This document shows, piece after piece, positions 1-64,000 of a stretch of 64,000 bases of DNA (the first letter of the stretch is position 1; each line of letters begins with the position of its first letter). Source of the DNA: Prostheceraeus crozeri. Lineage: Eukaryota > Platyhelminthes > Polycladida > Euryleptidae. Made by a program: the position numbers and the translations under genes. The stretch spans positions 372,001 to 436,000 of the forward strand of contig CAJQUW010008928.1 in NCBI GenBank assembly GCA_907163375.1, given 5' to 3'. The notes beneath the pieces were generated by a model. It did not search any database. It was not told the origin of the DNA and saw nothing but the letters and a program-made list of their open reading frames with translations.

Positions 1-11
1 AGTGTCAGCAG

Positions 12-497
12 ATGTTGATCCACCGTGTAAAAAATTCCTTGGTTGCGCCTTATGATGGAATTGCTGTATCTTCCTCAATTACCATTCTCGGCGTAACCAT
101 AACAGACGATCTTAGGTGGAATAAACATTTTGATCGTATAATTCTCTCTGGATCCAGACGATTGCATTTAATTCGGGCATTAAAACCTTATGTTGAGAAG
201 AGAAAGTTGATTGAAGTATACAAGTGTTCGATTATGTCAGTCCTACTTTATGCATCTCCCCTCTTCTGTAAATTGCCAGTTTCAATTACCACGAAACTTG
301 AGAGAGTTCAAAGGAGAGCTCATTGCATTATTTGTGAACCTTTATGTGGCTGTTCTGTGACCGGCAATTTGACAGATACCCGAAACAAATTAGCTCGGAA
401 TTTCTTGTTGAAATGTAATTATCTCGAACATCCCCTGCACTCCTATGTTCCGCCAAAATTGCCTCGCTCAGGTCAATATACTTTCCCCTACTGCTGA
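12..497 (+). pseudogene. Non-LTR retrotransposon reverse transcriptase, C-terminal fragment
   Basis: A 161-codon open stretch that reads like the region just after the catalytic core of a non-LTR retrotransposon RT. It contains the LGVTITDDLRWNKHFD block, then a helical stretch with VYKCSIMSVLLYASPLF, then LERVQRRAHCII. The YxDD active site and the endonuclease are absent, so this is the tail of an element whose front lies outside the window. The open frame ends at 497. It differs in type from the RT remnant that follows at 659, so two separate elements abut here. The clade cannot be fixed from this piece alone. Confidence 0.7.
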
Positions 498-658
498 ACT
501 AGTAGACGCCAGAACTCTTTCTTTCCTTGGACTTGCATGTTGATAAATGTCGAAGGTTCGGAATTTTTCTTGTGAAAATAACTATATCGTTCAGATCATT
601 TTGATTTCTATAACTTCCTGTATTTTTGTAATTAACTTGTGCATCATGTCGATTTTCA

Positions 659-1416
659 TTGCCTTACAATATACGCCTTATTATTATTATTATTATTATT
701 AACATCACAACAAAGAAGTGCGGATTCATCCAAAGTACCGGTATTATTGATGCGATTCATGCGGTTCGGCTGTTAGTAGAAAAGCACCGAGAAAAGAACC
801 TGCCACTACACCTAGCGTTTCTCGATCTAGAGAAGGCGTTTGACAGGGTTCCTCATGCGCTTATCTGTCACGCTCTGCGAGCGTACGGTGTCCCCGAGGC
901 GTAAGTTCAGTGGATACAACTGCTGTACCGCGATGTCTCAAGCGTGGTACGTTGCATAAAGGGAAATTCAACGAGTTTTTTTCCATACAAGTCGATTTTC
1001 ATCAAGGCTCTGCACTGTCACCGCTACTGTTTATCTTGTGTATGGACACGATGACAAGCCCATCTCCAAACGCCAGATCCGTGGTACTTGCCTTATGTTG
1101 ATGAACTGCTGCTAACTGCAGCAAGTAGAGCGGAACTGGAACATCAGATACAGCAATGTAAGGCAAGGTTGGATAATTTCGGTTTGCGATTGAACTTGAA
1201 CAAGGCAGAATATCTGGAATGAGGAAGGCAGATGAATGGCAGTGTGAGAGTGGGCAACGATGAGCTGCCGAAAATCACCCAGTTTAAATACTTGGGCTCA
1301 AAGATCTCGGCTGATGGGGAATCAGTACCTTATGTGTGTGGGCGTGTAAGTGCTACGTGGCTAAAATGGCGGCGATGTTTTATGTGACAGAAGAATGCCA
1401 CTGAAGCTGAATTCGA

Positions 1417-1430
<14 letters not shown>
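659..1430 (+). pseudogene. Decayed non-LTR reverse transcriptase, central part (left half)
   Basis: Broken reading frames spell consecutive RT blocks. FLDLEKAFDRVPHALICHALRAYGVPEA lies at about 810-902, in an ORF that ends at 904. HQGSALSPLLFILCMD follows at about 1000-1045, then a YVDEL remnant of the catalytic YADD at about 1096, then RLDNFGLRLNLNKAEYLE, then LPKITQFKYLGSKISADG. At least three frame changes or stops separate them. The last codons (RRMPLKLNS, about 1388-1415) run into a (TA)n tract. The next expected block of the same RT type (TVVRPIALYATECW) is found only at 24823, so this is one retroelement interrupted by about 23 kb of inserted DNA. Confidence 0.75.
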
Positions 1431-1487
<57 letters not shown>

Positions 1488-1500
1488 TATATATTATATT
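1419..1500. repeat. (TA)n microsatellite
   Basis: About 80 bp of nearly pure AT dinucleotide that turns into TATATTATAT variants at its right end. It sits exactly where the interrupted RT breaks off. A shorter TATATA-rich tract sits at the matching break near 24800. Confidence 0.95.
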
Positions 1501-1761
1501 TAAGAAAGAAATAGGCGACTAATTTGGAATAATAAAAAAGACTTTTTTTCTTCTGAAAAACATCTGATGAAAATCAATAGTGAAAATAAATGTTCGTCAA
1601 AACGATTAAATCCTAATGACATTGTGAATCAAAATTATCGAATTAAGACAAATAACAGATATTACAACAATAATAACTATAGAATATGCAACAATAGAAG
1701 AAGAGAACAAGTTGATAACGATATTAATTGGAGATTGAGTGAAAAATCTAATAGACGATTG
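1501..1761. other. AT-rich flank between microsatellite and Polinton, no gene seen
   Basis: Low-complexity AT-rich DNA, rich in AAT/AAC codons in one frame, with no recognisable domain. Together with 24526-24790 it forms a segment that was already inside the RT remnant when the Polinton arrived. A short open frame here is compositional. Confidence 0.5.
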
Positions 1762-1767
1762 TATTTT
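1762..1767. repeat. Target-site duplication, left (TATTTT)
   Basis: Six bases immediately outside the AG terminus, identical to 24520-24525 outside the other end. Six bp is the known Polinton duplication length. Confidence 0.93.
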
Positions 1768-2413
1768 AGTAGTAAGTAAAACTCCACTTCTGGATAGCGC
1801 AAGATGGCCGCCATCGCTGACGTCCCCTCCCCCTCTGGACCGGCAGAGTGTCGTGGTCGGCCGCCGTGGTGTTTCGGGTCTGACGTCCCCCCCCTCTGGT
1901 CGACCGTCGTGTAGCGCGCGGTGATGTGGTGTCTAGGTTGGCGTGGTGTGCCGGCCAGGTTGCCGTGGTGTGCCGGCCAGGTTGGGAGGGGTGGACTGTC
2001 GTAGCTCACCTGAAAAAATCCTAAGTGTTAGAGTGGCTTTGTATGGGTAAAATTTTGAAAATTTTCCAAAGTGTGGAATTTCGACCTGGGACCGTCACCA
2101 AAACATTTTTCATCAAATTTCACTGACCTCCCCCCCCCTCTTCTAACTTTGGTTCTAGTGAACGGATTTTATTCGTTCTAGTTTCATTGGAAAGAGGAGA
2201 AAAAACTGGTCGACAACATTTTTTGTTGCGAGTCAATCGGACCAGTCGTTCAAAAGTTAGAGCGGTTACAAGATTTTAGGTCGGAGCTCGCTCACCTGAA
2301 AAAATCCTAAGTGTCAGAGTGGCTTTGTATGGGTAAAATTTTGAAAATTTTCCAAAGTGTGGAATTTCGACCTGGGACCGTCACCAAAACATTTTTCATC
2401 AAATTTCACTGAC
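1768..2413 (+). repeat. Left terminal inverted repeat of Polinton
   Basis: Matches the reverse complement of 23881-24519 almost base for base, apart from differences in C-run lengths and a few substitutions. Within it a block beginning ACCTGAAAAAATCCTAAGTG is present twice (about 2008 and 2298). The outer 50 bp hold an odd palindrome, GATGGCCGCCATC (1803-1815). TGACGTCC followed by a long C run recurs several times. Confidence 0.92.
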
Positions 2414-2999
2414 CTCCCCCCCCTCTGGACAGCTAGCTTCGATCTTGGCTTCTAGTGGACGGATTTTGTCGTGCTATAGCTCGTTTGAAAGCTAAGAGTG
2501 AGACAAATTCAGTGAAAGAAACGGCTTGTTCATATCTGTCTTCGTTTAGATGTGAGGCGCCATTCAAGATTTTGGGAGACTGTCGAAAAACGACAGAGTT
2601 AGAATTTTGGACGTTTTGGGCTGTAGCGTCAAAACGAGGCATCGGATGGGAAAACGGAGGCCAGATTCGGATTCAGCGTGAAATTCTGCATCGGTATGGT
2701 GAGTTTCAAGTCAATCGGAGAGAAAAAGTTTCGCTGACCCCCCCCCCCCCGGCACCGATCTTCCAACTTTGGTTCTAGAGATCGTAGAAAGTCGTGCAAT
2801 AGCTCGTTTGAAAGCTAAGAGTGAGACAAATTCACTGAAAGAATCGCCTTGTTCCTATCTGTCTTCGTTTAGATGTGAGACACCATTTAAGATTTTGGGA
2901 GATTGACGAAAAACGATAGAGTTAGAATTTCCCAAGAAACAGCTCCAGCGGGCGAATGAAGGCTCGGATTGGTAAACGGAGGCCAGATTTGGAATCAGC
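2414..2999 (+). repeat. Left subterminal repeats, no gene
   Basis: A block starting TCGTGCTATAGCTCGTTTGA occurs at about 2468 and again, diverged, at about 2791. Each copy is followed by a stretch ending in an AAAACGA(C/T)AGAGTTAGAATTT motif. The same family forms three tandem units of about 305 bp in the second Polinton copy (61981-62720). Open frames crossing it are compositional. A cis role in replication or end recognition is possible but not shown. Confidence 0.75.
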
Positions 3000-3012
3000 T
3001 TGATGTTATTGT

Positions 3013-3060
3013 CCAATGAGGATCATCATCCAATGAGAATCAAGCATTTCTATATAAATA
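3013..3060 (+). promoter_or_regulatory. Early-type promoter: two CCAAT boxes and a TATA box
   Basis: CCAATGAG occurs at 3013 and again at 3030, exactly 17 bp apart. TATATAAATA follows at 3051-3060. The ATG of the mini-exon lies about 100 bp downstream at 3159. The second Polinton copy keeps the same spacing (62873, 62890 and 62911, with TTTATAAATA). The PolB promoter on the other strand has the same plan. Initiation is expected about 25-30 bp after the TATA box. Confidence 0.8.
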
Positions 3061-3158
3061 GCGAGCCTTCCACAGTGAGAATCATTCCATCGTTGAATCA
3101 CACGAGTGACGGACGCACATTTCCTCTCTCTAGTTCCCTATTCTATTATCCAACTAAA

Positions 3159-3933
3159 ATGGTAAGTCGCTACTTTCCTCCCTCTCTTCCCTTGAACGTA
3201 AACTTAATACAATCTTTTCCATTTTCAGGCATCTACTCCATCTGCTGCGCTAGTAGGACAAAATGGCGGTCAAACGTTACAAGGTTCGCTACGATCAGAT
3301 CATCTACAACTGAGGCCAGTGGAAGGAACAACCAAGGTACATAATCCTACACCGCTACAGCGTAAATTTAAACAAGTCTTGCGTTATGACGATCATGGCG
3401 TAGTACTCCAAACGGGAATGCTCCCTTCCACGGATGTCAAGATAATGCACAATCAGTATGGTGACTACATACTGATCCCCGTGAGTCCGTACATTCGCCA
3501 CCAACTTGATATTATTGAGGAGTACGTGACATTAAATATGGACATTCCTACTCCTCTTGCTCAAGAGTGGAAGGCGAGAGATGACAAGGATACACCCTAT
3601 AGAAAGATTTGGGATGGTAATCACATTTGCCTACCGGTATCACATTGGTGCACTTACTATAAGAAGGAGGGAGATCATTCAACACCCATCACATGCGACG
3701 AGCTCGGAAAAGGTACTTGGGATATCCTTTTCAAAGTGAATGGACTATATTATGGTCGGCATAAGGATAATAAAATTGCCTCTCTCTCCATGCATATGGA
3801 ATCCATCCTATATATTCCGAAACCACCCAACGTGGACGACATAATTGATCAAATCCTTAACAGCAGTGGTACGAAGCGCAAGTCGGAGAAGAATGCTGCA
3901 TCAAAACGCAAATCAAAGAAGGAGAATTACTAG
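3159..3933 (+). CDS. Spliced early basic protein, unknown function (possible nucleic-acid binding)
   Basis: Exon 1 is just the ATG at 3159-3161, followed at once by the donor GTAAGT (3162). A 67-nt intron ends TTTTCAG at 3228. Exon 2 (3229-3933) starts with Ala-Ser-Thr and stays open to the TAG, giving about 235 aa. A shorter ORF from an internal ATG at 3319 is possible, but the spliced start is in frame, follows the promoter and is conserved in the second copy. I recognise no family. The body has conserved-looking aromatic segments (GDYILIPVSPYIRHQ, VSHWCTYYKK, NGLYYGRH, SILYIP). The tail is Lys/Arg-rich (KRKSEKN, KRKSKKEN) and could be a nuclear signal. Early position and basicity would suit a single-strand-binding or replication accessory protein; that is inference only. 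Confidence 0.75.
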
Positions 3934-3967
3934 TCCTTTCCTAACTCTACCCTATGACAATTCGCTT

Positions 3968-4093
3968 ATGTGCTTTGAGTGTCGTAGACGTGGTCTTATT
4001 AGATACATTTTACTTCTTCGTTGCCATCATATCATTTGTGTATTTTGTCGTGAAAAGCATCGATGTAATTCTTCATTTTGTAATATGTTATAG
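3968..4093 (+). CDS. Small RING-like zinc finger protein (5' end uncertain)
   Basis: The frame is open from 3845 and overlaps the end of the previous gene. The in-frame ATG at 3968 opens the conserved part. Ligand spacing is C-x2-C-x13-C-x-H-x2-C-x2-C, then two further Cys (x5-C-x4-C), which fits all but the last pair of a C3HC4 RING. The x13 loop is identical in length to that of the RING gene at 5175, suggesting duplication. From 3968 the product is only 41 aa, so an upstream exon or truncation is likely. In the second Polinton copy the first ligand Cys is Trp (63833 region). If functional it would be an E3 ubiquitin-ligase-like factor. Confidence 0.5.
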   Translation: MCFECRRRGLIRYILLLRCHHIICVFCREKHRCNSSFCNML

Positions 4094-4127
4094 AACGTTT
4101 CCTTAGATGTGTAAATTTCCGTTTTAG

Positions 4128-4670
4128 GCTTCTATCATCATTTTTATGGATTGTGAGGGTGAACCTGTACAGGAGCTCAGTGCTATTGCTATGAACAATT
4201 GGACATATCAGATTGTCAGTGTCTATCATCAACATGCCAACTGCAATCCCAATGTTGATCAATGGGCGAGAAAACACATTCATGGACTTAATCTGAAATA
4301 TTTGCAAGACTATGGCTTTTCTTGTGACAGTGCTCTTCTTATTGACTTTAAACGATGGTTAGCTGCTTTCAATGTTATACGCATCTTTTGTAATAATCCT
4401 GGTAAGGAGAGGAAAGTATTTCCTAATTTAATCATTGATGATATTTTGCTCCCACCTTGGGATAGTAGAGTGAATCAACATTATCATGAAGTCACGAAAC
4501 CTTTTAAGGATTTGTGTGTTCCTATTTTGTCTGTTCGTTGTAGTAGCTACATTCATAAGCAATGCTTCTTTCCTCCTTACCTCAGCACTGCCAAAGTCCT
4601 GTATGGTTATCATTGCTCGCTGTATGATAGTTACCAGCTGTATCTATTTTATCTCTTTTCAAACCATTGA
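4128..4670 (+). CDS. DEDDh-like 3'-5' exonuclease, probably spliced from the ATG-only exon
   Basis: The protein begins at ATG 4146, but an acceptor TTTTAG at 4122-4127 would join the ATG at 3159-3161 to an exon from 4128, adding Ala-Ser-Ile-Ile-Ile-Phe in frame. Those residues look like the beta strand that normally precedes the exonuclease I motif. Motif I is DCEGEP (Asp-x-Glu). LIDFKRWL fits the region before motif II, and HCSLYD near the end gives the H-x4-D of motif III. About 180 aa is a minimal size for a single-domain DnaQ-fold enzyme. This family processes 3' ends of DNA or RNA. PolB in this element also carries its own exonuclease motifs, so this would be an extra nuclease. The same acceptor is kept at the end of the window (about 63992). 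Confidence 0.6.
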   Translation, partial: ASIIIFMDCEGEPVQELSAIAMNNWTYQIVSVYHQHANCNPNVDQWARKHIHGLNLKYLQDYGFSCDSALLIDFKRWLAAFNVIRIFCNNPGKERKVFPNLIIDDILLPPWDSRVNQHYHEVTKPFKDLCVPILSVRCSSYIHKQCFFPPYLSTAKVLYGYHCSLYDSYQLYLFYLFSNH

Positions 4671-4761
4671 TTTATAATGCATGCTTGTTACCATTATTCA
4701 ATAAATGTTACTATGAGAAGAGTTGTTTTCATGCAATGGATGGGTTAGTTAAAGGGCGATC

Positions 4762-5172
4762 ATGTCTTTCTCAAACGACTGCGGAACATTACATTTTCAT
4801 AGGCAAAGTTTAAAAGGAGCTGTTCAAGATTATGTGATAAATTTTCATAAAGATGAGACCGACATCGAAGCAGTGGTCGATGATGCTAGCACTCTATTTC
4901 TAGAGTTAATGAATACATTCTCTGATAGCATTGTCATGGCGCGATTAGTTGCGAAAATTAAGTTTAGTCATTTTGGAAAGGAAGAGGTGGAAAGTCGCTC
5001 TTTCCATTTTGCTTCTTATTCAATGGAAGTGGTAGATCACCCCGAAGAATTTTTTAAAAGACATATGATAAAAATTGCTGAACGTCTTAACGCATTTAAC
5101 CATCATGGTAGCAGTCTAGTGATTGAAGCGATTTCAGATATTCACATTCAACTTTCCATAAAGAAAAATTGA
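4762..5172 (+). CDS. Standalone homolog of a PolB N-terminal domain, unknown function
   Basis: A 136-aa protein starting at ATG 4762. Its pattern (ARLVAKIKF, SFHFASYSMEV, FKRHMIKIAERLNAF, GSSLVIEAISDIHIQLS) parallels a region in the N-terminal part of PolB here (about 18360-18500: ERIQFHV, SWLNFHIQCL, FKISLLESHA). In many Polinton polymerases this region ends in a Gly-Ser-Gly-Trp-like turn followed by a beta strand. It has no catalytic motif I recognise. An ATGCAAT, one base from the late-type motif, lies 30 bp upstream at 4732. It ends 2 nt before the RING gene's start region. Confidence 0.6.
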   Translation: MSFSNDCGTLHFHRQSLKGAVQDYVINFHKDETDIEAVVDDASTLFLELMNTFSDSIVMARLVAKIKFSHFGKEEVESRSFHFASYSMEVVDHPEEFFKRHMIKIAERLNAFNHHGSSLVIEAISDIHIQLSIKKN

Positions 5173-5174
5173 AA

Positions 5175-5498
5175 ATGCAGTGGTACTTGATTGTAGCACA
5201 ACTGGTTTTCGAGCTATGTCTGCTCACTCTCGAAGTATATTCCTTCTGTACATGTGTCTATTATTTAGAAAAGGCTAGCAAATTCATATCTTCAAAAAGA
5301 CTTGCTATAGACATCAGTAACGGTGAAACTATGTGTTGTGATGTATGTAAGCGAAAGGATGGAAATGAAAAGCGCATCTTCAAGAGATGTAAGCATGCTT
5401 TTTGTCAACGCTGTTTCATACGTAATTGCATTCAACTTTGCAGATGTAACCACTGTGACATTGCTCATTTCGAGTGTCACTTATGTCGCAATAGTTAG
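5175..5498 (+). CDS. Membrane-anchored RING finger protein (E3 ligase-like)
   Basis: A 107-aa product from ATG 5175. Residues 2-30 are strongly hydrophobic (IVAQLVFELCLLTLEV, then FCTCVYYL) and probably form a signal anchor. Residues about 52-93 form a RING with canonical C3HC4 spacing: C-x2-C-x13-C-x-H-x2-C-x2-C-x10-C-x2-C, followed by more Cys. Architecture and size resemble small membrane E3 ligases that some DNA viruses use to remodel host surface proteins. That role is inference. The zinc motif itself is clear. It lies between the early genes and the structural block. Confidence 0.7.
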   Translation: MQWYLIVAQLVFELCLLTLEVYSFCTCVYYLEKASKFISSKRLAIDISNGETMCCDVCKRKDGNEKRIFKRCKHAFCQRCFIRNCIQLCRCNHCDIAHFECHLCRNS

Positions 5499-5503
5499 TA
5501 CCT

Positions 5504-5511
5504 ATGCAAAT
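5504..5511 (+). promoter_or_regulatory. ATGCAAAT motif upstream of core-protein gene
   Basis: First of six ATGCAAA occurrences placed in a short intergenic gap, on the coding strand, 29-46 bp before a start codon (here 46 bp before 5550). ATGCAAAT is the classical octamer sequence. Confidence 0.5.
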
Positions 5512-5549
5512 GTGGTAAAGATAGGTTTTAGCAAAGACTAACACGGAAA

Positions 5550-5906
5550 ATGGCGAAACGTAAAATGGCGAAACGTAAAAGTCAAAAGTTTTCTTCAGCC
5601 ATTCAAGCTCTCCGACGAATGAAAGCAAATCAGCGATACAATGCTATACGACATGCCAACGATAAATTCATTCATGAAATTATTTCTCATTTGAGAAAGT
5701 TGAGGACGAAGAAATTAGCGCCAAAACAACGAAAGTTACTTAAGCGATATGCTACGAAATTGCGTTTCATCTCCAATCCTAAAGTCACCCTTCAAAGAAA
5801 GAGGAAAACTCTAACACAAAAGGGCGGTTTCCTTTCAGCAATACTTCCAATGATAGCTCCTGCCGTGGGCAACCTATTGGGTAATATCTTTGGCTCTAAG
5901 CGTTAA
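5550..5906 (+). CDS. Small basic core protein, adenovirus pX/mu-like
   Basis: 118 aa, about one third Lys/Arg. It opens with a perfect 15-bp tandem duplication that gives MAKRK twice. The basic body (residues 1-90) is followed by a Gly-rich hydrophobic tail, KGGFLSAILPMIAPAVGNLL, and ends GNIFGSKR. Basic peptides with this kind of hydrophobic Gly tail are typical DNA-condensing core components of adenoviruses and Polinton-related viruses. It sits directly before the packaging ATPase. The family assignment is by composition and layout, not by catalytic motifs. Confidence 0.6.
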   Translation: MAKRKMAKRKSQKFSSAIQALRRMKANQRYNAIRHANDKFIHEIISHLRKLRTKKLAPKQRKLLKRYATKLRFISNPKVTLQRKRKTLTQKGGFLSAILPMIAPAVGNLLGNIFGSKR

Positions 5907-5908
5907 TT

Positions 5909-5916
5909 ATGCAAAT
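5909..5916 (+). promoter_or_regulatory. ATGCAAAT motif upstream of ATPase gene
   Basis: Lies 29 bp before the ATG at 5938, between the stop of the core-protein gene and the ATPase start. Confidence 0.5.
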
Positions 5917-5937
5917 GTTGAATCTCAAAGTAATAAA

Positions 5938-6555
5938 ATGGATTTCAGACTTCAATGTGATAAAGTTCTGACTGTATCACGTCCATCTCATGCAGGTAAA
6001 ACTGTTTTCACGCTGAATTTATTGGATAAAAGAAGGGAGTTGTTTAAGGAACCTATCAATCGAGTGATTTGGTGTCATGGTATTTATCAACCGTCGCTGT
6101 TTCAGGAATTGCAAAGTCGCAACTTTATTCGACATGAAGGAATTATTCCAGTGGATAAACTTCAGTCTAATGATGTTGTTGTATTGGATGATTTATTAAA
6201 AGAAAGTAAGAATTCAAAAGATGTTACAGATATGTTCACTCGCGCAGCACACCATAAAAGGTGCTTTATCATCTATATCACACAAAATTTGTTTCCTGAT
6301 GGAAAAGAAGCTCGTACACGAAACCTGAATACACACTATTATGCTATTTTCAAGAATCCGCGAGATAAAAGTCAATTTGAAATTTTAGCGCGACAAGTTG
6401 CACCCAGAGGATCAAAAGCCTTAATTGAAATTTTTCAAGCAGCTACTGAAAAACCATACGGTTACTTATTCATTGACTTTACGCAAGAGTGTCCGGAAGA
6501 ATTTAGATTTCGAAGTCATATTTTGAAAACTCCCATGATTATCTACAAACTATGA
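5938..6555 (+). CDS. A32/FtsK-HerA-type genome-packaging ATPase
   Basis: 205 aa from the first ATG (5938); the open frame upstream has no ATG. Walker A is at residues 15-22, RPSHAGKT: the GKT core is present, but the first position, Gly in this superfamily, is Arg (codon CGT, 5980-5982). Walker B is VVVLDD. A downstream sensor segment reads IIYITQNLF with Gln-Asn after a beta strand, as in A32-like ATPases. The enzyme would pump DNA into capsids. It overlaps the next gene by ATGA at 6552-6555. The Gly-to-Arg change may impair nucleotide binding in this copy. Confidence 0.85.
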   Translation: MDFRLQCDKVLTVSRPSHAGKTVFTLNLLDKRRELFKEPINRVIWCHGIYQPSLFQELQSRNFIRHEGIIPVDKLQSNDVVVLDDLLKESKNSKDVTDMFTRAAHHKRCFIIYITQNLFPDGKEARTRNLNTHYYAIFKNPRDKSQFEILARQVAPRGSKALIEIFQAATEKPYGYLFIDFTQECPEEFRFRSHILKTPMIIYKL

Positions 6556-7244
6556 GTTCTTATTCTCGCATGATTGTTATTCCTCAGGATGAATATGTAC
6601 AATTGACTGCCATGCAGCAAGTAAAGCAACCTCTTGCAAATCAAATGTATAGGAAAGAAATAGATTATCAGCAAAATGTTCACATCAAAGATCCACATCG
6701 TGCTGTATTATTACAATCGGAAACTGTTGAGCAATTGAAAAACTTGAAGAATAAGATGCGTGACTCTGTATCGACTGCTACACCTTTAGCATCTCGCGCA
6801 CATGCCATATCTCTTTTCAACAGTATTGAACCCCATCTCAATGTAAATGATAGAGGAGAAATCATTACAGATGAAAATAAAGTGATTGATGCTTCACGTT
6901 ATGAAGACTTGATTCAGTATGCGACACGTAGAAAGCGCCGTCAGGGCTATGTTCCACCTGGTTGGTCATACTTTCTTAAACTATTGAAAAAGCATAATGT
7001 GCCAAAATTTGCTTTAAATAATGAGACATTGAAAGAACTTGATTCAACAGTGGCTACTGCTCCAATGCTTCAGGCGATGAAAATGCCAACAAATTGGTTT
7101 AAGACGTCACCTGCTACATCCCCTCCCACACTCACTAAGCAAACAAGAGGAAGAACTCGACGTAGATCTACATCACCACTAAAACTAGTAAAAGGAAAAC
7201 GTAAAACAGCTCCTCCTAGGAAATACATGTTCTCAGACTATTAA
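6552..7244 (+). CDS. Conserved-looking structural-block protein, unknown function
   Basis: 230 aa, starting in an ATGA overlap with the ATPase, which implies a shared transcript and translational coupling. It begins MIVIPQDEYVQL-like after a short leader. It is polar and helical in the middle (residues 50-75), has a compact segment PPGWSYFLKLLKKHNVP at about 136-153, and a low-complexity basic tail rich in Arg, Thr and Ser that ends PPRKYMFSDY. Position between ATPase and integrase, and the basic tail, suggest a virion protein. I do not recognise the family with confidence. Confidence 0.6.
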   Translation: MSSYSRMIVIPQDEYVQLTAMQQVKQPLANQMYRKEIDYQQNVHIKDPHRAVLLQSETVEQLKNLKNKMRDSVSTATPLASRAHAISLFNSIEPHLNVNDRGEIITDENKVIDASRYEDLIQYATRRKRRQGYVPPGWSYFLKLLKKHNVPKFALNNETLKELDSTVATAPMLQAMKMPTNWFKTSPATSPPTLTKQTRGRTRRRSTSPLKLVKGKRKTAPPRKYMFSDY

Positions 7245-7245
7245 T

Positions 7246-7461
7246 ATGAAGCAGATGTGTTGCTTGCCATGTAATGAGCCGCCAGAGGTGAATGTCGTTG
7301 TCACTTGCACTTGCTGCGCCAGCTCTCATAATGAAACCCCTAAGCAATGTGAACACGATCGCAAAACCGCTAAAGCTAAATGCTGCAGTTGTTGTAAATG
7401 TAGAAAGGCAAGAAAACAAAAAGATGAGAAGGAGGAAAAAGAGTCAGTCGTCATCGACTGA
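7246..7461 (+). CDS. Small cysteine-rich protein overlapping the integrase start
   Basis: 71 aa starting at ATG 7246, one base after the stop of the preceding gene. It has 14 Cys, mostly in CC or CxC clusters (MCCLPC, CTCC, KCCSCCKC), then a Lys/Glu tail. Its last 38 nt overlap the likely integrase start at 7424 in another frame. Clusters like these could bind zinc or be palmitoylated. A competing reading is that this region is only the 5' extension of the integrase frame (open from 7292), but that extension is featureless, while this frame has a proper start and tight spacing. Confidence 0.5.
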   Translation: MKQMCCLPCNEPPEVNVVVTCTCCASSHNETPKQCEHDRKTAKAKCCSCCKCRKARKQKDEKEEKESVVID

Positions 7462-8506
7462 ACGTTTGAAGTCAATCTATTATGATGTAAAACATCCGGC
7501 AGGATTTGCATCTATCAAGAAATTATCAAAAGCGAGTGGTCTTCCACAATCACAAGTGAAACGATGGTTAAAGGGTCAGGCTACCTATACACTCCACAAA
7601 CAAGCGAAAAAGAAGTACCGCACCCGCCATTATATTGTTCATGACATCGATGAACAGTGGCAAGCAGATTTGTGCGATGTTGCCTCCATTTCAAAACATA
7701 ACTCGGGTAATAATTTTATTTTAACCGTCATTGATATTTTCTCGCGTTATGCGTGGGCTCAACCTTTAAAAACTAAAGAAGGGAAAGGAGTAGCAAAAGC
7801 ATTCCAAACAATTTTTCGAGAAGGTCGGATTCCAAAAAGAATTCAGAGTGATCAAGGAAAAGAGTTTGAAAATCAGCATGTGACAAGATTATTTGAGAGG
7901 CATGACATTGAGTTGTTTAGTGTAAAGAGTGCTTATAAAGCTGCACTCGTTAAACGTTTTAATCGCACATTAAAAAATCGCTTGTGGCGACATTTTACTG
8001 CCAACTTGACACAAAATTGGACAAAGGTTCTACAAGATACACTCCATGCCTACAATTACTCTATCCATCGTTCTATTGGACTCAGACCAGTAGATGTAAA
8101 TGCTGACAATGTAGATAAAGTGCGCGAATCATTCCAACGTAAACGCACTCATGTGAAAAGTGATGTGAAAATTGGTGATAAAGTTCGTATCTCAAAAGTG
8201 AAAAGTGTTTTTGCTAAAGGGTACCTTCCGAATTGGACAGAGGAGGTATTTACAGTATCAAGGATTAATCAAAAAGACTCTCCAACCACCTACAAGTTGA
8301 AAGATTACGATAATGAAGAAATTGAGGGTAGCTTTTACCGCGATGAGATTGAGGTAGTCACTGAAAGTGAAACATATTTGGTAGAGAAAATCATTCGATG
8401 TAAAAAACGGCAAGGTGAAGAATGGTGTCTTGTTAAATGGACTGGTTATCCTTCAAGTATGATCTCTTGGATGCGTCGTGCCGACATCTTTCATCTAAGT
8501 GATTGA
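7424..8506 (+). CDS. Retroviral-type (rve) integrase with C-terminal chromodomain; catalytic Glu replaced
   Basis: About 360 aa from ATG 7424 (MRRRKKSQ); the frame is open from 7292. An N-terminal helical region (SIKKLSKASGLPQSQVKRWL) looks like a DNA-binding domain. The RNase-H-fold core shows the first Asp in WQADL and the second in QSDQGKEF. At the third position, in ALVKRFNRTLK, Lys (codon AAA, 7952-7954) stands where the family has catalytic Glu. The C-terminal 40 residues form a chromodomain (YLVEKII, CLVKWTGY, ISW), which in Polintons is thought to bind modified histones. The protein inserts the element and makes the 6-bp duplication. With Lys in the DDE triad, this copy is probably inactive. 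Confidence 0.9.
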   Translation: MRRRKKSQSSSTERLKSIYYDVKHPAGFASIKKLSKASGLPQSQVKRWLKGQATYTLHKQAKKKYRTRHYIVHDIDEQWQADLCDVASISKHNSGNNFILTVIDIFSRYAWAQPLKTKEGKGVAKAFQTIFREGRIPKRIQSDQGKEFENQHVTRLFERHDIELFSVKSAYKAALVKRFNRTLKNRLWRHFTANLTQNWTKVLQDTLHAYNYSIHRSIGLRPVDVNADNVDKVRESFQRKRTHVKSDVKIGDKVRISKVKSVFAKGYLPNWTEEVFTVSRINQKDSPTTYKLKDYDNEEIEGSFYRDEIEVVTESETYLVEKIIRCKKRQGEEWCLVKWTGYPSSMISWMRRADIFHLSD

Positions 8507-8515
8507 CAGTGATTC

Positions 8516-8523
8516 ATGCAAAG
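8516..8523 (+). promoter_or_regulatory. ATGCAAAG motif upstream of pVI-like gene
   Basis: Lies 38 bp before ATG 8554 in the 47-bp gap after the integrase stop. It shares the extended form ATGCAAAGTTG with the motif at 12030. Confidence 0.5.
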
Positions 8524-8553
8524 TTGTAACTAACAATGTTTAGGGTTTGAGCT

Positions 8554-9009
8554 ATGAATCCAACTGCCTCATTTTATTCACGACCCTCCTATGTAAGTGG
8601 TGGAGGACAAATTTACATCGGCGCTCGCCGCCAACGTGGAGGTAGCATACTTGGTGCACTGAAATCTGTTGTAGCACCTCTCATATCCAATATCGGTAGA
8701 TCTTTAAAACGAAATGTTTTAAGTAATGCCGTTGGCTTTGCTGGTGATGTTGCTAGTGATCTTTCCAGAGGTAGAAGTTTTAAGAGCAGTTTGTTGAATC
8801 GTGGGAAGGAACGCGGTTTAAAAACATTGAAGCAGACCTTTGCTGGTGTTACTCAAGGAAAGAAATCACCTAAACGAATGAATAAAGGAAGGAGGAAACA
8901 TCGCGGAGCTGGTAAGGTGCGATCTTCAGTCAAAAGGCATTCACGCAAACGTCGCAGAGGCTCTAATCATTCATCAGGCGCTAAACGACGACGCTGCTAT
9001 AACTTCTAA
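8554..9009 (+). CDS. Basic virion protein, adenovirus pVI/pX-like
   Basis: 151 aa. The N-terminal third is Gly-rich (SGGGQIYIGARRQRGG), followed by an amphipathic helix-like stretch, SILGALKSVVAPLISNIGRSL. The C-terminal half is Lys/Arg/Ser-rich (KRHSRKRRRGS). An amphipathic or membrane-active helix plus a basic tail, encoded immediately before the capsid gene, is the arrangement seen for pVI- or pX-like proteins of adenoviruses and Polinton-related viruses. The next gene's ATG follows 2 bp after this stop. Assignment rests on composition and synteny. Confidence 0.6.
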   Translation: MNPTASFYSRPSYVSGGGQIYIGARRQRGGSILGALKSVVAPLISNIGRSLKRNVLSNAVGFAGDVASDLSRGRSFKSSLLNRGKERGLKTLKQTFAGVTQGKKSPKRMNKGRRKHRGAGKVRSSVKRHSRKRRRGSNHSSGAKRRRCYNF

Positions 9010-9011
9010 TC

Positions 9012-10289
9012 ATGGAGTGTAAAACTTCCGGGTTTTGTTTGTTTGATCAACAAGCCATACAGACAGATATTCTTAGTTCAAGTATTGTAGATTATCATCC
9101 TCGAACAGCTGAGAATGCTGGCCCCATTGAATTTGTTATTCCTGGTGGTAGTGATGACTACATAGATTTGAGTTATGCGATGCTTGATTTGAGGTTTAGA
9201 ATTCAGCAAGCAGATGGAACTGCTATTGACGATGCACATAAAGTTGGACTGAACAATTTACCATTGACTACATTACTTCGCGATGTTTCTCTAACGATTG
9301 GAGAGCAGCAGGTGGAAGGTGGTCAAAGCGATTATCCCTATAAATCATATTTCAATCATGTATCACAGTTTCATCCACCAGCACAAAAAAGTCATATGGA
9401 AGCCATGGGATGGTACAGAGATGAAGCAGGAAAATTTGATGTTGAAACAAACAGTGGCTTTGTAAAGCGATCTGCTATGATTAAAGATAGTAAAGTATGC
9501 CAGCTATATGGTCCGCTGAATTTAGACTTCTTTAGACAGTCAAAGTTTTTACTCTGTAATACCAGCATGCGACTCAAGCTGACATTGAATAAGCCTGAAT
9601 TTGCGCTGAATGCATTTGCTAAAGTTGACAATTTTAGAATTCATGTGGAAGATATTGCACTTTACATTCGTCGAGTAGTACCGAATCCAAGTGTCATTAG
9701 AGGGCATGCTGAAGGCCTTAACCGCCAAAATGCCATTTACCCCGTTCAGCATACAAAGCTTCTCACCTTTACAATTCCGAAAGATCAAAAGAGTTTCATG
9801 AAAGATGGCCTCTTTCCATCGGAAGCACCGAAGCTCCTCATGGTGGCAATGGTTGAAAATGATGCATTTAATGGTAATATAAAGAAGAATCCTTTCAATT
9901 TTAAACACAATCAGTTAAGTGAAATTGCTTTACGTGTAAATGGTGTGAGTCATCCTGGTCCACCCTACAAACCAGATTTTGCTTCGGATCAATTTATGCG
10001 CAGTTATGTTGATTTTATGGATGTCTTTGGCTTTTACAATACGGATGACACCAACGGACTGACTATGAAAGAGTTTAAGAGTGGATATACTATTTATGCA
10101 TTTGATTTGACTGCTGCCAGCGATATTAGTGCACCCTATCGTCAAGCGAACGTGCCTCATAATATTCGTTTGGATTTGACGTTCAAAAGAACACTACCTG
10201 AGACGATCAATGTATTAATTTATGCAGTCTTCGATTCAAATATTGAAATTACAAAGTATCGTGACGTGATTCTTCAGTATAATCGTTAA
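9012..10289 (+). CDS. Major capsid protein, double jelly-roll (hexon-like)
   Basis: 425 aa, intact. The N-terminus (residues 24-60) has VDYHPRTAENAGPIEFVIPG, then GSDDYIDLSYAMLDLRFRI. Residues 79-120 carry NLPLTTLLRDVSLTIGEQ and SDYPYKSYFNHV. The C-terminus has PHNIRLDLTFKRTLPETINV. This is the family often listed in invertebrate genomes as F54H12.2-like and interpreted as the Polinton/adintovirus hexon. It forms the capsid shell. It ends in TAATG, overlapping the protease start by one base, so the two are probably expressed together. Fold assignment is from family knowledge; no structure prediction was run. Confidence 0.8.
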   Translation: MECKTSGFCLFDQQAIQTDILSSSIVDYHPRTAENAGPIEFVIPGGSDDYIDLSYAMLDLRFRIQQADGTAIDDAHKVGLNNLPLTTLLRDVSLTIGEQQVEGGQSDYPYKSYFNHVSQFHPPAQKSHMEAMGWYRDEAGKFDVETNSGFVKRSAMIKDSKVCQLYGPLNLDFFRQSKFLLCNTSMRLKLTLNKPEFALNAFAKVDNFRIHVEDIALYIRRVVPNPSVIRGHAEGLNRQNAIYPVQHTKLLTFTIPKDQKSFMKDGLFPSEAPKLLMVAMVENDAFNGNIKKNPFNFKHNQLSEIALRVNGVSHPGPPYKPDFASDQFMRSYVDFMDVFGFYNTDDTNGLTMKEFKSGYTIYAFDLTAASDISAPYRQANVPHNIRLDLTFKRTLPETINVLIYAVFDSNIEITKYRDVILQYNR

Positions 10290-10750
10290 TGAGTTGGGTG
10301 ACTGCTGACGATATTAAGACTAAAGTGCAGCGTAATGCAGACGAAGCGACGTTGAAAGCTTTCGATAATGTCTATTCACTCGATACCTTACCACCTGCAG
10401 TAAATCACTATCCCATCTTTATTGTGCTAAACACTCATTCGCAGAATTTAGGCGGTGAGCATTGGAAAGCGATCTTTATTGGAGAAGACCGACGTGGTGA
10501 ACTATTTGACTCTCTTGCTCAACCTCCAAATATACCAACACAGCAGTGGTTGAGAAAACATACGCGTCAATATCAGCGAAATGAACGCATACTACAACAT
10601 CCACTTTCATCAACGTGTGGTGCTTTTGTACTGTACTTCATCTTAAAACGTTTACATGTATCTCGATTTGCATCTATTATTCAAAACTTTTCATGTAATC
10701 CATCCTCTAATGAAAAAATGATTTGTAAGTTCTATCATGATTTGAAATAA
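10289..10750 (+). CDS. Adenain-like cysteine protease (maturation protease)
   Basis: 153 aa, intact. The catalytic set is visible in order: His58 in GGEHWKAI, Asp74 in LFDSL, Gln103 (oxyanion) and Cys110 in STCGAFVLYF. The Gln-to-Cys spacing of 7 is the one typical of the adenain/Ulp1 clan. This protease cleaves capsid and core precursors in adenoviruses and is a Polinton hallmark. The ATG overlaps the capsid gene stop by one base. A poly(A) signal, AATAAA, overlaps the stop (about 10747). Confidence 0.9.
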   Translation: MSWVTADDIKTKVQRNADEATLKAFDNVYSLDTLPPAVNHYPIFIVLNTHSQNLGGEHWKAIFIGEDRRGELFDSLAQPPNIPTQQWLRKHTRQYQRNERILQHPLSSTCGAFVLYFILKRLHVSRFASIIQNFSCNPSSNEKMICKFYHDLK

Positions 10751-10776
10751 AAACATCATGTTGGAAAAATTGTTTT

Positions 10777-11322
10777 TTATTTTACAATCCGCTGGGTACG
10801 TACATACTCAATGAGATAGTCCAGGATCACATTTGCTTGTACATGAGATTTTAGTCCAGTAATGATCACTTTACTATTATGAAAGATTGCCACATGCACA
10901 GGTAGCCAACAACTAATGAGAGCTGCAGGAAAAAGTTCGGGTTCATAACACAAATTGTAACTGCTGGTACGAATCTTCAAAAATGATAGACTGTCACTCA
11001 ATTGAGTAGAGATCACCATATTGTCCACAGTCAGATTCGACATCACACACCTCTCCCTCTTCCATATCCGACGTAGTAGTCTTTGTAGCTCTAAGCGCAT
11101 TGACTGCGCCGATGAATGAGAAAGGGCGCCGAGAATCTGTACAGTCCCATTTGGGAAGAGTTGAAGATTCCGTGAATTGTTCATCTTCACCACTAACATT
11201 TGAGGTCGGCCCGGATAATACTTGCTGTTTGGAAGGTGTTGGTGTAATGTGGTGAGATCGATTTTGGTGTAGAGTCTGAAGCGACGGAGAATGTTGACGA
11301 TGGTGTAGCGATGGCGCTTCAT
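10777..11322 (-). CDS. TATA-binding-protein-like (TBP-fold) protein
   Basis: 181 aa from the ATG at 11322; the frame is open to 11466 but the extra residues look non-coding. Two TBP repeats are visible. Repeat 1 (residues about 7-85) has NIL...IDLTTL, KYYPGRPQMLVVKM, and NLQLFPNGTVQILGA. Repeat 2 (about 96-174) has SNLTVDNMVISTQLS, then YEPELFP (126-132), then VAIFHNSKVIITGLK. YEPELFP is the hallmark of the second TBP repeat, and FxxxK/T-V-x-I-x-G is the strand that carries the DNA-intercalating Phe. Length matches the TBP core. It is convergent with the protease gene and shares a compact 26-bp terminator region with opposed AATAAA signals. It would bind promoter DNA in the nucleus. It overlaps the upstream gene's C-terminal frame. 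Confidence 0.85.
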   Translation of the reverse strand: MKRHRYTIVNILRRFRLYTKIDLTTLHQHLPNSKYYPGRPQMLVVKMNNSRNLQLFPNGTVQILGALSHSSAQSMRLELQRLLRRIWKRERCVMSNLTVDNMVISTQLSDSLSFLKIRTSSYNLCYEPELFPAALISCWLPVHVAIFHNSKVIITGLKSHVQANVILDYLIEYVRTQRIVK

Positions 11323-11644
11323 GATGAAAGAATGAGTAAATTGAGCGATGCACCTTCCTTTTATACTTTTCCCAACTACCTTGATGAAATGTGAAGTTAG
11401 TATGAAGTTGGGAATGATAGAGTTGAATTCGCCGATTGTTGACGCGCAGCCAGATGCGATTTCCAATACGTGAATGTCTTTTCATATAGAAGTATTTCAA
11501 GTCCTTCATGATATGATGTAGAGATTGAAAATGACGATAAGATAAAGCAAACTCTCTTCTCACATTTCCAGTTGAATCTTTGAAATAGACGTTTCGATCA
11601 TGATCCGTTTCAATGCGTTGTAGGGAATCTAATTTCCAACTCAT
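10994..11644 (-). CDS. Small paralogous protein A with Ser/His/Pro-rich extension (PC4-like?)
   Basis: 216 aa from ATG 11644. Residues 1-105 align with the neighbour at 11667-12023: shared LDSLQ.I..D.D.NV.FK, R...L..R.F..L..IM.DL.YF, WL..., IQ.YHS and WEKY.R..HRSI. The order of a basic strand, a short Arg-containing turn and a helix recalls the PC4 single-strand-binding fold, but this is weak. Residues 106-216 are low complexity, rich in Ser, Thr and His, and are encoded in about 330 nt that also encode the first 110 residues of the TBP-like protein in another frame. ATGCAAAT lies 35 bp upstream of the start. Confidence 0.55.
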   Translation of the reverse strand: MSWKLDSLQRIETDHDRNVYFKDSTGNVRREFALSYRHFQSLHHIMKDLKYFYMKRHSRIGNRIWLRVNNRRIQLYHSQLHTNFTFHQGSWEKYKRKVHRSIYSFFHHEAPSLHHRQHSPSLQTLHQNRSHHITPTPSKQQVLSGPTSNVSGEDEQFTESSTLPKWDCTDSRRPFSFIGAVNALRATKTTTSDMEEGEVCDVESDCGQYGDLYSIE

Positions 11645-11666
11645 GATGTGTGGTAGTCATGTCTGA

Positions 11667-12023
11667 TTAAGATTTGCATAGTAGGGCGATGAACTCACGA
11701 CGAATAAATGTCATGATGGAGCGATGTATATATCTTCTATACTTCTCCCAATTGTATTTGCGAAATGAGAAACAGTTTGCGGAATGAGAATGGTAGATTT
11801 GAATTTCATTTCTGTAATGTTGAAGCCAAACTTGATCACCCAAGGAGATGAATCTTAATGTTTCAAAATATTCCAAATCCCTCATGATATCATTGAGGTT
11901 GACAAATTGTCGCCATGTTAATGTAATTCCTCTTGATGTATGACCATGAGAATTTTTGAAATGTACGTTTCCATCACGATCAACTCTGATATATTGTAGA
12001 GAGTCCAAAATCCAAGTCTTCAT
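11667..12023 (-). CDS. Small paralogous protein B (PC4-like?)
   Basis: 118 aa from ATG 12023; the frame extends to 12035 without an ATG. It is a paralog of the adjacent 11644 gene over its whole length and lacks that gene's low-complexity tail. The genes are in tandem with a 22-bp gap. The start is only 35 bp from the divergent ATG at 12059, so the two genes share a very short intergenic region. Function is unknown. Association with a TBP-like gene makes a role in transcription or ssDNA binding plausible but unproven. Confidence 0.55.
   Translation of the reverse strand: MKTWILDSLQYIRVDRDGNVHFKNSHGHTSRGITLTWRQFVNLNDIMRDLEYFETLRFISLGDQVWLQHYRNEIQIYHSHSANCFSFRKYNWEKYRRYIHRSIMTFIRREFIALLCKS
11672..11679 (-). 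promoter_or_regulatory. ATGCAAAT motif upstream of paralog A (minus strand)
   Basis: Reads ATGCAAAT on the minus strand, 35 bp before the ATG at 11644, so its orientation and spacing follow the gene even though the strand is reversed. Confidence 0.5.
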
Positions 12024-12029
12024 GATGTT

Positions 12030-12037
12030 ATGCAAAG
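12030..12037 (+). promoter_or_regulatory. ATGCAAAG motif in divergent 35-bp intergenic region
   Basis: Lies 29 bp before ATG 12059 and shares ATGCAAAGTTG with the motif at 8516. AATATAAAAAT follows before the start and may act as a TATA-like element. Confidence 0.5.
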
Positions 12038-12058
12038 TTGCAGATCAGCAATATAAAA

Positions 12059-13456
12059 ATGTCGTTTTATCATATTTTGCTTAGCAATGCGGCTACAAAG
12101 AGATTTACTAGTAATCGAGCCTCACTCTTTTCTACTCCCATTGATCATGCACAACAGCTAAATGGAAATTGGGAAGTGGGTGTCACTCAACTTGTTTATA
12201 GCAACTGTGTCTATACTTTTGATCATGAGGTGATGACTATTAATATGAGGCGTACAGCTGCTTATCAATGTGAAAAGGGGTGCCGAGTATACATTCCACA
12301 GTGGCCAAAGAAAGATCTCTTATCATGTAAAAAGTTTGTATATGATTTCTTGAATAAAGCGAGTAAACATATTGTCCAATTTACTCCGCACAATGATGAT
12401 TATAATTATGTGCATCATGTAGTTGAGAAAGATTGGATTGTTGGTTTAAGTCCAAGTTTAAGAAATGATTTAGGTTACCTCGCTAGCGCCTTGACAAGCT
12501 ATGATAATTTTAACGTTAATTACCACATAAGTGGTCATAAACAGTTAATATATCGAGAGGAAGCTTATTATGTAGATCTTATTCCAAAAAATGAGAAGAC
12601 GTTGGTGAAGAAGATTGTGATTAAGCCAAGAAAGACAAACATGACTCCTGAAACATTATTGAATAAATTTAATTATCTCCTTCGAGTTGATGGTAAACAA
12701 GTGGCAACATTGACTTATATCAAATCATCTAATCATATTGCAATAAGTAAATTAAATGATGATGATCTAGTATTAGTTTGTTCAAAAGATTTTCATCAGT
12801 TCTTGCGACATCGTTCTGCAGCTGTTCATGGAAAATCTGATATGCAACATTTACCATGTGAAAGGTCAAATCAATTTGATACAGAATGCTCCGTATCTTT
12901 ATACAGAAAGTGTGTAGAGTCTTTAGGTGGTATCTTACATGAAACAAGAGTGTTGATGCCTCGCATTATTACTTCGGTTAAATTGGTTGTAGATTATTTA
13001 AATGAAGTGATTAATGACCAACATATTTCATTTTCTGAAAAAGAAGGTACTTTGTCTCTCACTATAAGTGGAAAAGGTATTGAACTAATTATGGATAAAA
13101 CTCTAATGGACATTTTGGGTTTTGATCAAAATATCTTTAAAAGTGGTACTGTAACCAAAGCTAGCGCAGACATGTCACTATCGCGTCGTATTAACTATTT
13201 TCAGATCTATTCCAATATTGGTGAAGATGTACGTGTGGGAGATGTTGAAGCTCCATTGCTAGCAATGATACCATACCAGCCAAAAAGCTGCAGTATTTTA
13301 TCTGAGCATCCTTTCAAGAAAGTGCATTATACAAAGCTGAAATCAAACTACATCCCACAAATTGATATTGCCATTTATGACGATGCTGGTGCGTTGATTC
13401 CTTTTCATAAAGATGCTGTGACAAGTATCACACTCCATTTCCGAATGAAGAGTTAA
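12059..13456 (+). CDS. Capsid-associated protein (penton or fibre candidate), intact paralog
   Basis: 465 aa from ATG 12059. The N-terminal domain carries FYHILLSNAATKRF, FSTPIDHAQQLNGNWEVGV and QLVYSNCVYTF, a pattern recurring in Polinton-encoded proteins of many invertebrates. The middle contains repeated beta-rich segments. The C-terminal domain has YFQIYSNIGEDVRVGD, LLAMIPYQP, and IPQIDIAIYDDAGALIPF ending TLHF. The next gene has the same N- and C-terminal domains, so the two are tandem paralogs. In Polintons the non-hexon capsid proteins are pentons or receptor-binding proteins. Which of these applies here is not decided by the sequence. Confidence 0.65.
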   Translation: MSFYHILLSNAATKRFTSNRASLFSTPIDHAQQLNGNWEVGVTQLVYSNCVYTFDHEVMTINMRRTAAYQCEKGCRVYIPQWPKKDLLSCKKFVYDFLNKASKHIVQFTPHNDDYNYVHHVVEKDWIVGLSPSLRNDLGYLASALTSYDNFNVNYHISGHKQLIYREEAYYVDLIPKNEKTLVKKIVIKPRKTNMTPETLLNKFNYLLRVDGKQVATLTYIKSSNHIAISKLNDDDLVLVCSKDFHQFLRHRSAAVHGKSDMQHLPCERSNQFDTECSVSLYRKCVESLGGILHETRVLMPRIITSVKLVVDYLNEVINDQHISFSEKEGTLSLTISGKGIELIMDKTLMDILGFDQNIFKSGTVTKASADMSLSRRINYFQIYSNIGEDVRVGDVEAPLLAMIPYQPKSCSILSEHPFKKVHYTKLKSNYIPQIDIAIYDDAGALIPFHKDAVTSITLHFRMKS

Positions 13457-13463
13457 TGCAAAA
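13456..13463 (+). promoter_or_regulatory. ATGCAAAA motif upstream of second capsid-associated paralog
   Basis: Begins on the last base of the previous stop codon and lies 40 bp before ATG 13496. This spacing, equal to that of the other motifs, favours 13496 over the earlier ATG at 13466 as the true start. Confidence 0.45.
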
Positions 13464-13495
13464 GTATGCTAATATATTTTTCCAATGTGAATAAT

Positions 13496-15016
13496 ATGGA
13501 AAGTGAAAATAAGGACTCGTTTCTAATCTACTTACCCAGTAATGCTTCTATGAATAAATTTCCCAAAAATAAACCATCAGACTATCGAGTAGAATTAAAT
13601 CGCCCACTGCATTTAGAAGGTGAATGGGAGGTTGGCGTTTCTAGTATTTGCTATGATAGCAATATTCAGAATGTGAATGATTTGGAAGAAATGATATTGA
13701 CTCCTCGCACCCATGATGGAATAAAGATGAATAATGCATTTCAGTTCCCATACAATTTAACATCAGATGGAAAGTGGAACTATGAATGGATTCAGATAAA
13801 ATCAGATTCTTATGAACCATTTGGGAATGAGAAAATTATTAAGGCATTCAACAGTGGTAATACTTCCATCATGAAGAATAAAAATCAGAAAGCTTATGAG
13901 TTTACTATCTATCATTGGAGTGGGAGACAGTTCCTCCGCTTTCATTCTTTTACTAAAGGTCTTACGCTGAGGTTGGATAGTGAATTCTATCCACATCTTG
14001 GTTTTGGTCATGGACTACATCTAACGTCAATTGCTACTGCAAATGTTAAAAAAGTTTATTCAAATCGAATCAACAAATTTCATTATAGATTTAAAATATT
14101 TGATGAAGATGTTGTAGAATGCGAAGAACGCATCATTTTGAAAAAGCGTGGTGTTCAACCTTTATCACTTATTGAGTTAGTAAAACGATGGAATGAGACT
14201 GTGGGTAAGAAGTATGGAGAGAAAATTATGGCGGACAAAAATAAGTTGGTTATTCAGAAATATAATGACAAACTTACAGTTTATTTCTCTCCAACCTTGC
14301 GTCATTTTGTAAGACATTATACACCTATTATTGGAAGCGGTGTGGTGTATGGTTCTCATGAATATCACACTAAAGCTGATTCAGTTAATGATGAATGGTG
14401 GGTGGACATCTATTGCGATCGCATCAAGAAAATTTACCAGTCTTATGAAGAATCTAAAGTTGCTATCAATATAATGCCGCGTCTATATCATACAGTTGAA
14501 AGCTTCATTCATGTAGTAAATCCTTATATATAACAGAAGTTGAAGCATGTGATGAAAAGTAAATATGATGTAAAGACACACCACATTTCGTTTTCAATTG
14601 ATAATCAACGCGTTGTTCTGAAACTGGGTGATGACATTCAATGTCAATTGAGTAAAAATTTGAAAAAACTCTTTGGTTTTTCAATGCTACAAACTGTGTT
14701 TGCTGCTGCGCATACGATTGGTATAGAAACACCAATGACACTTGATAAACATGAACAGCACCTTTACATTCAAAGTGATTTGATTCTACCTATTTCTGTT
14801 GGTGAGAAAAAAGAATACATTTTATGCGATTTCATTCATGATAAAGACGCTTCATATGGAATAGTCGAGAAGATGTTTGAATCTATTTTCTATCATCCCG
14901 TCGTCAAACAAACTATACCCTCTATTGCTATCAAAATTACCAATGGTTTACAAGAGTGCATCCACGTGAAAGATACTAAATCCCTCATAACGTTAGTGTT
15001 TCGGAAAACAAAGTGA
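13496..15016 (+). pseudogene. Second capsid-associated paralog, split by an in-frame TAA
   Basis: The first part (from ATG 13496, MESENKDSFLIYLPSN...) has the same N-terminal LPSN...LEGEWEVGV domain as the preceding gene. It stops at TAA 14531-14533. The same frame then continues without another stop to 15016 and carries the matching C-terminal domain (LYIQSDLILPISVGEKKEY, IPSIAIKITNGLQE). Aligned with its intact paralog, the break falls in the middle of a shared segment, so it is a nonsense mutation or a readthrough stop rather than two genes. A poly(A) signal (AATAAA, about 15041) follows and overlaps an opposed one for PolB. Confidence 0.7.
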
Positions 15017-15193
15017 AGTCATTGTGATATGTTTATTGAAATAAAAATATGTATATGAAAAAGTCTTCACAGATATAGGGGGAATGGGCTGACTGTAGGC
15101 ATATATTCACAAGGAAGAAACGATCTCATGCGATACATAAAACAACCATGTATATCTACAAAAAGCAACATCAAAATACTGAGTTAAAGTTGA

Positions 15194-18100
15194 TTATGTC
15201 AATACATCTCCTGAATGTGGTAGCGTGAGTTTTATTCTTTTGGGTGGAGGTATGTTTGTGTCAGGATGTCCATGTGGAAGAGATGTGTTATGTCCTATCC
15301 AACACCTCTTATCCTCCCATGCTGAAAGTGCTCGTTTCTTGAACGTGTACGTTTTCACAGTATGAACTTGAGATTTTAAGATTGTCATATTGACAAACGT
15401 TATATTTTTATTTTTATAGACCTTATAGGAGCGATGTTTCATTTTATGAACAATGGATTTTGATATACCTTTAGCACGCTTAATACTATCTGCACATTCT
15501 TTTAGTTTCATGGAATACATTTTAGGACGGAGGAGAATCATTTCATCTATTTCCTTTCCTGCTGTTTCATCCTTAAAACAACCAAGTTTGGCTTTATTCT
15601 GTATGGATTAGAGTGGATGAGTGGGATTGTAGTTAGATGTGTCGAAATATTTTTCTAATGACTTGCCTACTTCATTAAAATTTAAATCTTTTTGAGTGGT
15701 AATTCCTAAAAAGAAACTATCTGTATCACCACCCAGCAAGCGAACCTCTTTTACGAGAGGGCATGGTTTTAATATTTTGTAGAAGAGTTGATACATTTCA
15801 AGCTTGGAATAATCTAAAACGGCTTGCCCAATATAGATGGGTTTGCACAACTCAACTTCTGATTTAATCATTTTAACACCTACAAGATCCTCATCGATGA
15901 TGTCTCTATCAATGAAAAGAGGTGATGAGGTCAATTTGTGATATTTTTGTTCATCAACGACTAGTTTGTAATTCATACGTTTTCTAACATCCTCCATGGT
16001 CTTTCCGAATAGACTGTTATTCTTATATTTATAAAAATCCTTTTCAAAATTATTTTGGGCGAGTGCACGTTTTTGACTGTTACTATCTATGTAGGGTTTG
16101 AGGAAGGCTTTCTGTCTAAATTTGATAATGCGGTGAACTGACTTTAGAAGCATGCCCATTTCTAAATAGAATTTTAATATGCAGAAGTGTACGAGATAAT
16201 TTTTCTTATCATATTGGGTGAGTAAAAGTTTGCGGCATGGTTTATACCTTGGCTGTCCACACTCTGTTAAGTTATTATGAAATTGTGACATGAATGGTGA
16301 AAAAATATCTTCAATCACTTCACCAGATTCAGGTGCGAGTGGGAAATCAGCAGTTTTATTTTTAATGCTATTTGGATAAATCAAATCCACTTCAAAATAA
16401 TATCCCCAATCACCTTCATCTGGAATCTTCAGTATGTTTGAAGGGTTGGAGTAATACTCAAGCTCATCTTGATTTAACCAACTAAACTCGGAATGAGGTA
16501 TTGGTTTAGACAGTGAACTGCCATATAAATTATTTTGGTCATAGTACTTTAGGCCTATCACCTACATCACCTACTGTTTCAGATTTTATATGATGTTTAT
16601 TTACAAATGTGAGACCACCGCGTATTCCGCGCTCAAATATATTATACATCTCCGGCTCTTGTAAGAGATGAATGGTCTCACCAGTCATTTTAAAGGCTGA
16701 TTTAAAGGACATGGCTGGTAGACTGACAAAGTGGACAGGATCTAATTTGTCTTCTTCTAATGCCACTCGTCGAAATTCCTGAAAGACATCAGCCAGCAAA
16801 ATGACATCTAATTCTAAGTAAGCGATCATATAATCGCCAAACGTTTTACAATCAAATTTTAACCATGCCTCTTGAGCATGTTCATAGTCCTCTACTGGAC
16901 AATCTTCACCCGTCAAATCGTTTTTGAATTTGTCAATGGAAGGAAGGGTTGTTTCATTTAGTTTAGACATTGAGCTAAAATACGCATAAGGAAAGACTCC
17001 TTTGCGAGTGATTATTTCATCCGTTAAGTTTGGATAGTGTTTCTTCAAAGTTTGACTATGGGGAAGAAACTTGAGATTACGAACGAGAGAAGCTAGTGAC
17101 GCTGACATGAATTGAAATGAATCTAAAAATTTTATTTCTAAGAAGACTGTCTTATTTTCTTTAGTTTTATCTACTGGTACTTTTGCTGTCATTGCCATGA
17201 ATTTTTCTCTCGTTTGTGCTATTACATTAAACTGCCACGATTTCATCTGGCTCAACCCTCCTTTTATGAGCATATGACTGTCATAGCCCTTAAAGTTATG
17301 AAAAATGACGGGTAGTACACGACGTCTCAACCTAAGTGAAAAGTTACATTTGGAGCAGAGTGCGTTTCTAAATTTACCAGTGATGTGATCATGATCACGC
17401 ACTTTCTTAATTTTATCGTCATCAAACGTTTTATGACATTTAGGACAGGATGTGCAACTTTCAAATTTTTGTTTGTCTTCATCTGACATATGTAGTGACT
17501 TACGCTGCAATTGGGAATCATATGATTGTTGAAATTTAGCAGCTTTATCGAGAAATTCTAGAAATTTTGAAATGCAATCTTCACCTTGCCAAGTATGCAT
17601 TTTGTTTTGTGTATTCCTAAAGTGGTCATGCCATACTTCATAGCAGGATATGGCTGCTGGCTTGTGGATGATATCATCAATGTAGCATTCTATGTCTGCG
17701 TAAATGACACGCAGGGGACTTAATTCGTCACCATTATCCCTATGTGAAAATATTTTATCTTTGGGCATGCGTTCCATTTGTAATTTACCTCGCTTGCACC
17801 ATTTATAGTGAGTTTCAAATTTATCTTTACTCCAAAAGGAGCGGATGCAGCGGTCGCATACAAAATGTTCACCTCTTTTAGAGTGCCCCAAGTGAGTGTA
17901 CAAGCGAGAGATTTTGGGAATACCACAGTAGTGCCATTCCTCCCTATCATCTTGTTTTACTAATAAGAGGTTGACTACATGTTCATAACAAGTTGAACGT
18001 GAATTATAGCGGGCACCCTTCAACCCCTTCTCCCACACGTGAACGACAATTTTAATCTTATTATGTTTTTCGAACGTTTCTACATCTTTGATTTTCATGT

Positions 18101-19166
18101 TGTTACTATCACAACCTTCAAAGTTTAGTTCATCCTCCCACTGTCTATAGCTATAGGTATGATTTCGATTCGCGTTGATATCATTATAGTGAAGGATGGA
18201 TAGGACTGCATATTTGAAACACTGTGATTTACAATCGACATTGATGACAGCTTTCTTATTATACAACGTTTTTGGTAGTTTAAATGTACCTCGAGCTGCA
18301 TGACTTTCTAATAGTGAAATTTTGAATATGGCTGAGTCCACACCATCAAAAATGAGAGCGCTGTCGCGTTGATTGAATTTATCTACATTTGATTTTAAAC
18401 ATTGAATGTGAAAATTTAGCCAAGACTCGCAGTCTACAACTTCGGTTGCGGAAGAGGAAGGAACATGAAACTGTATTCTCTCCGTCACTTGACCCGTTTG
18501 AAAATCTATCTTAATATATTTTAGTTTAAAGTAGATGAGCGCCTTCATTCTAAAATTGTCTAAATTGTTGAGGAGCGATTCGATAATGTTTGAATTTTGA
18601 AGGAGCCACTCAGGAAAATCTACTATTTGAGTATTGGACTCCATGCAGTAGTCGCGTACTAAATTATTATGTGAAACATTAATGAGGGAGATGGTAGAGG
18701 TACCGTTGGTGTAGCGATCATTTGCATGCGTGTGTTGAAGTCTGTGCGAAGATCGCTGAAAGTGACTATCAAAAGAAAGAGGGCACAAATCGCAAGGAAA
18801 GGAGATGTCATCATCAGAATGAACTTCACCTCCGGAGATTGACGCCGCTTTGCGTTGACACACACGTTGTTTGATGTGTCGAAGGAGACTGTGCTTCCTT
18901 GTAAACATATGTCCGCAGTCGGCACATTCCCACTCGTTGCCTTGTCGCGAGAGTCCTGAGCTGGAACTCACATCACCTGAAAGAGAAATCATTCTTTCAT
19001 CTCTGTTCAAGTCTCAGTGTATTGTTACAACCTACCTTGACTCAACAACTCTAAACTTTCCTCGAGAAGGGAGGGTGTTGGTGATGAAGTTGATGCCTGA
19101 AATTGAGGAAGATGCTATTAGCCACACGTTTGAGGGAGATGAGTGAAGAAATTTTCAACTTACCAT
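15194..19166 (-). pseudogene. polB: Protein-primed-type DNA polymerase B, spliced, broken by a frameshift and a nonsense codon
   Basis: Exon 1 is the ATG at 19166-19164. Intron 1 (19163-19097, 67 nt) leads to exon 2 (19096-19036, starting Ala-Ser-Thr). Intron 2 (19035-18977, 59 nt) is phase 1 and joins exon 3. The protein has three zinc-finger-like motifs (about 18930, 18800 and 17850). Exonuclease motifs are YADIE (17700), HNFKGYDSH (17290) and YLELDVILLADV (16810). An HNH/endonuclease-VII-like HDHITG...CSKCN lies near 17370. Polymerase motif A is YYDQNNLYG (16530), B is NNSLFGKTMEDVRKR (16000), and C is DTDS (15725). The frame shifts at about 16540-16562, next to a 9-bp tandem repeat. An in-frame TAA at 15608-15610 precedes the last about 138 codons. 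All catalytic motifs remain, but a continuous protein cannot be made from this copy. Confidence 0.9.
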
Positions 19167-19340
19167 TTCAACGAAATTATGTTTAAGCTTGATACTTCAA
19201 CAAGATAGAGACTTCACTCAAATATTACGTCTCAAATTTGGAATTCACTTGTACGCCTCAAATAATAACAGAATTCGCTAGACAACAGTTCACTTATGCG
19301 TCTCAAAGACAGAGTGAAATGACACGAATGTCACTTTACA

Positions 19341-19386
19341 TATATACTTTCATATTCATCATTCATTGGCTGTTCATTCTGATTGG
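19341..19386 (-). promoter_or_regulatory. PolB promoter: two CCAAT boxes and TATA box (minus strand)
   Basis: On the minus strand, CCAAT lies at 19386-19382 and 19369-19365, 17 bp apart, then TATATA at 19346-19341. Order and spacing match the left early promoter at 3013-3060. The roughly 175-bp leader to ATG 19166 contains three copies of a TTTGAG(A/G)CGTA-like element (about 19300, 19258 and 19230). Confidence 0.7.
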
Positions 19387-19443
19387 TTGCTTGTTGATAC
19401 TTAAGAATTAGAAAACATTTCAAAGTTATTATTCACAGTCAAC

Positions 19444-19839
19444 ATGACAAGCCCTCCGACAACACCAAACACAAAATTCTCTTCTCCATCCTCAACACCA
19501 AACGCTCCAACGAAGGTAGAGAAGGTGTTATTACCAGCGGACAACGAAGAGAGTGTATGTGAGAAGGAGTGTCCCGACTTAACAGGCGTGAGGTGGAAGT
19601 ATCTCCAGTACGATACTGACGATGTGATGGAGATCACCAGCACGAAATTCCTCCACCAATTATGGGAGTGGTACACCCCTAACTCCCAGCCACGAACTAT
19701 GGAGGAGTGGGAGTATATTGATAAAGTGAGGCTCGCAGTGGAAGAACGATTAAAGCAACTGAACTGTTTTTGCTATCTATGTGAAGCCAGACTCTGGGAC
19801 GATATTGACGATGAAGACCTTTTGAAATACATGCCATAA
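19444..19839 (+). CDS. Small acidic Ser/Thr/Pro-leader protein with Cys pairs, unknown
   Basis: 131 aa from ATG 19444, divergent from PolB. Residues 1-35 are rich in Ser, Thr and Pro. The rest is acidic with aromatic residues (VRWKYLQYDTDDV, FLHQLWEWY, MEEWEYIDKVRLAVEERLKQL) and a late CFCYLCEARLW that could bind a metal. A candidate acceptor (TTCACAG, about 19433) just before the ATG suggests a 5'-UTR intron. The stop overlaps AATAAA. I recognise no family. Its location beside PolB suggests an early gene. Confidence 0.55.
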   Translation: MTSPPTTPNTKFSSPSSTPNAPTKVEKVLLPADNEESVCEKECPDLTGVRWKYLQYDTDDVMEITSTKFLHQLWEWYTPNSQPRTMEEWEYIDKVRLAVEERLKQLNCFCYLCEARLWDDIDDEDLLKYMP

Positions 19840-19884
19840 TAAATTTTTATTTCATATTATCTTTGCTTTCATACTGACGTAAAT

Positions 19885-20250
19885 TGACGTAAGTTGTAAA
19901 TCTTAAAACATTTCATATGGACGATGATGATAGATGAAATAGTGTCAAATAAAATTAAGATAGCTTACACTTCTGATACAGGGATAGCAATCGACTGCGA
20001 TCCATGTGTAAAGAGCTTGTTAGACTACGGATGGGCTTAAGTGGATGATTTAACCATGTATACTTTTTCATTTGGAAATAGTAGCACGCTTAGTCTAACT
20101 TGTAAATCTTAAAACATTTCATATGGACGATGATGATGATAGATGAAATAGTGTCAAATAAAATTAAGATAGCTTACACTTCTGATACAGGGATAGCAAT
20201 CGACTGCGATCCATGTGTAAAGAGCTTGTTAGACTACGGAAGAGAGAAGT
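19885..20250 (+). repeat. Direct duplication of about 140 bp
   Basis: The segment starting TAAATCTTAAAACATTTCATA occurs at about 19894 and again at about 20101. Each copy runs through GATAGCAATCGACTGCGATCC to GTTAGACTACGG. A short fragment of it recurs at about 21082. Open frames crossing the copies look accidental. Confidence 0.8.
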
Positions 20251-20579
20251 GTGTTATGTTGCGTGTGGCGCGTGAGTGTCCTCCCATTTCATTCCATTCA
20301 TCAATTCGTCTCATTGATAGAGACAGGTAGAACTCATGGTTCTCATAACGTGTGCAATGGAAAGTTTTAGGCAACCTTCGACAGTTGGCTAAATGTCGCC
20401 CTGACGCGAATGCATACTACGTTGAGACAGAGGCAATCACTTGCAAACATGACGCAGAGAGGTTTAACAAGATTGACCATTGCCGAATGTCCCTTGCGGT
20501 ATACATAGCTACGGGTTTCACCGCCGCCCTTTACAGGAACGCCCGTCGAAAGGAAGTATTACACCGAACTTCATTTGCA
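20251..20579. other. No clear gene
   Basis: A + strand frame of 136 codons crosses this stretch into the 140-bp repeat, but it has no recognisable domain. The coding signal in this arm is on the minus strand, so I do not call it. Confidence 0.4.
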
Positions 20580-20720
20580 ACGTTCAAGTTGACTGATAGC
20601 AGATTCAACTTAATGATAGTATTCGCCAGTCCGAAGACTGCCCAGGGCAAACCGCGAGGAGGTTCTATCATGTCTTGCCCCATTGTGGCCCTTAAGAGAG
20701 CCGATGGTTCGTTCTCGGGG
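20580..20720 (-). repeat. 140-bp module, copy 1
   Basis: Nearly identical to copies at 21104-21244 and 21579-21720. Read on the minus strand it encodes about 46 residues including ENEPSALLRATMGQD, then a hydrophobic segment, GLPWAVFGLANTIIKLNLL. This copy has a longer G/C run at its start that shifts its frame relative to gene A. Confidence 0.8.
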
Positions 20721-20733
20721 GGTGTGAATTTGA

Positions 20734-20988
20734 CTATTGGCTGGAATAGTCAATGGGTATGACGGTTAGGTTGTCATAGACCCTATACCGCCGAGGCCGT
20801 ACTGGTGCATCTGGCACCTTTCGGATGCGGGTGGTATTTGGAGTCCACACTTCATCCGTCCAAACGATCCTCTTGATCTTCCCCTTCTTCTCATCCTCCT
20901 CATCCTACTCGTCGAGGATGACGAACTCGGGAATGGCGTTGTCTTCATCGGTGAAGACGGGAATGTTGTCGGCAGATGTCGCTTCCAT
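20734..20988 (-). pseudogene. Right-arm minus-strand gene A, with internal TAG
   Basis: From ATG 20988 the frame gives an acidic start (MEATSADNIPVFTDEDNAIP). It meets TAG at 20907-20905 (codon 28) and then continues with a basic, normal-looking protein (KKGKIKRIVWTDEVW, VRPRRYRVYDNLTVIP) to TAG at 20734. A TATA box (TATATAAG on the minus strand, 21038-21031) lies 43 nt upstream of the ATG. The 140-bp module begins 14 nt after the stop. Unknown function. It is related to its neighbours only through the shared module. Confidence 0.5.
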
Positions 20989-21068
20989 CGTGACTTCAAA
21001 TTGAATGAGAAGCGCTACAATCTTCTGGCTTATATAGGGTTTTCAACAATGAATTGCTCAACAGCGAA

Positions 21069-21521
21069 TCAGAATGCTTCAGGGATAGCAATCGACTGCA
21101 TAATGTTCAAGTTGACTGATAGCAGATTCAACTTAATGATAGTATTCGCCAGTCCGAAGACTGCCCAGGGCAAACCGCGAGGAGGTTCTATCAAATCTTG
21201 CCCCATGGTGGCCCTTAAGAGAGCCGATGGTTCATTCTCGGGAGTAACGTCATCTTACACCCTACCAATTCTGCTGAGAGAGTCTTTGACTCTCTCTTTG
21301 GTAGCACTGTCGACTTCCACACTAACTGGTACATGGCTAAAAAGTGGAATGTAGCGCCATTCCGTTGGATTGACAGCAGTTGCTGTCATCGGATTGCCAA
21401 TCCGAGCAAGATTATTAAAAACTCTGTCTTGCTCCTCTAGCCTGACAAACTCCTCAAATAAATTTCGCGGCCTTAACTGCGGTCCGCGAGGAGAGCTGAC
21501 TTGACTGTTCGGCGTCTGCAT
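21069..21521 (-). CDS. Right-arm minus-strand gene B, stop at 21255 followed by in-frame module
   Basis: From ATG 21521 an 88-aa polar protein (MQTPNSQVSSPRGPQ, NLFEEFVRLEEQDRVFNNLARIGNPM, VDSATKERVKDSLSRIGRV) ends at TAA 21257-21255. The same frame continues past the TAA through module copy 2 and ends at TGA 21071-21069. TATATAAA on the minus strand (21560-21553) lies about 32 bp upstream of the ATG, giving a very short leader. The certain product is the 88-aa form. The extended form needs readthrough or an ancestral sense codon. No known family. Confidence 0.5.
21104..21244 (-). repeat. 140-bp module, copy 2
   Basis: Same unit as 20580-20720, with a few substitutions. In frame with gene B apart from the intervening TAA. 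Confidence 0.8.
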
Positions 21522-21552
21522 GATTGAAATGAAATGAAATGAGAGGCAGTGG

Positions 21553-21560
21553 TTTATATA
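21553..21560 (-). promoter_or_regulatory. TATA box for gene B
   Basis: TATATAAA on the minus strand, 32 bp before ATG 21521. Together with 21031-21038 and 23566-23573 it marks three minus-strand promoters in the right arm. Confidence 0.6.
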
Positions 21561-21565
21561 CCCCT

Positions 21566-22972
21566 CTAACGCGACGCAACGTTCAAGTTGACTGATAGCA
21601 GATTCAACTTAATGATAGTATTCGCCAGTCCGAAGACTGCCCAGGGCAAACCGCGTGGAGGTTCTATCATGTCTTGCCCCATGGTGGCCCTTAAGAGAGC
21701 CGATGGTTCGTTCTCGGGAGTGAATTGATGGGGTGGTGAAGGCGGGCAAAGATCTGCAATGAAAATGATATGTATTAGAATAGGATATACTATCTTATTT
21801 GCTTTTCACTTACCAAGTTAGTCATCCTTTGGCAGTCTCGCGCGTTTCCGAATCGAAAATTTGTGGAGATGGCCGCGCATTCGTAGGCTGGCGTGGAGGC
21901 ATTTTTTCGTTGGATGGCCATTATAACATATTATTGACTTGTCCAGATTTTGATTCACGAGTACTTCGCCGGCCAAATGATTATCACGAATAGGGATGTG
22001 AAACTCAAACAAACGATCCTCATTCACACGTTCCCACTCATCCCTCATGCGCTCCAACTTCTCATACGCCTGCCTCTCATCACCCCGCCGAGCCACAGTC
22101 CTCTCCAACTCAACATTCCTCGCTCTCAACACACTCATCTCCTTCATCATCTCCTCAAACTTCGCTTCTGCATCTCTCATTCTTCTCTCAGCAGCACTCG
22201 CCCTCTTCTCACACTCATCATTCTTCTCTTCCAACTCTCGCGTCTTTTTCTTCAAATCAGTCACACTACGCCTCATTCTAATATTTTCATCCGCTACCTC
22301 CTTCGACTTCAGTTCCTTCTTTTTCAACTCATCCAACTCCTTCACAACTTCATCCTTCACTTTCTTCAAACTCTCATACTTATTAACCAACAAATCATGC
22401 GCCATCTGCTGCGAAACATGCCTCTTCTCTTCATCCTTCAACCACCTCGCCGACTGCACACGAATCCCACCACTCTTCACTTTTGGGGAAGATGAGCTCT
22501 TCGGGGGGTCGGTGATGACGATGTTTGACACCTCCGACGACTAAGAGTTCAACTTCCTCACACGCTTCCTCACACGCTCCCTATCTAAATCCACATCAAT
22601 CACACGCTCAATCTCACCCTCCAACGACGCAACCGCTCTCGCCAACTCATCATTCTCAACAACATTCTCAACAACATTCTCAGCCTTACCCTCTCGCTCG
22701 ATCGCCAACATTCGCTCCCTCTCTTCCACAATCAACTGCGTAAATCTCAAATCAGTCACTAAACCACCACTACAGTCAGCATGCACTCTGTAAAAACGCG
22801 CCTCATCCTCATCACCCTTCAGCACTCTACACTTCACGCACGCAACCCTATTCAAGATAATCATGTAGCCGGTGCCCGCCTTCTTGACATGAGCCTTGGC
22901 GTCCGCACTGCGATTAACTCGCCCACATGAGCACATTTTGATGTGATATTTACGATTTTTGTCGTTAGCCAT
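21566..22972 (-). pseudogene. Zinc-ribbon-like plus coiled-coil protein (gene C), interrupted by TAG
   Basis: From ATG 22972, residues 1-60 have CSCG and CVKC pairs (metal-binding candidate). After 143 codons the frame meets TAG (22543-22541) and continues in the same frame, without an ATG nearby, into a long Glu/Lys/Arg-rich heptad region (KKVKDEVVKELDELKKKE to ERMRDEWERVNED), a coiled coil of about 125 residues. A basic tail ends at TAA 21818. A donor GTAAGT follows at 21813 and an acceptor TTGCAG ends at 21754; after splicing the frame runs into module copy 3 and stops at 21566. One ancestral protein of about 380 residues or more is the simplest reading. Family unknown. A structural or scaffolding role is plausible for the coiled coil. 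Confidence 0.6.
21579..21720 (-). repeat. 140-bp module, copy 3
   Basis: Third copy. It is joined in frame to the coiled-coil gene by a candidate 59-nt intron (21813-21755), with a TAA four bases before the donor. Confidence 0.8.
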
Positions 22973-22990
22973 GTTAGATTTTATTGTGAA

Positions 22991-23573
22991 CTGTAAGATA
23001 ATGAAATTTGTATAAGTTTGGAATCATGTAGTACAGTCATATTCCTAAAGAGTGTAGTGAGTGGCACTCGATCCCGTCGACAGCCCGAAGGCCTTGTACT
23101 GATCACTAGGGAAGTGAGAGATCTTCCCCGATACCCGCTCTTTACAGCTGAAGACATCATTGTCACTGCCCCGAAGTGGTAACAGGAACGCCGAGTCAAA
23201 GGTAGTGATCAGTAGCTGGGATCTAACCCCTCAAAGCTGCCTTAGACTTAGTTAAATTTCAAATCTGATAGCAGATTTGAACTAAGGATACTTGAAAACC
23301 TTAGTCTATATGTTAAAACTTTGAAAAAACTGAAAATTAAGAATTTTTTAAAAATTCCGCATTTTACTACTCATACTACTTTTAAAAAATTTTATCAGTA
23401 GTAAAGACACTATCAAACTCTATCATACAAACTTTGAAGTAAGAAGATAGCTTGCCTACTTCAAAAGATAGAGTCCTTTGAAACACCCGATATCGGGAGC
23501 TCAGAGCGACGACCGTCGCTTACCTCGTCTTTCGATGAACTTCTTCAGACTTACGTTGTCGGGGGTTTATATA
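22991..23573 (-). promoter_or_regulatory. Promoter and 5'-UTR intron of gene C
   Basis: TATATAAA on the minus strand (23573-23566) is followed by a donor CGAG/GTAAGC at 23524/23523. A good acceptor, TTATCTTACAG, ends at 22991, 18 nt before ATG 22972. The roughly 530-nt intron contains no gene. This is a prediction from signals only. Confidence 0.5.
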
Positions 23574-23749
23574 TGCTCGGAAGAAAACTTAAAATGGCTC
23601 TATCTCCGAAAGTATTCATCGTAGCGACATGCGGTTTGTTGCAAACGATTCGTCTCATCATTCTCTATGATATGACACCTGAACCATTCTCATATGACCA
23701 CGGGAAGTTGGTCCGTCAGCACATGTCCATGTAACATGCCACAAGTGAA

Positions 23750-23880
23750 AAAATTCCTAAGTGTGAGAGCTCCAGTGTGGTGAAAATTTTGAAAAATTTA
23801 AAACTTCCGAATTTCGACCTGGGACCGACACCAAAACATTTTTCATCAAATTTCACTGACCTCCCCCCCTCCCCCCTCGT
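23750..23880 (+). repeat. Inverted partial copy of TIR block inside the right TIR
   Basis: A diverged copy of the internal TIR block in + orientation lies head-on against the right TIR, so 23755-24000 can fold back on itself around the C-rich centre at 23865-23880. The left end has no such inverted copy. Between 23574 and 23750 I see no gene. Confidence 0.7.
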
Positions 23881-24519
23881 TCAGAGAAATTTGATGAAAA
23901 ATGTTTTGGTGACGGTCCCAGGTCGAAATTCCACACTTTGGAAAATTTTCAAAATTTTACCCATACAAAGCCACTCTGACACTTAGGATTTTTTCAGGTG
24001 AGCGAGCTCCGACCTAAAATCTTGTAACCGCTCTAACTTTTGAACGACTGGTCCGATTGACTCGCAACAAAAAATGTTGTCGACCAGTTTTTTCTCCTCT
24101 TTCCAATGCAACTCGAACGAACAAAATCCGTTCACTAGAACCAAAGTTAGCAGAGGGGGGGAGGTCAGTGAAATTTGATGAAAAATGTTTTGGTGACGGT
24201 CCCAGGTCGAAATTCCACACTTTGGAAAATTTTCAAAATTTTACCCATACAAAGCCACTCTGACACAGGATTTTTTCAGGTGAGCTACGACAGTCCACCC
24301 CTCCCAACCTGGCCGGCACACCACGGCAACCTGGCCGGCACACCACGCCAACCTAGACACCACATCACCGCGCGCTACACGACGGTCGACCAGAGGGGGG
24401 GGACGTCAGACCCGAAACACCACGGCGGCCGACCACGACACTCTGCCGGTCCAGAGGGGGGGGACGTCAGCGATGGCGGCCATCTTGCGCTATCCAGAAG
24501 TGGAGTTTTACTTACTACT
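23881..24519 (-). repeat. Right terminal inverted repeat of Polinton
   Basis: Reverse complement of the left TIR. It contains the same two copies of the internal block and the same terminal palindrome. The inner edge near 23881 is where the match to the left arm is lost and a second, opposite-facing copy of the internal block begins. Confidence 0.92.
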
Positions 24520-24525
24520 TATTTT
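24520..24525. repeat. Target-site duplication, right (TATTTT)
   Basis: Exact match to 1762-1767. Base-for-base correspondence of the two TIR ends fixes this boundary. Confidence 0.93.
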
Positions 24526-24789
24526 GTTAATAATTTTCGCCCTAGAAATTTTGATGTCTATAATCAACGGATATCTAGAAGATATTATTAACATTCATGA
24601 TTGCCCATGTCCATGATAAATAGACTAAAATCTATGTAAAATGTGCTCTGATGTAATTTCAAAAATTATAAATCATTATTCCCTTGAGAAGTCCGTAAAC
24701 GGATGCTACCGGTAGGGATACCTCTTCGTTTTTGATTATTCTTCATTTGGAAACTTTTTTACTTATTAACTTGCCATTTTCGAGTTTTA
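24526..24789. other. AT-rich flank right of Polinton, no gene seen
   Basis: Counterpart of 1501-1761. No domain or clear repeat is visible. It ends in a TATA-rich tract where the RT remnant resumes. Confidence 0.5.
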
Positions 24790-25262
24790 CCTTTTTATTA
24801 TACATATATAGATATAGATATAAGACAGTTGTGAGACCGATAGCACTATATGCCACGGAATGCTGGGCTACCACTGCTCACGATCGTGCCTTTCATACAA
24901 TGGAGATGAGGAGCTGCGGTGGTCGCTAGGAATTACCTTGAAGGACTACGTAGAGAACGTAGTGGTGCGGCGCCGAATGCAAGTGGCCCCAATTACGGAG
25001 AAGATGACGGAACAGCGGCTAAGATGGTTTGGACATATGGAGTGAGGTTCGGGGGACTCGGTGGCGAGACGTGCGACACAGCTGCTGCTGCCTGGAAGGC
25101 GACCACGCGGCCGGCCTAGGAAACGATGGACCGTTGGAATACGCGAGGATCTGCGCGCGAAGGGCCTGACGAAGGAGGACGCGCTCAACCGACAACATTG
25201 GAGGTGATCAATCCGCGTGGCGGACCCCGCTGAGCGGGACTCTAGCGCCAGGAGAAGAAGAA
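24790..25262 (+). pseudogene. Decayed non-LTR reverse transcriptase, 3' part (right half)
   Basis: Starts in a TATAGATATA tract with TVVRPIALYATECW, then, through frame changes, EMRSCGG/LRW-type, DYVENVVVRRRMQVAPITEKMTEQRLRWFGH, GRPRKRW-like and a final DR..WR block. These are the terminal blocks of the RT whose earlier part is at 659-1430. It ends at an AAGAAGAAGATGAG tail near 25262. Confidence 0.75.
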
Positions 25263-26100
25263 GATGAGATGTAAGAATGAAGCATCCCTATCCAGCGACA
25301 TGTACATCTGGAAATTACATGACGCCGAAGCAAATTATATCATCCACTGGGATATGATTGCAAACCCATCTCCATATTCTTGTGGAAATCGCTATTGTGA
25401 TCTAGTCGGACTGAGAAATATTACATAGCTAAACATATTGATAAGCAAAAAAGTAAAATCATACCACAGAGCATACATAAGAAAAAAATATCTTTTATCA
25501 TCCGTCAGATAGAATTATATAACATTTTCTATATTATCGAATTCAAATTTTGTAGCTAATATTAATTCCTGTTCATTTGCTTGTGTCTGCAGATCGGTTG
25601 CTTCTGCAATCCGTGGAACTTAAAGTTACGTGAATAAAGGTTAATCCAATAATATCTTATGATTTACAAATTAATAAAGCTCTAACTTGAGCACTTTCTA
25701 GGCCATAGACATACTGTTCGACACACTTCAACATATACTCGTATACTTTGTATTTCTTTGAATTAATTTCCGTATATTTCCAATTGGTTTTATCGTTCCT
25801 CTTTCTGTTAATAATGTAGACATATTCATGACGAATGAGCCGAGGTTTATCTTTTGATGTTTTTGTTTCTTGAAACTCCATCTTATCAAATTACGGAAGC
25901 AAACTATTGAAAATCGCAAATTATGTTAATAATAATCATACAAATTTTGACTTGAGCATCTATGTATATTATAGATTATTTATGCATGAACAGTTACCGA
26001 CCAAAGTTTATGATAATGTGTTAAACATTCGAAAACCAGATTGAACTCGTGGATATATATATTTTCATAGCATTGCTGCCCAGTTTATTTCAATTACGCA
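25263..26100. other. Mostly non-coding; possible FLYWCH-like fossil at 25657-25881 (minus)
   Basis: On the minus strand 25881-25657 reads EFQETKTSKDKPRLIRHEYVYIINRKRNDKTNWKY..., which resembles a FLYWCH-type zinc finger. Two positions expected to be Cys are Tyr (WKYTE, KKYKVY). Such domains occur in host regulators and MULE-related transposases. It is a short, damaged fragment at best. The rest of the interval shows nothing. Confidence 0.35.
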
Positions 26101-26106
26101 CAAAAG

Positions 26107-26207
26107 CATTAACATAGATTTTTTCGGGCAACAATGTAGGACATATTTAGGCGCTTAAGCGCCCTCAAATGTCCTACATTGTTGCCTTAAAAGATCCATG
26201 TTAATGT
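26107..26207. repeat. Long hairpin / short foldback element
   Basis: Two arms of about 45 bp (CATTAACAT...GGCAACAATGTAGGACAT and its inverse) meet at the perfect palindrome GGCGCTTAAGCGCC at 26150-26163. Arm mismatches are few. It could be a MITE or a hairpin RNA source. Confidence 0.75.
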
Positions 26208-28780
26208 TATATTCTTGCGATTTCCGGAATTTATTTTTTCATGAATTTTTATTAGATATTAACTATCTACAATACTATATAGAAATCCATGACTTAAATC
26301 TTGCCTTGAAGAAGTATGCGAAGCTTTATTACTACCTCAGAAATCTATGACATTATTCAAAGTTATTGACCAGGGTATAGTATTGAATTATGAGTGCTTT
26401 TGTGGCTTCCATGTATACAAGTGGATCCAGTATTTGTCATTTGATAGTGCTAATGTGTTTCAAGAAGGGCTTTTATAGAATAATCATCAAACATGTCATG
26501 AAGCCGTCGTGTGGCTTCAAGCTCAATTGGAGGCTCAGATTCTCCCAAACACATAATGTCCTCAAAATCGTAAACACATAATGTCATCATAATGTTTATC
26601 TCATATCTACCTGGAAGGTTTTGTTGAAAAATGAATAGTAAAAAAATTTGCTCAATCTCGCAAGCACTTTCAATAAACGCCGTCAACCATTATGTGACGA
26701 ATATCATGCATTAAAACTGTATCATGAAATAATCTATAGGCTATGTACTCCGAAAGAAATCGATAATCGCATCAACAGGTGCCTAAGAAATATCTACTGG
26801 TTCATGGTTGGAAAACACTTAGGCAACATCCTAAAGATTAGTTCTCCGATTGACAAATTCGCAAACCAACTCAGTCATGCTTTCATTTGAATAGTTAAAT
26901 GCAGCAATTAATGTGATGTTTTTCCATAAAAGAAACTCATATTCAGTTGCTAATAAATATTCCAATTACTTCTCCATTATCTTTTTTAAAGCATCGTAAT
27001 ATTTGATCCGAGCGACAAAGGAAGGGAACACAATTGAAGAGTGAAGTTAAGGCACTCTCCTTTTCGCATCCAATAACCCTTCGCTTTCTGTCCACTTCAT
27101 TGAGTTGAATTGAGTTGCGTCTATCATATTCAGCCGACCATGGCACCCTGGAACTACCAAGTGAAGAAATAGAAGAAAGGAAGTTTGAATATTAACTCAA
27201 TTTCTATGCAATAATTACCATAGCATTGTGAAAAGTTTCATTATGTAAGTGGAGTATCACAGAACTTTGACTACTAACAGTCGTCCCGCTATGGTCCCGG
27301 GATTTAATTCCATAAATCCCGGAAATATATCATATTTTAATTAGAAATAATCTAAGGTTTTCTGGTTTGTTTTCGGGATTTAAAGACATAAAACCCGGAA
27401 AACCATAGATTATCCATTACATAATAGTTGAGTTCATGTCCGTTGTAAGTGTAAACTGTGTTAGTGTCTGCTCCGTTTACCCAAGCTCAGAGTCAACTAT
27501 GGAGTTGACTCCAGCGTCGGTGTAAACTCTGGGATTGAGCCGGTTATGTTTGAACGAACGACATTTTGCAGCGTTTTCATATAATCGAAATGTCACGTGC
27601 ATGTTGATGGAATGAAAATTCGTCATTTTACATTCAATTACCCGAAAGTGGACTGAAATCAAACAATTTAATCAGAAAACAAAAGACAAATGATTTGGGT
27701 ATATTTTTCATCATTCTCATTACGATTTGGGAAAAATGAACAACGAAGGATGTTATAAGCAAGAGTATCGTTCCTATGCAGTTAAATAAAGGAAAGATTG
27801 GTAATTTCTTAGACGGATGAGCTACTGAAGCAGTGTGTATTTTTCTAAATTTTTGCGGTCAATTTGCCAAATTCCTCCGACTGTTCCCTTGCATGCCAAT
27901 ACTGAGGTGCCATTTCGAGGAAGACCCTCTTGTGGGACATCTGCAACGACATAGTTTCGGTTATTTGTATTAACGAATGTGCGATTGATACCAGAGTTGT
28001 CGCTGAAAAGTCTCAAAGAAGAGGATGAGTATTGAATCAGTGATTTCAAATTGTACCCTGTCCTTCGACAGCATTGGAGCCATGACGGAAAAAGACGGAC
28101 GAAAGTCGCTATACCATGTGGTTCTTTCTAAGACGGCGTTGCCGGCGTCCACATGAATGCCACCGTCTTCATGGGCTCTGTTTTCTTTGCATATTTTTGC
28201 TTCTTATTAATGATTCGCATATCTGTATCAAGCGATATTTGTTCACAATAAATACAATTGACTGAAACGCAATTTTATTTATCTTTTCACTATTTGCTTT
28301 AAAATTTCTAGGTATCAAAGGAAAAATCTGATAATGTTCATCAGCATATGCGATCAGCAGATGCGAGCATATGGCAGTCAATTTCCAAGCTGCAGTTTCA
28401 CGGTGATGCATGCCACACGGATATGCCTACATTTGAGATGACTGCACGCACACGGACTCCCCCACGCGCGGTTCGTGTACTATACTAGAAGACTAAATTG
28501 GGTTTGCAATAATGGTCATCGCATAGCTTCACTCACTGTTATGAATTATCTTTGGCTTAATAAAAGCAAATATGCCGTAGCTTCGGTTGAATTGGCTGAA
28601 AAATTTCGTACGTAACTGATAGCTGACTGAGCAAGCGGCTCAAAGGCCGGTACGACCCCTACGCAGGTGGGCACGATCGAGTAGGCCGACACTATATTCA
28701 CTTTCGAGTACAGGGCGGGGTGCGGGAAATGCACATGTAGATAGCATTATGAATGAGTTGATGCGACGAGTATAGACAGG
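26208..28780. other. Intergenic; palindrome at about 27290-27405
   Basis: Apart from an imperfect inverted repeat built on CCGGGATTT/AAATCCCGG (27296-27323) and again near 27380-27405, I see no gene. A minus-strand stretch at 28150-27825 reads as protein-like across a frame change (DAGNAVLERTTWYSDF, then NNRNYVVADVPQEGLPRNGT) but is unrecognised and may be a fossil. Confidence 0.4.
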
Positions 28781-28787
28781 CCTACAT

Positions 28788-29092
28788 ATTATTAATTTCC
28801 ACGAAGTATAGATAATCATTTTCCAGGATGGAAAATATTAACCTGGTGTAGACTTCTTTGAAAAAAGTCATGTACTATAACAGATAATGTATCGAGTCTT
28901 CGGCTCTCGGTCATTATAGCAGATAATGACCTCAAATCTATGCATTATCTATTACAGAATGCACAGATTTGAAATCATTATTATAATGACCGAGGAAATC
29001 TTGTAATGCATGACTTTTTTTCATAGAAGTCTGCACTAGGATACTAATTTCCAACCAAGAAAATAATTTCCTACTTCATGGAACTTATTAAC
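28788..29092. repeat. Foldback MITE-like element, about 305 bp
   Basis: Arms of about 80 bp are inverted copies: GTGTAGACTTCTTTGAAAAA near 28847 pairs with TTTTTTTCATAGAAGTCTGC near 29013, and the match continues outward to both ends. No ORF. Confidence 0.65.
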
Positions 29093-30376
29093 CTGTGGAC
29101 ATAGAAGGCCTTACAAAATCATGCATTATTGCAATGATTTTATAGTCTTCTGTCAGAGCTGTCAACCGCTGAGATATGAATTTATCTGTGGAGAAAATTA
29201 GAAAGTGTCTTGCATTGTTGCCAAATTGTGTTCTTCGAAAATAGTGTCACTTAAATATATAAAATATCGAAATCGTTCACAATATTTTCGTAAATAGCAC
29301 TGTAGTAATTGCAAAATTGCATTGGCCCATCGAATCACTGTGCAGAGCACAGAAATAGATATTACTACACGAGATATTACTACAGATAAACAAATTATAT
29401 TCATTTCTATGCAATCACGTGAGGAAATTCAGTTTACAAAATACACAAATTTAGCGAGGACAGATGTGGGAAAATGAGGAAATCTATGCTTATGTATTTT
29501 GTTTTCAGATATCTCCTGATAGATGTCCTCACACTTGAACAATTAAAGCACATGTTTCCTGTTGTACAGTCCTTCAGCTTGCGCAGCCATTCTGAATATT
29601 AAAAGCCTGTTCAGGCCATTCCGAACCGCACTTTTGAGTCCCTGAATAGGCAGCGTCTACGACTGCCAAGGAGCTGCATGTATGTGCTTCAATTATTAAA
29701 GTCTGAGGATTTCTTTCTATTCTTCGCCCAGGCAAACTGGCACTCTGCAGTCTTTATGAACTCTTGATGGGTTGTTTTGATGTAAATTGAGCTGCTGGTT
29801 GGAAAGGTGATGAGTATTCCACATGAGTGCTGGAAAGTTGTTTGTCATTGCTTTGTGTGGCTGAGGATGGTGATGTTTGCTAGTACCCGACTAGGATGAA
29901 TATAAGACGGTATGATATAAGCCGCAAGACATTTAACGCAATATGTATAACTATGGGTGCACCGGATTTGAAAATTTTAAATCCGGCCGGAACCGGATTT
30001 GGAGATAAAACAAATCTACATTATATTACGTAAATTTGGCTTTTCCTATATAGTACAATGCATCTACAGTAGTTACTGAATTGAACGTTTAAAAGCCTCA
30101 TTTGAAAGATATGGTGTCTTGCTGTAATTTGTTTTTAATGTTTGGAAGCAACAGAATTATTGACTTGTAGATATCGGCGGATCTACTACACAACCTTGCA
30201 ATTTCCCCTTTTTCTATGCGTCACCGGCAGTCAATGAGGATTGACAAGCACTTTTCTCAACAAAAGAGAAATACCCTTCGCAATTGACGTAATCCGTCTC
30301 AGTTGGTTTGGCGGCTTAATTTTATTAGGAAGTTCACAGCAAAATCGAACCCCTTCGTACGTATAGATAGGGTCAA
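29093..30376. other. Intergenic, nothing recognised
   Basis: AT-rich DNA without convincing coding frames, RNA genes or repeats of known type. Confidence 0.4.
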
Positions 30377-30377
30377 T

Positions 30378-30430
<53 letters not shown>
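30377..30430. repeat. (TA)n microsatellite
   Basis: Pure AT dinucleotide run at the outer edge of the Penelope-like inverted pair. Confidence 0.9.
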
Positions 30431-30436
<6 letters not shown>

Positions 30437-30439
30437 TAG

Positions 30440-31913
30440 AGAATGTTCAAAAATGGACTGAATATAAATAAGATAATGTCCCTCGGAATCAATCGAAGAA
30501 AAACTCAAAAGACTGCCCAAACCGGTTTCACCAGTCTGTCTGGCTTCTCACGGGCAAATGTATTGAATGCAAATGAAAGATATCACTAAGGTGACACAAA
30601 ATGATGAGATCATATAGATTACTGAAATCTAGGAATTTATGCACATGAACATAGTAAACAATATCACTTAATTAATCTGTTCAATGAAGGCTTGAGAATT
30701 TTAATACATAGATTTTCTTTGTCCTCACGAGTATATTTATCACTGTTATTTGGCAGCTTCAATATGGGCATAGCATGGAATGGAGGGTCAAAGTCCATAG
30801 CACATGATGACACATGTTCACTTACGTGTAGTGTTCTGTAATTTTGGTCACGGATCTGCTGGCGATGGACTCTGATGCGTGATCTAAAAATGTCCCCAGT
30901 CTGTCCCACATAAATTTGATGACACCCACGACATTTCAAGACATAAATTACATCCCTTGAGGCACACGATAAGTTCGATTTTATTTGGAAGGTCTTCGTT
31001 TCATTATTAAGCAAATAAGAAAAGCAAGCCCCTTCTAGAATGTATCTACAACATTCACATTTTTTGTCTCCGCACTTTTTAACTCCAGTTACTGTTGTCC
31101 TGTTATTTTTGCGCAATGGATGCAAAAGTGAAGGTGGCTGACGGAAAGTGTTGATCAAATCATATTCATCGAAAGGAGAACTTAGCTTTAATGATGAAAA
31201 CGCCGGGTTGATGATTCTGCCATAAATATTCGGGCTATTCGGATTGTAAGTTTGTATGAAAGGTAAGATTTTTCGAGAATCGTGTTTAATTTTTGATATC
31301 ACTGAGGATGCACTACTAACTTTCGATTTGGAGATTGCATCACTTACAATGGTAGACGGGTAATTCAGTTTCCTCAATTGAGCTCTCAATTCATTGAACC
31401 GAATTTCTCTTGTCTCTGGTCTTGAAACTATTCTCATAATACGCTTGGCAAGAGTATAGGGAATGTTTCGGAGAGTATGGTTCGGATGGGCGGAATTAAA
31501 AGGAACAAAGCTGTGGCTGTCCGTTGGTTTACAATACAAATCAGTTTCAACTACATTTCCATCGATAATGACTAGAACATTCAGAAAATTCAATTGATTT
31601 CGATTGGTTTCCATTGTAAACCTAATTTTCCCATCCAATTCATTGAGAATTTTATAAAAATCATGAATACTTCCGAAAGAGTCGTTCCATATCGCAAAAC
31701 AATCATCTAGAAATATGATCCAAGAATTATAGAAGTAGTCAAAATCATCAATGGTTAGAATTTCTTTCATGATTATATACATCTTTTCCTCTAAAAAGCC
31801 AATAGTCAATGAGGCATATGTAGGGGCGAGTTTGGTGCCCATTTCAGTCACGGAAATTTGTAGAAAAATTTTGTTGTCGAAGCTAAAAAAGTTTTCATCA
31901 TTCTCGTTCGGCT
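30440..31913 (-). mobile_element. Penelope-like element, truncated copy (minus)
   Basis: Carries the C-terminal half of a PLE and its 3' flank. It joins head-to-head at 31913/31914 with a shorter, opposite copy. The two arms are nearly identical, so the pair is young. It ends at a TA microsatellite, as PLEs often do. Confidence 0.8.
30664..31851 (-). pseudogene. PLE reverse transcriptase C-terminus with GIY-YIG endonuclease
   Basis: 395 codons open. The start is a 5' truncation. The N-terminal part shows RT blocks (GTKLAPTYASLTIGFLEE and the catalytic WIIFLDDCFAIW, with FLDD for the usual YxDD). Then come FLNVLV, YCKPTDSHSF, a Cys cluster (CGDKKCECC), and the GIY-YIG nuclease (VIYVLKCRGCHQIYVGQTGD, then RSRIRVHRQQI). 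The combination of RT and C-terminal GIY-YIG is diagnostic for Penelope-like elements. The missing first half means no activity. Confidence 0.85.
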
Positions 31914-32640
31914 AAGTTCTCCTTTCGATAAATATGATTTGATCAACACTTTCCGTCAGCCACCTTCACTTTTGCATCCATTGCGCAAAAATAACAGGAC
32001 AACAGTAACTGGAGTTAAAAAGTGCGGAGACAAAAAATGTGAATGTTGTAGATGCATTCTAGAAGGGGCTTGCTTTTCTTATTTGCTTAATAATGAAACG
32101 AAGACCTTCCAAATAAAATCGAACTTATCGTGTGCCTCAAGGGATGTAATTTATGTCTTGAAATGTCGTGGGTGTCATCAAATTTATGTGGGACAGACTG
32201 GGGACATTTTTAGATCACGCATCAGAGTCCATCGCCAGCAGATCCGTGACCAAAATTACAGAACACTACACGTAAGTGAACATGTGTCATCATGTGCTAT
32301 GGACTTTGACCCTCCATTCCATGCTATGCCCATATTGAAGCTGCCAAATAACAGTGATAAATATACTCGTGAGGACAAAGAAAATCTATGTATTAAAATT
32401 CTCAAGCCTTCATTGAACAGATTAATTAAGTGATATTGTTTACTATGTTCATGTGCATAAATTCCTAGATTTCAGTAATCTATATGATCTCATCATTTTG
32501 TGTCACCTTAGTGATATCTTTCATTTGCATTCAATACATTTGCCCGTGAGAAGCCAGACAGACTGGTGAAACCGGTTTGGGCAGTCTTTTGAGTTTTTCT
32601 TCGATTGATTCCGAGGGACATTATCTTATTTATATATACA
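31914..32640 (+). mobile_element. Penelope-like element, shorter inverted copy
   Basis: From 31914 it repeats, in reverse orientation, the last part of the neighbouring copy including the 3' flank to about 32636. Confidence 0.8.
31939..32433 (+). pseudogene. GIY-YIG endonuclease domain of truncated PLE copy
   Basis: 164 codons, identical to the C-terminus of the minus copy except one visible substitution (CECCRC for CECCRY). It holds the Cys cluster and the whole GIY-YIG domain but no RT core. Confidence 0.85.
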
Positions 32641-32648
32641 TGTATATA

Positions 32649-32688
<40 letters not shown>

Positions 32689-32698
32689 TATGTATATA
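32636..32698. repeat. (TA)n-rich microsatellite
   Basis: TATATA/TGTATA tract between the PLE pair and the next inverted repeat. Confidence 0.85.
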
Positions 32699-33262
32699 AT
32701 TAATTCCAAAATTGTTAGGAGGAAAAAACCATCAATTTCGGTACTCCGAGTTTCATGTGTTTAATACCACAATCATCAGCCGAATGAATTTCACAACGGA
32801 AAATTCGCAAAGCGATACCGGTTCTTTGCCATTAATCACTGGACATCACACGATAAGATATTAAAGAGAAACAAGATAGAAAGCTGTGAAAAAGTACTGA
32901 AAATGTACTGAAAATGCATTGCACATCACGTCATTTTGAAGTTATGCAGTAGAAACGAATTGGTTTCTAAGTGCAGACACAGGACTAAATATCTACTGCA
33001 TAACTTCAAAATGACGTGATGTGCAATGCATTTTCAGTACATTTTCAGTACTTTTTCACAGCTTTCTATCTTGTTTCTCTTTAGTATCTCTTTAATATCG
33101 TATCGTGTGATGTCCAGTGATTAATGGCAAAGAACCGGTATTGCTTTGCGAATTTTCCGTTGTGAAATTCATTCGGCTGATGATTGTGGTATTAAACACA
33201 TGAAACTCGGAGTACCGAAATTGATGGTTTTTTCCTCCTAACAATTTTGGAATTAATTAATT
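32699..33262. repeat. Large near-perfect inverted repeat with hammerhead-like core
   Basis: Arms 32699-32952 and 32993-33262 are nearly identical inverted copies around a 40-bp spacer. Each arm contains CTGATGA, a small UGUG/CACA stem, then GAAAC (33177-33206 on +, 32779-32750 on -), followed by a TCGG-AGTA-CCGA hairpin. This is the order of a hammerhead ribozyme core, but the expected cleavage triplet after stem III is not evident. PLE terminal regions are known to carry such ribozymes, so this may be PLE-derived UTR. Confidence 0.7.
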
Positions 33263-33316
33263 ATATGACACTCTGTTTTTAACATTGAGCACTTTTTCTT
33301 TTGGCAAGTTCATTCT

Positions 33317-33317
33317 A

Positions 33318-33373
<56 letters not shown>
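33317..33373. repeat. (TA)n microsatellite
   Basis: Uninterrupted AT dinucleotide run. Confidence 0.95.
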
Positions 33374-33375
<2 letters not shown>

Positions 33376-36300
33376 CAACTAAATTTCTCAGCAGTGTTAC
33401 CTAACTATCACGTCATGTGATGTAGGCATGTCGATAATAAAAAATTCGAAAGGAGTACATGAGACATAACAAAAATTTATTCAACTAATTTCCCTGAAGC
33501 GACAGTCTATTTACATTCTTTTCACAACTTTGTGCAGCATCCGCTTCAGCCATTTCCTTGTACAAGTGGCCATACAGAATTTAATGCCATTCGGTAAAAA
33601 ATTGGGTTGTGGTCACCAGATGAATGATAAATTAGAAGTAGCCTACATACAACAATAACATATCCATTTACACGGTGTGCATTGACGTAGCAATACATGA
33701 AGTATTTTATACTATGTACTGGAAATAAATAAAAATCATAAATAAGAAAGAAGAACGATAAATGACGGCAGCGGGTGAAATACCAGCATTTTAGATGCTG
33801 AAAGTCCGGTGCACCCCTATGTAGCCTATAACTCCATCCTTTATTGTCCTTAACGATTCACATATATTTAATGAAAACGTATTTAAAGTTCCGTCCAATT
33901 TTTTTATAATTGTGCAATGTTCAAAGTCAAGTGCGGTAGAATAAGTAATTGCTGATGGCTCAAAGGAGGAATGTACATTATTATTTTGCATCTTATCTAG
34001 ACACATCTTCTAGTATTTTTATTTTTAAGATTTTCACTGCTGACATTCACTCTTTCACCTTTCATTTGTTATTTTAAGCGCTTTTCCTCAGAGACGATTT
34101 CACATGATGGGCAGAATCGACTTCGTCCACCTACTCATCACACCGTATCATCCTGCAGGATTGTCGAGTTGGCTCAGACACTCTACTCACCTGTCTTGTT
34201 CCCTTTTCTCGACGTTTTTAAGCTTTCGTCTCACATGAAGTGATTCATCGTCTATAGGGAGCATCTCAATCGACCGACTGGGCTGGATACAGATGTCATA
34301 CATACGATGATTCAAAAAGGGCGATTCCCATGATGCGTAGACGTGCTAGCGAGATGATATGAAGCAAGATGCATAAGCTAAGACAGAGGGAGGCTATTGC
34401 GAAGAGAACTGGTGGAACAAAGAACAACGGCCGACTCGGTAGAGTGCCACTGAACTCATTCAGCTCGATAGACAATGAAGAAATTCTCATTGAAATGGGT
34501 GGGTTAGGAATAAAATGTTGGGATTCGGCTTTGCCCTCATTAGGCAGCAATACTACCGAAGCTTGAGAGATGCTTATAACAAATGCAGGAGCAAAGTCAG
34601 AATATCTCCTGAGAGCAATTCTGTCGAACATATCTCTAATCATATGAGACCCTCAATGCCTCATCATCCCCAAAATTAGAGTAAAAATAGTGTCTTGTTA
34701 CAGTCATTCAATGTAAGACGTGTAAACGCTTTCACATCCAATTACGTTTATTTGTTTGCCTACATTTCCTGAATGAGACGAAATTCTGGTGAGCGCAAAC
34801 ACACCAGCGCAAGCTAATTGAAATGCAACTATATTTGTAACCACACTAACCAGTATTTGATAGATAGGCCTAATCCTATTACATACGCAGACCAGCCTGG
34901 GCATAATTAATAATAACAACCGCAATCAGGGACGACTGTCTACTTGGAATACCCGCTAATAGAGATGCAAAATTCCCGGTCTTGGTATTTGCTACTATTA
35001 TTTCCGGTAATATAACTGGTTGTTAGGCCTATTTACCTATAAAACACATGTATGCCAATAGTTGCTAAATATGATTTTGTGAATATGAAATAAATAATTA
35101 ATTCCTTATCAATCAGCTATGCTTGAGTTTATGCCTTTCAATATATTTTATTGAAAAGTTATGTTTATGAAAACATAACCCATGTATTAAGTGCGAAAAT
35201 AACAAGAACATGCATATTATTTGTCTTATTTTACCGGTAATTATTATAATTAGTAATCTTATTTCCAGTAATGGGCTTCTATAATGCATATAGAATACAA
35301 TGAATAGAATCGTAAGTGCATGACTTTTTTCTCAAATCAAATTGTTGTAAACAGCTCCGCAGTAAAAGTCTCCGCACGCCAAAATTCTTTTCCAGAAGCA
35401 TAGCCAGAACGAACATACTCATGCGTTGTAATTTGAGTGCGAAGAATTTTGCGCTCATGTCCGATAGAAGTGACTATTAATTATGGGACTATTAATTATA
35501 TTTGTGGCTCTGTGCGTTCGCCGCACCAGCTCGCATCGGTGCGACAAAGGTATGATAAACGGTGCAGCCGAAAATTTTAAAAAGTTGCACTGATGCACTT
35601 ATTACAGTAAAACCGAAATAAAAAATTGTTTCGCGCTCTAGATTATCTTGCGATAGTCAACTAAAACTTCAAAATCTTGGAGGTTGGGCCTCTATCTTTC
35701 ATAATGGACGCTCATATTTTCAAAAATTTAATGCAAATTTTACAGAGTGAGGAAAATTCTAGCAGTCCTACGAATTTGAAGCAGGATTACACAGGTCGTC
35801 GTCAATATTATTTTTACAATACTTGAAAATGACTGAATTTATGAAGATATGCAACAAAAATTACAGTGACGATGACAAGCAAACATCGGGGTTCTAATTG
35901 ATTCTTTTAAAAGCATATACAATAAAGGAAGAGTCTATTTTTGATCCTTTATTCAAAATACCTGAGCACATCAGAAAATGTAAAAAGATTCGAAGCTCCG
36001 TAGTCCACAAATTACTGTGTAAGAAGGTCAACATTTCAGCATTACTCGGCTTCAAGCAGTCTCTCTGTGATGTGACAATGTTACCGGATGCCAAAATCTT
36101 TCGGACGGTTCAATGGCCGCAATAATGACAATGGACTATGTCTCAGCAAGTGTTGCAGCAGGAGGGTACCCTATGATATTCACTATGAGATTCTGAAATT
36201 CTGAGGTTGCGGGAATTAGATTTCGTGGTCCAAAATGAACTGTTACTAACTTGAATTATCTAGCATTCATCATTTTCACAGATTTTTCTCAACATCAGGA

Positions 36301-36680
36301 AATGTATCGGTTATTTTATGATATAACAGTGATTTTCAAAAGGTTCACTTTTTATGATATAGAAATTTAAAGCTTGAATTTAATTGATAAACAGATTTGG
36401 ATATCTTGGTGGATTTATTATACTGCATGCTTGAAATATATTTCTCTCATACTTGCTGTGCCTAAGACAACAGACAAAATGAATTTATTCTATTTGAACT
36501 GAAGTTATGTAGTAAAGTAACAATTTGATCGAAATTCGCACATTTCGGTGCACCGGTCCGAGAACAGGTGTCCCGGCGCACCGCGCACAGTCCCACAGAT
36601 TTGATATCAGTAATGTCGTTTTGTCATAGACGCAAAAAATTCCCTCCAATGCATTGTATTTAGGTTCGTATATCTTCCTA
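33374..36680. other. Intergenic; coding-like fossil at 34320-34650 (+)
   Basis: One + frame at 34325-34648 reads like protein (MMRRRASEMI, LGRVPLNSFSSIDNEEILIEMG, IKCWDSALPSLGSNTTEA, AGAKSEYLLRAILSNIS) but has two in-frame TGA codons. Both could come from CGA by CpG decay. I do not recognise it. A pair of inverted GC-rich segments (35507-35560 and 36545-36601) may be the ends of a DNA transposon. Otherwise nothing. Confidence 0.35.
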
Positions 36681-36689
36681 TGTTAAAAT

Positions 36690-36850
36690 ATTGAACCGCA
36701 ATATACCTGTTTAACACATTGCGGCTCAATCATGGATAACCTTAACACAATGATATTGCAATTTAGATCTCAGAACCGCAATAAGCTATGGCTTCGGCCC
36801 TCAGCCCTATAGCATATTGCGGTTCAGATGTCTGAACTGCAATATGACAT
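36690..36850. repeat. Short inverted repeat (GAACCGCAATA)
   Basis: Several copies of ACCGCAATA/TATTGCGGT face each other. The best hairpin is at 36775-36830, with an AGCTATGG/CCCTATAGC inner stem. Probably a MITE fragment. Confidence 0.5.
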
Positions 36851-38690
36851 TATAATACAGGAGGAGGGACACCTGTAGTGACTGAAACACGTCAGCTGTC
36901 ATGACGAAAATAGACGTCTGATTTGACCTCAATAACTAATATTTTCTATGCACCATGTGTGTGGATATCTTCGTTATAATAATCAAATATGATTTATCAA
37001 GCTGCAATGACGGACGACGGCTCATAGCTATCTGGTATACAGTGAGAATGCTATGTGAAATTGCGGGCATGAAATGATGCATTGTCATTACTAAGGCAAT
37101 CCAGATATTACTTAAAGAATACAAATTTATGACTTAATTGATCTGAAATTTATTACCTTATAATGCGTAATTAAACTACACGTATCATGTTCAAGCCACA
37201 GACATCTAATTTTCCAACTCGCACAGTTGTTCCCATCATTTTGTAGAATGTGAAGAAACAACAATGTGTGTTTCAAAATTGTCACTCAAAAATACAACAT
37301 TTTCTTAGCATTTTTTTAACAGAGAGTGATATTTCTTCAGAAGTAGATGCTGATTTACCTTATCTGATTTTTGCACATAATACATCTTAGGACATTTGAG
37401 TATTATTGAAAAGCATAAATAATATTCACGAGATTTTTTTCAATGACATTTCAGGTTTCAAATGACAGGCATCAATCTGCAGCTCAATTTACAAAGCTTC
37501 TGAAGCACCATGCTGCAAATTAAATACTCAACCAATACTGCCAAGCTGCAATCGTTGATAATTCCTCTTTCTAGGCGCATCATTTGCCACTGAGTCTAGC
37601 TATTACTAGTCTATTACCATTACCACCATAACTAGTCTCAGCATTACGGACAATGATCATTTTTGAAGGAATATGCTATTTCTGCCAAGCGTGTCAAATG
37701 CTCAACTTTTTGATACTCCACAGTTTTCAATCAATTAGCACCGAATAACAATCACTGCTATTAATATATTTCATATTTTTCTCTTGATAGCAGCGGTTTT
37801 AACACTGCTAAAGTGAAGTTTAATCGAAAACTAAAGTCAACCGATCAACGAATTGAAAATTCCTGATTTTCATAGTACAGTTGTCTAGAAGATGTGCAAC
37901 ACAGTTTGCAAGAAACAAGTTGCGTAACGTAATTTTTAAGCATTCCGTGCAACAATTGTGTTGGGTTCGGCGTCGGATAACAGGACAGAGCATTTCTGCT
38001 GACTTTATGCTCGGTAAATTACGTGATCGTTCATTATGAAAGAGAAATTATGTACAAGCAGAAGACGATGTTTCCTAGAAAATACTTTCAATTCAAAAAA
38101 TATCACTTTGTAATACTTATATCAAATTTTAGAACTTTACCGTACTTTATAATACCTTATGATACTTTATAGTACTTGGGTTGCCTTAGTCATTAGCTAG
38201 CCGCTGATATGTATAACACTCACTACGTACTTTTTTTGAAACTATGCACATACCGATAGTCATAGAAAAGTGCGATTGCAAATGTGGTTGGCAGTAACAG
38301 CAATATGGACGTAGATGTCGGTCCGTAATAGACAATAATTCATCGGGCGCCGTCTGATTTATTGCTACCGGAACATCATTGATATTGCAAAATTATCAAA
38401 AAAAACAAGAAGTCATAAAATTCCTACTGTCACATTTTTCTTAAGTGTAGATTTGCATTTCCATCGAGTGCGCATATTGACGCTCACGAAGAGGACATCG
38501 AGCAATCCATGTGGTCGATGCCCGTCAAAGTTGACATAATATGTCAAAATTATTCGCAGTACAATGTATATATAGCTCATGGAAGATATTACTGCAATAA
38601 GTAATGTTGTCCATACATCAAGGTTAATTAATTGCGGAGACATTGGTTCATTTATTAATGAATTTAGATGTTACTAAACGAAATGAGATA
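36851..38690. other. Intergenic, nothing recognised
   Basis: AT-rich, with no supported genes. Confidence 0.4.
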
Positions 38691-38692
38691 TT

Positions 38693-39090
38693 TGACTATT
38701 GAAATCAAGATTCTATCGTTGAATTGAGATTCAAGGTCAAATTTCCATAGCATATTTTTGAACTGAGAATGCATGATTGATCTGCGATGCTGCACCCTTG
38801 ATTTGACATGTCTAATTTGGAAAATAATAAGACATTCTTTGTAAAAGCAAAATCCTTCTGATTACTTATGTCTATGGTGTATTGTCCACTTGATATGACA
38901 ATTAATTCATGAATGTAGACATTTGTGATAGAACTGAGACATGTGACCACTGAAATAAATATTCTACCGCTGATCTGAGATTAAAAGCTCAGATTTTCAT
39001 ATCTCATTACTGAACTTAGAATGCATGATGGATCTGAGATATCGTGCGCTTGATTTCAGATGTCTTACTAATGAATTGGAAAAGGTGTGC
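38693..39090 (+). repeat. Diverged tandem duplication, unit about 250 bp
   Basis: Units from 38693 and 38942 share TGAA(A)T...ATTCTA.CG.TGA, GAATGCATGAT.GATCTG, and TTGATTT..GA..TGTCT in the same order. Confidence 0.55.
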
Positions 39091-41509
39091 ATGTGTTTCT
39101 TCTACTACTGCTTTCGTTTCATTACCGTGCTAGTTAAAGAAATATTTTTTTAAGTATATTTGATCTATCATCTGATACCGATGGTTGATGTTTATTCATG
39201 TTGTGAACTGCATGAAATGAAAATTCTTCCGAAATTATTTCAGCGTTCAGCAGAATATTGGTTATCTTCACAATAAATGTTGCCATTACTTTTAGAATTT
39301 TGAATAAATGTAATTATATTATCTGATCATCCGCCAGTGTTCTGATTTTCATATTATGGAAATGTGTTTGGAGTGCAGATAATGTAAATGTGTTGCAAGC
39401 AAATGAAACTGATAAACTTAGAATATCAAGATATTTTATGCGAATAAAAACTAAAAATGTAAGTGAAGCTGGTTATGCGTTGATAGATCACAAATTGATG
39501 TTAGACGTCAAATCGTCAAGAATTGACAGTTTCGTCTAATCATGTGCATGTTCACCCCTCACTCACTAATCACAATTATAGAATCAACCGTGATGATGGT
39601 CACCTGATCTAACACCAAAACCCACAAATCATCTCACAATCTCTTTTCTCAGGTAGAAATGCATCGAATTTCAACTTTAGAATCGGGTTATGGGTCATGA
39701 TGTATCTGCGGGGCCATTGTCAATCAGCGTTGTTCTTGATTGACGTTCCTCTGTTTGCGTGTCATTGTGGAGGACGATGTGTGGGAGACGAACGAGGCTG
39801 TCTGAGGTCTTCCCTTTCGAATTCGAATGTTTCTCGGCATCAATGCGTCTTTCGACCGTTCACCCGGGAAGTGTCAGTGTTCCTTCATTGTGTTTTTAGA
39901 GGATTCCCCAAGGATATGAAATTCTGATACTCGTCAAATGATGAAATATTTAGAGTTGATAGGTCATTCAGTTGATGTTCAAGTACGAGGATCGGATGCT
40001 CATTAGCCATAGCTTTACATATTTACTTCCGACTGCCTCGCGTAGATAGAAATCATCCCCCGAGCATAAGAAGAAAATGTTGTGACTTTGACAGATTTAT
40101 GAATATGTGAAAAGAAAGGCAATGTTTAAAATTTTCATTTGAGACAAAGTAATGTTTGAGCAGAAGACATCCTGCAAGTAATTTTCAATCAAAGGAAGAC
40201 TTTATTGCCACGGAAAGATGATGAAAATTGAAGCTTGACTCAATGTTATAAGAAAATTAATGATGCTTCGAAGTTATTTGACTGACGTTGATAGATGGAA
40301 TTTTGTTTCTCATGGGACTTTTTCTAGCGTTAGTTGAACTGAGTTCAGGAACAATTAATGTCGGTATCGTCTTGAAAGTGTTATACTACACGATGCGCGC
40401 AGGATTCGAAAGCATCTGTAATTGCAATATTCTCAAATCCGTGTGTGAATGTGAGTGTGAAGACTTTATCACTTTGTTGGCTCATTGGCATTGTTGAATG
40501 AGGGAATCATCGAGAAGAAGTAAACTGGTATGCGGAAAGTTTCAACTCACCACACACTTTCAAAGTTGCTTACTTTTTGCCATCTAATCCCTGATTCAAT
40601 GATGCCATTTTTTATAATTTACTTTTGTATATATGACATCGCAGGGTGTCAGTTAGCCTGGACATAAAATTGACAGAAGGTTCACAAAATTGCACAAGTT
40701 AGATATGAAATTCATCGTAAGCCATAAACGCTGTGTTTCGTCCTGCCAGGAATTATCAAGAGGCCTGCGACTCAAGACTAATTCAAAGCTAAATTATGAC
40801 ATCTTGAATGAATGAATGTGATGATGGATTCAACTATAGTTCGCTCAGATTTTCGGTTCTGGTTTGACTGCACATTTTTAATGAAATTTTGAATTTCTAT
40901 TATAGTTTCTCTTTTCTGCTCCATTATTCAATAGGAGATGCACGTGAATATCGATTTTACATCTCGGTCTGTAAAAAATCTCGATTGAATGCAAAATTGG
41001 CCACTTTAGTGCATGTGGTGTAATTGGTTTTTTGTGACCAATTTAGTATACGTGGCCAATTTAGTGCATATGTGGGAAATTTCAACTGAAGTTTTGCTGC
41101 AGAAGTTCATTATTTATTTTATAAACATAGGCTGAAAATAAATTGCATACAAATTTGTTGAGGTAATGCACATGAGCAAAATTTTATATGAATTCAATTA
41201 AATAAAACTTCAAATATTTCCTGATTTTTTCGTGTTCAATTTTTTCGCAGAATCACATGAAAAAAAGAAAATGGGGAATAGTGAGTGTGTTATAGACATT
41301 CTTAGAAAATGACGCTCGGTTAAATACTGGTGTCTCTGACACCAATTAAACGAAGACACTACACGTGCTCACATTTGTCCACCGATAATAGAGCTTCCCA
41401 ATAATTTCAATAATGTAGGAACGTAGACAGAATGTGATATATTTGAATATTTTTTTAATATCTGATTTCGAAAAATTAAAATGTGTGTCCTTGATGGACT
41501 TCTTAACGC
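39091..41509. other. Intergenic, nothing recognised
   Basis: Short open frames only. No domain, RNA gene or repeat could be supported. Confidence 0.4.
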
Positions 41510-41880
41510 TGTAGTTGCAAACCGTATTAGTCCAGCAGCCAGAGGGAGTTTCTGCATGGATCGAGGCCGGAAATTAGATTTTACAGAATGATGTACACTC
41601 TATAACTACTACGAATCTGCGCCATCCGTTTCCTGTACTTGTCAGACAAAATCGAAGAGAAACATAAGTAAATCCAATGGAATGCAGAATGCTAGAAGCA
41701 AGCTCCGGCTGCCGGACTAAACATCATTTGTCCGGCAGCCACAGCAAGTCTCATCAGGGAACGAGGCCGAAAATGAGACTTCCACTGAATGATGCGTACC
41801 TTATGCCTACTCCGAATCTGCGCGTTGCCGATTTTTACATGGTTCCTCTTCTTGCCTGATAGAATCAAAGAAAACACTTG
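41510..41880 (+). repeat. Tandem diverged repeat, two units; inverted third at 42435-42540
   Basis: GGCAGCCA..G..AGT.T..TCA.GGA.CGAGGCCG recurs in units at about 41530 and 41715. Both continue to CGAATCTGCGC. A reverse-oriented copy with AGAAGAGGAACCAGGTAGA and CATTTTCGGCCT lies at 42435-42540, on the far side of the hAT MITE. Confidence 0.6.
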
Positions 41881-41969
41881 TTAGTCTATTGAAATACAGA
41901 TTGCAATTTTCGATTAAAATGAAATTTTCCATGTGTTCGATTATATAAAGCTAAAAATAAGTCTAGAGC

Positions 41970-42321
41970 AGTGGCGGGCGCGATTCGATTTCCGTGCGAT
42001 TCAAAATCGTGTGACTCAGGGCACGATTGATCAAAAATCGCGCGATCCTGAGCCTTTTGAAAATTTCTCAAATTCAGTGATTAGAAGTTCACAGCTAGTC
42101 TAGCGTGCATTACTTCTTATTTCTAGACAATTAACTTCATTATAAATTTGATAGTTTCCACACTTAGTATAATTAGAGGTTTTAATCAAGGTTTTTCAAC
42201 TATGTTAATTAACTTGACACTCTATTTGAAAATGTTTAGGAATTCAGAATGCGCAATTCCTGGTCATTCGATTAAATCATGGATTCAATCGAGCGAAATC
42301 GATTAACTTCACCCGCCGCTG
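41970..42321. mobile_element. hAT-type MITE, 352 bp
   Basis: Begins CAGTGGCGGGCGCGATTCGA and ends ACTTCACCCGCCGCTG, with inverted termini of about 20 bp starting CAG(T/C)GGCGGG as in hAT elements. Flanking octamers GTCTAGAG (41962) and GTCTTGAT (42322) match at 6 of 8 positions, consistent with an aged 8-bp duplication. No ORF. Confidence 0.7.
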
Positions 42322-42540
42322 GTCTTGATCCATACTAGACCACTATTGTTTTTTAATTAATAAGCGAATTCATGGAAACTGTCATTTTTACCAAAAGACT
42401 TCAATCTTCGTCACATCTGATTAACTGTGTTTTTCTTTGACTCTATCTGACAAGAAGAGGAACCAGGTAGAACTCCACAGACGCGCAGATTCGTAGTAGG
42501 CAGAAAGTGTGTATCACTGTGAAAGTCTCATTTTCGGCCT

Positions 42541-45500
42541 AATTAAATTTAGATGATTAAATTAATTAAAGAATTAAAGATTTCTTTTATATTGCGTTGA
42601 TGCACAATTAAGTGTTTCGTTTGCAATCATGTCTATCATAACAAATGCTAGAATCTTAAGACATGCATGGCTAGGACATGAGCCTCCCGAACACACACAT
42701 ATTCCTATCTTTAAGAATCATTGTTAATGGATATTACTGTATAGTGCATTACTAAAGACTACCTCAAGAGATGACGTTTTAAATATTTTATGTAGGTACA
42801 CACGTATTTTGTTGGTGGGATTAGTTATTGTAATCCTGTCATGGCAATTTCCCTTGGGATCGCGAGCCTTAATTGCGGTTTGAAAAGCAATTACCTGTTT
42901 GCATATGTCGAATTGTGAAAAATGAATATGTGCATTTCCGGATGAATACATGTACTTGCTACATTCATGAAAACTTGTTTTTAGTTGACGATTATGTATA
43001 TTCAGCGAATATTCACTTCACAATATGCATTTATTCTTAACAGGAAAACATCTTAAGTAAATATTGAAATATGATAATTGATTATTCACGAATAATTTAG
43101 AGCTGTATTCAAATGCTCACTAACTTGAAGTAAAACGAGTAGCGGTTGCTGTCTCGAGAAGCAGCACTAAGGGCGTCGGTTCGATTCCGTCAAATTATTT
43201 AATGTTTATATGCTTCGTCATTATCGGGCTTAATGTGATGGCCTTCTGTAATGGCCCTTTTATTCTTTATGACACTTCCCTATATTAAATATTTTCCAAT
43301 TTATAAGTACTTTCACGTTTTCTCTTCGATACTGACTACCGAGGTATCTGAGAAATGAGGGATTGTTACCTTTCACAGCTTTCTCCACATCATAGGTAGA
43401 TCTGTTAGCCATTTGTCTAGCCCAAAGTAAGTATTTAAATACTTTGGTCTAGCCATTAATCACACTATACTGCTAGGAAGACGTAGGATGATTGTTTTGA
43501 AGTGATTTCAATAATGTGTTGCAAAACAATGCATCGGAAGAAAGAAATAATCTATCATTCGTATCTTCTTGGAATCAGAGAATAGAAGTTGATAGTCATT
43601 AACTTATTACTTATCATAATATCTGACTTCAAGTAAATACAACATTTCATCTTTTAAGCTACTTGAATGAATTTTAACGGGTAAGAAGTGTTTCCTCTAA
43701 CTTCACATGCAAATCTAAGTCACTTCCCCGGAAGCCAGTTGAGTGATTGATATACACGTATTTAACTTCATCTAATGCATTGTGATGAGTGCAATTCTTA
43801 TTTTGAATTACATACACAAAGTTTATTCATTCGCATTTGTTTCTGAAATGATACATTAAATTTGTCTCAATGATAACAAAATTAATTGAGAAAACAAACC
43901 ATTTCGAGCGCAAACACTGTGCAAGGTAAATTGTTTTTTGGCAAGAACTAAAAGGCAAGGATTAAATTCATTTCCCCGATGTTAGGAGACTGGGGGTGCT
44001 TATTATTAATATGAATAATTATTTTTTAAAGTCATTTTTAACCGTATAGTCCCAGTTGAGCGCATGCCATTTGATTAAGTTCAGAATGCAAAGTGCAGAT
44101 ACCTAATCATTTCAATAAAATGTTTTACGCATCTGCATCCACAAAATACGAAATTAAACATGCGCATCCGTGCGAATGCAAATTTTCGACCCCAGCTAGA
44201 ATATGCTAATGCTAAGTCATGACCTTGGTGTTCAATTAAAGTTTGTCCTCCATCAACAAATCATCTAGTCCATTCCCGTTTGCTGCGGTGTTAGATACAT
44301 TGTCCGTTCAACATTTTTTAACACTATATTTTCTAAATAATTAGTCGACTTTTTCAATGGCTAAGTAATTATGCCTATCTGGTTATTGTGTGATTTGAGT
44401 GACTACATAACAAAACGTCAATCTGAGAAGATGACTGACTCCATCATGATATGCATGTCATGTACGTCTATTAGCATTTTTTCTTTTGAGTTCCAAAGTC
44501 TGGAAGTTGAGGCTGTCGTATGATTTAGCTAACATAAGACATTACACTGGAAATTGAGCATCACAAACTCAGCCAATATTCGTCTTGGGGACGTACGTCT
44601 TGACACAATCGGATTATCATGCATTGATAGCAACACTCGATTTCCACAGTTGTAGAAGGCATGCCTCATTATTAATTTTGCGATTAATTCACTGCGAAAT
44701 GGAATTTAACATCATATTATTCGAGGAATTTCTATGATGATGAAATGTGTTTTAGCTAGTTTAGTCCGTCCAGCCAATGTATATTTAAAGCTTTTAACCC
44801 GTCACAAATTGCAATAGTTTCAGGATTGATCAAGACCTTTTCAATTTCAAGATTGTTTCAAGTTTTAAGATCCTGTAGAGAGAAAAATCCCTTATTAACA
44901 AATAAAAAGACATGTGAAAACTAATTGCCTCAAAAATAGCAATGAATGCGTTAACAGGCGGTGTAGTAATAAAAGTTTTATTGAAATCTCTTGAGAAAAA
45001 GCTGCGCAATAGGTATAGGAAAAATGGGTTTCACTAAAAAGATTGGAAATATACGTGCAAACGTAAATCGAGTAAAAGAAAAACTGAAAAAGGAAACTGT
45101 AGTCTACTGCATTTCAATTTCATTAATGAACGCACGGACAGAAAAATCTGTGAATTTTTCCCTGTCAAACTAGTTAGCAAATCAAATATAACTGTGTACA
45201 GTCGTGTTTTCTGAATTGTACATGTATACTCTTCAAACGGCTAATTCTCTCAGCCAATAGTTCAAACACAATTGTAGCTATTTGTAGATGTATACTGATG
45301 CGCAAGCTCAGCAAGCACACACTCATTAAGTTGCCTCTTCGTTTACACGTCAGGTTAACTGTGTCGGTTCACTATCAGACTACATGTATAGCAGCACAAT
45401 TCATTCATTTTTATTCACTTGCGATATATATAGCATACGCGTATCTACTGATTGCAATTCAGGGTTACTCAAACCGGACCTATACCTCAAGCATTCCAGT

Positions 45501-45604
45501 CTCATGTACCGAAGGTGCACTTTCAGATATCTATGGCTTTCAAGACTGGTAGCAGCGGCACTGGTAGCAAAATTGCTTGATTAAACTCGTTTACACGGGT
45601 TCAC
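42541..45604. other. Intergenic, nothing firm
   Basis: A GGTTCGATTCC B-box-like sequence at 43175-43185 hints at a tRNA-derived SINE fossil, but no cloverleaf can be drawn. No protein-coding signal. Confidence 0.4.
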
Positions 45605-46296
45605 TAAGGCCGGCTTTACACTGACAGTTGTGTGCTGTGCAGCAGATGACGAAAATGACCTCGTTATGGCGTTTATCGTAATTTCTTCTGACACATAACA
45701 TGACGTCAGCGCTGCAGTGGCAGTTCTGGTACAGTTCTGCGATTAGACCGAAGTTTATTTCTTTGCAGCCTGCTGCAATGATAGTGTCATCTGATTGGTT
45801 AATTTTCCCTATTTAATCAACCAGATCTTGTCACAGTAACCTGACAGGTCAGCGTCAATCATGTCAACACATGTGAGTGGACAGTGCAGAAGCTGACTTA
45901 CTTTTCGCAATGTAAATTAGGTGCTGCACATTCAGTTCTGTTTCATACATAGAAATAAACTATTTATCTGAAGTTCGCTAGAATGGAAATTGACTCAAGG
46001 TCGCGGCACATCCGAGGGAACTAAGTTGGGGCATGGATCACCAATGAAAGGCTTCGATTTACTCATGTGACTGATTCTAACCCAATGATACAGACGTTGG
46101 CAGGTGCATCTAAGTGAAAATGCGTGCGATTTATGTGCCGTTATTGTGCATTGCATGAAGCTTAATTTCCATTCTAGAGGTTTTATTGTTGTCAATTTCT
46201 ATGGTTTCATAGCTATTTCATGTTGCGTTTCAATCACGTGAAGGGCGTGTCACTTATCTGCTGCACCTGCAGCGACTGCCAGTGTAAAGTAGGCTT
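45605..46296. mobile_element. TIR-bearing non-autonomous DNA transposon, about 690 bp
   Basis: Inverted termini of about 46 bp: AAGGCCGGCTTTACACTGAC at 45605 and its counterpart ending AGTGTAAAGTAGGCTT at 46296, each continuing to GTGCAGCAGAT. No transposase and no clear target duplication. Confidence 0.6.
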
Positions 46297-46596
46297 AGGT
46301 GTCTAGACACTACATAGACACAGACTGCTGCACACACAGTCGAAACATTTGCTTCCAATTGAGCTTCCGCCATCATCACAGTTTACAGGACTCCATGATA
46401 TCGGTCAGCAAAATCTCTTTACCCGGTCGGTAAAATAAACGGTCCGCTAAACCACAGATGTATAAAAACCTACCTTCGTTGCACGAGACTGGAATGCAGA
46501 GGTACATGTTTTCTCAAGCTAGTTCAATGCTAATTAAGGTATGCAATTTCAAGGACCAGATATAGTGGAACCAATTTCAATCATGCGTCATCTGGG

Positions 46597-47774
46597 GCCC
46601 ATTTCAATTCAAGGTCCCTAACCTTACTACCTTACGGTCAGGTACCTAATGTCATGCTCCCTTAAGGTGGATAAGCACATAGAAATCCGATACTCTGTAA
46701 TAATAAATGACTAGAACGGCCATGGACAATGAAAACAGTAGAACGTTGTGGACGGACATGCGCTATCATGGCAACGGTACCTATACGATGGCGGCTTCTA
46801 GTGGTTGACAATTGGAAGGCACTAACAGGTTATCTGTAAACTTCGAAAATATTCACGGCCATTATCATTTCTCTTTAGATATTACAGCATTCTGACAAAA
46901 TAACTTACAATAAATCGCCATGCGGCAGGAATTTACAACTGTTGCATGTTTCAGTGATTTGACTCTTTCAAAGATCTAGCGATTGGCACCCAGCCGAGCG
47001 GCTGAAATTTCCATCAGCAAATAGCTGTTGTCTATTCTAGTCAGTAAACGAAGCGAAAAGTCGGATTTCTATGGATAAGGGTATTACAACTTCAAAGCAG
47101 CACCTTTGAAGCATCTATTCAAATAACAAACAATTAATTGTCTCTGGCTGTCACGTGGAATAGATATCTCATCTAACACATCATGAAAAGAGCGAAAAAT
47201 CTTAAAGTACTTGCATCATAGCCTCTTTCAATCTTATGTTAGGTGGCAAAACTTAAGGTAAAGAGTAAGGTAGCTCTAGACCTACCTAATCAGCTACCTA
47301 ACCTCTATATGGTCTTTATATGGTACAAGGTAGGCTTATTTGTGTAGTTTGTGACATAGGAAAACAATGCGGCAATTAAGAATATGCAGACCGTTTCAAA
47401 AATAATTGCGTAAAGAAAATGCATTCTCGAATGAAGTTCTCGAGTTGAAGTTGTGGTTTAATTTTGATAAACCTTATACCATATAAAACTTATGCTTCAC
47501 ATATAATTTCGGCAAATATTTCAGTTTCTCAAGTGGTTAGTTGTGGTCAGTCGAGACCACACATGAAAGCAATGTATGACGCAATTTACATATACTACAT
47601 CAACTAGAAGTAAAAAGAAAGTGTCCTGCATTTTGTTTACCCTAAGGGAGCTCGCTAGGTACCTTAAGATAATGCTCCCTTAAGATTGAAATACGCTTAT
47701 CCACCTTAAGGGACCATGACGTTAGGTACCTAACCTTTAGGTAGCAAGGTTGCGAACTTTCATTGAAATAGCCC
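46597..47774. mobile_element. Foldback/TIR element, about 1.18 kb
   Basis: 80-bp arms at 46597-46676 and 47695-47774 are inverted copies (ATTTCAAT..., GGTACCTAA.GTCATG.TCCC, TTAAGGTGGATAAGC). The interior has extra TAAGGGAGC/GCTCCCTTA motifs and no ORF. A related fragment lies at 47885-48008. Confidence 0.65.
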
Positions 47775-48165
47775 TTTGTAGAAGATTTCATTTACTGCAA
47801 AATGAGTGTCGGAAACGAAAATCTACGAATATCACGAACACAAATATAAGCGAATTACGTATATAAGTTTCTCTTGATGCTGAGTCACCACCTCAGATAC
47901 TTTAGGGGACCTAACGTCATCTTAATGAACCTAGCCTTAGCTTTGAAATGTACTCACGTCATTTCTAAGAATCCTAAGGCTAGGTACCTCAAACTGAAAT
48001 AGGCCCCTGAGCTTCAATGCAAATGATCACAAGTTCGTGGTAAGCTCAAAAAAAGGCAACCAATTTCAACGACATCAAATTTCTATGGAGTGTTTGGTAA
48101 TTGAGCTTTCTTTCCTATTCACTATTTTACATGTTTTAACACGAAATTGCGTGAAATATCACAAA

Positions 48166-48248
48166 CATGTGTGATCTTTAACAATATCTGACTTTTACTT
48201 TGTAACGTTTCATGTTCAATGCTTGATTTTCATTCCTTTGAAATATAC
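48166..48248. repeat. 83-bp flanking duplication, left of RLE element
   Basis: CATGTGTGATCTTTAACAAT to TTTGAAATATAC, repeated at 51306-51388 with two mismatches. Confidence 0.85.
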
Positions 48249-51200
48249 TCTTTTTTTTTGGTACACGACCTCTACATCGGTCGGTCTACAACCCAGGATC
48301 TCGGAATCCTACCGGGATTCAGGGAGATCGAGAGTGCGTCTGAGGATATAGGCACTGCCCAACAGAGCAGCTTCCTGTAACTGAGGTACATGATGAAGTC
48401 CGGGTACTTCTCTCAAGTATTTTGCGAGATTCTGAGTGTGAGCACCCAATGCCCCAATGACAACAGGGATCACTTTCACCTTGATCTTCCACAACTTTTG
48501 GATTTCCAGTTTCAGGTCTAGGTACTTAGCGATCTCCTCTCTTTCTTTGTTCGTTATATTTCTGTCTTCTGGTACCGAGATGTCAATTATGCCTCCTTTT
48601 TTCTTCACCTTATCTATTATTACGATGTCAGGTCTTCGTGCTGTGATTTTCTTGTCCGTTCTAATTTCAAAGTCCCACAAGATCTTGACCGAATTATTTT
48701 CTGTTACTGGCAAGGGCATATGCTGCCATCTCTCTCGTGGTGCGCTTAGATCATAGCACATGCTGATGTCTCTGTGAATGATTCTTGCCACCTCATTGTG
48801 CCGCTTCAGGTATTCACTCCCTGCCAGTTTTGAACATCGCGTGAGGGTGTGAGAGACTATTTCATCTGAGGACTTGCACATTCTGCACTTTGGATCTACA
48901 CTTGTTTTCAGGATATATGTTGCGTGGGCTTTGGTGTTCAGTGCTTGATCTTGAGCAGCAGTGAGCAACGCTTCTGTCTCAATCTTGAGATTCACCGTTC
49001 TTAGCCAGCTGTAACATGCCTTCTTTGATGTAATTTCATCCATCTGTCTTGTATATTGCCCATGTAGTGCTTTGTTTTTCCAACCTTGATATCGATCTTC
49101 TACTGTCTTCTTCTTCCAGTCTTCGAGGGTCTCTTGCCGTTGCCTATACAAGTCACCAGCTCTTGCCACCGCCAGCAGTGGGTCGTTGTTGCTGCCTTGT
49201 ATATGCTCTGTAAGGCTTCGGTTCTCATGTTCTATGACTTCGGTCAAGTTTTTCAGACCTCTTCCTCCCCGATCCCGCGGTAAGTAGAGGCGGTCCACGT
49301 CTGCTCTTGGATGCAACCCTCCGTATATATTTAATATCTTCCTTGTCTTGCGATTCAGTTCATCTAATTCTTGTTGCTTCCATTTCACCACTCCGCCAGT
49401 GTAACTTATTACAGGTACAGCGAATATATTTATAGCTTCGATTTTGTTTCTTGAGTACAGTTTCGATTTCATCACTTTCTTAAGTCCTTTCTTGTATTCA
49501 GCTGTTGCCTTTGTCTTTGCAGCGTTATCGAGGTTGATATGCTGTCGAGGAATTCCCAGGTACTTGTATCCTTCATCGCTTACGTCATGTATACGAATCC
49601 CTTCTGCTTCGAATCCATCTGTGTGCACGATCCGACCACGACAGATGACGAGCCTTGCGCATTTATCGATGCCAAATTCCATGCTTATATCATTGCTGAA
49701 AGTTCTGACTACGTTGATGAGGCAATTTAAATCATTTTCTGTTTTTCAGTATAATTTCAGGTCGTCTATGTAGAGGAGATGGTTGACCTGGTATCCACTT
49801 GTTAACTTGTATGAATTCTTTACTTGACTTAGGACATCACTGAGTGGGTTCATCGCTAGGCAGAAGAGCAATGGTGACAATGAGTCTCCTTGGAATATGC
49901 CTCTCTTTATTTGAATTGTTCCAATTTCCTCTTTCTCTTGTATTACCATAGTACTCCAGACTTTCATCGATGCTGCGATTACTTCTTGTATGCGTTTGTT
50001 CACCTTAAACATCTCCAAGCACTTCTTTATCCATGGATGAGGGATAGAATCGAATGCCTTGCGATAATCAATCCATGCCATTGATATGTTTTTCTTTCGC
50101 GTTTTGCTTTCGCATGTTATTGTTCGGTCTATCGCGAGTTGCTCTTTGGTTCCTCTACAATTGGGTCGGCATTCTTTCTGCTCTTGGTACATTATTCTGT
50201 TTGCTTTGATGTGTTGGTTTATTTTGCTTGCTATAATTCCACTGAATAGTTTCCACATTGTTGGTAGGCATGTAATTGGTCTGTAATTGTCAGGGCTAGG
50301 TTGCTTGCTTTCATCTTTCTCTATCAGTACAGTCTTGCCTGTGACTAGCCATTCTGGTATTGTGTTGGGATTCTGTAAGAAGTCATTGTAGAACCCAGCA
50401 AGTCTTGTATGTAGTTTCTTCAGTTTCTTAACCCAGAATGCCTGTATCTTGTCATGCCCTGGTGCCTTCCAGTTTGCCATACTTGCAAGTTTGTATTGTA
50501 GGTCTTCATTTGATATTGTGATGTCGTCTTGGTTAGTTGTACTGTCATATCTATTTTCGACTTCTGGTAACCACTCTGCTTCTGGGTTGTAACTTACGTC
50601 GGATTCCCAGATATCTTTCTAGTACTTCATTACTTCGTCTTTGTCTGGGGTTTTTGCTTCAGATGCTGTTTCTTGGCCTCTTAACTTTCTGTGCAATTTC
50701 TTTGGGTTTTCACGGAATAGCTTGTTTATCTTGAACTGCTCACTTCTGTCTTCGTATCTCTTTAGTCTGTGGCTAATGGCTATTAATCGCTGCTTTGCGT
50801 CTTCATACACCTCTTCTTTAGTTCTATTGTTCATGTTGTACTTTCGAATCATGTAAGGAGGAAACCTTCCGTTAGAGTCAATGAACGACTTCAGTTGGCT
50901 AACTTCTCTCCTTAGGACTTCAATTTGTTTCTGCAGTCGGCGCTTCCACGGTGGCGTTCCAGCTTGTCTTCCATTGTTCACATTTATGGTTTCTTCCGTA
51001 ACTTTAGCAGCAGAGTATGTATATCAATGCGTTCAACTCCGCTATATTATTGGTCGGAATGCGCTCACTCACACTGTCTACTTTCTCAATTATTTGTCTT
51101 GACTTCTCATCAACTTTTATCTTCCTTATATTATCTCTGTTGTTTGGATTCATGTAATTGTTCATGTACTGCATTATTCTGTGCATCAGCTGTTGTTCTG

Positions 51201-51305
51201 CATCAGCTAGAGGTTGGTTTGAGCTTTCATTGTTCATATTCGTTTCTGAATCAGCCGGGCTGGACGGCATGCTGTTGTTATATGCACTATTGTCTTCATT
51301 GGCTC
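48249..51305 (-). mobile_element. RLE-type (R4/NeSL-like) non-LTR retrotransposon, 3.06 kb
   Basis: Bounded by the 83-bp direct duplication. A run of T at 48251-48259 represents the 3' poly(A) tail on the minus strand. It contains one broken ORF with RT and a restriction-like endonuclease. It is near full length but disabled. Confidence 0.8.
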
Positions 51306-51324
51306 CATGTGTGATCTTTAACAA
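48309..51324 (-). pseudogene. RT plus restriction-like endonuclease polyprotein, broken
   Basis: Read leftward. An N-terminal polar region (51324-51004) has a frame change near 51000. A basic region (50981-50622) ends at TAG 50621-50619, but the frame continues. RT follows (WKAPGHDKIQAFWVKKL, YRPITCLPTMWKLF, WIDYRKAFDSIPHPW, GIFQGDSLSPLLF, catalytic YIDDLKLY) up to TGA 49748-49746, again with the frame continuing. After the RT thumb come a CCHC-like motif (CRMCKSSDEIVSHTLTRC) and the endonuclease (RRPDIVIIDK, IIDISVPEDRNIT). The last residues lie near 48309. RLE elements have this order. Two nonsense codons and one frameshift prevent function. Confidence 0.8.
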
Positions 51325-51388
51325 TATCTGACTTTTACTTTGTAACGTTTCGTGTTCAATGCTTGATTTTTATTCCTTTGAAATATAC
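51306..51388. repeat. 83-bp flanking duplication, right of RLE element
   Basis: Copy of 48166-48248 with two differences. It extends the target sequence into the flank that continues to 51560. Confidence 0.85.
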
Positions 51389-51560
51389 GACTATTATCAT
51401 TACATTATTATTATTATTAAATATCACGAACATGTGTGATCTAACATGGAAATCCATGCTGTCTCTTTGAAGCAGTCTTTGATGTGACCATAGAAATCCG
51501 ACACTTTGTAATAACAAAGGACTAGAGGACATTGAGAACAAAATTGGGTCGTGGACATGC

Positions 51561-51573
51561 ATTGTCATAACAG
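51561..51573. repeat. 13-bp target duplication, left (ATTGTCATAACAG)
   Basis: Identical to 54589-54601. It flanks the truncated non-LTR element between them. Confidence 0.8.
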
Positions 51574-52964
51574 ATCCTCCTATCTCCATGACAGTGATCG
51601 ATCGTCGGAGTCCTCCCAGTGGCGGTAGCGAAAACAGCGCACCTCCATCCTCTCCGGTCTCTCGTATCTTGTCCACGCTTGGTGGAGCCCATCCATTCCG
51701 TTATGTCGTCAGATATTACCTCCTTGGTCGTCCGCGTCGCCACTTTCCTGGATGATATCCACAGATCACGTCCTTAGCAAGACCACCTCCTCTGCAAGCG
51801 TGCCCGAAATAGGAGAGTTTCTTGCGCTTTACCAGTCCCAACAATTCACGATGTGCTCCGATCTCTCTGAGGACACTTTCGTTCGTGCGCCTGTCACTCC
51901 AACTGATACGTAACTGTCTCCTATACGTCCACATTTCGGCTGCTTCGATTTTTCTTCGATGGACTTCCGTGAGTGACCATGCTTCAGATCCATAAGTCAA
52001 GATAGGCCATATCAAAGGTCTTACAATGTTCAGCTTTACATTCTTACGAATACCACGATTTTTCCAGGTCGGCGTTAGGTCTTGGACGCGCTTCTTTGCC
52101 ATGGCGATGCGGGTTCGCATGTCAATAATACAGTTGCCATTGTCGGTCTTAATGGAGCCTAACTACTTGAACTGTCGTACGCGTTCTATTTCTTCACCAT
52201 TTACCATCATTCTTGTGAATTCTGTTCTCCCAATGACATCCATTTTGTCTTCTTTACATAAAGATTCAGGCATCAGGCTTTTCCGGCATCTTCCACTCTT
52301 TTCAAGGGTTCCGTTGGTTATTTGTCCTTATTGATCAGGATGACCGCATCATCTGCATATCTCAGATCTGATATTAGACGACCACCAGTCGCTATACCGT
52401 ACTCCTCCAAGTCCGGATCCCTCATCACCTGCTCCGTATAGAATGTGAACAGACGAGGAGAAATGACACAGCCTTAGCGTGTTCCTTTCCCAATCTCAAG
52501 CGACTGACTCTTTTCTCCATCCCATCGGATTACAACGCGATGGCCCGTGTACAGGCCTTGAGGCATAGAGATAAGATGTTCAGAGAAACCCATGCCTTTC
52601 ATAATATCAAACAACTGCTTGTAGCTTGGACTGTTAAATGCTTTGGTCTAGTCTATGAAGATCATGGACGTTTGTTCATTCGTGGCTGTTATCTTTTCGA
52701 TCATGACCTTCATCATAACCAACAAGTCCGGGCATCCTTTCCCGCGGCCATCCTTTTCCTTGTCGATAGGCCAATCTCATCTTCCTGCTTGCGCGATAAA
52801 TTTTCAGAAGAATCAGAAGCAACACTTTGCTAGCATGACTTATAAGAGCAATCGTTCTATAGCTTAGCGCAATCGAATCTCGATCCTGTCTTTAAAGGTG
52901 TAAAAAGCTCTTGCCTTCTCCAATCTTCAGGCCACTCGCACGTTTTCCAGACCATGGTGATCAG
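51574..52964 (-). pseudogene. 5'-truncated non-LTR RT remnant carrying a Harbinger insertion
   Basis: Minus strand. A fragmented RT (KAF, RYADDAVILI-like near 52370, through several stops) is followed by an open 3' part at 52120-51716: LNIVRPLIWPILTYGSEAWSL, KIEAAEMWTYRRQLRISW, KLSYFGHACR, KWRRGRPRR. It ends at the 13-bp duplication. Its 5' remnant continues only as 54577-54588 beyond the Harbinger element. It is a different RT lineage from the RLE element beside it. Confidence 0.75.
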
Positions 52965-53308
52965 GGGCTATGATCAATGACTTCTGCTAAATCAGACCTT
53001 CTGATAGCTTAATAGAAATCTTTATCAGAAGGCTTAAACAGCATGAAAATTTTGCTGAGCAATGAAGTGCTGCTAGACCTTCTGCTTGTTAAAGTTTCTT
53101 ATCAGACCCTGCTTGTTAACAGACCCTGTTAAGAAAACTTCATGACGCGTATGATGTGCGTGACACGTCACTCGGTGTCAGACAGATCATGTGACTCACC
53201 TTGACTTGGTTTTTGTCGAATAAGATTGTGGAACAGTCGTCAGGTGACATCCAATTTGCTTGCGTTTGCAAATCCGATCAGTCACAAGATACAGTCAGTA
53301 CAAGAATC

Positions 53309-53880
53309 ATGGACAAAAGTGCAGCTAAAAGGAAACGTGCGCCTGCTTAGAGTAAAGAAGAGAGGGAAACTTTGGTGAAGGAGGTGACGAAAAGAATCAA
53401 GATTATAGACTCACAGCAAAGTAATGAGGTAACAATGAAAGGAAAAAATGCAGCTTACTCAGCGATAACAGATGCCGTAAATCCCAATGGAACTTACATG
53501 AGAAGTGTGAAAGCAGTAAAGGAGAAATGGCAATCAGAAAAAAGCCGTGTGAAGGGAATGCAATCAGAATATGAAAAGAGATTGAAAAAGGGAGCTAAGG
53601 GAACGGGAGGAGGTCCTCCAGTCGTAATCGAAGCTCCTGAGTACGATGACCTTGATTGTGAAATTTTAAGGTTGATTCCACGCAAAACGAGCTCTTCACG
53701 CAAAACGCTTATATTATGAACGAATGCTTATTCAAGTCTCCTGTGATCCAGTCAAACCAGGCACTTCACATTTCCCTCAACCAGCTTATTATGAGTCCCA
53801 ATCAATTAATTCCTATCCATCTGTACCTCAATCTTCCTATGAGCCTCAAGCTCAAAGTTCGTTTCAGGAGTTGTGACATT
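53309..53880 (+). pseudogene. Harbinger Myb/SANT-like DNA-binding protein, broken
   Basis: ATG 53309 opens MDKSAAKRKRAPA, then TAG at 53348-53350. The same frame continues as EERETLVKEVTKRI, then a SANT-like helical region with AVKEKWQSEKSRVKGM and TGGGPP, to 53719. A Pro/Ser/Tyr-rich segment in another frame (VKPGTSHFPQPAYYES) runs to about 53871. In Harbinger elements this protein brings the transposase to the TIRs. Confidence 0.65.
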
Positions 53881-54226
53881 TTATGAGCATTATGAAATTT
53901 ACGAGTTTGTGTTTACGTAATATTATGCAATTCAACAAAATACATTGCTGTTGTGCATACGACGTTTTTCCATATAGAGGTCCATGACCTTCAGTTAGGC
54001 AGGTGGGCTTATATTCAAGCAAAAAAATACAAGACCCAGTTTTTAATCCAGTTCCTCCTCCCTCCAACTCTCTCCATATCAATAGTATATGTGTAGAATA
54101 ATTGTTTTTGTGCTAAAAAAAGCAAACATAAAGCATAAAAGCAAAACCGGTATACAGGTTATTGGTACCGGTATACCGGTGACCGGTTCTAACTCTGGAA
54201 AACATCACAATTTTATCGAATAAACT

Positions 54227-54415
54227 TTATTGAAAATAACATCGCACCACCATTTCACGCCTCGCACTCCCTGTAAACTGTAGCTCGGGAGAAATACTCT
54301 TAGAATGTTTTGGTTCTAAATCCACTCTAATAACGTCAAGGAAGTCATTGAAATCATCCTTGGTGAAGCGATATCGTTCAAAAAAATCACAATCTCTCAA
54401 CATGGATTTTACCAT
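54227..54415 (-). pseudogene. Harbinger transposase N-terminal fragment
   Basis: 62 codons: RDCDFFERYRFTKDDFNDFLDVI, then DLEPK, ISPELQFTGSARREM. This matches the start of PIF/Harbinger transposases. The DDE catalytic part is deleted. Confidence 0.65.
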
Positions 54416-54588
54416 TTGCTAAGCAAACAGAAGCTTGATAGCAAAGTATTGATCACCTCAGTTATCAGCATGATAACAGCGGTTAGATAAATGGAAGCTA
54501 TTGCTCAGTGATCCTCATTAACAGCGGTTGTGAAATAAGCAGAAGCATTAACAGAAGTCATTGATCATAGCCCCAGACGGATCGACGG

Positions 54589-54601
54589 ATTGTCATAACA
54601 G
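54589..54601. repeat. 13-bp target duplication, right (ATTGTCATAACAG)
   Basis: Matches 51561-51573. Beyond it the flank resumes a dispersed repeat also seen at 46690-46815 (TGGCTTGCAGTGGTTGACAATGG versus a similar string). Confidence 0.8.
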
Positions 54602-57600
54602 AGGTACCAAATCATGGTGGCTTGCAGTGGTTGACAATGGATATATCCAATATCATGCAACGAAGGTGCACTTTCAGATATCTATGGTTTAGTGGAACGC
54701 TTACTTTACCAATAGGGCGAAGTGATTTAGTAGACCGACTTCATAGAGTCCACTAATAAATCGAGACGATGTCGCACGCGCAATTGGACGTAACGTTTAT
54801 TGTCTAATGTCCGGTACACAGAATTAGATAACTTGCTCGTTCAGTCTTTGTTGCCTGGATGGGGAGAGTCATATATCACATACTATTGGAAATGGCACAC
54901 ACTCAAACAATAGGCTGTCAACTGGCTTTTGAACACCAGTAGTGGCGTGCGTGCTGTATAGGTTTGACCCGTGAAGAACGAGTTTTGTCCCCTCAGGATT
55001 GACAGTTCTATTTCAAAGTGCAGCAGTAGAAAAAATTTTGCGTCATTGACGCTTTAAGTGCATTTTTGCCGGCATCAAACTCCTCCTCTTTACCAAATCA
55101 ACTGCAGCATTATCGCTTCAAATGCAAATCGAAACAATGAAAGTAATGAAAACGTAGCCTTTTCCTTATTCTTTTAACCTGTAGTGCTACAGGCATTCAA
55201 ATTGCTCATCAAGATTAACTGACAATGTGTGCACATCAAAAACCTGTGTGATTCTTCTTTCTTCCGAACGACTGATCTTTTCCGAAAGACATCATGATTG
55301 TCGAATATGCTGCATTTTCAACTTGTTAAATGGGCCTGAGGGAATGAAATCGGATTGATAACTGATAAGTTGTGGTTGAATTCATGTAATAGGTCCTACA
55401 GAGTGGGCGCAGCATGTCTTTGTCAGTTGCGCTCGTTAAGATAATGATTGAGCTGAGAAGATACTGAAGTGAATGACGGATGTGAATCCTCGGACTAAAC
55501 AGATTAAAGCGTTGGACTGAGCTGATTTACAACTAATTATCATTTTATCTATCAATCGATTATTAATTTTCTGCTCTTCTGTGTCTATAAACCTGCAAAA
55601 CAGATGGATGTAAGTTGTTACATTCAATTACAGCTATTCGTTTTCGTCAATACTCCAATGAATGAAGTCCATATCAGTATTTTATGAAGTATATCGATCA
55701 CGAGATCCATCGACAAATGTGTAATGACTCCTATCCATGGAAGAATTCTTGCCAAGACTTCTTGACCCCTATCAGGAAGATAGAATGTACTTATTCAAAC
55801 CCTTACATGTTAGTTGCTATTCGACTCTTATACGTTTTCCTTCAGTGCTGCGTTATTTAAAAAAAATGAAAACTACAATGAATTCCTTAGTTCGTGATTC
55901 TGTTCAAACGGTAAGAAGCTTGTGAGCTATTCATTCTGATCTCATCAAGCTTCTTGTAAACTTAAGCAGGGGAATTATGATTACGGTATATATATTAATT
56001 ATATTTTTCACATTTTACTGCTTGGTGTTCTTCAGAGAAAACGGTCACTGATAACCTGGTAGTCAATTGATGATCTGGGATAGAGCAAGAACAGGTTCAG
56101 TTAAAAGAATCTCGCGGTTGACTATGCTTTTTAGGTGGTCAGTGACCTTCATGACATTCAGTGAGGTGGTGGAATCGTCAGGTGAACCAATTTTCGTGAA
56201 CCAACCTTCTTTAGTCATGATCGGAAGGACCAACATTTTCGAGAAAACTAGTGTGCAATGATCCGAATTTTTCAAATCTGAAAGAATAGTGGCAATCGAA
56301 GCATTATGATGGAATTTAGAGCAATCCGCATATAAAGCACGACTTTTTTCCTATCTCTGTAAGGTATTAGGAATTCTTTTTTGCCCTATTACTGAATTCC
56401 AGTGTGTGCCATCGTTTTGAATTACTCTGCACTTCTAGGAAACTGAAAAGTTAAACAATCTAATTCATGTGGTCTGGTCACTTTGTGAGCCCGTGTATAT
56501 GCGCCTTTAGGACACTTTCAGATTAGTCATTATGCCCTATAGTTATAGAGATTGAGAGTTGTGATTACTTAAGCACCACAGATTCATGTGCATTCATGAT
56601 TCAGATTACACCACTCATTCATGTAAAAAGTGACTTCTTTTGTGTGATTGCATAAAATGCAGCATGATATTGCCATGCACATGGCAGGCAAACTTTTGTA
56701 ATCTATGTGTTATTCTTGAATATCATATTCTCATTATTCGTTATTTAATCAGGAAGGATAAACTTTTTCAGTTGAGTTAGCTGTTTGGATTAGATTTTCT
56801 GTTTCAATTAGTTTCTGTTAATGTGGTAGCGTCATGCTAATTGATGTAATTACGACTAAGATGACATGTGCATTACAACCAATTACACTGCCTTGCTCAC
56901 TACACACAGAAAACTATATCATGCTGTTAGTCTAATTCGAAAATTAGTTTTACGCTCAAGCGCATTGTTATCATTGAATATATTTGATTTCAGCAGTTTG
57001 ATTGCAAAATTTGATGCGACACAAAGTAGCTTTTTTGTAAGAGCTGAACTCAGTTCCAGTCTAATTTGAAAATAAGTTTTTTTTCATAAATTTGCTCAAT
57101 CTAATTACCTGACTGAGTGCAAAAAGTTTGATGATCGAAACTGACAGCTTTGTTTCAATTTGCGATCAGTCTCAGAAGTTTGATGTTGTAGTGATTCAGG
57201 TCATGAAATAAAATTTATCACTCACAAAAAACAGCATACATGCATGTTGCACTTGTCATCAGCTTCATCGACAATTACACAATATTACATCATGAGTACG
57301 TAATGGCTTTTCAAACCACACTGTAAATTGTAGACGATGAAAACCAACTGATTTGGACAACGAAAGCGAAATAAAAGACGACAATAACAAAATGCTGCAT
57401 CGAGCTTTGACAGTCTATAGTTTACAGTATACAGTATAGGCACAGTGGCGGCGCCACAGTTTCCATACAGTTGTAGATGTTGCGTTAGTCCGCTCTGATA
57501 AAAGGTTATTCAATCTCAATCTCGCTAAGTAGATGCATAAAATTCTGCGATTATATTTGATGTTGTAGGACCTCCCATGCTCCACGGGTGTGAAGATTTT

Positions 57601-58795
57601 GTATTAACTCACAGACTCAGAGTAACCATAATAAACCCGTATGTCATCTGCACTTTCCAAACAATAAAATGGAAAGTGGTAAACTTTGCTGAAGGTCACG
57701 GAATTCCCTTACTGTCGCGTCATGCTCTCAAGTTGCTAATGCATGTTTGAGACTGCTTGAATTTGAAATTAAGTAATATACACACTTTTCCGATAAGACG
57801 ATGTGATGCATACACATCGGTAATACTCGTACAATTGCATAATTTTGTTTCAATCAACTTTGGTCTTACCTATACTCATGTTTGTTATTTAGCGTGCCAT
57901 GCATGAGTTGCAATTGTACATGTATACATATGCATACTAAATGCTGTGCATGTACTAATATTATTTGAACATTTTAATTCAGCTTCTATTTCTCTAATTT
58001 GCACGTCTGTAATATAAAAATGTATTTGTCCTACGCCGTGATTTGTCCATAATATGCGTGCATGCATTAACATTTACATCCTAGGCAATTATCAAATTCC
58101 ATCCCTTCATAGATTTCCTTTAAACGAAATTATATTTCATTCTATTTTATATTCAATCAGTTTCATACTACTTCAATATTAAAATCTCAAGTACCGAATA
58201 GCAATGTGTGCAAACACAGGAATTTACCATTTTAAAAAATTGATCAAATGTTTTCTTGACTTCAGGAATATAGTCTGCTAGAAAAGCTGAATTTTTATGT
58301 AAAACTGCATGTTGACATTTTTGTGAGTCGACACTGCCTACTATACACATGATCTATGGCGTAGAGATAATTGATTAATCCTTATAGACTTTCCGTGATA
58401 ATGTGTCAAATCCCAAATTGTTTTATGTCATACGTGCAATTTTTATTTTCTTGTCTTGACAGTCTGGAGGAAAGCGAAGGCCATGTCATAAGTGAAAAGA
58501 CCTCGAGATCCTTGTTTGATTGATGTAGTTGTGAAATTTGCATCGGATCCAAGGGAAGCGAGCTCATGGCCAAAACTGTCAATTACAGATATTTAATGAC
58601 AGTAATAAATTCTGCTGGGTAATAACATAATAACAGTTTCCATTTGTTCTAATTTGAGTAAGTTACCAATATTGCTTTGCTATCTGAGCAACATTTCATT
58701 CTACCTATTTCTATTTTTGTAATGAGAATCAACATACACGTACATTTAGAATTTAAGCTTTGATAGAATAGTCATCAAAAATAAGTAAAAAAAAT
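54602..58795. other. Intergenic, nothing firm
   Basis: AT-rich with short open frames only. A repeat fragment (GAAGGTGCACTTTCAGATAT, 54663) recurs at 45516. CAGTGGCGGCGCCACAG at 57442-57458 is a perfect short palindrome. Confidence 0.4.
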
Positions 58796-58799
58796 ATTA

Positions 58800-60170
58800 C
58801 TTTCAAGTCTGACGATTTTGCAGCAAGTCTGACGATGCATGCCCAATTTTGCAGCATCTCCGTGCCAAAGATTTTTCAGCTTTATTTGGTTTAAAACGGA
58901 GTATTATTGCTTGTATAAATATCTCTCCGTAAGGACAATGTTGTAGCCGAAAATTACAATTCAATTTGGCGAGGGTTCATGAATTTGGAAGCACACTTTT
59001 GAATAATGATAAAATATAATCCAATTCTCTCGGTCGAGGAAAGCAAGCAATATAGAGCAGAAAAGTACAGTATGAAAAAATTAAATAGCTCAGGAAATAC
59101 CAATGTCTCAATAATGAAATAATATAGGATCGACAACAAGTTATCAGAAGAAAATTACATATGGTATACACATACATCTACGGTACACACATGTACCCTA
59201 AAAATAAGAATATGCCAATGAAATGTATAGACGAATATGAAGCAAGAATTCGTAGTTATCTGTGCGAGATCTTACTATAGGATGCACGCTAAATATTTAG
59301 TAACAGAATACAGATCGAAAAGAAAATACTGAAAATGGCAAAAGCATTCAGCTAAATGTCACATGATATTTTAAGTAAAGATACCATGATTGCCACAATT
59401 CGGATTTGATGCTGTTGCTTGCGGCACTGCTTAACAAAATATTTTTTTCATTTTTTGTATTTACGATGATTATTTTTTTCTTCAAGCAATATGTAGATAG
59501 AAGGATCACATAGGACCGTTCCAATACTTGCACTATGGTATCCCGTTTTGGCGAAAAATCTTGTCACATTGCTTCAACTCAGTGTAACCAAACTTGGGCC
59601 AGGTTTGTGCGCACTTAGCCCTGCTTTCAGTATTGGCACACAACTGATGTGTTCCAGTTTTGCAGCATCTTAATTCTAAAATTCAGTTATAATTAGTTAG
59701 AAAGGCAATATTGTGTTTACAAAGTTCTCTCCACAAGGACAATTTTACATATAGAAAGGCAGTTTAGTTTGATAGGGCTTATGAGCACAAAAATACAATT
59801 GCGGAAAATGATAGGATAAAATCGCTTTCTCTCAGTCGTGGAAAATAAGTAAGTATAATGATAAAAAATCAACAAAAGTTAAGTGCAAAAATACACTGCA
59901 TAGCATTTAAAAATTGAAAAAATATGCATACACATCTTATACAAATGATAGATGTTCTATGAATAAATATTTATAGCTAGAATCCGTTACTGTATGTACG
60001 TACATGCTTAAAAGCAATCACGAAGTAAGCAATGAATAGAAGATTTGAAAGAGAAAAGTGGCAAAAGCATTCACCAAAGTGTCACGAATAGATTAAAAAA
60101 CGATATTCCATCATTGCCACAATGTGGGTTTTACGCCGCTGATCGTGGCAGAGCCTAATATGGTATTCTA
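58800..60170 (+). repeat. Diverged tandem duplication, unit about 800 bp
   Basis: Landmarks recur in the same order in both halves: CTCTCC(G/A)(T/C)AAGGACAAT (58921, 59727), CAATTCTCTCGGTCGAGGAAA / CTTTCTCTCAGTCGTGGAAAA, GGCAAAAGCATTCA (59337, 60061), and ATTGCCACAAT (59390, 60113). No ORF is conserved between halves. Confidence 0.5.
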
Positions 60171-61464
60171 AAATTCGTAGTTGAACAGCGACAGTTTTTT
60201 TGTAGAGTGCAGGCCTGCATAACAGGCCCTTATAACAGGAGCGACTGCAAAGGTCCTCTCTCCTATCCTCTGATAGGTTTCCCGGTCACGATTGAAAAGT
60301 GTCTAGTCACCTTGCCTCAATCTTTTTCAGCACGTAGTCGTTATAGAGGGAATCATTGGTCAGCTTAGCGTGCTTGCATTCATTGACTGTTAGGTTTCAC
60401 ATGCTCACAGGAAATGCTAAAAGAGTGTGGAGCCTCACAAAATAACTCTTTTAGAAATGTCAAGCAACATCGCCTGTTGTGTATTTTTTAAATAATGCAA
60501 CAACTACTTATGAGACTTACTATCATTTTTAAACCCTCTATATTCATCATCCAATACTTAATGAGTAATATGTAATTCACAGAAGCATTTTTGAAGCATT
60601 TAAATGGAAAATATGGTTTATTTGTTCAACATTTATATTTATTTTAAATTTATATTGACATTTACATACTAAGAAATAACAAGAAATCACACTATTTATA
60701 AGAAATTAAGCTCTGGTATATTAGAAGTAGGAAAAGCAAATACATGCACTATCGACATTTGAGGAGTGAGCATGCACCACAAGACCAGAGAATGAATTTC
60801 ATCTGTCAGAAGAAGTTTACAATTCAGAATTTCTCTATACTTCTTAATTCTAATTATTAACTTTAAAATTCAAATTATTTGAAAATGTCTCGATTGATAG
60901 TCACAGTGTAATAGTGTTATCATTTCGTGGCTTTACAACCGCTAGAACACCTGGGAATGCGAATAGTTTGAATGTGAAACTTTTTAATTGAAATTTAAGA
61001 AAATGTATTTCCCCATGCTACTTACAAAATTCAAAAATTAAATTTTCTCGAAAATAGCTGTATGAATTTTTTTAATATTTGCACTTTTTAACTACCCCAA
61101 CTTAATATGTTATAAAAATGTAAACAGTTTTTCCGGAGAATTTTTTCGGGGATAATCGAATGAAGACCCACCGTGGGGGATGTATTAAAAATAGTCACAA
61201 TCGTCAACTACGGAAGACTTTCCTTCTTGAATGCTTGAACGAATGAAGTAGAGGACATCCAGTCTTTCGTCTGATAGGATGCTAAACTTGCTACAAAAAT
61301 AACCAGCATAGACATAGTGGAAGTCTCTCTCTCCGTTTCCACTGAAATAGAAGGAATGTTGAGAATGCAATCGTAATTACATTACATAAGTTGATGAAGA
61401 AATTTTACTTGGTATGATTGCACTATCACTACAGTTACCTTCCGCAGAATTTTTCGGCAACGAT
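60171..61464. other. Intergenic, nothing recognised
   Basis: AT-rich with no supported genes. It ends at the left terminus of the second Polinton copy. Confidence 0.4.
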
Positions 61465-61980
61465 AGTAGTAAGAAAACGGCGAACACCAGATAGCGCAAG
61501 ATGGCCGCCATCGCTGACGTCCCCCCCTCTGGAACGGCAGAGTGTCGTGGTCGGCCGCCGTGGTGCTTCGGGTCTGAGTCCCCCCCCCCTCTGGAACGAT
61601 AGAGTGTCGGTCGTGGTGGACTTGGGCGACCGCCAGGATTAGTCTTGAGGCTATAGTGTGTGATGTTTTTCGTGCAATCTGCTGAATGTTGGGTTGTAAA
61701 ATGGGTTGTTTCGAGTGGAAGGAGTGGTCGGATGAGAAAACGGAGGTCGGATTCGTATTCAGCGTGAAATTCTGCATCGGTATGGTGAGTTTCAAGGCAA
61801 TCGGTGAGAAAAAATTTTCAACATTTTTCGAAAAACGACAGAGTTAGAATTTGGGACGTTTTGGTGTGTAGCGTCAAAACGAAGCATCGGATGAGAAAAC
61901 GGAGGTCAGATTCGGATTCAGCGTGAAATTCTGCATCGCTATGGTGAGTTTCAAGTCAATCGGAGAGAAAAAATTTTCGG

Positions 61981-62720
61981 CTGACGTCCCCCCCCCTCTG
62001 GACAGCTTGCTTCGATTTTGGCTTCCAGTGGACGGATTTTGTCGTGCGATAGCTCGTTTGAAAGCTAAGAGTGAGACAAATTCAGTGAAAGAATCGGCTT
62101 GTTCCTATCTGTCTTCGTTCAAAAGTTAGAGCGGTTACAAGATTTTAGGTCGGAGCTCGCTCACCTGAAAAAATCCTAAGTGTCAGAGTGACTTTGTATG
62201 GGTAAAATTTTGAAAATTTTCCAAAGTGTGGAATTTCGACCTGCGACCGCCACCAAAACATTTTTCATCAAATTTTGAAATTTCACTGACGTCCCCCCCC
62301 CTCTGGACAGCTTGCTTCGATTTTGGCTTCCAGTGGACGGATTTTGTCGTGCGATAGCTCGTTTGAAAGCTAAGAGTGAGACAAATTCAGTGAAAGAATC
62401 GGCTTGTTCCTATCTGTCTTCGTTCAAAAGTTAGAGCGGTTACAAGATTTTAGGTCGGAGCTCGCTTACCTGAAAAAATCCTAAGTGTCAGAGTGACTTT
62501 GTATGGGTAAAATTTTGAAAATTTTCCAAAGTGTGGAATTTCGACCTGGGACCGTCACCAAAACATTTTTCATCAAATTTTGAAATTTCACTGACGCCCC
62601 CCCCCTCTGGACAGCTTGCTTCGATTTTGGCTTCCAGTGGACGGATTTTGTCGTGCGATAGCTCGTTTGAAAGCTAAGAGTGAGACAAATTCAGTGAAAG
62701 AATCGGCTTGTTCCTATCTG
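61981..62720 (+). repeat. Tandem subterminal repeats, unit about 305 bp, three copies
   Basis: CTGACG(T)CCCCCCC...CTCTGGACAG begins units at about 61980, 62287 and 62593. Units 1 and 2 include the GAAAAAATCCTAAGTGTCAG block also found in the TIR. Unit 3 passes into the promoter region. Confidence 0.85.
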
Positions 62721-62872
62721 TCTTCGTTTAGATGTGAGACGCCATTTAAGATTTTGGGACATTGGCGAAAAACGACAGAGTTAGAATTTTGGACGTTTTG
62801 GGCTGTAGCACCAAAACGAAGGCTCGGATGGGTAAACGGAGGCCAGATTTGGAATCAGCTTGATGTTATTGT

Positions 62873-62920
62873 CCAATGAGGATCATCATCCAATGAGAAT
62901 CAAGCATTTCTTTATAAATA
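62873..62920 (+). promoter_or_regulatory. Early-type promoter of second copy
   Basis: CCAAT at 62873 and 62890 and TTTATAAATA at 62911, with the same spacing as 3013-3060. Confidence 0.8.
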
Positions 62921-63022
62921 GCGAGCCTTCCACAGTGAGAATCATTCCATCGTTGAATCACACGAGTGACGGACGCACATTTTCTCTCTCTCTCTAGTTC
63001 CCTGTTCTATTATCCAACTAAA

Positions 63023-63798
63023 ATGGTAAGTCGCTACTTCCCTCCCTCTCCTCCCTTGAACGTAAACTTAATACAATCTTTTTTCATTTTCAGGCATCTA
63101 CTCCATCTGCTGCACTAGTAGGACAAAATGGCGGTCAAACGTTACAAGGTTCGCTACGGTCAGATCATCTACAACTGAGGCCAGTGGAAGAAACATCCAA
63201 GGTACATAATCCTACACCGCTACAGCGTAAATTTAAACAAGCCTTGCGTTATGATGATCATAGCGTAGTACTCCAAACGGGAATGCTCCCTTCCACGGAT
63301 GTCAAGATAATGCACAATCAGTATGGGGACTACATACTGATCCCCGTGAGTCCGTACATTCGCCACCAACTTGATATTATTGAGGAGTACGTGACATTAA
63401 ATATGGACATTCCTACTCCTCTTGCTCAAGAGTGGAAGGCGAGAGATGACAAGGATACTCCCTATAGAAAGATTTGGGATGGTAATCACATTTGCCTACC
63501 GGTATCACATTGGTGTACTTACTATAAGAAGGATGGAGATCATTCAATACCCATCAGATGTGATGAGCTCGGAGAAGGTACTTGGGATATCCTTTTCAAA
63601 GTGAATGGGCTATATTATGGTCGACACAAGGATAATAAAATAGCCTCTCTCTCCATGCATATGGAATCCATCCTATATATTCCGAAACCACCCAACGTGG
63701 ACGACATAATTGATCAAATCCTTAACAGCAGTGGTACGAAGCGCAAGTCGGAGAAGAATGCTACATCAAAACGCAAATCAAAGAAGGAGAATTACTAG
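63023..63798 (+). CDS. Spliced early basic protein, second copy
   Basis: ATG-only exon 63023-63025, intron 63026-63093 (68 nt, GTAAGT...TTTTCAG), exon 63094-63798. The 235-aa product differs from the 3159 gene at about ten positions (for example Val/Ala, Gly/Ser and Glu/Asp changes) with no frame break. The intron differs in length by one base and keeps both splice sites. Function unknown, as for its homolog. Confidence 0.78.
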
Positions 63799-63832
63799 TC
63801 CTTTCCTAACTCTACCCTATGACAATTCGCTT

Positions 63833-63958
63833 ATGTGGTTTGAGTGTCGTAGACGTGGTCTTATTAGATACATTTTACTTCTTCGTTGCCATCATATCAT
63901 TTGTGTATTTTGTCGTGAAAAGCATCGATGTAATTCTTCATTTTGTAATATGTTATAG
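63833..63958 (+). pseudogene. RING-like protein, second copy, first Cys ligand lost
   Basis: Same frame and stop as 3968-4093, but the codon after the ATG is TGG, so the first zinc ligand is Trp. The remaining Cys/His spacing is unchanged. An acceptor (GTTTTAG) followed by GCTTCTAT at the window edge is the start of the exonuclease exon. Confidence 0.5.
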
Positions 63959-64000
63959 AACGTTTCCTTAGATGTGTAAATTTCCGTTTTAGGCTTCTAT

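Follow-up and report, generated by a model that had tools for sequence, protein, structure and literature searches.

A complete Polinton-type element in the genome of Prostheceraeus crozeri carries an intact gene whose 181-aa product belongs, with very high confidence, to the TBP superfamily, and we put at roughly one half the probability that this protein starts the assembly of preinitiation complexes at promoters of the element itself, i.e., those of its late or structural genes. Polintons generally are taken to depend on host transcription; a conserved element-encoded TBP implies that some of them direct initiation themselves, and it offers a concrete, testable entry to the timing and mode of capsid-gene activation. 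The coordinates (Table 1) refer to the window, the whole stretch of 64,000 nucleotides that was analysed.

Table 1. Features of the element and short motifs upstream of its genes, by position in the window
Feature	Position	Strand	Basis or remark
Complete Polinton-type element, 22,752 bp	1768..24519	.	Terminal inverted repeats, target duplication
ATGCAAA	5504..5510	+	46 nt before 118-aa core-protein-like gene (5550)
ATGCAAA	5909..5915	+	29 nt before putative packaging ATPase (first ATG 5938)
Putative packaging ATPase	5938..6555	+	Walker-like motifs by eye
Retroviral-type integrase with C-terminal chromodomain-like stretch	7292..8506	+	rve, E 1.5e-10
ATGCAAA	8516..8522	+	38 nt before the closely spaced genes of 8554-10750
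Putative major capsid protein, 425 aa	9012..10289	+	Position and length
Putative cysteine protease (Ulp1/adenovirus type)	10289..10750	+	Peptidase_C48, E 0.0013
TBP-superfamily protein, 181 aa, two repeats	10777..11322	-	Pfam PF00352, phmmer, predicted fold
PC4b, PC4a paralogue, overlaps TBP start	10994..11644	-	46% identity to PC4a
TATAAAAG	11358..11365	-	43 nt before TBP start codon
PC4a, 118 aa, probable PUR/PC4-type fold	11667..12023	-	Predicted fold
ATGCAAA	11673..11679	-	35 nt before PC4b (11644)
ATGCAAA	12030..12036	+	29 nt before 465-aa gene (12059)
ATGCAAA	13456..13462	+	40 nt before ATG 13496 of 355-aa ORF
Polymerase-like gene, two ORFs	15608-19010	-	Motifs by eye (GGDTDSF)

The TBP gene and its Polinton-type setting

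The TBP reading frame runs without interruption to a terminal stop and contains both YEPELFP and FHNSKVIITG; the remaining frames over the same stretch hold 14 and 7 stops on the same strand and 13, 12, and 9 on the opposite one. The Pfam TBP family (PF00352) matches the protein in two stretches with E 7.6e-21 and 74.2 bits (cut-off 22.9), and 35 of the 36 PDB sequences matched by phmmer at E <= 10 are TBP-type (best E 4.2e-13), the sole exception being TonB (E 1.9). The TBP fold is near certain; the structure model predicts the saddle, with low confidence for the stirrup (residues 130-138, pLDDT < 50). Identity to the 38 PDB TBP entries matched by fold amounts to 17-25%, and the fold matches in BFVD include named viral TATA-box-binding proteins (at most 21% identity among the 50 matches listed). 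The protein is basic, with a pI of 10.35 (family median 9.63; human core 10.13). The preliminary description, which reported a 181-aa minus-strand ORF with both TBP repeats, the YEPELFP hallmark, and an FxxxKVxITG strand, and which expected a saddle-shaped TBP fold, is thus borne out by translation, Pfam, PDB matches, and model alike.

The Polinton-type setting that it proposed is likewise supported, here by the terminal inverted repeats, which form four collinear blocks with 97-99% complementarity, by the 6-bp target duplication TATTTT at 1762-1767 and 24520-24525, and by the rve integrase. The element's ends read AGTAGTAAG from 1768 and the complement of AGTAGTAAG up to 24519. The C-terminal stretch of the integrase matches Chromo with E 3.1e-5 and 24.3 bits, just below the cut-off of 25.1. 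The putative protease reaches 19.1 bits with Peptidase_C48 (cut-off 20.7) and E 0.044 with Peptidase_C5, and has no match in PHROG. For the other genes of a Polinton, namely a protein-primed DNA polymerase B, a packaging ATPase, and a double-jelly-roll capsid protein, the element has candidates whose names are our own assumptions from motifs, length, and position; the 425-aa ORF, by its position and length, putatively encodes the major capsid protein. It has 258 related proteins at E <= 0.001 in the protein collection, no Pfam or PDB sequence match, and no significant PHROG match, a PHROG 'late promoter transcriptional regulator' (E 0.01, 0 stretches) having been set aside. Neither Pfam nor PHROG gave a significant match for the putative packaging ATPase. 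A frame break divides the polymerase-like gene into its two ORFs, for which Pfam and PHROG searches returned no polymerase family; the N-terminal ORF has an endonuclease VII domain and matches a C2H2 finger weakly.

The TBP gene had been placed between the protease and capsid-associated genes. On one side it lies 3'-to-3' with the gene of the putative protease. On the other side, beyond two small minus-strand ORFs, large plus-strand ORFs start at 12059 and 13496, and no family match lies behind the label 'capsid-associated' for either of them. As to the adjoining genes, the fold predicted for PC4a probably is of the PUR/PC4 type; sequence searches with PC4a gave no link to PC4 or PUR. PC4b is 46% identical to PC4a across 102 aligned residues, and its ORF overlaps the TBP gene, in a different frame, by about 110 codons. 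A nudix reading of the PC4 genes (E 0.059, under the cut-off; 0.014 as the best value, for one member out of five) was rejected.

At least two copies of the element family are present in the genome: a second one starts at about 61.5 kb (61490-64000) in the same orientation and runs off the window. Its longest stretch (62650-64000 versus 2791-4135) shows 95.7% identity, as against 86-94% for other plus-strand stretches of at least 100 bp, save one repeat block at 97%. Within the first copy the region 21000-24000 has negative GC skew, and minus-strand ORFs occupy 21818-22972, one of them coiled-coil-like. Outside it, at 30664-31851 (-) and 31939-32433 (+), lie a reverse-transcriptase and GIY-YIG-like ORF, by eye reminiscent of Penelope elements, and an inverted partial copy that adjoins it.

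Conserved and substituted positions of the TBP family

The protein collection yielded 61 TBP relatives at E <= 0.001 from 91 candidates. They are 31-78% identical to the window TBP in the alignment, which has 16 invariant columns, and all 62 alignment members match PF00352 (E <= 0.001). Such conservation argues against a decaying, functionless capture of a host TBP, which we consider very improbable: the TBP ORF is intact, and the uneven divergence between the two TBP halves is the only feature that would speak for decay. The presence of the gene in related elements, a point raised by the preliminary description, is supported only in part, by the 61 relatives known as proteins; an upstream overlapping gene of the PC4b type is traceable in 8 of the 14 relatives that have an N-terminal extension. 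A FastTree phylogeny of the 62 family members and four cellular TBPs puts the family on one long branch (2.48) with node support 0.0; giant-virus and TRF sequences are outside this set, which does not settle the origin of the family.

Family counts refer to 62 rows (the 61 relatives and the window protein), mapped onto human TBP in yeast numbering, and the DNA-face, intercalating-Phe, and TFIIB-stirrup roles are those that we take the TBP residues to have. In the C-terminal half V161 (62/62), F190 (61/62), F207 (62/62), and T215 (61/62) are kept, as are the TFIIB-contact residues of the stirrup: E186 (61/62), E188 (62/62), and L189 (55/62). Also kept are F116 and N159 (both 62/62) and N69 (50/50 rows with a letter; gap in 12/62). 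From its sequence the C-terminal half looks competent for DNA and TFIIB. Three of the four intercalating phenylalanines (F116, F190, F207) are present in the window TBP; the fourth, F99, is replaced by P in the window TBP, and 58 of the 59 family rows with a letter have P. This loss could weaken DNA bending.

A conserved stirrup combined with the loss of F99 would suit a decoy or inhibitor that stops host transcription or silencing by sequestering host TFIIB or by competing with host TBP. We hold this to be unlikely: a pure TFIIB decoy needs no C-terminal DNA face, yet V161, F190, F207, and T215 are nearly invariant, with N69, N159, and F116 likewise kept. Of the two functions proposed in the preliminary description, redirection of initiation to element promoters is the likelier one, because the C-terminal DNA face and the TFIIB stirrup are conserved and because the motif ATGCAAA, treated below, precedes most of the putative structural units.

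The N-terminal DNA face looks to have been replaced across the family by fixed, partly polar residues: V122 is Q and T124 is L, M, or F (both 62/62). L114 is Q in 58 of the 62 members, and 54 of the 55 rows with a letter have M, H, or L in place of V71. Of these family-wide changes in the N-terminal DNA face, the natural reading is a changed DNA target; weakened DNA binding or bending is a possible alternative. With 62 sequences and fixed DNA-contact changes, the family constitutes a natural experiment on half-site re-specification. I194 is L and G192 is A in all 62 members. Among convex-side residues, K127 is replaced by V, I, or L (62/62) and K138 by E or D (49/62), so that some regulator contacts of the element TBP may be lost. 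Positions 203 and 205 were left out of the evidence because their residue depends on the placement of a one-residue gap: an ungapped offset from F207 gives H and A/T/S (both 62/62), and the MAFFT columns give V or I at 203 and a gap at 205 (62/62).

ATGCAAA upstream of putative structural genes

The motif search covered, in one element and for the sense strand only, the 60 nt upstream of 18 start codons that we chose. ATGCAAA occurs before six of the 18 (ATGCAA before seven), 29-46 nt from the start codon; the runner-up 7-mer, the overlapping TATGCAA, reaches four, as against three in control stretches taken 60-120 nt upstream and downstream. Six occurrences for any 7-mer arose in 5 of 5000 Markov simulations of the upstream sets and in 1 of 2000 random sets drawn from the element, figures that apply to a motif found after looking and to start codons, unit boundaries, and structural names that partly were our choice. 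By unit, ATGCAAA precedes all five putative structural units and one of five others (Fisher p 0.024), in a test whose labels and units were chosen after seeing the motif and which leaves out unassigned genes. Per gene, ATGCAAA is absent directly before the 230-aa, putative capsid, and putative protease genes, which we assign to the ATPase unit and the 8554 unit; the gene run of the latter unit comprises a 151-aa protein, the putative capsid protein, and the putative protease. The 136-aa gene has ATGCAAT instead. The site before the 465-aa gene is at the same time 7 nt away from the start codon of PC4a, on the antisense strand of the latter, and the 355-aa ORF has its first ATG (13466) only 10 nt after the motif. 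No sense-strand ATGCAAA was found in the 60 nt upstream of integrase, TBP, and PC4a, nor in the 120 nt before both polymerase-like ORFs, which are outside the 18. The element has nine ATGCAAA in total, three of them elsewhere (7505, 10667, 18721), and over the whole window the motif is not enriched (26 versus 23.2 expected).

The TBP gene itself is preceded by TATAAAAG, which is not enriched in the window (3 versus 4.28 expected) and of which only the position is suggestive; since it lies inside the overlapping PC4b ORF (KYKR codons), it may be a by-product of PC4b coding. Its presence there would nonetheless agree with a protein that binds standard TATA boxes and merely raises TBP dosage, ATGCAAA then being a host POU/octamer site. 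ATGCAAAT, which we take to be the classical octamer, is exact at three of the ATGCAAA sites, and the fit of ATGCAAA to a POU/octamer factor counts against the mechanism that we propose. We nevertheless find this account improbable: the whole TBP family shows substitutions at N-terminal DNA-face positions, and a spacing of 29-46 nt to the start codon is a better match for a core promoter box than for an octamer.

The protein might also serve Pol III, or bind the replication origin or the terminal repeats, instead of taking part in Pol II transcription of capsid genes. In Pol III transcription TBP works with Brf factors, and the PDB fold matches of the element protein include Brf1 and Brf2 complexes; the adjoining proteins, with their probable PUR/PC4-type fold, could for their part act at origins. 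The ATGCAAA pattern before structural units favours the Pol II reading, and we regard a Pol III or origin role as doubtful.

Under initiation at the element's own promoters, the course of events would be as follows. Early after activation, host TBP would use a TATA-type promoter and the element TBP would be expressed. The latter would then bind boxes in the core promoters of the structural genes, probably ATGCAAA some 30-45 nt upstream of their start codons, and its conserved C-terminal stirrup would recruit host TFIIB and RNA polymerase II. PC4a and PC4b, from their predicted fold, may act as single-strand-binding cofactors that assist promoter opening. More tentatively, and with the odds in our view rather against it, this may be a Polinton lineage with a core-promoter system of its own, in which an N-terminally re-specified TBP reads ATGCAAA, a non-TATA box before the structural genes, and still docks host TFIIB, aided by the element's own PUR/PC4-type cofactors from the same block of genes. 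If true, a capsid-coding transposon of about 23 kb, with no recognised RNA polymerase gene, would have an early/late switch that works through a single TBP.

Known TBP systems and relatives of the element

The giant viruses and mirusviruses with a TBP are large, and many have an RNA polymerase of their own. The element shares with giant viruses (for example, the TBPs of Heterosigma akashiwo virus 01 and the abalone asfa-like B263R homologue) and with mirusviruses a virus-encoded TBP fold, here predicted; unlike them, it measures 22.8 kb and gave no RNA polymerase match among the 20 ORFs scanned against Pfam. Like cellular TBP and TRF1, TRF2, and TRF3, its protein would have a two-repeat saddle, central asparagines, and a C-terminal stirrup, the TRFs being compared by description only; unlike cellular TBP, to which it is 17-25% identical, its N-terminal DNA face is changed family-wide. 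The positions mutated in altered-specificity TBP are, we assume, 194, 203, and 205. By analogy with these mutants a few DNA-face changes could retarget a TBP, and position 194 is L in 62/62 members; unlike the mutants, which are altered in the second repeat, the family has its clear changes in the first. According to the review PMC10005294, TBP with three second-repeat substitutions reads TGTAAA; relative to full activity, a TATGTATA box yields <5% in tobacco, 0 in Drosophila, and ~30% in HeLa; and TRF2 does not bind TATA because one intercalating Phe was lost.

The closest working parallel, by analogy, would be the late TATT factor of herpesviruses (EBV BcRF1, CMV UL87), which, according to the review PMC4893493, has ~10% identity to TBP and binds the TATT box within a six-protein complex that recruits Pol II. 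The likeness to this beta/gamma-herpesvirus factor would lie in a TBP-like protein of a DNA virus and a non-canonical late-promoter box, the latter proposed for the element; unlike it, the element protein has clear TBP sequence homology, is 181 aa long, and belongs to an unrelated element type, its binding being only a proposal here. In mirusviruses a TBP gene cluster is present in 59% of genomes, and that cluster in 0% of Nucleocytoviricota (PMC10132985); TATA-binding proteins are sporadic in mirus-like elements of a green alga (PMC10675990).

Virus-encoded TBPs are already known from mirusviruses, giant viruses, and herpesviruses. That TBP is not a standard Polinton gene, as the preliminary description had it, agrees with the literature matches listed, among which no TBP of a Polinton, Maverick, or adintovirus is reported; their coverage is incomplete, most subscription papers being outside its scope. 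By term search, the main texts of PMC4028283, PMC10120064, and PMC11071308 are without 'TATA' or 'transcription', and PMC7786948 contains both 'TATA-binding protein' and 'Polinton'. If the proposed role is true, virus-encoded TBPs would extend from the three groups above to a compact capsid-coding transposon, with a bearing on the origin of viral preinitiation complexes.

Scans of the viral contig collection with the TBP, the TBP alignment, the capsid protein, the ATPase, and the capsid alignment, and of the genome contig collection with the TBP and capsid alignments, gave no confirmed relative, and tblastn of the TBP and the capsid protein against phage records gave no match. As a measure of co-linkage in relatives, one of the 61 TBP longest-contig sizes (7106) equals that of a capsid relative among the best 120 of 258, versus about 0.5 expected by chance, which speaks neither for nor against linkage. 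Two of the five PC4a entries have contig sizes (12876, 11119) equal to a capsid's and one (1771) has that of a TBP; this no more than suggests a linkage of PC4a to capsid and TBP genes. The close capsid relatives (76-86% identical), on contigs of up to 21,290 bp, have no size-matched TBP: they may be without one, or the overlapping ORF may have led to its loss during gene calling, and the window's own TBP is likewise absent among the database proteins listed. One capsid relative, P0069 (86% identical), is labelled as a bacterial MAG (AAGK05_12265, Pseudomonadota) and possibly represents eukaryotic contamination.
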